Shown here piece after piece: positions 1 through 32,940 of a DNA stretch of 32,940 nucleotides. The translations under genes were made by a program, and so were the position numbers. Source of the stretch: a virus; the IMG/VR virus record IMGVR_UViG_3300043773_002058, positions 1-32,940 of that record; one strand, given 5' to 3'. The notes under the pieces were generated by a model. The model ran no database searches, had not been told where the DNA came from, and saw only the letters and a program-made list of their open reading frames with translations. Position 1 is the first letter of the stretch. Each line of letters begins with the position of its first letter.

Positions 1-710
1 CCGTCACCAATTCGGGAAGCTCGACAGCAGCTATCCTTGATTTCACGATCCCCCAAGGGGCAACCGGAGCAACGGGTCCACAGGGAGCGACAGGCGCGAC
101 TGGACCAACTGGACCAACTGGACCAACTGGACCACAAGGGGCAAAAGGGGACACAGGCGCAACCGGTGCGACAGGCCCACAAGGTCCAGCAGGGCCAAAT
201 TCCGTATCGAACACGACGACAACGACACTTGTTGGAATTCTGACAGGGAACAATGGATCGGTAGCGGTTGCAAGTCTCGGTACGGGCATCACCTTTCAGT
301 CTAACACGCTTGGGCTTTCCGGTGTTGTTTTTACGTCTACCGATCAGTCGATCCAAGGCGTGAAAACATTCTCAGACACTTTAGATTTGGCGGTTGAGAC
401 ATTAGCAGATGCCGCACAGATAGCCGTCAACGCAGCATCTTCAAACAAATTCCATGTTGTCATTGCCGGAAACAGAACGATCCAAAACCCCACCAATGAA
501 GTAGATGGAAGGGTTTTGATTTTCCGCATTCAGCAAGATCAAAATGGAGGCAGGTCGATTACTTGGGATTCGAAATATCGATTCCGAGGCGACTTAGCGG
601 TAAGCAACGTAACGCTCTCGACGACTGGAAATACAATCGATCGAATTGCATTCGAATATGTTGCAGGTGACGATCGGTGGGACTGCATTTCATTTATCAA
701 GGGCAGTTAA
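1..710 (+). CDS. Collagen-like tail fibre protein, 5' end missing
   Basis: The frame is open from base 3, so the start lies outside the window; the stop is TAA at 708-710. The visible part has about 235 residues. An N-terminal stretch of the type 'ILDFTIPQG' leads into Gly-X-Y triplets (about residues 19-68 of the visible part), rich in GPT, GAT and GPQ. A Thr-rich stretch and a non-repetitive C-terminal domain of about 150 residues follow. This arrangement is known from phage tail fibres, where collagen-like repeats form trimeric shafts and the C-terminus folds into a tip. I infer a fibre or receptor-binding role. The next gene starts 1 base after the stop, so the two are probably co-transcribed. 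A collagen-like tail accessory protein is the main alternative. Confidence 0.75.
100..135 (+). repeat. Four tandem copies of a 9-bp unit coding for Thr-Gly-Pro
   Basis: The unit CTGGACCAA is repeated head to tail four times; the last copy ends in C instead of A. It sits inside the collagen-like region, so gain or loss of a unit keeps the frame and changes shaft length by one triplet. Confidence 0.85.
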
Positions 711-711
711 A

Positions 712-1170
712 ATGCAAATCTCTAGTACCGATCTAAAGCAACTGATTGAATCCGACCAACAAGCAAAGGACCTGTTTGAACAATGTCGGTTTGGTGATTG
801 CGCTATGCGGTGTTCAGAGATAGCCCCAAAGGTTTACAAACACTTACCGCTATCGCAGATCGGAATCATAGCTGTCTACAAAAACGATTTAACACTGGCG
901 GACCAGGTTCTAGCGGCTCTTGAAACAGCTTCAAAAGTAAATCGTATAATTGGTGTAATGGTAAGATTTATGGGGCCTGGGAATCAGGAATCATACCCCG
1001 ATTTTGGTGATCCAAGCATTCGGGCTGCATTAACGATTCCGCAACCAAATGGATTAGGTTTAACACCACAGCAAGCAGCACCATTGCTAGCAGCCGGTGA
1101 GCAACCCGACACAATCACAGGCGAAGATATTCAACGAATAGCCGGGAGCGTTCCATGCCAAGTTATGTAA
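712..1170 (+). CDS. Hypothetical phage protein, small, downstream of fibre gene
   Basis: A 152-residue protein. I chose ATG 712 because AAGGG lies 9 bases upstream and the previous stop ends at 710; an in-frame start at 646 would overlap the fibre gene. The N-terminal half is helical with several Cys (FEQCRFGDCAMRC). The C-terminal half has a Pro/Gln/Ala-rich segment (LGLTPQQAAPLLAAGEQPDT) typical of small proteins beside phage tail genes. I recognise no catalytic motif or membrane segment. Its 3' end overlaps the next gene by 16 bases. Function unknown; a fibre-associated or assembly role is inferred from position only. Confidence 0.6.
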   Translation: MQISSTDLKQLIESDQQAKDLFEQCRFGDCAMRCSEIAPKVYKHLPLSQIGIIAVYKNDLTLADQVLAALETASKVNRIIGVMVRFMGPGNQESYPDFGDPSIRAALTIPQPNGLGLTPQQAAPLLAAGEQPDTITGEDIQRIAGSVPCQVM

Positions 1171-1784
1171 CACCAACAACGCCAGCCTATCAGGTTTGGA
1201 TCGCACCGCAAATTGTCGCGAATAACAACGTGGTATTGGGGAGCAATTCCGGTAACACGTTGTTAGATTTGCGAGAAGCCCGTGGCGCTTGGGTCTACTC
1301 ATCGTTAGGCCGTGGCACAGGAACACCGACGCGCCAAGCGGAATTGCAAATCCGACGTTTACCTAATGGGAGTGGAAATTATCCGGCGACGGCATTTGAT
1401 AAAGTTTCATCGGCCCCGACCACCGCAGCCGGTTCGAGTACGTTATCGGCAGCGCTTGCGACTAATTCGGCAACACTCAGTTTGAACACGGCACCTAGCC
1501 CAGCATTTGCGGTTGGAGATAGGGTTTGCGTTTTCAACTCAGCGGGCACAGCGATACAGTTCGGACGTTTAGCCACGTTTACATCAACAACAGCGTGGAC
1601 AGCCGAGGATAATTGGGCGATTGTAAACGCTATTGGTGACACCGTAACGAATCTAGCCGACGTGTTCCAACCGTTTTGGATTCCAGGCCAGGGACAATAC
1701 CGCATAAAGTTTAACAACTACAGCGGTATTAGTTTTATACCATATTGTGCCGTTGATATAGATTACGGGGACACAATACTATAA
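1155..1784 (+). CDS. Hypothetical virion protein, Ala/Thr/Ser-rich
   Basis: A 209-residue protein beginning MPSYVTPTTPAYQVW, with GGGAG 6 bases before the ATG. The composition is rich in small residues (Ala, Thr, Ser, Asn), and alternating hydrophobic stretches suggest beta structure, as in phage tail and fibre-associated proteins. There is no signal peptide, and no Cys pair or enzymatic motif that I can identify. It ends in TAATG shared with the next gene, so translation is probably coupled. It lies between a fibre gene and a LamG-like gene, so a surface or tail-tip structural role is plausible but not shown. Confidence 0.6.
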   Translation: MPSYVTPTTPAYQVWIAPQIVANNNVVLGSNSGNTLLDLREARGAWVYSSLGRGTGTPTRQAELQIRRLPNGSGNYPATAFDKVSSAPTTAAGSSTLSAALATNSATLSLNTAPSPAFAVGDRVCVFNSAGTAIQFGRLATFTSTTAWTAEDNWAIVNAIGDTVTNLADVFQPFWIPGQGQYRIKFNNYSGISFIPYCAVDIDYGDTIL

Positions 1785-2545
1785 TGTTTGCGTTTTACGC
1801 TACAGATTGGGAGGAGTTTAGAAATACAATTATAGCACGTTGGACGGCTAGTTTCACAGGTGCAACAGGCGCAGTTTTGCCCGACCTAACTGGAAATGGG
1901 TATAACATAAATCAAAGCATCGTAGCGGAGTTTAACACTGTGTGGAAAACCGAGGAACAAAACTTAGCGTTTGAACAGACGAGTAACGGACAAAATTCAA
2001 CAACCAGGGCAATTAGCATCCCAGCTAGCAGTGCCCTATCGGCCAGTTTTTGGTTTAAACCAACTCTGTATCAGGGGAGTAATCCAGGGGTTTTTCGTTC
2101 CTCTAGCGGCACGGACACGTTTTTTATAATTCAGGGTGCAACGGGGTTGCCTTGGATAAGGCGAAGCGGCGCGGATATTTTAAAACCTACAAGTGGCACG
2201 GCCTTTAATTTAGGAGAATGGCAACACTGCATTTTTGCAATGGATACGAGGCGGGCGGCCATCTATAAAAACGGGAAAATTATTCATTCGGCAAACCACA
2301 CGACGACAGGGGCAGCGTTTTCCTTCAGCGTCCTATTTCGCCAAGGAAATGAAATAATTCGTGGGTTTTTTGATGACGTGTTTTTTTCTAACCAGTTTAT
2401 AGATACCCAACTATCGCAAAAAATATACGAACAAGGCCGTGGTGGTGGATTGTTAATGCAACCACCGTTGCGGCGTAGTTATTTCGTTCCGGCACTACCT
2501 AGCCCCCGCCGACGTTCAAGCCGTGCGTTAGCATTTCCAGGGTGA
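1784..2545 (+). CDS. LamG/concanavalin-like domain protein (virion adhesin candidate)
   Basis: A 253-residue protein. From about residue 60 to 215 it has the pattern of a LamG-like jelly roll: 'SALSASFWFKP', then 'GEWQHCIFAMD', 'AAIYKNGKII' and 'FFDDVFFSNQFI'. In this family the fold binds glycans or proteins. The Arg/Pro-rich C-terminal tail (about 30 residues) resembles tails seen on other phage LamG proteins. The start overlaps the preceding stop by one base (TAATG). I infer a receptor- or glycan-binding role on the particle; it could instead be a fibre-tip decoration protein. Confidence 0.7.
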   Translation: MFAFYATDWEEFRNTIIARWTASFTGATGAVLPDLTGNGYNINQSIVAEFNTVWKTEEQNLAFEQTSNGQNSTTRAISIPASSALSASFWFKPTLYQGSNPGVFRSSSGTDTFFIIQGATGLPWIRRSGADILKPTSGTAFNLGEWQHCIFAMDTRRAAIYKNGKIIHSANHTTTGAAFSFSVLFRQGNEIIRGFFDDVFFSNQFIDTQLSQKIYEQGRGGGLLMQPPLRRSYFVPALPSPRRRSSRALAFPG

Positions 2546-2546
2546 T

Positions 2547-2903
2547 ATGCCACGCGAAAAAAAGATCAGTTTAGATCAATGGCAAAAAGCGATCCTCGAA
2601 GGGAGTGGGGTATTGTGTGCTGTTGCAAACAAACTCGGAATCAGCCGATTCACAGTGGCAAGGCATCGAGACAAAGATCCGAAAATTGCCGAAATGTTCA
2701 AGGAGGCTTTGGCGATAGCCTCCGATCAAGCAGAAGCAAATATACTGACGGCATTGCAAGGTGGGAACTTGAAGGTTTCAATGTGGTTTCTCGAACGAAA
2801 AGCCAAAGATCGCGGATATGGCAAGGAATTGAAGGTCGAGACTGATTCAAAAATCGCAACGGTACAGGTTGTCTTGCCGGACAATGGGAGAACAAGACCA
2901 TGA
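2547..2903 (+). CDS. Small terminase subunit candidate (helix-turn-helix)
   Basis: A 118-residue protein with an N-terminal helix-turn-helix (about residues 10-45, including '[20 protein letters not shown]'). A helical segment and '[14 protein letters not shown]' follow; that pattern ('WxLERKxxxxYG') recurs in small terminase subunits of many tailed phages. These bind the packaging site and hand DNA to the large subunit. It lies 1.4 kb upstream of the large terminase gene, separated by a collagen-like gene and an unknown gene, which is unusual. It overlaps the next gene by ATGA (2900-2903). A transcriptional regulator is the main alternative. Confidence 0.65.
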
Positions 2904-3475
2904 TTTTTTTAGCAACACAACTTTTGATGGGTGGCAGAGTCGTTGAATTCAGCCAGGCATTACCACAAGCGGGACAGGTTCTCACGATCGCGACAGTAGC
3001 AGGTGGTATCGTCACAACGAATTGGGTCGCACCATCGGGAAGCGTAGGGCCAGCAGGTCCTCAAGGTCCAGCAGGTCCAACCGGTCCACAAGGGCCAGCC
3101 GGCGCACAGGGGCCAGCCGGAGCGACAGGACCACAGGGACCAGCGGGAGCACAGGGAGCCCAAGGACCAGCAGGAAACAGCGTTAGAAGCGGGACGGGTG
3201 TTCCATCGATTAACCTTGGGACGGTTGGTGATTTTTATGTCAACTTAACCACCTACGACTTTTATGGTCCTAAATCTGCAAACGGATGGGGTGATTCGGC
3301 TCCGGGTGTCATGGCACTTAAAGAACCTCTTATGGACTTTATCGCAGGATTTCTCGTGGCTGGTAGCGGTCTTACTAAGACCTATAACGATGATCCCCCG
3401 GTAGGTCAAAGTCAATCAGTTGTGTTTGCTATAGATTCAGGTTGGGTTCAGCCAGGGCCAGGGGTAGGAGCGTAA
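2900..3475 (+). CDS. Collagen-like virion protein
   Basis: A 191-residue protein with about 14 uninterrupted Gly-X-Y triplets (residues 50-92, mostly GPA, GPQ and GAQ). A 49-residue N-terminal head precedes them and a C-terminal domain of about 100 residues follows ('[16 protein letters not shown]'). A segment reading 'G(D)FY(V/I)N..T...YGPK' after a collagen stretch is common in phage fibre and bacterial collagen-like proteins. ATG 2900 has GGGAGA 8 bases upstream and overlaps the small-terminase stop. It is a second collagen-like gene within 3 kb; unlike the first it is short and complete. A fibre or capsid-appended role is likely. Confidence 0.7.
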
Positions 3476-3477
3476 AC

Positions 3478-4326
3478 ATGAATGTGCTAATCGACTTACC
3501 ATTGCCGTCGAGTGCGACTCCAACTGTTGCGATCAGAGGCCCATGGCCGACAGAGAACGCGGTAGAAAACAGTCCGTTCTCGTTGTCCGGATCTAGCAGT
3601 TCCAATGGTCGATTTTCAGCTAGTGTCGGTGAGCTAGCAGCAGGGCTCTATCGCTGCGATGTGACTTTGGCAGGTACTTTGATCGCGATTGGATACATAT
3701 CGACAGCCGGTACCGAAACGAATGTGCGAATGGTCGATGATCCATCGAGTGCGATCGATTACACCGCGCTCGCCGATTCCATCTCGCCAGCGGTGAGTTC
3801 TGCAATACTGTCAACTCTATTGAACAGATTCACGATAAGCGGGACGGTTGGTGAATCCGCCATGATCGCTACCAACGAAATCACGAGAGAGGAACGCATC
3901 ACTCTTGGTCCGATGTATGTAGGGAATTACTACGCCTACACACAAGCCGATTTGTCGCTCTCGATTGGCACGCCAACAACAGCAGCAGATTGCGTAGGCA
4001 GGTTGGTTTGGACAGCAAAAAACCAAATCTCCGATGCGGATTCTGCAATTGTACTGCAAGTGGATTCCGGTTCAGGTTTAGTGAAGCCGACAGGTTTTGC
4101 AACGTCAGGAACGATCGCAGCCATTCCAAACGCGACCGCAGGGCAACCAGCAAGAGCCGCGAAAGTCGATATTCGGGCCATTGCTCAGGCATCGGTCAAT
4201 CCTGGTAGGCTGTATTGGGATTTGCGACGGTACATCGCACAAAACGGACAAACACCAGCCGAAGCGGATTTGCTGGCTACAGGCATCCTCGATCTTTCTC
4301 GACCTGTGAACAGGTCTACATCGTAA
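3478..4326 (+). CDS. Hypothetical virion protein
   Basis: A 282-residue protein. I chose ATG 3478, 2 bases after the preceding stop; an in-frame start at 3442 would overlap by 34 bases. The N-terminal 90 residues look like a beta-rich sandwich ('GLYRCDVTLAGTLIAIGYIS'). The C-terminal half has beta-strand patterns ('CVGRLVWTAKNQISDADSAIVLQV'). It resembles phage proteins that follow fibre genes and carry an immunoglobulin-like fold, but I cannot name a family. There is no enzymatic motif. Stop TAA is at 4324-4326, just before the GTG of the large terminase. A tail or fibre accessory role is inferred from its neighbours. Confidence 0.55.
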   Translation: MNVLIDLPLPSSATPTVAIRGPWPTENAVENSPFSLSGSSSSNGRFSASVGELAAGLYRCDVTLAGTLIAIGYISTAGTETNVRMVDDPSSAIDYTALADSISPAVSSAILSTLLNRFTISGTVGESAMIATNEITREERITLGPMYVGNYYAYTQADLSLSIGTPTTAADCVGRLVWTAKNQISDADSAIVLQVDSGSGLVKPTGFATSGTIAAIPNATAGQPARAAKVDIRAIAQASVNPGRLYWDLRRYIAQNGQTPAEADLLATGILDLSRPVNRSTS

Positions 4327-4327
4327 A

Positions 4328-5794
4328 GTGAGAACCATTGGCCCACAGCCAGGTCCGCAAACACAGTTTTGTTCCTGCCCGGCTGACATAGCGATCTACG
4401 GCGGTAGCGCGGGTGGCGGCAAAACATTTTGTCTTTTGCTCGATGCGACTCGTGGAATCTACGATCCACTTTGGAATCCTGTTCTGTTCCGACGGACATA
4501 TAAGCAAATCACAGCACCCCAGGGACTTTGGGACAAGGCTTGCGAGCTGTATCCGCTGCTCGGCGGTAGGATGCGGCAAGCATCAATGGATTGCGTGTTT
4601 CCATCCGGTGCTCGAATCAGTTTTTCCCACATGGAGCACGAGCAATCTAAGATCCAGTGGCAGGGAACGGAATTGCCTTTCATTGGTTGGGACGAGCTAA
4701 CACACTTTTCAGCGGGGCAGTTTTGGTATCTAGTTTCGCGTATGAGAAGCCTTGGAAAGATCGAGCCGTACATGAGAGGCACATGCAATCCACAACCGGG
4801 TAGTTGGGTTGCTGAATTGCTTGAATGGTGGATAGATCCGATTGCAGGCACACCGATACCAGAACGAGCCGGTGCACTTCGATGGTTTTGTCGAATGCCA
4901 GACGATTCGATCGCTTGGGCAGATAAGCCGGATGAGCTTCCTCCGGTTTCGACTAAACCGATGAGCTTTACATTTGTTCCAGCGACTTTGGCAGACAACC
5001 CCGCGCTGTTGGCAAAAGATCCTTACTACGCTGATCGACTTCGATCGCTTCCACGAGCCGAAAGGGAAAGCCTGCTAGGTGGAAACTGGCTTTCACAAAC
5101 AGGCGGTGTTTTCGATCGAGACTGGTTCAAGACGTATTCGGTCCTACCTGACGGTGCATTGCAATGGATACATGGTGGCGATGTTGTCAACGCGCCGTCG
5201 TCCGCATTGAGAAGGTTCGCAACAATTGATACAGCCGGTACATCGAAAGATCGAGCCGAGAAAGCAGCAGGTAAGCAGCCGTCTTGGTCGGTGTGTTGTA
5301 TATGGGACTACTATCGACCAAGGCACACTCTATTGCTTCGAAACGTGCTTCGCATTCAAGCTGAATGGTCGGAGCTTGAGGATAGATTCCCGAATTTCAT
5401 TGCTGCTAATGAAGTACCCTTGGTAGTCATAGAGAATGCACACTTCGGGCCGGTGATGGCGAAATCGATCAAGGGTCGCAAGGTGATTCTCGTGGGACCG
5501 AAGATCCCAGGGATGGCCGAAAATCATCGAGGGGCGAAACTCGAGCGCGCCGTCGCGAGTGGGTGCATCAATCGCATCGAGGATGGATTGCTACGCATTC
5601 CAGACTACCAACCGCATCATGCCGATTACGCCTGGCTCAAAGCCTGGCTATCAGAGCATCTAGCTTGGCAGGGACTTCCAGATGAAGTTGCCGACCAAAT
5701 TGATAACACGAGTTACGCTTGCTACTACAGCAAACAGATGCAGGCTACGCCGTGGGGTGGTATCATTCAACAAAGTCACGGGAGGACGCGATGA
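4328..5794 (+). CDS. terL: Terminase large subunit
   Basis: A 488-residue packaging motor that uses ATP to pump DNA through the portal and cuts the concatemer. The ATPase half has Walker A 'GGSAGGGKT' (residues 25-33) and Walker B 'FIGWDE' with D122 and E123. The RNase H-like nuclease half has acidic residues consistent with its active site: D301 in 'ATIDTAG', E369 in 'VVIEN' and D459 in 'ADQIDNTSYA'. The start is GTG 4328, two bases after the upstream stop; no other start fits because Walker A lies so close to the N-terminus. No clear ribosome-binding site is seen, so coupling is likely. It overlaps the next gene by ATGA. The portal gene, usually next, lies 10 kb downstream. Confidence 0.93.
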   Translation: MRTIGPQPGPQTQFCSCPADIAIYGGSAGGGKTFCLLLDATRGIYDPLWNPVLFRRTYKQITAPQGLWDKACELYPLLGGRMRQASMDCVFPSGARISFSHMEHEQSKIQWQGTELPFIGWDELTHFSAGQFWYLVSRMRSLGKIEPYMRGTCNPQPGSWVAELLEWWIDPIAGTPIPERAGALRWFCRMPDDSIAWADKPDELPPVSTKPMSFTFVPATLADNPALLAKDPYYADRLRSLPRAERESLLGGNWLSQTGGVFDRDWFKTYSVLPDGALQWIHGGDVVNAPSSALRRFATIDTAGTSKDRAEKAAGKQPSWSVCCIWDYYRPRHTLLLRNVLRIQAEWSELEDRFPNFIAANEVPLVVIENAHFGPVMAKSIKGRKVILVGPKIPGMAENHRGAKLERAVASGCINRIEDGLLRIPDYQPHHADYAWLKAWLSEHLAWQGLPDEVADQIDNTSYACYYSKQMQATPWGGIIQQSHGRTR

Positions 5795-6237
5795 ATCGCA
5801 AGCCAAAAAACCAAGATGCTTTATTGACCGTCAAAGAGGCTGCTACCGAATTGGGGGTTTGCCCAGCTACGGTCCGACGATGGATAGGCGAAAGCCGAAT
5901 AGCTGTTGTCTATTTGCCAGGGCGATTACCGAGGTTAAAAACCAGTACGGTCGAGACGATCAGATTGGAACGAGCCGATAACTCACAACCAGACAGTGTT
6001 GATAATCTGTCCCATGCTGCCGATCCTTTGCTGACTCCGAACCAAGCAGCCGTCATGCTTGGCGTGTCTACCTCGACGGTACGCAATTGGATTGCAGATA
6101 AGTTGATCCCCTACATTCGCTTGCCAGGGGGGTTTTTTCGCATCCGTCAGAGCCGAATCGATGGCTTATTTCGGGAAGTACAGGCGAATAAAACGAACGA
6201 ATTTCGCACAACAAGCGAACAAGCCAAGAGCAAGTAA
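5791..6237 (+). CDS. Double helix-turn-helix (MerR/excisionase-like) protein
   Basis: A 148-residue protein with two copies of the HTH_17/MerR-type winged helix. Copy 1 covers residues 11-60 ('LLTVKEAATELGVCPATVRRW') and copy 2 residues 81-128 ('LLTPNQAAVMLGVSTSTVRNW'). Both end in a basic wing containing 'LPG'. A polar linker joins them and a Lys/Ser-rich tail follows. ATG 5791 overlaps the terL stop and has GGGAGG 5 bases upstream. Excisionases, small regulators and the DNA-binding domain of lambda small terminase (Nu1) all use this fold. Next to terL, a packaging-site recognition role is possible; a transcription regulator of the morphogenesis operon is the alternative. Confidence 0.75.
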   Translation: MNRKPKNQDALLTVKEAATELGVCPATVRRWIGESRIAVVYLPGRLPRLKTSTVETIRLERADNSQPDSVDNLSHAADPLLTPNQAAVMLGVSTSTVRNWIADKLIPYIRLPGGFFRIRQSRIDGLFREVQANKTNEFRTTSEQAKSK

Positions 6238-6256
6238 ACAATCCGTTTTGCCATCG

Positions 6257-6276
6257 ATTGAATTGTTTCGTTCAAT
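6257..6276 (+). other. Short inverted repeat before the protease/scaffold start
   Basis: ATTGAA and TTCAAT are separated by 8 bases in the 45-base gap between two genes, ending 6 bases before ATG 6283. It could form a weak 6-bp hairpin near the ribosome-binding region. The function is unknown and it may be chance. Confidence 0.3.
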
Positions 6277-6282
6277 TTGGGC

Positions 6283-7461
6283 ATGGCAAAGACGTTCCGA
6301 AAAGCAGTTCTCAAATGTGACACCTACCAGTCCGGTGACGGAACTGTGGTTGTCACACCTGAACGGCTCAAACACTGGCAAACGCAATTCCAAAGGCTTT
6401 CGGCAAATCGCTATGCGGTACCGATCCATTGGAACCATGCCGACTTGGACGATCCCGAAAATCTAATTCCGATCGCGGAACAAGAGTATCACGCACGCGC
6501 TACTCGATCAGCACAAAACACGATCGGTCGTATGACTGATTTCAAGGTCGTTTCTGACGGCAACGCCGCAGAGATAACCGTGGAAGTGCTAACGCCATCG
6601 GCTCAAGAAAAGGTCGGTTCCAATGCGGTGTTTGTTTCGCCGGTGATTTTTCCTGAGTTCGCTGACGGTACCGGGCAGACATACGCAGATGTAATCACCT
6701 CGGTCGATCTGGTTGATTATCCAGTCGATCATTCTCAAGGGGAATTCATACCAGCCGAAGCACCTGCCCTGCTTAGTTGTATTCGCATGGGCATTCGCCC
6801 CACTTACTACAAAAGGGTCCTGAGAATGGCAATGGATAATGATGGAGATGGAGATGAATACGGCGGCGGTGATGATATGACACCTGCTACTGATTCAGGT
6901 AACAGTGGTGATTTGGTGAATCAAATCGTTTCGGCTCTTTCCGAAATGGGCATCACATTGCCGGAAGGAACCGACGAATCGAACATCGTCGAGAACTTGA
7001 AAATGGTGCTAGGCAACAGCGGTCAGGGTGCTGCCAACGATCAAACAATGACTGGAACAACAGTCGCGCAGCCTGACATTCAAACTATGTCGCTTGCAAA
7101 CCAATCAAAACTGCATCGCCAGTACGCTGAGAGCTTGTACCATCGCGAGCTTGCTGGCCAGCTTTCCAATCTACGCGACTCAGGGCGAATCACTGACGAC
7201 GAGCACCGCAGCTATACGTCTCTGGTCGCAACGCAACGACTTAGCCTCGATCGATTTTCGAAGCCCAAAACTGGCAAGATCGAGGATTTCATTGCCAGCC
7301 GTCGAAACATTCCGGCAAACACGTTCAAGACGGCCACGAATCGACAGGGGGGCTCCACGCTTCGCCGAATGTCGGTCGCTCCATTACCGACCAATCACGG
7401 TAGCGCGCCGCTTTCCAAGGAGCGAATCGAAGAACTAGCCGCTTTGGTGAACAACACCTAA
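6283..7461 (+). CDS. Putative capsid maturation protease/scaffold (Mu gpI-like)
   Basis: A 392-residue protein. The N-terminal 155 residues carry 'PIHWNHAD' (H52), 'IGRMTDF' and 'DVITSVDLVDYPVD' (S140). This spacing resembles phage prohead proteases, in which a His and a Ser of 'TS..L...P' form the active site; I infer these residues only from position. An acidic 'DNDGDGDEYGGGDD' stretch (about residue 185) and a helical, polar C-terminal half follow, as expected for a scaffold fused to its protease. ATG 6283 is chosen over TTG 6277. It sits just upstream of the decoration and capsid genes, the usual place for this function. Confidence 0.65.
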   Translation: MAKTFRKAVLKCDTYQSGDGTVVVTPERLKHWQTQFQRLSANRYAVPIHWNHADLDDPENLIPIAEQEYHARATRSAQNTIGRMTDFKVVSDGNAAEITVEVLTPSAQEKVGSNAVFVSPVIFPEFADGTGQTYADVITSVDLVDYPVDHSQGEFIPAEAPALLSCIRMGIRPTYYKRVLRMAMDNDGDGDEYGGGDDMTPATDSGNSGDLVNQIVSALSEMGITLPEGTDESNIVENLKMVLGNSGQGAANDQTMTGTTVAQPDIQTMSLANQSKLHRQYAESLYHRELAGQLSNLRDSGRITDDEHRSYTSLVATQRLSLDRFSKPKTGKIEDFIASRRNIPANTFKTATNRQGGSTLRRMSVAPLPTNHGSAPLSKERIEELAALVNNT

Positions 7462-7517
7462 CCGAAGCAAAACAACCAATCCTTCATCACCCTTAGAAAT
7501 CAACTGGAAAACGCAAA

Positions 7518-7952
7518 ATGCCCCCAGGAATTCAAACTCAAGTTGACTCGCTCGTTACCCGTAACGTGCTTTTCGTCAGCGAAGGACGGCCACGAGTAAC
7601 CCTTGTACCACGAGTCCTATCCGGAGCCGCCAGGGATGCGGGGAACACTCCTACTACCACCCTTCGTGGGGGATTGTTGCTCGGAAAGATCACCGCCTCC
7701 GGGAAGCTCAAAGAGTTCGATCCAGCAGCCACGGACGGAAGTCAAAACGTCTATGGTGTGCTGCTCGATGATGTTCGCGTCGTGGACGAGCTCCAACAAA
7801 ATCAAGATCAGCCGCAAGCACGCATCGCGGTGTCAGGCGATGTGAAGGCTTCGACTTTGCTAATCAAAGGTTCGTCCTTGGTTGGCCATGCTTCCGAAAC
7901 CGCAACTCGCACCGCGCTCCGGGCAAAGTTTTTCATTTTCGACGACGAGTAA
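7518..7952 (+). CDS. Head decoration protein (lambda gpD-like)
   Basis: A 144-residue protein matching the head-decoration family (HDPD) pattern: 'TTLRGGLLLGKITASGKLKEFDP', then 'YGVLLDDV', 'ARIAVSGDVKASTLLI' and a C-terminal 'RAKFFIFDDE'. Lambda gpD trimers cap the three-fold sites of the expanded head and stabilise it against DNA pressure. The lambda protein is 110 residues; this one is longer mainly at the N-terminus. It lies directly upstream of the major capsid gene, as in lambda. No clear Shine-Dalgarno sequence precedes ATG 7518; the 56-base upstream gap is A/C-rich and I see no promoter in it. Confidence 0.82.
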   Translation: MPPGIQTQVDSLVTRNVLFVSEGRPRVTLVPRVLSGAARDAGNTPTTTLRGGLLLGKITASGKLKEFDPAATDGSQNVYGVLLDDVRVVDELQQNQDQPQARIAVSGDVKASTLLIKGSSLVGHASETATRTALRAKFFIFDDE

Positions 7953-8011
7953 CGGTCGTCCAAGTTTAGGTTTTCAGTGTCCAAAGTTGGGTGGGACCAA
8001 TCAGGACAACC

Positions 8012-9160
8012 ATGGCCAATTTGTTTCAGGATATTTTTCGCCCCGTCGTTTTGACGAAGGTTATTTCGCAACGTGTCGAAGCCACTTCCAGTTTGCTCAA
8101 ACGATTCGGACTGCAACCGGGTGGACCTAACGAGGTCAATCTTGGCCATGGCCGTTTGGGAGCGTTCCACGTTTTCAACAATACGCTCAAGACGGCTGCT
8201 GGTGCTGCTCCAGGTACCGCTGCTAAGCGGCTTTCCCCTCAAAGTGCATCGAAGATCCCCTTCGAGTACCCAAGGCAATTCAGCCAAATCCCGCTTCTGG
8301 CCGAAACGATTAACAACATCGGTCGAATTGACGATCCGGCAACGCGCGATAAGGCAGGTGCCAAGATGATTCAGTTGCAGACCAACTACCTCTCGCAGCT
8401 TGCCGGAAACTGGCGAACGGCCATGCTCGTTGGGATGCTGCGTGACAGCCTGTACTACACGCAAGAAGGCGAATCCTACTTTTGGCAGTATGCAAGCCAA
8501 GGCTCGACGGGTCAGCTTGCAACGGGCATTCCAGCGAGCAACAAGTCGAAGCTCAACATGCTCGGCGCAGGGAATATTGTTTCTGCCTCTTGGGGGTCGG
8601 AGACTACTGATATTCCAGGGCAAGTCATGGCTATCCATGCAGCTTTCCAGCAGCTAAACGGCTCTGGATTGGCTCAAGTCTTGATCCAAAGCAGCCTTTG
8701 GAACTCGATGATTAAGAACGACTACATTCAATCCGCGCACGGTACCGCAAACGCGCCGTGGATCACCTTGGAAAAGTCTGAGGGGAACGGTCCGGACGGT
8801 CGCCCGTCGCAGGTGATGATTGGCAAATTCAACTTCTGCCCATGGGTTGATTGGTACGTCACGGACGAAGGGCTCGAAATCGGCAAGCCTGGGTCGGAGA
8901 CGTATCAAAAGCACGTTCCCGACAACAACGCCATCTTCCTCGGAAGCGATGTTAGCGGGGGCGATATTGAGTGCTACATCGGCGGTGAGCCTGTTGCCGA
9001 ATACGATGGCGGTCCAAAGACTGAGAAGTTTGGTATGCAGGCTTGGAGCCGGGAAGTCGCGAACCCAACCGCGACCGAACTGTTCTGCCTCGACAACGCG
9101 CTCGTTGTGTCGCACGTTCCGAAGAACATCGCCATTGGCGAATGCGTGTTTGGCGGCTAG
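8012..9160 (+). CDS. Major capsid protein (lambda gpE-like)
   Basis: A 382-residue protein with features of the Phage_cap_E family. The N-terminus 'MANLFQDIFRPVVLTKVI' is typical, the core includes 'ANWRTAMLVGMLRD'-like helices, and the C-terminus ends with 'GMQAWSREVANPTATELFCLDNALVVSHVPK', close to the family's conserved end. It forms the HK97-fold icosahedral shell. Lambda gpE is 341 residues. ATG 8012 is preferred to GTG 7991 because AGGA lies just upstream and the family N-terminus starts here. Its place after the decoration protein and before the connector genes supports the call. Confidence 0.85.
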   Translation: MANLFQDIFRPVVLTKVISQRVEATSSLLKRFGLQPGGPNEVNLGHGRLGAFHVFNNTLKTAAGAAPGTAAKRLSPQSASKIPFEYPRQFSQIPLLAETINNIGRIDDPATRDKAGAKMIQLQTNYLSQLAGNWRTAMLVGMLRDSLYYTQEGESYFWQYASQGSTGQLATGIPASNKSKLNMLGAGNIVSASWGSETTDIPGQVMAIHAAFQQLNGSGLAQVLIQSSLWNSMIKNDYIQSAHGTANAPWITLEKSEGNGPDGRPSQVMIGKFNFCPWVDWYVTDEGLEIGKPGSETYQKHVPDNNAIFLGSDVSGGDIECYIGGEPVAEYDGGPKTEKFGMQAWSREVANPTATELFCLDNALVVSHVPKNIAIGECVFGG

Positions 9161-9178
9161 TGAAAACCGGAGGATGAT

Positions 9179-9673
9179 GTGAGCACAACTTGGACGTACT
9201 GCGAGCCGATCGACGTAGAAAACTACCTTGGAACGGCAGCAGTCACGGCCTTCACCTCACACGATTTCAGAGGATCGTCAGAGAATGTGTACGAGTGCAT
9301 CGAACAAGCAACAGACGAAATCAATTTGCTGTTGCTTCGCAGGTACTCCGAAACTGCTTTGAGAACCGTCAGAATGCTCAAGCGATGGTGTGTCGTTGTC
9401 GCAAGCTGTTATGTTTGCGAGCGTCGCGGGAATCCGGTACCAGAGCGATTGGTCGCTGAGTATCAACGTATTTTTGAAAGCCTTACGCAGATTTCCGCAG
9501 GTAAGCAATTCATTCCTGGAATACCTTATTCCGCGCCGAGCGTTCCATCCTTGTCAAACATGGTTATCGATCGCAGATACCCTCGATCGCAACCACGAGT
9601 CGTAACGCAGAATTCCTCGAATTGGCCTCTGTCCCGCAATCGAAAAGTCGAAGGGGCTTGGAATGACATATAA
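9179..9673 (+). CDS. Head-tail connector, gp36-like (DUF1320)
   Basis: A 164-residue protein starting at GTG 9179. CCGGAGG ends 5 bases upstream, while the two ATGs at 9174 and 9177 run at once into TGA, so the GTG is decisive. The N-terminal 'TYCEPIDVENYLG' motif and the following helices ('IEQATDEINLLLLRRYSETALRTVRMLKRWCVVVASCYVCERRG') match the Mu gp36/DUF1320 family. That family forms the ring joining the portal to the tail. The long C-terminal tail (about residues 110-164) is basic and probably extended. It overlaps the next gene by 11 bases. Confidence 0.75.
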   Translation: MSTTWTYCEPIDVENYLGTAAVTAFTSHDFRGSSENVYECIEQATDEINLLLLRRYSETALRTVRMLKRWCVVVASCYVCERRGNPVPERLVAEYQRIFESLTQISAGKQFIPGIPYSAPSVPSLSNMVIDRRYPRSQPRVVTQNSSNWPLSRNRKVEGAWNDI

Positions 9674-10490
9674 AGCGTACTTTCGTGGTACTCGCAAAGA
9701 AGCGAAAGCATTTATTTCCCGCATCAAATCTGCTTTGGTGGGCAACCAAAGGGACGAAACCGGGATTGCTCAAGCGTGTTTCATCGCAATTGGATTTGCT
9801 GCACTCAGCGACATAAAAGCCGACTTCGTTAGAAAATCTCGCGGTGGCACAGGCGAAGATGGTGTTAAATGGAAACCGCTTTCCAAAAAGACTCTTGCTT
9901 ACTCAAGGCGTTTCGGTCCAGGTGAAAAAACCGCTTTGAAGCAAGCCGCTGGCCTGAACCGTGGGCATCGTTTTGCCCCCGTCGGTACCGGATTGCTTTC
10001 GGCTGCACAGTTGGCAAGCTGGAAACGGCATTACGTTTCGAATCTAAGTTGGTTGCAAAAAAAGCACCCGCTAGGCGAAGCTAAAAGAATTGCTGCTGCG
10101 ATCGCTTGGAATCGAGTGAAAGCCGAAGGTGGTCAAACAAAACTTGAAGTGTTCGGCAATCGACCCCACGAAATTTTGCGAGACACAGGTGTTTTGCTCA
10201 ACTCGCTTTCACCAGGGCAAATCGGCGGCTCTGGCTCTGCATACAGCAAGCCCACCGGAGACGGCGGTCCAGATCAGATTTTCACAGTCTTAGGAAACGG
10301 CGTGATAGTGGGAAGCAATGTCAAATACGCAGCCGTCCATCAAGACGGATCGCAGAAAAAAAACATTCCGGCACGCCCTTTTCTTCCAAAGCGAACGCCA
10401 CAGCTTTGGCAAAACAAGTGGCTCAAGACTTTAGAGCGAGCCCTAGCCGATGGATTGCAACGCGCTTTGCAGGGAGGTGCCCATGCTTAA
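9663..10490 (+). CDS. Virion morphogenesis/tail completion protein (Mu gpG-like)
   Basis: A 275-residue protein with the phage virion morphogenesis pattern: 'DIKADFVRKSRGGTGEDGVKWKPLSKKTL' near residue 55-80, then 'ILRDTGVLLNSLSP' and 'VGSNVKYAAVHQDGSQKKNIPARPFLP'. The Mu gpG/phage tail S family acts in head completion and head-tail joining. The usual length is about 150-180 residues; the excess is an insertion of about 85 residues between the two conserved halves, rich in Lys/Arg/Trp. AAGGGG lies 7 bases before ATG 9663. It overlaps the next gene by 8 bases. Confidence 0.75.
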   Translation: MTYKAYFRGTRKEAKAFISRIKSALVGNQRDETGIAQACFIAIGFAALSDIKADFVRKSRGGTGEDGVKWKPLSKKTLAYSRRFGPGEKTALKQAAGLNRGHRFAPVGTGLLSAAQLASWKRHYVSNLSWLQKKHPLGEAKRIAAAIAWNRVKAEGGQTKLEVFGNRPHEILRDTGVLLNSLSPGQIGGSGSAYSKPTGDGGPDQIFTVLGNGVIVGSNVKYAAVHQDGSQKKNIPARPFLPKRTPQLWQNKWLKTLERALADGLQRALQGGAHA

Positions 10491-11040
10491 CGCTGAACCA
10501 TTTCTATCGATAGCAGTCGCTTTGCATGTTCGCGAGGCTTTAGGGGCTGACGAAAGCCAAGTCAACGTGGAAGCGATCGACGACTTTGTTCCACAAAACG
10601 CTGGCGAATACTACATCGCCATAACTCCCGAAGGAGTCACTCTCGGTGGATCGCATAGAACATCGGGTGGAGTTTTCGATTTGGAATTTGGCTGTCGAAT
10701 AACGGTTTATCAACGAACGCGAGACGTACCGCGAGATATGCGACGCTCGGTTTACCTCGACCAAGTTCGAGGCATCAATGCCAAGCTCGATCGAATTGTA
10801 AACTCGATCGATTGGAAGCCGGAAGTCATCAACACAGCAAATTTGCTGTTGCGAGAACAGGATGAAAACGCACTTGGGTTTATGAACCTGCTTAGACTCG
10901 TGAGCATTGATTCCAAACCTCGATCTGTCATCGGCGATCCATACGGGGCCAATATCCAATCGGCTGTTGGATCAGACAACTACGTTGGCCTTTCTCGTGG
11001 AGTGTATTTCGGCGGTGCGAGAAGGATTGAACGCAAATGA
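10483..11040 (+). CDS. Tail terminator-like connector protein
   Basis: A 185-residue protein. ATG 10483 has GGGAGGT 5 bases upstream and overlaps the previous stop, so it is preferred to an in-frame ATG at 10450. The N-terminal helix 'EPFLSIAVALHVREAL' is followed by strands ('GEYYIAITPEGVTLGG', 'VFDLEFGCRITVYQRT') and later 'NLLRLVSIDSKPRSVIGDPYGA'. This helix-strand order and the position between the gpG-like and tube-like genes fit tail-terminator or tail-completion proteins, but I recognise no named family. It overlaps the next gene by ATGA (11037-11040). Confidence 0.55.
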   Translation: MLNAEPFLSIAVALHVREALGADESQVNVEAIDDFVPQNAGEYYIAITPEGVTLGGSHRTSGGVFDLEFGCRITVYQRTRDVPRDMRRSVYLDQVRGINAKLDRIVNSIDWKPEVINTANLLLREQDENALGFMNLLRLVSIDSKPRSVIGDPYGANIQSAVGSDNYVGLSRGVYFGGARRIERK

Positions 11041-11402
11041 GTGGGATTGTAATACCAAAGGACAGAACAACAGCCGAGCCCGTATTGGGGTATTGCTACA
11101 ACAAGCAATGCCGTCCTCAAGGAAAAGATCGATTCGAATTCATTGCGGACAACGATATGTTTGCCTGTCCAAAATGCGGCAATGACCAACCGCCATTGGT
11201 AGGCCAACTCGTTTTGATCCATTTGCTAGTGCAGGATCGATTAGGACCGATCGAGGGATCGCCAGGACTTCGGTACCGTATCGCCTGCAACTCGAAACGA
11301 GCGTATTTGGCAACGGCAACAAATTTAGAAGCAGCGACAGTAGAACGCGAAGCGGCCAACTGCGCAACCTGTTTGAAAAATGCACCCCTAATGGAGAACT
11401 AA
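11037..11402 (+). CDS. Small zinc-ribbon-like protein
   Basis: A 121-residue protein with three cysteine pairs: C20xxxxC25, C44xxC47 ('FACPKCGND') and C109xxC112, plus a lone C84. The first two pairs look like a zinc ribbon and the last pair may complete a second site. Zinc-ribbon proteins of this size occur in phage head-tail and tail clusters, often as structural stabilisers, but no function can be assigned from motifs alone. ATG 11037 overlaps the preceding stop; GAAGGA lies about 10 bases upstream. The next gene follows 3 bases after its stop. Confidence 0.6.
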   Translation: MSGIVIPKDRTTAEPVLGYCYNKQCRPQGKDRFEFIADNDMFACPKCGNDQPPLVGQLVLIHLLVQDRLGPIEGSPGLRYRIACNSKRAYLATATNLEAATVEREAANCATCLKNAPLMEN

Positions 11403-11405
11403 GCG

Positions 11406-11873
11406 ATGGCTTTTACTACTGGACGTTACACGGCGGTTTGGAATGCACTTGCCGTCGGGCAGACTCAAGAAGGTTTCCGAATCTCTCATCAGTACATGAA
11501 GCGACTCATCCAAGGCGACAAATTTGGAGAAACGCCGCAGGATGCTGTTATGAGGGGAATGGAAGTATTGGTCGAAGCTCGGTTACTGGAATGGGATGCA
11601 GCAGCGATTCAAACTTTGATTTTCCCATACAGCAATGGTTACGTCGTGAACTCGATTGGAAAACTCGACGTTGGCGGATCAATGGCGAAGCCTTTCATCC
11701 TCACGGCCATGGAAACTAACCCTGGACCAACACCGGCCAGCCAAACGCTTGGGCAAGCGATACTGCAAGAAAACTTCCCTGTGAATCTGTTGTTTGGCCC
11801 GGATCTTCGAGACATTCCAATTCGATTGCGGTGCTATCCATTCGCAAATGGGTCGTTCATTTCCGGCACCTAA
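11406..11873 (+). CDS. Tail tube/major tail protein candidate
   Basis: A 155-residue protein, well expressed in appearance, with GGAG 9 bases before ATG 11406. It has a helical segment ('AVMRGMEVLVEARLLEWDAAAIQTLIFPY') and beta-like stretches ('PFILTAMETNPGPTPA', 'DLRDIPIRLRCYPFANGSFISG'). A protein that refers to a counted set of columns ('LLEWDAA', 'IPIRLRCYP') just before the tape measure fits a major tail tube protein. No family signature is decisive. No sheath gene lies nearby, so a non-contractile tail is more likely. The next gene starts 4 bases after the stop. Confidence 0.5.
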   Translation: MAFTTGRYTAVWNALAVGQTQEGFRISHQYMKRLIQGDKFGETPQDAVMRGMEVLVEARLLEWDAAAIQTLIFPYSNGYVVNSIGKLDVGGSMAKPFILTAMETNPGPTPASQTLGQAILQENFPVNLLFGPDLRDIPIRLRCYPFANGSFISGT

Positions 11874-11877
11874 TTGA

Positions 11878-13944
11878 ATGGACGGGGCGCAATTTCAAAT
11901 TGTGCTGGTTGACGAGGGAACAAATCTACCCGATCAACCAGCCAAACAAGATTCTTCGGGACAATCCCCGACCACTACGCCCGGTAGGTCCTCCGACCGG
12001 TTGGATGGTGCGGCGCATAACCAAGCGTCCCACCCACGCGCCGAGAGCCATCCAACCGGATCAGGAGAACACGATCCCAAGCGATCCGATTCTAAGCACC
12101 ATTCCGGAAACAAACATCCTGACCATTGGGGGCATGTGAAAGAGGCTGGTACCGAGGTTCTTGATATAGTCGGTTTCGGCGGTGCTATCAGAGAATTCAG
12201 AGAGGGGATTCACACATTTCGCACAATCATGGAAGGGCTCTTTGCCGCAAAAGAGCTATTCCGTGAATTTCAAACAGAAGAACCTGAAAGTGCGTTCTAT
12301 GATGGGGCAAAAGAAGCAGAGCATACCCAAGAGAATGTTGCAGGGCATCTAGCACCGACCAGAGACAACCCGCAATCTGGTGAAGATTGCTGTGCAAACC
12401 AACGACCGGAAACAGAGGATGCAACGCTTGAAAGGATTGCTGAGAACACAGAGCCGGTACACTTTGATCGCGCAGCAGATAAGATCGTCGCTGGACTATC
12501 AGGACAAGCGGAACCAGCAGCGAATGATGGTCACACAGTATCGGAACCGATCAGAGAAACCGCCTCAACGGTCGCTCCCGAAACTACCGACTCAATCCCC
12601 GATGAACCAGCAGCGCAGCAGCCGGTAAAAATCGAAGTAGAGCACCCTAAGCCAATCGCACAGTTGCCAAAAGTAGAAGCCCCTGCAAAGGTTCAATCTT
12701 CACCGTTGCCAACCGTTACAACGCAAAAGCAAAAAGCCGATTCGATTCCAGAAGCTAGGGACACGGAATTAACGACCGATACGCTTGAGCCCCAATATGA
12801 AAGCGATGTGTTCAAGGATCTGGCAGCACCTTTTAAGGCGATGCGAAACTGGCTTAACCCGCAAGATTCTGCGACAAAAACCGTTACTGATCCTAAGAAG
12901 GATTTTGTTTTCCCGCCACCTGTTCAAAAGACTGAGGGAAAAGGCGATTCAGGGCCAAATCTACAAATCACTCGAAACCTCGTTGATGCTCGGCATCTAG
13001 TTGATAATGAGCCAACCAAAACAGTTTCGGAACCCTCGAAAATCGAAGCACCTGTAACAAAGACTCAACCCACGCCAACCAAACCTGTCAACGCTCCCCC
13101 ACCGACTACTCCTAATTCGACTGCCACGATTCCAACCGCAGCAGAATCAACCGTCGCAGAATCGGCCGTAGCGGGGGAAGCCGCTGTAGGTGCCGAATCC
13201 GTGGCCGCCGGCGCAGCAGAATCATTGGCAACAGCAGAGGCCGCAGCAGCAACTACAGAACTTACGGCTGGACTTACGGGACTGACGACGGCCGTCGGAG
13301 CAACCGCAGCAGTTTTCCTCGGCGTGGCCGCTGTTGTTGCAGGTGCGATCGTTGGGCTCAAGCTCATTGGTGATGCAGCCAGAGAGCAGGCCGAGGAACT
13401 TGAAGAATACTCGGCTGACATTTCAATGGCCATGGCCAAGGGAGAAGTTAAACGAGAACTGCACAAAATCGAACGAGCCGATGAACATGGCGGCACATTG
13501 GCTACGATCGTTGAATCGCAAGACAAGATGAGCATGGCCTTCGAGAAGCTAGGAGAGTCGCTAATGGACCCTCTCGTTGATATGCTTGCTGCTTTGACAC
13601 CGGTAATGGATACGATTTCCGATGGGGTTGTTAGCACCGCACAATTTGTAAATCTGAGTTATGCGAATTTGCAACTCTTGACAGCTTACGTCAATGACTT
13701 TTTGAATCTAAGTGGAAGCGAAGCGCAGCAAGACCAAAAGGTTCGAGACGCTGAAAAGAAAATGAGGGAGAAATGGAACACCTTCTTTGCAGACGAGAAA
13801 AAGAAATCCACAAAGGATCTGTTTGATTCTGACCCCATGGTAAACCTGCTTCAAAATGCTTGGGGACAGCAGGCTCCAATAGACAAAGCGGCATTAAAGC
13901 AGCTTTTCGATGCGGCATTAGCTGGAGGTGGAGGGCATCACTAA
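11878..13944 (+). CDS. Tape-measure protein candidate
   Basis: A 688-residue protein. Residues 15-90 are disordered (Ser/His/Pro/Gly-rich), and residues about 95-130 are helical. A long Glu/Pro/Thr/Lys-rich stretch runs to about 410. Then comes an Ala-rich helical region with a membrane-like segment (about residues 462-500, 'TAVFLGVAAVVAGAIVGLKL'-like), and the C-terminal 190 residues are helical ('LGESLMDPLVDMLAALTPVMDTI'). An Ala-rich hydrophobic segment followed by helices is typical of tape measures, which set tail length and help DNA cross the membrane. At about 0.15 nm per residue it would imply a tail near 100 nm. The disordered first half is unusual. It overlaps the next gene by one base. 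Confidence 0.55.
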   Translation: MDGAQFQIVLVDEGTNLPDQPAKQDSSGQSPTTTPGRSSDRLDGAAHNQASHPRAESHPTGSGEHDPKRSDSKHHSGNKHPDHWGHVKEAGTEVLDIVGFGGAIREFREGIHTFRTIMEGLFAAKELFREFQTEEPESAFYDGAKEAEHTQENVAGHLAPTRDNPQSGEDCCANQRPETEDATLERIAENTEPVHFDRAADKIVAGLSGQAEPAANDGHTVSEPIRETASTVAPETTDSIPDEPAAQQPVKIEVEHPKPIAQLPKVEAPAKVQSSPLPTVTTQKQKADSIPEARDTELTTDTLEPQYESDVFKDLAAPFKAMRNWLNPQDSATKTVTDPKKDFVFPPPVQKTEGKGDSGPNLQITRNLVDARHLVDNEPTKTVSEPSKIEAPVTKTQPTPTKPVNAPPPTTPNSTATIPTAAESTVAESAVAGEAAVGAESVAAGAAESLATAEAAAATTELTAGLTGLTTAVGATAAVFLGVAAVVAGAIVGLKLIGDAAREQAEELEEYSADISMAMAKGEVKRELHKIERADEHGGTLATIVESQDKMSMAFEKLGESLMDPLVDMLAALTPVMDTISDGVVSTAQFVNLSYANLQLLTAYVNDFLNLSGSEAQQDQKVRDAEKKMREKWNTFFADEKKKSTKDLFDSDPMVNLLQNAWGQQAPIDKAALKQLFDAALAGGGGHH

Positions 13945-15614
13945 TGGAGGAAGTTTTGACCTATGACGGTATATCGCTTGGAATTGGATCGAAAAGAAAC
14001 GTCGAAGTAACACCCGTTTACGATTCGACAGGCAGACAAATCACTCACCATAGAATTGTCGTCAATGTCGAGTGCATTGTGGCTGAATCGACAGACATTG
14101 ATGATACGGCAGTTGCATTGGAGGAAATTAAACGACGACTTAGCAAGCCTGGAAAAGAACTCGTTATCGAGAACTGTGGAATTGGCGATGCGATCACGAT
14201 CGATGGTAGCGGATACGGTGCAGGGCTACATGACATTAAAGCAGGCCCATATCCAAAGGTAATTCGCTTTGATCCCCTTGGATGGAATGACGACTCCAGC
14301 GCAGTTTCAGTTGTATGGACCTGCGAAGCAAACGTTTTTCTGGCTACAAATGAAAACTTGGAGCTAGGTGAGATTCTTTCGTTCAGTTACTCAGCGAGAT
14401 ACGCCATTGATGATCGTGGATGGACAACACGCACAATTCGTGGAAAGCTCGAAGTTCCACAGAAGCGATATTCCGACAATCAAATTGAACACAATGCAGA
14501 CGCTTACCGTGAAAGAATCAAAATCAAGAAGCCGGAAGGATTCACTCGTGAGCAAGAGTATGACTTGAGCGAGGATAAGGCTGTTCTATCCTTTTCGATA
14601 GTCGATCGACAAATACCGACACGCCAGGCATACCCGCCAGGCGTGGTCGAGATTTCCTGTAATCATCGCGCGTCCAGATCGAGAAGTCAGCTAGCTACGA
14701 CTCGCAATCAGATTTCATTCCGTTGTGAAGTGGCTGCGAACCAGCCTGCTGCTTACGCTTGGTTCGTATTTGAATCGATCGTCGGAAAGCGTCTAAACCA
14801 TTCGCGACAAAACGGTGTGCAGATTCTCATTGAGGAAATCGAGGTAGATGAATCGATTTTCGGGACTGAATTCTCGGCAAGCGTAGCCTATCGAGGTCTT
14901 AGTGACGTTGGAAGCTGGCTGTTCAACGCTGGAATTTTCCAGCCAGTTACGCTTTCCTGGGACCCATGGGAACAATCAGTCCACGAGATAGAGGAACCGC
15001 GAGGTATAGCGAATCTTGCTGCATTAGCGGACGAACAAGACAGGCTGACTAATCTTGAAAATCAGGATTTGCCGGTGATTAAAGACGATCATCACCCTCA
15101 TATCAATTATCTGACACCATCGCAGAGCCCCTTGTGCAACTCTCTCCCAACACCGGAAAAAAGCTGGGCGCACTTTCAAGCACAGGTTGGTTTGTTGCAG
15201 GAATCTCCAAGCCAAGACCAATGGATTCCTCTCGGTCCACAGACGCTTGAAGATGGGGTTGTTTCGCTCCAAGAAATCGGAGGCACAAAGCGAAGAACAG
15301 GAAGAAAAGAAACAGAGACGGTTCTGCCTGTAAACGGTGGTCAAATCACCAAGATTCAATTTAAGGGGGAGGCAATACGAGTCGGTTATGAAATACCGAT
15401 GCCGCGATTGCAGATACCGAACATGGAGCTAAGGCTTTTAACTCGCGAATTCAAGCCTGTGTTTTTAGGCATTCATTATTGCCAGCCTGTATTCGGGGCT
15501 AAATGGGATATGATCTACGCCACAAAGGATTTGCCGAAGGATGGCATGTCTAGTGGGGTGCAAACTAATGGGACCGGTTACAAGGTTCCAGGTTATCCAT
15601 CATCTTCAACATAG
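13944..15614 (+). CDS. Large tail protein, function unknown
   Basis: A 556-residue protein. ATG 13944 shares one base with the preceding TAA (TAATG), with GGAGG upstream; an in-frame start at 13860 would overlap by 85 bases. The first 330 residues look like two related beta-rich halves: 'HHRIVVNVECIVAES', 'VSVVWTCEANVFLAT', 'AVLSFSIVDRQIP' and 'NQISFRCEVAANQPAAYAWFVFES'. The rest is polar with a compact C-terminal domain ending in 'VPGYPSSST'. The alternation suggests a distal-tail or baseplate building block, but I cannot name a family. No catalytic motif is visible. It lies directly after the tape-measure candidate, where distal tail genes are common. Confidence 0.55.
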   Translation: MEEVLTYDGISLGIGSKRNVEVTPVYDSTGRQITHHRIVVNVECIVAESTDIDDTAVALEEIKRRLSKPGKELVIENCGIGDAITIDGSGYGAGLHDIKAGPYPKVIRFDPLGWNDDSSAVSVVWTCEANVFLATNENLELGEILSFSYSARYAIDDRGWTTRTIRGKLEVPQKRYSDNQIEHNADAYRERIKIKKPEGFTREQEYDLSEDKAVLSFSIVDRQIPTRQAYPPGVVEISCNHRASRSRSQLATTRNQISFRCEVAANQPAAYAWFVFESIVGKRLNHSRQNGVQILIEEIEVDESIFGTEFSASVAYRGLSDVGSWLFNAGIFQPVTLSWDPWEQSVHEIEEPRGIANLAALADEQDRLTNLENQDLPVIKDDHHPHINYLTPSQSPLCNSLPTPEKSWAHFQAQVGLLQESPSQDQWIPLGPQTLEDGVVSLQEIGGTKRRTGRKETETVLPVNGGQITKIQFKGEAIRVGYEIPMPRLQIPNMELRLLTREFKPVFLGIHYCQPVFGAKWDMIYATKDLPKDGMSSGVQTNGTGYKVPGYPSSST

Positions 15615-15626
15615 TCGGAGGAAACT

Positions 15627-15974
15627 ATGCTTCAATTTCAGGACGAAACGGTAGAAGTCGGAATCAAGAGGCCAGACGGTGAGGTTAGGCCCGTCAAGCT
15701 CGATGTGCTTGAATTGAGATTGCTATGCCAGGAATTAGAGAGAAAACACAGCCTAAAAAGAGAGGGCTTAAAGGTGTTTGCCACTCGTGATTTCCTGAAT
15801 GATTTCAAATCTCAGCTTGCGACCATGGGGATCGAGGCATCGGTGAATGTTGCCTATCAAATTTGGGCAAGAGCCCAAGAGATTACCGACCAACTAAAAA
15901 AAAACACCGACTCCACGCAACCATCGCCTTCGAGTACGGAATCAACCCCTACGAACTCACAACCAGCCAGCTAG
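15627..15974 (+). CDS. Tail assembly chaperone, short (unshifted) form
   Basis: A 115-residue zero-frame product with a strong CGGAGGA 5 bases before ATG 15627. Residues 1-92 are an ordered helical domain ('VRPVKLDVLELRLLCQELERKHSL', 'VNVAYQIWARAQEITDQLKK'). After the A-run the remaining 23 residues are low-complexity Ser/Thr/Pro (NTDSTQPSPSSTESTPTNSQ). A folded domain with a throw-away tail after a slippery site is the hallmark of the short member of gpG/gpGT-type chaperones. These coat the tape measure during tail assembly. Its place after, not before, the tape-measure candidate is unusual. Confidence 0.65.
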   Translation: MLQFQDETVEVGIKRPDGEVRPVKLDVLELRLLCQELERKHSLKREGLKVFATRDFLNDFKSQLATMGIEASVNVAYQIWARAQEITDQLKKNTDSTQPSPSSTESTPTNSQPAS

Positions 15975-16165
15975 TAGCACTTGAAGCAAACCTTCAACGA
16001 CTAAAAGCCCAAAGAAGAATCGAAAGCGGAGATTACGACCACTCGGACTATCAAGCTGTTTACACACTGTTCCTTATCGCATTTGAAGATGAGGAACTTG
16101 CTAGAGCAGCCCAAAGCAGAGCCGTAGACCGATTCATCGACAAAATGTGCGGGAAAATGAAATGA
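15627..16165 (+). CDS. Tail assembly chaperone, long form by -1 frameshift
   Basis: If ribosomes slip back one base on A AAA AAC at 15899-15905, translation continues in the frame that resumes at 15905 and ends at TGA 16163-16165. This gives a protein of about 179 residues. The added 86 residues look like real protein ('FEYGINPYELTTSQLVALEANLQRLKAQRR', then 'YTLFLIAFEDEELARAAQSRAVDRFIDKM'), while the zero frame there is low complexity. Without frameshifting, 15975-16161 would be empty in an otherwise fully coding operon. The second frame also has a TTG at 15863, so separate initiation is a less likely alternative. The stop overlaps the next gene by ATGA. Confidence 0.7.
15899..15905 (+). promoter_or_regulatory. 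Programmed -1 frameshift slippery heptamer A AAA AAC
   Basis: Nine A residues (15896-15904) are followed by C. In the frame of ATG 15627 the codons are CTA AAA AAA AAC, giving the X XXY YYZ heptamer A AAA AAC. A -1 slip joins exactly the second reading frame. I see no strong downstream stem-loop by eye. Confidence 0.75.
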
Positions 16166-19100
16166 ACAAACCGAACCGTCAGATTAAAAACAGCAAGCCA
16201 CCAGCGAAAACGCGATCGTATGAGCCCATCAAGACTTGGTGGTTGCGCAGACACCAAAGGCTACCGCCTTTGAGTTTTCAAATGATCGAGCAGATTTTGC
16301 TCGACGAAACGATCCAGATTGGATTGGCTTGCCGTAGATCCGTGTTGCAAGGGGTCGAGTTCGGATACAAGGCAAACGGCCAGTGGCAAATCGGTGTGTT
16401 GTGCCAGGATGAAGCTGTTGCAGCCTGGGTAATGCGTCAACTACTAACTCTTTGGCGAATTGGATTGGAGCATATAACACAATCCCAAACCTATGGTTGG
16501 GCTGCCATGGAAGTGATTTGGCAACGCAAAGAGGAATACAACAACCTGTGGGAAATCGTCGGTATCGAGGAACGTCACCCGACTGATACTCGGCTTCTAA
16601 TCAACGACGAAACTGGAAGGCCATGCGGTACGAGATTCTTTCGAGTCAAAGGTGCAGATGAAGGCTATATCGACCTGCACTTTCCTCAATCGTTTTTCCA
16701 CGCTTACAAGCCCAATCCGGGGGAATGGTACGGACAGACGGTATTGTGGGGAGCCTATAGAGCATGGTCTGACAAGCACCTAGACGGCGGTGCAATCGAT
16801 GTTCGCCGACTGTTCATGCACAAAGACGCATACGGGGGGGCCGATTTACAGTATCCGGAAGGTACCACAAACATCGGTACGCTCGAAAATCCAAACGAGG
16901 TACCGAATAGAGAGCTCGCTAGGGAAATCGTCGAACAGATCGAAGCAGGGGGAGTGACAACCACTCCCGCGACCTACGACGAAGCTGGCCACAAAATGTG
17001 GGAACTGACTCGTGCTACTGTACCGGCCAACCCCGCGCACATTTTGAGTTATCCAGGGGATTTGGATGGCGAAATGCTTCGAGGCATGGGGGTACCGGAC
17101 GGGGTTCTTAAAGCCGACGATTCTGGATCTTGGCAGGGACGACTGATTCCCATGCAAATCCTGTACGCCACGCTCGATCCGTGGGTGACTACCATTTTGC
17201 GAGATATTCGCGAACAGTTGCTCGAACCTGCGATCATCAACAATTGGGGTAAGGTGATCGACTTCGAAGTTCAACATCGACCTTTGGCCGAACAAGCCCT
17301 CGAACAGCAGCGAAACCCAGGCGGCGGCGGTGGAGGTATGGACCCCACACAAGGCGATCCGTCAGGTGGTATGGACCCATCTATGATGCAAGGTGATCCA
17401 TCAATGGGAATGGACCCTTCCGCGATGCAGGGCGATCCATCCATGGGGCAGCAAGGGCCACAAATGATGAGCCTAGCAGGTAGGATTGGTTTAGGGCTAG
17501 ACGAACCGACTCGATGGCTCGAAGCGGCGCGGATGGCCATAGACCAACAACAAGACGATCAAGTTAAAAAAAAAGCCAAGATAATAGCGTCGATCCTATT
17601 CGATCTTTTTGGCGATGAGGCTGAGTCACACTTCGATGAAGTGTTTGGAAGCGCAGTACGCATGGCTGCGTGGCGATCGATCGACCATCCACGAGGTTCA
17701 GATGGAAAATTTATCGCAAAAAACTCTCCCGAAGCGGTCCATTCTGCAAAGACCGCGATTCGCGAAGCACTCAAGGGTAAGCGAACTCCTAGCAGCCTAA
17801 AGACCGTCACAGAACACCTCTCGATCCTTACCACGAAGCAATTGCGGAGCTTGCAGAAGGAACACGGCATTCGGGCAAGCGGAGTCAAGCAAACTCTAAT
17901 TGATAAGATCGCGAGTCGCTTACATGGCGCGATCGTTCAATCCGACGAGGAAGCAGACCCAAATCGAGAAAACGGAACTCCAAAGCATGTAAACAGCCAG
18001 GATACCTACACGGTACCAGTTGATTCGCTCCATGTTGATCCAGAGCGATTTCAATACAAGGTCAAGAACATCGATTCTCAGGGCGTTACGGAGGAACTGA
18101 AAAGCGTAGGTGTATGGAATCCTGAAATGGCAGGTGTTCTGCTAGTGTGGAGAGATCCAGACAGCGGCAAGGATTATGTCGTCAACGGCCATCATCGCCA
18201 TCACCTAGCCAAACGACTCGGAGCGAAGCTGCTTAATGTGCGATACATCAAGGCTGATTCGGCTCGTGAAGCTCGTGCAAAAGGAGCCCTTGCAAACATC
18301 GCCGAAGGCCGTGGTACGTCCGTTGACGCTGCAAAATATCTTCGAGACTCCGGACACGACTTGGATCATTTCGCGACGGCTGGAATTAGTCTGAAGGGCC
18401 GTATTGCCGATGAAGCAGGTATCTTAAAGAACCTAGCCGATAGACCATTCGATGCGGTAACTAGGGGCCGACTGGACGAAGCAAAGGCTATTGCGGTTGC
18501 TCGACACATCAAATCGCACGAGCTACAGAACCAGTTGTTCCATAAACTCGATAAAGACGACGATCGCGGCAAGGAATGGTCGAATCGAGAGATCGAGCAA
18601 ATGGCAAAGAAACTTGCTAATTCCGGCCAATACGTCGATCGAGGTACCGACCTTTTTGGGGATTACGAGGAAACTCGATCGACATTCGATCAAGAGGTAG
18701 AAATCGAGGCGTTCGTTGCTAAATCGCTCGCACAAACAGCCAACGATTTCAGAGCCGTGGCAAACAAGCGCAGAGCCGATCGAGTCAGCGATGCAGGTAA
18801 CGTGCTTGCGGTAGATGAGAACGCTATTCGCGCGGACAGGGCTGAGAAAGATTCAAACGATTTTGCAAGGGAGCAGCACCTTCGAGGTAAAGTTGCAGAC
18901 ACGATCAAGTTTTTTGCTGGAAAGCTAGCTCAAGCCAAAACCAAGAAGGCAAAAGAGACAATCAAAATCGATGCTCTACAAGCCGTCTCGGATGCTTTGC
19001 ATAACACTCCGACAATGATGAGTGCCATGCGAGCCCCAAGTGGTTTTACGCACGACCATCCGTTTGTCGTGGCTGGAAAGAGCTATATCGGCGGTCAATT

Positions 19101-22100
19101 CATTCCGTCGGAAGTCGTCGCGCAGGCAACACCTGAACAAAAGAAAGCGATAGAGGCTGCACATAACGCCGATCACGAAACTCCGATTGAACGTGGGAAG
19201 GGCTCGCAGCACGAGAAATACTATCAGCAAGTCCTAACCGGTCGAAATCTCAAGCTCAAAAACGATCATGCTGTGCGTATCACCTACGATCGCTCGACAG
19301 GATTTAAGGTGCAGCATAAAGGGCCAGGAAACATCAGAACAGAGTTTCCGCATCGGTTCAAAAGTGTGCATGAGGCAGCAGACTTCGCCACCGAACAGCT
19401 TATGCGACGAGGAACAATCTTGCCAAAGGCAAAAGCTGCGCAGCCCTCCACGGAGACAGCAGCAAAGCAAGCTCCACCCCCAAAGCCGAAACAACCTTGG
19501 GAAATGACGGCAAAGGAATGGGCAGACAAGACTCAGACAAAGCCTGTGGATCTAGCTCGCACCGCTTTCCAGGGAGGTATTGTCGAGCCGTTTACAAACG
19601 TGTTCCGGAGAAACTTCGGTAGGTCCCAAGAGGATTCCGATTCACTACTTCAAAAATCACTCGATTGGATCAACGGGTATTTCAAGGCAAACAAGTCCAA
19701 CACACTCGAAAGTTTTTCCGAGAAGGACGCATTCAAGCAAGGCTATGCGGATTTCCTGAAAAGCGTCTATGAGCTTTCCGACGGCTACTCTGCTCGTAGA
19801 CAGGCTGAAATCCTCATACCATATTTGCAAACTGCAATTCAGGATGCACCACCGGATCTAGCAGAGGAACACAAGGCTTTCGTACTCAAAGCAATGCTCG
19901 ACGGAGAGAACGTCCCCGACGATGTGCTGAAAGACTACCCTGAGTATCAAGTCATCAAAGACAAAAGGAATGAAGCGGACATTAAGCCACCCAAGGAAAA
20001 ACGGCCTCCATTTCGATATAAGGGCTTTGAGTTTTGGAATAACGGATTAAAAGCAAAATTTCGTGGCAATCTTGAAGCACTCAAAACGCTTCAAGAACTC
20101 AAAGAGCAGAACAGGGAACCAACTCCCGAAGATTTGGAGAAAATGTCGAAGTGGGTTGGTTGGGGCCAGTTTCCAGCGGTCCTCAACGACTACGCAGAAC
20201 GGCACAAGTTACCCCAAGATATTCAGGATGACACGTTTAAGTGGCGCGATGAGCGAAACGAATTGCGTAAGTATTTAGGTGAGGCGGAATTCAAAAGCGC
20301 ACAGCGATCGACCAGGAACGCGCATTACACTCACCCGGAAGTTGTTGATGCTCAGTGGAAGATGGCCGAGAGACTTGGGTTCTCAGGTGGGAGGATGCTC
20401 GAACCGGCTTTTGGTAGTGGTTCCTATGTCGGATTCATGCCTGAATCCTTGATTGGTAAAACTGACGTTACTGCTGTTGAACTTGATTTGAAGTCAGCAG
20501 AAATCGCGCAAGCTCTATACCCCAATGTGCGAGTGGTCCAAAACGCTTACCAGGATACAGCCCTGCCAGCTAATCACTACGATCTGTTTACGACCAATGC
20601 TCCTTTTGATGGTCAACTTTTCATCAAGGACAAGGAAACCGGTATTCGTTGCAATTTGCACAACTATTATTTGCTGCGATCAACGAGAGACACAAAGCCG
20701 GGAGGCTTGGCAATTCTTATGACTTCGACGGGAACTCTCGATCGCCCCGATCCGGAAGTCATGGCTCAAGTCGATAAAAACATGGAATTCGTATCCGCAA
20801 TACGATTCCCAGGGGACACGCACAAAGACAATGCTGGAACGTCGGTAGTCACCGACCTAATCCTCTTGCGACGAAAGAATCCATTGATTCCGGAAACCAC
20901 AGAGGAAACGCCATCGGAAGCCGAGCCAAAACAACCTGGATTCAGCGGAACAACGATCGACTCATTGGGCAGGCTTTACTATTGGCGTGACGGGAAGCGA
21001 GTTCCAAAGCCAAATCTTTCCGAAACGTCCTCTGTTTCGATCGATAGCGATGAACCCCTGAAAATCTCCAAATACTTCGCGGACAATCCAGAGCAAATGC
21101 TAGGCAAGCTCGATCGCACCGGAACGATGTATCGTAAAGGAATGATGAACGTATCCAGGCAGGAAAACTATCAGGATGCGTTAAGGGCAGCTATAGAGAG
21201 ATTGCCACAAAACATAGTTCAAACGGCTTCCGACGAGCAGTTAGCAAGCCATGGAACAAGAGCAAGCGAAAGACGCGAAGCGACAGGAACAAATTACTTT
21301 GAGGGTCAACTTGTGATCCAAGATGGAAAACTTTGGAGGTACGAACAAGGCGGTTTAACAGCGATGGGTGGGGGCGACAAGTCCGCTAGGCTGTTCGGGC
21401 TAACAAGAATCCGAGACGCTGGAAAAGCTCTTTTATCCGGTTCCATTGAGCAACAAGAAGAACTGCGAGCGAAACTGAACGCTGAGTACGATTCATTTGT
21501 GTCAGAATTTGGTCCTATCAACAACGATAAAAATCGGGCCGCGCTCAAATACGAAATCGATGCACCGTTTTTGAAGTCTCTCGAAAAATGGGACCCGAAA
21601 AACAAAACCGCATCGAAGCGAGATATTTTTTCGAAAGATACGATAAGAAAAGAATCGTCTAAGACGGCTTCAACGATTGGTGAGGCTGTTGGAGTATCTT
21701 TGCACGAGTACGGAAAAATCGATGTTGCAAGAATCGCAAGTCTGCTAGGAAAAGATGCTGAAACCGTCGTCGATGAAATTGAGCAATCCGGATTGGCGTA
21801 TTTGCCACCTGGATCTTCCGAGTTTGAATCAGCCGATCAATACCTATCCGGCCATGTGAAAGAAAAACTTCGCATTGCAAGGGAAGCTGCGAACTCAGAC
21901 CCAAGGTATCTCGCGCACGTTGCTGCCCTAGAGAAAAACCAACCGGACGATATTGCAAAAGAGGATATAACGGTCAACTTCGGAGCCGGTTGGATTCCGC
22001 CAAGTACGATCGCCGATTACCTAGCAGAGAAAACCGGGTACGATCAGTCGAACATTCACGTTCTGCATTCTTCCGCTGTTGCTAAATGGGACGTTACGCT

Positions 22101-24954
22101 AAACGGACGGGCTGATAATTTAGCGACGGCGATGGAATTCCAGAATTACTATTCCGTCGGTGACATATCCGCGATGGATATGATTAAGGCTGCGCTGAAT
22201 GATTCTAACGTGTCAGTCTACACAGAAGCCGCTGATGGTAAACGCGCATTGGACGTAGACGCGACTGCGGAAGCAAAGGTAAAGCTACAAGAGATCCGAG
22301 ACGATTTTGCCGAGTGGATTTTTGGCACAGAAGAACGAGAGAAGAAATACACTCGTCTCTACAACGACACAGAAAACGACATTAAGGAACGCACGTTTGA
22401 TGGTAGCCACCAAGCCTTTCCGGGAATGGTCGATTTTGAAGCAGATCGAATGTATCAGATCCAGAGAAACGCCGTTTGGCGAATCGTCACGACTGGACGA
22501 GCGTTGCTTGCACACGAGGTAGGTACTGGAAAAACAAATACAATGGTCGCTTCTGCGATGGAACTGCGACGCTTAGGATTGGCAAAAAAACCGGTTATCG
22601 CCTGCTTAAAAGCGAACGTGGAACAGTTAGCGAAAGAGGCTCAAGAACTGTACCCTAACGCGAAAATTCTTGCTCCTACAAAATGGGGTAAAGAGCATCG
22701 ACGCGAAGTTCTCAATCAAATCGCTACTTCGGATTGGGATCTAATTATTATTTCTCACGACAACCTTGAGGGATTGGCAATCAAGGGAGAAACAAAGGAA
22801 AAACTGATTAGAGAAGAAATGCGAACGGCTGAGGCCGCTTTGATCGAAGCCAGAAGAATCCAAGATGAATCAGAAGGTGGTAAGAAATCACGTTTCGGTA
22901 ATCGGATTGTCAAACAGATCGAGGGGCAATTGGCGAATCTTGAGGAACGTATGAAAGAGGCCCTTGGATCAATCGGAAGGGACGATATTTACTTTGAGGA
23001 TCTTGGAATCGATCAACTTTTTGTCGATGAGGCACATCAATTCAAGAGCCTCCCTGTCTACACTTCGAAGAACATCAAAGGCATACCAACCAACGTAAGC
23101 AATCGCGCTTTGGATATGCTTTTCAAAACCCGCTACCTACTCGACAAACACAACAATCGCGGTGTTGTATTTGCGACAGGCACGCCAATCTCGAACACGA
23201 TGGCCGAACTTTACACTATGCAGCGGTTCATTCAACCAAAGGAAATGCAACGTAAGAATCTTGAACACTTTGACGCTTGGGCAAAGAATTATGGTCAAAC
23301 AACATTTGGCTATGAAACCAAGCTAACAGGCGAAAGGAAGCAGACGGAAAGGTTCGCCAAGTTCATCAATGTTCCTGAACTTCGAACGCTCACGAGCGAA
23401 TTTATGGACGTCCAGTTTGCTGATAATGTCGTCAACTCAAAAGGCGAAAAGGCAATCAAGCGTCCAAAGAAGCAGGAAATCGCCAACGTCTCGGAAGAAA
23501 ACGACGCAGTTCGAAATTTTATGGCGGAAATCAACGATCGCGCTCTATCCCTAAAAGACAATCCCGACAATGGAGACAATTGGTTCTCGATTCTTCACGA
23601 TATGCGAATGGGATCTTTAGACCTGCGACTCGTGGATATGGATGCCGAGGATCATCCGGACAGTAAAGTGAATAAATGCGTGAAAAATCTATTGCAGATC
23701 GCAGCAGAAAATCCAGGTAAAACGCAATGCGTATTTTCCGAACTTGGGGTACACGAGGGGGACGATGGTAGGATTAGTCTGTTCGACGACATTATCAACA
23801 AGTTGGTTGCTAATGGCATTCCACGCGATGAAATCGCCAACTTTTCCGACGCGAAGATGAAAGATGATGTTAGAGACACAACGCAGGAAAAGATGAAGCA
23901 GGGGGCGATCCGTTTTGGCTTTGGGTCTACTAAGACGCTCGGAACCGGAGTCAACGTACAGACCAACCTAAAAGCGATTCACCATCTTGATTGTCCTTAT
24001 GTTCCAGCAGCACAAGAGCAAAGGAATGGTCGAGGGTACAGGCAGGGGAACAACCTTTACAAAGAGGGTGGTTCTCTTGGAATCCATCGTTACGTCCAGC
24101 AAGGCTCCGGTGATGAAATGCTGTGGGGGATCATTGCTCGTAAAACCAACTTCATCAACGGTTTTATGCGGGGCTCTGGTAATCGGGAAATGGAGGACCT
24201 GAGCATTGAGGAATTGAGTCCAGAAGAAATGCAAGCACTTGCAACTGGCGATGAACGTGTTCTCAAGCAAATGCAGTTAGAGAACCAGTTGAACCAACTA
24301 AACAGAGGGTCGCAACGGCACAATGCTGAAATGCAGAGGGCTCGCAACACGATCGAAACCGCACCCACGAGAAAGCAATCCTATTTGGATGCGATTGAAA
24401 AGCTAACCGACTCGATTTCGCGAGCTCACCCTGATTTTTCGATCGATATTGGAAACATGGGCAAGTCGCAGGATATTTCTCGCAAGGATGCCGAAGCTGA
24501 GCTTCAAAAGATGGTTGACAGCAAAATCAACGATCGCAATCTGTCGTACAGTTCCTCGAAGATAGCGGTTGGCAAGTATCGTGGCTTCAATCTCGTTATG
24601 AAACGTAACTACTATTCCTCAGACAAACCTTACGAATTCGCACTCGAAAACCCCGTCAATGGTGAATCCTACGGGTTCAGTGGAACTACTAAGTATCCAT
24701 CGCTCCAATCGGCAGACTACGCAATCCGCGCTTGGAAAAACCAGCTAGAGTCGCTCAACCGAGTTTATTTGACCGTGGACGAAGAAGTAAGTCGCGCAAA
24801 AACCATGCTTTCCAAGCCTTATCGGTACGCTTCTGAATTGGAAAACACCAAGAAAGAACTAGAATCGTTAGCGGAAAAGATCAGGGCTGATCGAGAAAGA
24901 GTCATGGCGGCAACCAAATCCAAGGTAGACGAATCGATCAAGCGGGGTGAGTGA
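16162..24954 (+). CDS. Portal protein fused to DarB-like methyltransferase-helicase
   Basis: A 2930-residue uninterrupted frame; ATG 16162 overlaps the upstream stop (ATGA). Residues 1-385 look like a Mu gp29/DUF935 portal ('GLACRRSVLQGVEF', 'QTYGWAAMEVIWQ', 'GMGVPDGVLKADDSGSWQGR'). Residues 386-440 are a Gly/Met/Asp/Pro/Gln repeat linker. A SAP-like helix pair lies at 554-590 and a ParB-like domain with 'VNGHHRHHLAKRLGA' at 614-710. An N6-adenine methyltransferase-like domain has 'LEPAFGSGS' at 1413-1421 and 'NAPF' at 1479-1482. A SNF2/DEAH helicase has Walker A 'GTGKT' (2121-2125), DEAH (2289-2292), 'ATGTPISNT' and 'QRNGRGYRQG' (2620-2629), followed by coiled coils. The part after the linker resembles P1 DarB, an antirestriction protein carried in the head. 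The fusion is seen directly; the DarB role is inferred. Confidence 0.85.
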   Translation: MNKPNRQIKNSKPPAKTRSYEPIKTWWLRRHQRLPPLSFQMIEQILLDETIQIGLACRRSVLQGVEFGYKANGQWQIGVLCQDEAVAAWVMRQLLTLWRIGLEHITQSQTYGWAAMEVIWQRKEEYNNLWEIVGIEERHPTDTRLLINDETGRPCGTRFFRVKGADEGYIDLHFPQSFFHAYKPNPGEWYGQTVLWGAYRAWSDKHLDGGAIDVRRLFMHKDAYGGADLQYPEGTTNIGTLENPNEVPNRELAREIVEQIEAGGVTTTPATYDEAGHKMWELTRATVPANPAHILSYPGDLDGEMLRGMGVPDGVLKADDSGSWQGRLIPMQILYATLDPWVTTILRDIREQLLEPAIINNWGKVIDFEVQHRPLAEQALEQQRNPGGGGGGMDPTQGDPSGGMDPSMMQGDPSMGMDPSAMQGDPSMGQQGPQMMSLAGRIGLGLDEPTRWLEAARMAIDQQQDDQVKKKAKIIASILFDLFGDEAESHFDEVFGSAVRMAAWRSIDHPRGSDGKFIAKNSPEAVHSAKTAIREALKGKRTPSSLKTVTEHLSILTTKQLRSLQKEHGIRASGVKQTLIDKIASRLHGAIVQSDEEADPNRENGTPKHVNSQDTYTVPVDSLHVDPERFQYKVKNIDSQGVTEELKSVGVWNPEMAGVLLVWRDPDSGKDYVVNGHHRHHLAKRLGAKLLNVRYIKADSAREARAKGALANIAEGRGTSVDAAKYLRDSGHDLDHFATAGISLKGRIADEAGILKNLADRPFDAVTRGRLDEAKAIAVARHIKSHELQNQLFHKLDKDDDRGKEWSNREIEQMAKKLANSGQYVDRGTDLFGDYEETRSTFDQEVEIEAFVAKSLAQTANDFRAVANKRRADRVSDAGNVLAVDENAIRADRAEKDSNDFAREQHLRGKVADTIKFFAGKLAQAKTKKAKETIKIDALQAVSDALHNTPTMMSAMRAPSGFTHDHPFVVAGKSYIGGQFIPSEVVAQATPEQKKAIEAAHNADHETPIERGKGSQHEKYYQQVLTGRNLKLKNDHAVRITYDRSTGFKVQHKGPGNIRTEFPHRFKSVHEAADFATEQLMRRGTILPKAKAAQPSTETAAKQAPPPKPKQPWEMTAKEWADKTQTKPVDLARTAFQGGIVEPFTNVFRRNFGRSQEDSDSLLQKSLDWINGYFKANKSNTLESFSEKDAFKQGYADFLKSVYELSDGYSARRQAEILIPYLQTAIQDAPPDLAEEHKAFVLKAMLDGENVPDDVLKDYPEYQVIKDKRNEADIKPPKEKRPPFRYKGFEFWNNGLKAKFRGNLEALKTLQELKEQNREPTPEDLEKMSKWVGWGQFPAVLNDYAERHKLPQDIQDDTFKWRDERNELRKYLGEAEFKSAQRSTRNAHYTHPEVVDAQWKMAERLGFSGGRMLEPAFGSGSYVGFMPESLIGKTDVTAVELDLKSAEIAQALYPNVRVVQNAYQDTALPANHYDLFTTNAPFDGQLFIKDKETGIRCNLHNYYLLRSTRDTKPGGLAILMTSTGTLDRPDPEVMAQVDKNMEFVSAIRFPGDTHKDNAGTSVVTDLILLRRKNPLIPETTEETPSEAEPKQPGFSGTTIDSLGRLYYWRDGKRVPKPNLSETSSVSIDSDEPLKISKYFADNPEQMLGKLDRTGTMYRKGMMNVSRQENYQDALRAAIERLPQNIVQTASDEQLASHGTRASERREATGTNYFEGQLVIQDGKLWRYEQGGLTAMGGGDKSARLFGLTRIRDAGKALLSGSIEQQEELRAKLNAEYDSFVSEFGPINNDKNRAALKYEIDAPFLKSLEKWDPKNKTASKRDIFSKDTIRKESSKTASTIGEAVGVSLHEYGKIDVARIASLLGKDAETVVDEIEQSGLAYLPPGSSEFESADQYLSGHVKEKLRIAREAANSDPRYLAHVAALEKNQPDDIAKEDITVNFGAGWIPPSTIADYLAEKTGYDQSNIHVLHSSAVAKWDVTLNGRADNLATAMEFQNYYSVGDISAMDMIKAALNDSNVSVYTEAADGKRALDVDATAEAKVKLQEIRDDFAEWIFGTEEREKKYTRLYNDTENDIKERTFDGSHQAFPGMVDFEADRMYQIQRNAVWRIVTTGRALLAHEVGTGKTNTMVASAMELRRLGLAKKPVIACLKANVEQLAKEAQELYPNAKILAPTKWGKEHRREVLNQIATSDWDLIIISHDNLEGLAIKGETKEKLIREEMRTAEAALIEARRIQDESEGGKKSRFGNRIVKQIEGQLANLEERMKEALGSIGRDDIYFEDLGIDQLFVDEAHQFKSLPVYTSKNIKGIPTNVSNRALDMLFKTRYLLDKHNNRGVVFATGTPISNTMAELYTMQRFIQPKEMQRKNLEHFDAWAKNYGQTTFGYETKLTGERKQTERFAKFINVPELRTLTSEFMDVQFADNVVNSKGEKAIKRPKKQEIANVSEENDAVRNFMAEINDRALSLKDNPDNGDNWFSILHDMRMGSLDLRLVDMDAEDHPDSKVNKCVKNLLQIAAENPGKTQCVFSELGVHEGDDGRISLFDDIINKLVANGIPRDEIANFSDAKMKDDVRDTTQEKMKQGAIRFGFGSTKTLGTGVNVQTNLKAIHHLDCPYVPAAQEQRNGRGYRQGNNLYKEGGSLGIHRYVQQGSGDEMLWGIIARKTNFINGFMRGSGNREMEDLSIEELSPEEMQALATGDERVLKQMQLENQLNQLNRGSQRHNAEMQRARNTIETAPTRKQSYLDAIEKLTDSISRAHPDFSIDIGNMGKSQDISRKDAEAELQKMVDSKINDRNLSYSSSKIAVGKYRGFNLVMKRNYYSSDKPYEFALENPVNGESYGFSGTTKYPSLQSADYAIRAWKNQLESLNRVYLTVDEEVSRAKTMLSKPYRYASELENTKKELESLAEKIRADRERVMAATKSKVDESIKRGE
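17338..17448 (+). repeat. Degenerate 39-bp tandem repeat in the portal linker
   Basis: Two 13-residue units of the form MDPS(M/A)MQGDPSMG are coded at 17371-17409 and 17410-17448. An imperfect 11-residue copy (MDPTQGDPSGG) precedes them at 17338-17370. The units are Met-rich, and the first is preceded by GGTGGAGGT, a Shine-Dalgarno-like stretch. Copy number could change without loss of frame. Confidence 0.8.
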
Positions 24955-25325
24955 TGGCCAGCGATTACAAAGATCACGAATACTACGAACTGTTGGAAAG
25001 ATCCCTCGAACACTTTCCAGACTTCTTGAACCATCTTAAACGAGGGGACAGGCTCGAATCCTATCTCAACTTCCATACCAAGCAGGCAATCGAAGCCTAC
25101 GACGATGCGATGGAGGACGATGAGGACGATCGAGCAGCAAAAGAAATCGCGATGGAAACATTGCTTTCGCACTTGAAGGAAATGGAATTGGAGCAGTCCA
25201 ACAATCCAGACTTTAGCGACGCAGCCATTGAATCCGCCGATTTAGACAACATCGCAGGGATGCAAGCCTATTTGAAATGGAAGTATGGAGACTCGAATGA
25301 ACCACCCAAATCGCCGCCTAACTGA
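24954..25325 (+). CDS. Small acidic hypothetical protein
   Basis: A 123-residue protein. ATG 24954 overlaps the upstream TGA by one base (TGATG) with GGGGTGAG just before it; an in-frame GTG lies one codon earlier. The protein is acidic and helical ('YYELLERSLEHFPDFLNHLKRG', then 'DDAMEDDEDDRAAKEIAMETLLSHLKEMELEQ') and ends in a Pro/Asn tail. There is no membrane segment or Cys motif. I recognise no family. Its position between the portal fusion and the zeta-like kinase suggests a role with one of them, for example as a partner or an internal head protein, but nothing in the sequence proves this. It overlaps the next gene by 29 bases. Confidence 0.6.
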   Translation: MASDYKDHEYYELLERSLEHFPDFLNHLKRGDRLESYLNFHTKQAIEAYDDAMEDDEDDRAAKEIAMETLLSHLKEMELEQSNNPDFSDAAIESADLDNIAGMQAYLKWKYGDSNEPPKSPPN

Positions 25326-26820
25326 TACTTCGGTCGTCCGCTTGGGATTGCAACCAGGTGCAACAATGCAACGTGGGGGCAAAACTTTTGTCCTCAATGA
25401 ACACCATCGATGGACGCTTCCGAAGCAAAAAGCTGCTACACAAAACAAGCCGCGATCGATGGAAACCGATACGGCCAAGGAGCCCAAGCAGCCACCCCCG
25501 CAACAACCAACCGCAAAGGCTGGATCGCAACAGGCTCCACAAGCCAAATCTCAAGCACCCGAAGCCCAACCGGGATCTTCTCCACAATTCGACAAAGCGA
25601 CTGGACGTAAGCTACCAGGATCTTCTGCTGCCCAATCTCCAACGAGTCAACCAGCAGCCGAAAAGCCGACCACGCCAAAACAACCGACCGATCGGCCACA
25701 AGCCCCACAAGGTTCACCTAGTCCTCAACCGCAAGCTAAACAACCGTCCAATCAACAACCAGCCAGCCAGCCAAAGCAGCCTCAATCCGACCAAGGTGAC
25801 GACCAAGACGATGATGAACCAATTGGGCCGCCGATCGATGCAAAAGCCGATGCGGATTTCAACCATGATGGGATCACCGATCAAGCGCGAGTCGGAGTAC
25901 CGGCCAATTTGGTACCCCCCCCGCCTGGCATCCCTCGAATCAAATCGTTGACCAAGAAGCAAGCCAAGATCCAAGAGGATTTTTGCAAGTGGGTCGAAAA
26001 TGATCCAGACCAGGCGGTAAATCAAGCTCTTGCACTCATCACAAACGAGGCTCATTCAAAGGGTAGGCCACCTACCTTTGAAACCGATCAGATGAAAGTT
26101 TTGAATAAGAATTGGGACAGCGATGAACTGTCTCAAAATCTAAGCCAAAGATCAGCAAATAGAGCCAAGTACAATACTGCCCTGCATCAAGCAGCCAATG
26201 CGCTCTGCAAGAAAGCGTTTGTTGAATACGTTAAAACACTCAAGCCCGGAGATGAAATTCTGGTTACTGTAGGTGGGTGTGGAGCCGGGAAGGGGTATTC
26301 GTTGGCAAAAGATAAAGACGGAAAACCATTCGTTCCAGAGGCTCAAGAGTTGATGAGACGCGCGGCAGTTGTTTGGGATTCCGCAGGGGATCAGAACGCG
26401 ACAGAGAACACCTGGTTACGAGACGTTGCCAATAACCATGGGCTGAAATTGTCGTTCCTGTTCGTCCACAACGACCCATACAAAAGTTGGGCAGGTGAAA
26501 TGGGCGCCGTCAATCGAGCAATGAAGCCTGACAACGGTCGCATGGTAGATGCGAAAGTGTTTGTTGATTCCTATGTCATCGGAGCACAAAACCATGCCAA
26601 TTTTCTTGCACAACACTCTCACGACGCAAACATTTCATCTGTGATTGTCGATTGCAGTTCCGGAAAGCCTGTAAAAACCGATCGTATGCCGGAAACCGCG
26701 CTTGAGTTAGACTCGAAGCAACTTGAAAAGCATTGCATTCAGACTATCCAGCAAAGGAATGATGTGCCTGATTACATCCGTCAGGCGGCACTCCAAGGGC
26801 AAAAAATTTGGAGCAGATAA
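25297..26820 (+). CDS. Zeta-like P-loop kinase with long Pro/Gln-rich linker
   Basis: A 507-residue protein. I prefer ATG 25297 because GGAG lies 6 bases upstream; ATG 25285 lacks a usable site. A short N-terminal module ('MQRGGKTFVLNEHHRW') is followed by about 130 residues rich in Pro, Gln, Ala and Ser. An EF-hand-type loop 'DADFNHDGITD' starts at residue 185, and a C-terminal kinase-like domain covers about 220-507. The latter has P-loop 'GGCGAGKG' (326-333, K332), 'VVWDSAGD' (D361) and 'NRAMKPDNGRMVD' (R407, R415). These match the order of motifs in zeta toxins, which phosphorylate UDP-activated sugars. No epsilon-type antitoxin is recognisable nearby. I infer a virion-carried or host-directed enzyme; a nucleotide kinase is the alternative. 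Confidence 0.65.
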   Translation: MNHPNRRLTDTSVVRLGLQPGATMQRGGKTFVLNEHHRWTLPKQKAATQNKPRSMETDTAKEPKQPPPQQPTAKAGSQQAPQAKSQAPEAQPGSSPQFDKATGRKLPGSSAAQSPTSQPAAEKPTTPKQPTDRPQAPQGSPSPQPQAKQPSNQQPASQPKQPQSDQGDDQDDDEPIGPPIDAKADADFNHDGITDQARVGVPANLVPPPPGIPRIKSLTKKQAKIQEDFCKWVENDPDQAVNQALALITNEAHSKGRPPTFETDQMKVLNKNWDSDELSQNLSQRSANRAKYNTALHQAANALCKKAFVEYVKTLKPGDEILVTVGGCGAGKGYSLAKDKDGKPFVPEAQELMRRAAVVWDSAGDQNATENTWLRDVANNHGLKLSFLFVHNDPYKSWAGEMGAVNRAMKPDNGRMVDAKVFVDSYVIGAQNHANFLAQHSHDANISSVIVDCSSGKPVKTDRMPETALELDSKQLEKHCIQTIQQRNDVPDYIRQAALQGQKIWSR

Positions 26821-26822
26821 CG

Positions 26823-26840
26823 ACTACCTTTTGTAGTTTT
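26823..26840 (+). terminator. Weak hairpin followed by T-run
   Basis: ACTAC and GTAGT are separated by 5 bases and followed by TTT, just after the kinase stop. The stem is only 5 bp, so at most this is a partial terminator in the 66-base gap before the next gene. Confidence 0.25.
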
Positions 26841-26886
26841 ACTGCCATAATAGATAGAACGCCAACAATCAAATTCGGAGGCCAAT

Positions 26887-27129
26887 ATGAACGACCCGAC
26901 TAGCCTAAAAAACGAAGGCCATCCAGCGTCAAGTGAATGGAGCCCGGAGGACATTGCGGCCTTCATCAAGGCCGAGGATGAACGCGACAAGGATCACGAG
27001 GATTTAGGAAAACTAGCTCGTGAAAATGGATTCGGTTGCCCAGCGGATTCGGAGGCCCCTGACAAATCGAAGCCAAAAGACGACACCGAGGATTCGGACG
27101 ACTCCGACGATTCATCCGATGATAAGTAG
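26887..27129 (+). CDS. Small acidic protein with Asp/Ser tail
   Basis: An 80-residue protein with a strong GGAGG 6 bases before ATG 26887. The N-terminal half contains a predicted helix ('SPEDIAAFIKAEDERDKDHEDLGKLA'). The C-terminal 25 residues are Asp/Ser/Lys-rich and end in DDSDDSSDDK. Highly acidic tails occur in DNA-mimic inhibitors, in head proteins that contact basic partners, and in disordered linkers; the sequence does not decide between them. It follows the 66-base gap after the kinase gene and overlaps the gpF-like gene by 11 bases, so it belongs to the head-gene operon. Confidence 0.6.
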   Translation: MNDPTSLKNEGHPASSEWSPEDIAAFIKAEDERDKDHEDLGKLARENGFGCPADSEAPDKSKPKDDTEDSDDSDDSSDDK

Positions 27130-28201
27130 TTTCGATCCATCGACCGGTCATGTTCTCATGGCACTTGGTCGGAACGGTAAACGGGACAATCGGCTGAAAG
27201 AACTCGACAAGCTGATTTCCATGGCTCTGATAGGTGCTGAGTCAGCTTCATTTGTTCAGCGCAGGCGAATTCTCAATCTTGTGTCAGGTAAATGGCAACG
27301 CTCGATGCCGGAAGTCCTACAGGCATTGCATGTGCCTATGAGCCGCTTGCGAGAATTACTTGCCAAGAGATTTATGCAAACGTACATGGTTGCATTTCTT
27401 GGTGGAATGCGGCATGTTGAATCCAAGCTCCCTAGATGGCTGCTGGTTGAGCTTGTAAAAATCGCTCGTGAGGACAACAGCGTACCGCCTTGGGACCCTC
27501 GACTTCCGAAGCATGGGGCCGATGGGGGGGACTCTGTTCGATTCTGGATTCTCGAAGAAGCGGCAAAGCGTCTTGCCAGCCGATCGATTCTGACGCGATC
27601 GCAATGGGACGCATTGGAAAAGACAGCGAGAGAACGAGCTTTCTTCGTGACGGCTCCAATTTCAAGCGATGTGATTGAATCTATTCGCGATGTAATGCTC
27701 GAAGATTTGCAGGATGGGACAAGTTATCAAGGTTTCCGAAAGAAGATCGAGGAACGGTTAGAGAAAAGCCCGATTGGGTATGGCCAGCTTGAAACCGTCT
27801 ACCGAACCAATATGCAGGCAGCTTTTCGAGACGGCCGCGAGACTCTGTTACGCAATCCTATCTTCGATTCGGCTTTCCCGTATCAAGCCTATGTTGCCAT
27901 TCACGACGCTAGAGCCAGGCACGATCACCTACGATTGGAAAAGCTAGGGCTCAACGGTACCAACGTATTCCGACGCGATGATCCTGTTTGGGACTATTTC
28001 ACGCCCCCATGGGACTACAATTGCCGATGCGGTGTGAACGTGTTGACAATCGAGGATGCAGCAAGAGCCGGTGTTGAGGAAGCAAGGAATTGGTTGAGAG
28101 ACGGTCAGCCGCCGCTGAATCCTCAACATCGATTGAACGAAGTGTTGCGATCCGTCACCCCAAACCCCAACTTTGGATCGAGGGGCTTAGTTTATGCCTG
28201 A
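27119..28201 (+). CDS. Minor head protein (Mu gpF-like/SPP1 gp7 family)
   Basis: A 360-residue protein. I chose ATG 27119, which overlaps the previous stop, over ATG 27020, which would begin in a basic frame shadow. The C-terminal half has the MuF pattern: 'YGQLETVYRTNMQAAFRDGR', 'HDARARHDHLRLEKLGL' (H262, D263), 'DDPVWDYFTPPWDYNCRCGV' with C302 and C304, then a helical tail. gpF-type proteins sit at the portal vertex, and some family members carry fused toxin domains. None is seen here; the kinase gene upstream may fill that role in trans. It lies two genes after the kinase and about 2 kb after the end of the portal fusion gene. Confidence 0.85.
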   Translation: MISSFDPSTGHVLMALGRNGKRDNRLKELDKLISMALIGAESASFVQRRRILNLVSGKWQRSMPEVLQALHVPMSRLRELLAKRFMQTYMVAFLGGMRHVESKLPRWLLVELVKIAREDNSVPPWDPRLPKHGADGGDSVRFWILEEAAKRLASRSILTRSQWDALEKTARERAFFVTAPISSDVIESIRDVMLEDLQDGTSYQGFRKKIEERLEKSPIGYGQLETVYRTNMQAAFRDGRETLLRNPIFDSAFPYQAYVAIHDARARHDHLRLEKLGLNGTNVFRRDDPVWDYFTPPWDYNCRCGVNVLTIEDAARAGVEEARNWLRDGQPPLNPQHRLNEVLRSVTPNPNFGSRGLVYA

Positions 28202-29696
28202 CTCCGAGAGACGATTCATTCTCCGAGAATCAAAGGTCAATGACGGCAAGCAGAAAGAATTTCCGATCCTTACCACAGTCGGGAAAAGCAAGCTGAATGA
28301 AGTGCGATTGACTCGTGACGGATACCACACCGTAAAGGTATGTCTGCAAAATGAAATCGCGAAAAAAATCTGGTCTAAGGACTTCGATGAATCCGAAGGT
28401 CTGGAACTGATTGTTCGAGACACGAGCCGTGGAGAGGATGACGAATTTGAGCTCCGAGTCTGGCCATTGGTTCCCTATCGCCTTGAAAGGATCGATCGAC
28501 AGGTTCAGCTAGCTACTTTTCGCGTAGCGGTTATGCCATTCCCCTACTACAACCGATTGTGGTGGGATTCGTTCGATCACGTTGAATCGACCCAAGAACA
28601 AACCGGAGGGGCCAGTAACAGTCAGGTACTACCCTATGTCACAGAGCAATCGTATTTTGGGGAAGTCACTTCTCAGTTATTTGGATACTTGCATGAGGAC
28701 ATACCAAACACTATCAAGCAAGCCGCCATGGTTGGAGCACACTATTTCCAACGCGCCGAAACCCCGCTGAATTGGTTTCGATCGCTTGCTGCCCTGACCG
28801 GTACGCATTTCTGGTTGTCGCTCCCGCTTGAGGGAATCCAACTTTGCCTTGCAGGTGAGGATCAGGACCTAGAGACAGACCTACCAGACGACAAATACTT
28901 GGTCGAAATGTCGGAACGAATCGATAAGCAATGGGCGATCCCAGCTTTGCGATACCACTATTATCGAACAGCTATTGGACAATCCACATACCTATGGCAA
29001 CCACAGCTTTACATCGACCCACCAAACCTGATTCAAGAGCCCCAATGGTATCAGCCTGAATCGATTCCAGATGGGGGGCTGTACCGACCGCTAGATCACT
29101 ACTCGACACTCGTTTTGCCATCCCTGCAAGTTACTGACAACACATCAGGAATGGGGCAGGCTTATGCAAACGAGCTAGCTACCCAATGGGAGCGTTGCGT
29201 AAAAGCCACTGAACGAACTCTCAAAGGATGGTTTCGCGCAACGACTCGAAGCGATTGGATGCGATACGGGGGCTATCATCCGGTGCCGCTTGGATCGGAA
29301 GTCACCCAGGTTCTATATCGGGCAAATGAAACGCTCGTGGATTTCCGTGGAAAGAATCCACCGGTATGGCCAAAGCCACCCGCAACCAGTCTGCCGACGG
29401 TCGCTTTCTGCAAGATGACCATAAACCAAAAGATTGCAGCAAGCGGTTCGCAACCCGTTCGGTATGTTGGCACGATCGGTCCGCCTCATTCGGGGCCTTG
29501 GTCGCCAAGCGTGGCTGCTAATGCGCTTGGCAGTCCATCGTCAGGATTGCTGTACGCTCCAACTACAGTTTCATCGGTGATCGCCGAAGATTCACTTGGA
29601 CTGTTCCCTTGGGTTGATGTAGGTGACACAGTGTTGATTACTTACGATGGATCACGAGGGGTAATCATCAACACTACGATTGCAGCCGATTTGTGA
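28194..29696 (+). CDS. Large hypothetical virion protein
   Basis: A 500-residue protein overlapping the gpF-like gene by 8 bases. The first 130 residues are beta-rich and polar ('EVRLTRDGYHTVKVCLQNE', 'LELIVRDTSRGEDDEFELRVWPL'). The middle is rich in Trp, Tyr and Phe with helical stretches ('NTIKQAAMVGAHYFQRAETPLNWFRSLAALTGTHFW'). The last 100 residues end in 'VDVGDTVLITYDGSRGVII', like a small beta-barrel. I recognise no family. The many aromatic residues and the lack of enzymatic motifs suggest a tail, hub or baseplate protein. It ends in TGATG shared with the next gene. Confidence 0.55.
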   Translation: MPDSERRFILRESKVNDGKQKEFPILTTVGKSKLNEVRLTRDGYHTVKVCLQNEIAKKIWSKDFDESEGLELIVRDTSRGEDDEFELRVWPLVPYRLERIDRQVQLATFRVAVMPFPYYNRLWWDSFDHVESTQEQTGGASNSQVLPYVTEQSYFGEVTSQLFGYLHEDIPNTIKQAAMVGAHYFQRAETPLNWFRSLAALTGTHFWLSLPLEGIQLCLAGEDQDLETDLPDDKYLVEMSERIDKQWAIPALRYHYYRTAIGQSTYLWQPQLYIDPPNLIQEPQWYQPESIPDGGLYRPLDHYSTLVLPSLQVTDNTSGMGQAYANELATQWERCVKATERTLKGWFRATTRSDWMRYGGYHPVPLGSEVTQVLYRANETLVDFRGKNPPVWPKPPATSLPTVAFCKMTINQKIAASGSQPVRYVGTIGPPHSGPWSPSVAANALGSPSSGLLYAPTTVSSVIAEDSLGLFPWVDVGDTVLITYDGSRGVIINTTIAADL

Positions 29697-31522
29697 TGAA
29701 GCGACGAATAGTTGGCAAATACTATTTGCGACGAACAACGCTTGGTGCCATGCCGTTTTCTTTGCCGAATATGCCAGCAGGAAAAACGCTTGAGGATGTT
29801 TACAGCGGAACTGGATTTTTAGGTAGCGGTCTACAGGGGATTTTCAACTATCCAAACCCGCACCCGAACTTTCCAGGGCCTCCGAAAACCTACCAATCGT
29901 ACTGGCCAACAAACGGCTTACCCGAAATTTATCTTTTGGTGCTTAACGTAAACGGTAATTCTGTCGGTCCACAAACCAGGGTTGTAACAGGACGATTTTC
30001 ACTGGCCGGGGGATACACCCTCAGCACTATACCAGCACTTTTTTACAACCCAATAAGAGGTTTTTTGGGAAATTCCGGCGTATTCACATATCGAGATTGG
30101 CAATTCCGATGCGAGGGTACTCGATTACCATTATCGCCAGGCATAGACGATACTGATTCGCCAACCATGGTGTTAGGCAGTCAGTATTTCTTGAGACGCT
30201 GGACGATCACTACCACCGATCGGTGGACCGATGGCCAGATTATTTGGGAAAATGTAACCACTGAGAAGCATTACCAATTTTTACGCACAGCCACTTTCCC
30301 GCCACACATCGCATTTAATATGCAATGGACCACCGCCGACGGTTTAGAACACTCGATCGTCGAAGCGACAAGACGCACGATTGTCTTGAGGCACTTTGTA
30401 ATGGCTTCGCAGGAACGGCAATACACGGTGGGCGCAAGCGGCATGAAACGTCCATTGCTGCAAAACGAATCAAGCAATGGATGGAAATTTGCAATCAACG
30501 AGGACATAAATCAAAAGGCTTGGAATTTCGGCCAGGTGTCCTACCCAACGATCAGTTACAACAACTTCGGCCCTCGATGGCTACCTGACTTCTTTAGCGA
30601 TGTTGATTCGGCGGATAGTGAACAACTCGCGACGCTTATCCCGGTAGGATTGCATGGCACTTTCAACAACCTAGTAGGTTCTAGCCTAGCAGCGCAGCAA
30701 AGTTGCTTGCAACGAGTCGTAAACAGGCATCTTTTACGGTACCAGATCAACCCTCAGTATCAAGCGTTCACCCCACGGTGGGTTGGGTATGACATACCAG
30801 CACCCACGACTTACTACACTCACCCCGACACGACGATCGACTACAAACTTTCCGACCCTAACACCAACGCACAATGGCTAAACGATCAATTGACAGAGCA
30901 ACCGTTTCACCCCGGTCAGTTCGTTGCATTGAATGATTCGACCGCTGTTTTTGCCCCTACAAAGCCCATAACAACCAAAACGACTACCTTCGAAGTCGAG
31001 CATGATGTTACGCGAACGATTGCATGGAATTCATCGCTACCAGTTTCGATAGCTCCACTCGGAAATGCTCACACTTGGCGGATCGCCAACTCGACCCTTG
31101 ACGGCCAGCCGGTGCAATTTGCCGCTGTTGTTAGTAACTGGCTTGGACCTATGGGTTATGCAGGCGGTACCAATCCGCCAGCCGGAACAATGGTAGAAGC
31201 AGCAGGATTCAATACCAAGCCAACCGGCCAGGCACAAACCTACACGAGTATCAACGGCCAGCCGGTACCAATGACTTTAAGCGGCTCGGATTCCGACTCA
31301 AGCAAGGCGATGTTTATCATCGAAACATTGCCTATGTATCCTGACTTCCCTGTATCGAACGATGAAACCCTTCTGAGTCAAGTCGCATTGCCTAACAACC
31401 AATACTCCAATCAGGTTACTTGGTATCCACCCCAGGGTTGGCATGGCACAACAAACTTCACCTATCGAGTTTTTGACGGCTTTTCGTTCTCAGATCCAAT
31501 CGTCGTAACGCTTATCGCCTAG
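29696..31522 (+). CDS. Large virion protein with C-terminal cadherin-like (Big_9-type) domain
   Basis: A 608-residue protein; ATG 29696 overlaps the previous TGA, and an in-frame GTG lies one codon earlier. The first 430 residues are Tyr/Trp/Asn-rich, beta-like and unassigned. The last 110 residues fit the tandem-95/cadherin-like pattern: 'INGQPVPMTLSGSDSDSSKAM', then 'TWYPPQGWHGTTNFTYRVFDG' and a final 'DPIVVTLIA'. Such domains are often found in bacterial surface adhesins and calcium-binding proteins. I infer a tail-tip or fibre protein that contacts the host surface. Its 3' end overlaps the convergent gene on the other strand by 33 bases. Confidence 0.65.
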   Translation: MKRRIVGKYYLRRTTLGAMPFSLPNMPAGKTLEDVYSGTGFLGSGLQGIFNYPNPHPNFPGPPKTYQSYWPTNGLPEIYLLVLNVNGNSVGPQTRVVTGRFSLAGGYTLSTIPALFYNPIRGFLGNSGVFTYRDWQFRCEGTRLPLSPGIDDTDSPTMVLGSQYFLRRWTITTTDRWTDGQIIWENVTTEKHYQFLRTATFPPHIAFNMQWTTADGLEHSIVEATRRTIVLRHFVMASQERQYTVGASGMKRPLLQNESSNGWKFAINEDINQKAWNFGQVSYPTISYNNFGPRWLPDFFSDVDSADSEQLATLIPVGLHGTFNNLVGSSLAAQQSCLQRVVNRHLLRYQINPQYQAFTPRWVGYDIPAPTTYYTHPDTTIDYKLSDPNTNAQWLNDQLTEQPFHPGQFVALNDSTAVFAPTKPITTKTTTFEVEHDVTRTIAWNSSLPVSIAPLGNAHTWRIANSTLDGQPVQFAAVVSNWLGPMGYAGGTNPPAGTMVEAAGFNTKPTGQAQTYTSINGQPVPMTLSGSDSDSSKAMFIIETLPMYPDFPVSNDETLLSQVALPNNQYSNQVTWYPPQGWHGTTNFTYRVFDGFSFSDPIVVTLIA

Positions 31523-31687
31523 TCCGTTTTTTTCTATAGGAACCTCAAACAACAGGTGATCGCCTTGCTGACGCATCACGCTAAGGGGATACGCCTTGCA
31601 AATTGCTTCGCCAACCACAGCAAGAGCCTTCATGCCAACTGGCATTCGAATCTCTAGCAACACTTCAGTCTTTACTCCGTGGCTCAT
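31490..31687 (-). CDS. Small hypothetical protein, last gene of the reverse operon
   Basis: A 65-residue protein read on the - strand from ATG 31687-31685, which overlaps the stop of the preceding gene (TAATG), to TGA 31492-31490. A longer in-frame start at 31765 is less likely because it would overlap that gene by 79 bases. The sequence is a mix of strands and helix ('TEVLLEIRMPVGMKALAVVGEAICKAYPL', 'GDHLLFEVPIEKN'). I recognise no family. Its end overlaps the convergent virion gene by 33 bases. Confidence 0.5.
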   Translation of the reverse strand: MSHGVKTEVLLEIRMPVGMKALAVVGEAICKAYPLSVMRQQGDHLLFEVPIEKNGLGDKRYDDWI

Positions 31688-32103
31688 TATGATTCCAGCC
31701 TGTGCAACGAGTCGCCGCGAAGATTGAACGGAAGCACCGCACCTTTCGGAAGCACCCAGATCCACCGCATATCGGCAACGTCAACAATCTTTGACTTCGG
31801 GGGGAACACTTCGACGGCGATCCTCTCGGGCCAAAAGTGATCCTTGATTGCCTGGAGATCGTCCCAGGTGACCGGCTTATCAAACCCTCGCTGGCAAGCT
31901 TGATGCGGGGTCTTAGCTCTGGTGTGCTTGACGGCCACTCGAAGCGTTCCGGCCCATGGCGTCCCATCGCAGCCGGGAGTCTTGTTGTTCCAGACCTGGA
32001 CCACGACGCCATTTTGCCGATCGGCGTAGGCCATGGTTGGCGGATTAGGCCCTGGTGGAGACTCATTGCTCGGTATCAACTTCAAAAGTTTGGGATTGAT
32101 CAT
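31687..32103 (-). CDS. DUF7694-like hypothetical protein
   Basis: A 138-residue protein on the - strand with GGAAGGA 10 bases before its ATG at 32103. The C-terminal part reads 'WDDLQAIKDHFWPERIAVEVFPPKSKIVDVADMRWIWVLPKG'-like in segments: 'LQAIKDHFWPERIAVEVFPP' and 'VDVADMRWIWVLPKGAVL'. This resembles the DUF7694 domain found in many phage and prophage proteins of unknown function; I recall the pattern and could not check it. It is the third gene of the reverse operon, 5 bases after the regulator gene. Confidence 0.65.
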   Translation of the reverse strand: MINPKLLKLIPSNESPPGPNPPTMAYADRQNGVVVQVWNNKTPGCDGTPWAGTLRVAVKHTRAKTPHQACQRGFDKPVTWDDLQAIKDHFWPERIAVEVFPPKSKIVDVADMRWIWVLPKGAVLPFNLRGDSLHRLES

Positions 32104-32108
32104 GGCTT

Positions 32109-32366
32109 TTATCCTTCCGTTCGCTTATTGAGCCTTGCCCAACACAATAAATCGTTCGTCGCACAGTACGGATCGAATCCAAAAAACGACTCGTATTTCC
32201 GCAGAAGCTCAATTGAAGGCAAGCTATGCCCGTTCTCCAGATTGCTAAGATGAACAACCGAAACGCCGAGCTGCTCCGAAAGCTTGGCTTGTGTCATGTC
32301 CGTATTGACCCTCATTTCCTTGAGTTGTTTCGCTAACATCGTCCGGAATTTGTGCATGTCGCTCAT
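32109..32366 (-). CDS. XRE-family transcriptional regulator
   Basis: An 85-residue protein on the - strand. Residues about 8-65 form a Cro/CI-type helix-turn-helix: 'MTQAKLSEQLGVSVVHLSNL' with a following 'ENGHSLPSIELLRKY'. The C-terminus has a short extra segment ('FGFDPYCATNDLLCWA'). ATG 32366 overlaps the upstream gene's stop by ATGA; a second Met (residue 4) is possible. XRE proteins of this size control lysogeny or early phage operons, or act as antitoxins. No adjacent toxin is recognisable. No operator could be located because the gene has no intergenic region before it. Confidence 0.8.
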   Translation of the reverse strand: MSDMHKFRTMLAKQLKEMRVNTDMTQAKLSEQLGVSVVHLSNLENGHSLPSIELLRKYESFFGFDPYCATNDLLCWARLNKRTEG

Positions 32367-32926
32367 TTTGGAACCTTTATGCGTGCCTCTTCGTAATGCT
32401 CATAAGATTGCAAGCCGTCTTCCAGAAGACAAACATAGCGGCGACTAAACTTGTCGATTTCTTCAATCGAAACCAACGTGCGAATTACCCATTCGCAATC
32501 AGGATCCGTAATTGAGCCCGCAGTGACCTCAATCTGTTTGCCAATATCTTCATGGGTAACAGGACAGTATTGCATACGTGGCCCGTGTGCTTTTACTGCG
32601 CATGGCTCACAACTTGGCATCCCGTCAGGAATGCAAATCACAGCACAACCGCAGTGCATGCATTGAGACAAATCGAACCCTGATCTGTCCAGTAATTCAT
32701 CGAGACTCTTGGCATAATTTGCGGTAGACTCGAGCAGTTGCTGCGAAAGGCTTGCGCAATTTTTCAGCGCAACCTCTAGCGCCGCAACCGTTCGATCGCC
32801 AACCCTCTTGCGGACTTGCTCTAGCTCATCGCGACGGGGAACAACCTGCGTCCATCCGTTTGCTCCGAGCGGTAATTCCGCTGGCAAATCCACGCCGTAG
32901 ATCGGCCCTTTGTTTTGTAGGCTCAT
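32363..32926 (-). CDS. Zinc-ribbon hypothetical protein
   Basis: A 187-residue protein on the - strand; the ATG at 32926 has GGTGGAAG just upstream. Residues 30-85 are a helical, probably coiled segment ('VALKNCASLSQQLLESTANYAKSLDELLD'). A zinc-ribbon with C89xxC92 and C106xxC109 follows, with further Cys at 94 and 98. The last 60 residues are acidic and helical. I recognise no family. It heads the visible part of the reverse operon and overlaps the XRE gene by 4 bases, so it may work with that regulator. Confidence 0.6.
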   Translation of the reverse strand: MSLQNKGPIYGVDLPAELPLGANGWTQVVPRRDELEQVRKRVGDRTVAALEVALKNCASLSQQLLESTANYAKSLDELLDRSGFDLSQCMHCGCAVICIPDGMPSCEPCAVKAHGPRMQYCPVTHEDIGKQIEVTAGSITDPDCEWVIRTLVSIEEIDKFSRRYVCLLEDGLQSYEHYEEARIKVPK

Positions 32927-32940
32927 TCTTCCACCCTCAA

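Follow-up and report, generated by a model that had tools for sequence, protein, structure and literature searches.

A Mu-type phage portal protein joined in one reading frame to an exchangeable cassette with a DarB-like methyltransferase and SNF2-type ATPase

Why would a phage encode its portal protein and a DarB-like antirestriction enzyme as one polypeptide, and where would such an enzyme work? The question is raised by the window, the 32,940-nucleotide stretch of viral DNA analyzed here, for which an earlier note made from the sequence alone had described a continuous 2,930-residue frame from 16162 to 24954. Translation of the window bore this out, giving no internal stop between the ATG at 16162 (or a GTG at 16147) and the TGA at 24952-24954 (Table 1). 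The ATG overlaps the stop codon of the preceding ORF and the TGA overlaps the start of the next ORF, and the fusion gene is therefore a member of a tight late-gene run. Two small-to-medium genes separate it from the gene for the MuF minor head protein, which immediately follows the portal in many relatives. Upstream of the portal, a 584-aa protein (13860-15614) conserved in nearly all relatives had no match in Pfam or PHROGs. The gene in the scaffold/protease slot was considered as a head protease candidate, which was unsupported by Pfam, by hhalign to Mu gpI, and by a fold model (pLDDT 52); neither a cleavage site nor a confirmed head protease was found for the portal-DarB fusion.

Table 1. 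Features of the portal-DarB frame and of its head-gene setting in the window.
Feature	Position	Strand	Residues	Remark
Terminase large subunit	4328..5794	+		context gene
Gene in scaffold/protease slot	6277-7461			no Pfam match
Lambda-D-like decoration protein	7518-7952			context gene
Major capsid protein	7991..9160	+		context gene
Neck protein	starts 9663			between capsid gene and possible tape measure
Possible tape measure	starts 11878			upstream of portal fusion
Single frame: portal, linker, SAP-like, ParB-like, mid module, DarB-like MTase/SNF2	16162..24954	+	1-2930	2,930 aa, about 329 kDa
Portal domain, Mu/DUF935-type	16162..17331	+	1-390	Portal_Mu score, fold search, slot by MuF
Gly/Met/Asp-Pro-rich linker, then short helix motif	17332..17496	+	391-445
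SAP-like region	17497..17979	+	446-606	weak SAP matches at 556-594
ParB/Srx-like domain	17980..19020	+	607-953	GHHR motif; phrog_21 match
Mid module	19021..20010	+	954-1283
DarB-like N6-methyltransferase and SNF2-type ATPase	20011..24951	+	1284-2930	phrog_10089
Methyltransferase motifs	20401..20607	+		EPAFGSG (1414), NAPF (1479)
SNF2/SF2 motifs	22522..24042	+		GTGKT (2121), DEAH (2289), TGTP (2339), QRNGRGYR (2620)
Small acidic DUF1896-like protein	24951..25325	+		directly 3' of DarB cassette
MuF minor head protein	27020..28201	+		PF04233, E=5e-13

To the N-terminal part, Portal_Mu (PF06074; gathering score 23.9) matched over residues 41-206, with 26.1 bits for residues 1-410 alone, 27 bits in the six-frame search, and 22 bits, slightly under the gathering score, for the whole 2,930-aa protein. 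The same model matched 19 of the 21 members of the portal family, and a single-sequence hhalign of the portal part against Mu gp29 gave no match. An AlphaFold2 model of residues 1-410, calculated from an alignment of 21 rows (pLDDT 75 on average and above 90 in much of the core), displayed a portal fold spanning residues 33-395. Foldseek matched this predicted structure to the G20c portal with an E value of 5e-13, and the Z scores of a fold search were 20.1 for the G20c portal and 15.4 for each of the Mu and P1 portals; the G20c alignment covered 319 residues with an rmsd of 11, some parts being flexible or poorly modeled. Portals occurred throughout the best 50 of both PDB lists (Foldseek and the Z-score search), including those of HK97, lambda, and T4 besides G20c, Mu, and P1, and among the matches listed the top PDB rows were portal, neck, or connector entries. 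The DUF935-like portal proposed in the earlier note was thus recovered both by a Portal_Mu score above the gathering score and by structure prediction. In all 19 records checked there was one portal of the Mu/DUF935-type family. A second PF06074 match was found neither in the window nor in seven relatives, and PF04860, PF05133, and PF05136 (HK97-, SPP1-, and lambda-type portals) had no match in eight records, these records being linear and possibly incomplete. A tblastn search among cultured phages detected no relatives of the portal part.

The fold alignment ends at residue 395, equivalent to residue 396 of G20c, toward the C-terminus of the chain. The crown of a portal faces the interior of the head. 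In P1, the C-terminal end of the portal is described as the crown (PMC12810830). A cargo fused to this end would therefore start inside the capsid.

At the other end of the frame, residues 1287-2922 matched phrog_10089 (DarB-like antirestriction) with an E value of 0, P1 DarB aligned over three segments at 26-31% identity (best E 2e-18), and Pfam matches to SNF2 and Helicase_C were found. G-x-G and N-x-P-F of the methyltransferase are invariant in an alignment of portal-fused and other relatives, as are the key SNF2/SF2 residues. Both the portal and the DarB matches are far beyond chance. As the earlier note had recognized, the C-terminal part is predicted to be an N6-adenine methyltransferase followed by an SNF2-type ATPase, the DarB-like order; all motifs are intact. 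No strong internal ribosome-binding site for a separate DarB was found in the frame, which is not decisive. The portal precedes DarB in the frame, and an N-terminal capsid-targeting peptide on a separate protein, as P1 DarB has, is absent. We take a separate protein with a targeting peptide to be a trait of P1 DarB and not general to DarB-like proteins.

Between these ends, the domains named in the earlier note fared unevenly. The ParB-like domain aligned with columns 954-1352 of phrog_21 (E=1e-95), its G-H-x-R is conserved, and a weak match to ParB in the PDB was obtained, whereas the SAP-like region was indicated only by weak matches (E about 0.003-0.02) and has a homologous counterpart in L002, L010, L099, and L110-L117. 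The ParB-like assignment of residues 607-953 is thus a putative one, founded on phrog_21 homology and the weak PDB match; BLASTP of this domain against P1 DdrB gave no match. PHROG 21 is titled "portal protein," yet its C-terminal 400 columns are the ParB-like domain, and the name can misdirect the annotation of ParB-containing proteins such as the ORF at 3913-8319 of L012. The short helix motif after the linker is also present in most cargo-less portals. In the mid module, the part APSGFTHDHPFVVAGKSYIGGQFIP travels with the DarB cassette or, in relatives, lies between the portal and ParB.

Searched with the portal, IMG/VR yielded about 50 relatives with a gene order closely like that of the window. 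The earlier note had asked whether portal and enzyme are encoded separately in all relatives, and this is not so: portal and DarB share one frame in 13 further contigs, 14 in all (the window, L002/L003, L090/L091, L092/L093/L096/L097, L094 (=L125)/L095, L119/L120, and L152), which represent six sequence types, including the window, with portals as low as 42% identical. Near-identical fusions occurred in different metagenome datasets (L092/L093/L096/L097 and L119/L120/L152), and independent contigs holding portal and DarB in one frame ruled out an assembly chimera. The closest relative, L002/L003, has the portal, linker, SAP region, ParB, mid module, and the start of the methyltransferase in one frame, at 52-85% identity to the window, with saturated synonymous sites and conserved amino acids. 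Between L119 and L120, dN/dS was about 0.03-0.06 in the portal, linker, methyltransferase, and helicase and 0.29 in the mid module. The remaining possibility of an assembly artefact or a decaying fusion, to which a frameshift near residue 1510 of the short contig L003 and a stop in L089 might point, is hardly credible against 13 further contigs with an open portal-DarB frame, purifying selection, and intact motifs.

The cargo behind the portal varies. Bare portals of 460-562 aa occupy the same slot in L100, L101, and L108, with MuF next in L100 and L108, and one was also found in the planctomycete metagenome-assembled genome (MAG) contig L124. Portal-ParB proteins are encoded in L088, L099, L102, L104, L117, L118, L122, L126, L127, and L110-L116; other cargos are a Zeta toxin (L010 and L117), a primase-like protein (L011), a 2H/Acb1-like protein of the anti-CBASS type (L105 and L114), 2H with an ADP-ribosyltransferase (L134), and topoisomerase IB (L128). 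L089 has a TAA stop at position 11088, where the portal domain ends; it comes from the single base by which this contig differs from L088 over 3.1 kb. A programmed stop at the portal end was set aside on account of this one-base difference from a near-identical contig. Among genome collections, the portal matched only in two planctomycete MAGs (L123 and L124), a weak hint of a planctomycete host.

Comparison of closely related contigs showed exchange between portals. Identity between L125 and L096 is 97% along the 11.5 kb that end with the portal and about 90% downstream; their portals are 99% identical but their DarB parts only 42-46%, and the match is lost at the linker, around portal residue 410. 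The converse was seen for L090 versus L096/L093, of which the portals are 81% identical with diverged synonymous sites and the DarB parts 93-97% identical (dS 0.13), the break lying inside the mid module. The cassette was also exchanged between portal and MuF: in L149 and L157, mid module and DarB sit on the C-terminus of MuF, which was identified by Phage_Mu_F matches (E=1e-9 and 1.5e-12) and is encoded downstream of a portal-ParB fusion. In a wider DarB tree, one clade unites both MuF-fused DarBs with the other portal-fused ones (100/100), leaving the L125 type outside. A single origin of portal-DarB, seen as one clade (98/96) in a portal-biased sample, was set aside since the L125 type lies outside in the wider sample; two captures of DarB by portals are suggested, not forced. 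The swaps, together with the grouping of MuF-fused with portal-fused DarBs, indicate that the DarB cassette moves between carriers. Residues 1-390 appear to be the portal subunit of the phage and the other 2,540 residues an exchangeable cassette, here SAP-ParB-mid-DarB.

A DUF1896-related acidic ORF follows the DarB cassette in the window and in L090 (16926-17351), L093 (7719-8111), L119 (17013-17378), L149 (14900-15268), and L157 (about 15895-16266), so that it usually trails the cassette whether the carrier is portal or MuF. Its product may be a partner of DarB, help to localize it, or inhibit it. The P1 gene ulx, beside darB, is listed as aiding DarB localization (PMC9024508), and the acidic ORF recalls it in position. 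Several cargo-region proteins carry one to three copies of a motif of about 25 residues, MALQPGTTKVxNGKTYVLNENHRW: at the N-terminus of the window protein at 25285-26820, in L088 and L099, and inside the fusions of L125 (portal-DarB residues 2534-2557) and L157 (MuF-DarB residues 2162-2187). It is possibly a module boundary, a sorting element, or a processing element.

Fusions of portals with effectors are already known. The polyvalent proteins of Iyer et al. (2017, PMC5512222; 2022, PMC9503650) likewise join a virion domain to disparate effectors among late genes; portal fusions with 2H, InPase, and Nudix have been interpreted as proteins that are packaged and injected, a fusion of PBECR to a portal is also reported, and the DarB dyad is described in polyvalent proteins. 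The passages on portal fusions mention neither a portal-methyltransferase-SNF2 dyad nor exchange of DarB among portals or between portal and MuF. The window frame shares the polyvalent trait of unlike activities in one polypeptide amid virion genes; it contains no HExxH, and thus the zincin-like metallopeptidase trait, common but not required in such proteins, is absent. P1 DarB, a head protein against type I restriction, has the same order of methyltransferase and SNF2, but it is encoded by a separate gene, with the portal gene prt as a separate neighbor, and is targeted by its N-terminal 30 residues at about 40 copies (PMC9024508). The closest cultured-phage matches were giant DarB proteins (Erwinia phage Pavtok, BcepIL02, VvAW1, and others; residues 1270-2917, about 30%), which also hold the dyad inside a larger protein but, unlike the window protein, have about 3,600-5,000 aa and in several cases are annotated with a lytic transglycosylase. 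MuF effectors (Jamet et al. 2017, PMC5576092; SPP1 gp7) resemble the present system in placing exchangeable C-terminal cargo on a portal-associated head protein, with MuF directly after the portal; here, the portal is the main carrier and MuF bears the DarB cassette in L149/L157. The earlier note knew of no such portal, and in the open-access literature we found no portal fusion with DarB or a methyltransferase and, again among open-access papers, no DarB cassettes alternating between portal and MuF.

The reading that we somewhat favor is that the fusion is a polyvalent head protein, in which the portal would serve as a capsid address and the cargo would be carried in, freed, and ejected with the DNA, which it would protect from restriction. 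The portal C-terminus points into the head, and thus the ring would deliver up to 12 cargo copies, about 3.4 MDa, to the procapsid, so that fusion would do the work of the N-terminal targeting peptide of P1 DarB. The portal targets SPP1 gp7/MuF to the procapsid (PMC6316719), and MuF effectors are thought to use a portal-guided route into it (PMC5576092). Both portal and MuF are built into the procapsid at its vertex. Neither ATP nor S-adenosylmethionine would be expected where the portal remains, on the emptied head outside the cell. The other cargos (ADP-ribosyltransferase, 2H, topoisomerase IB, Zeta, and primase-like) are predicted to be of kinds that act inside the host, and since the portal never enters the cell, the simplest course is for the cargo to come free either ahead of ejection or in the course of it. 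Most likely, proteolysis during maturation would cut the cargo loose, either in the Gly/Met-rich linker, the obvious release site, or beyond it, and the cargo would exit the head together with the DNA. Once in the new host, its methyltransferase and SNF2 motor would act on entering DNA and shield it from restriction, as P1 DarB does, and the ParB-like domain may contribute binding to DNA or nucleotides. The DNA of P1 is believed to be accompanied into the cell by DarB (PMC9024508, PMC12810830).

The main rival is that the cargo stays on the ring and is active during packaging in the producing cell, marking DNA before it leaves. The C-terminal cargo on the inner face of the portal, the presence of ATP and S-adenosylmethionine at that time, and intact enzyme motifs with no protease site found are consistent with such action, but the ADP-ribosyltransferase, 2H, and Zeta cargos make most sense in a new host, and the protection given by P1 Dar is explained by delivery along with DNA (PMC12810830, PMC12707154); we regard it as unlikely. 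Slightly less probable still is its extended form, a packaging vertex acting as a DNA-modification machine in which a portal-bound methyltransferase-SNF2 protein writes an antirestriction pattern on progeny DNA.

Of similarly low probability to packaging-time action is a mixed ring, in which early termination, partial proteolysis, or leaky translation leaves most portal subunits without cargo and a few with DarB. Twelve cargos of 285 kDa would be bulky, MuF-fused relatives presumably carry few copies like SPP1 gp7 (PMC5576092), and the L089 stop is absent from its twin L088; that stop, however, could reflect a sequencing error or a nonviable variant, and the window frame has neither a stop nor a strong internal ribosome-binding site. 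Taken with the cargo swaps, the DarB cassette on MuF gives weight to the cleavage and mixed-ring alternatives of the earlier note.

The main proposal of that note, an uncleaved enzyme fixed at the vertex that modifies or shields exiting DNA during infection, is very improbable: its location at the vertex fits, but the vertex, which remains outside the cell, would lack cofactors there, DarB of P1 is believed to go in, and MuF carries the same cassette in L149/L157. This shared cassette and the cargo swaps favor a portal that tags cargo for loading over one that serves as its place of work.

How P1-type DarB protects DNA in cis has been an open question since 1987, and its mechanism is still unresolved (PMC12707154, PMC11109961). 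An enzyme tied to the vertex and exchanged between portals and MuF makes location, copy number, and release directly testable. The portal ring appears to double as a loading label for enzymes in the phage head, and the portal as a polymorphic cargo carrier would be a natural route to load large proteins into phage heads.
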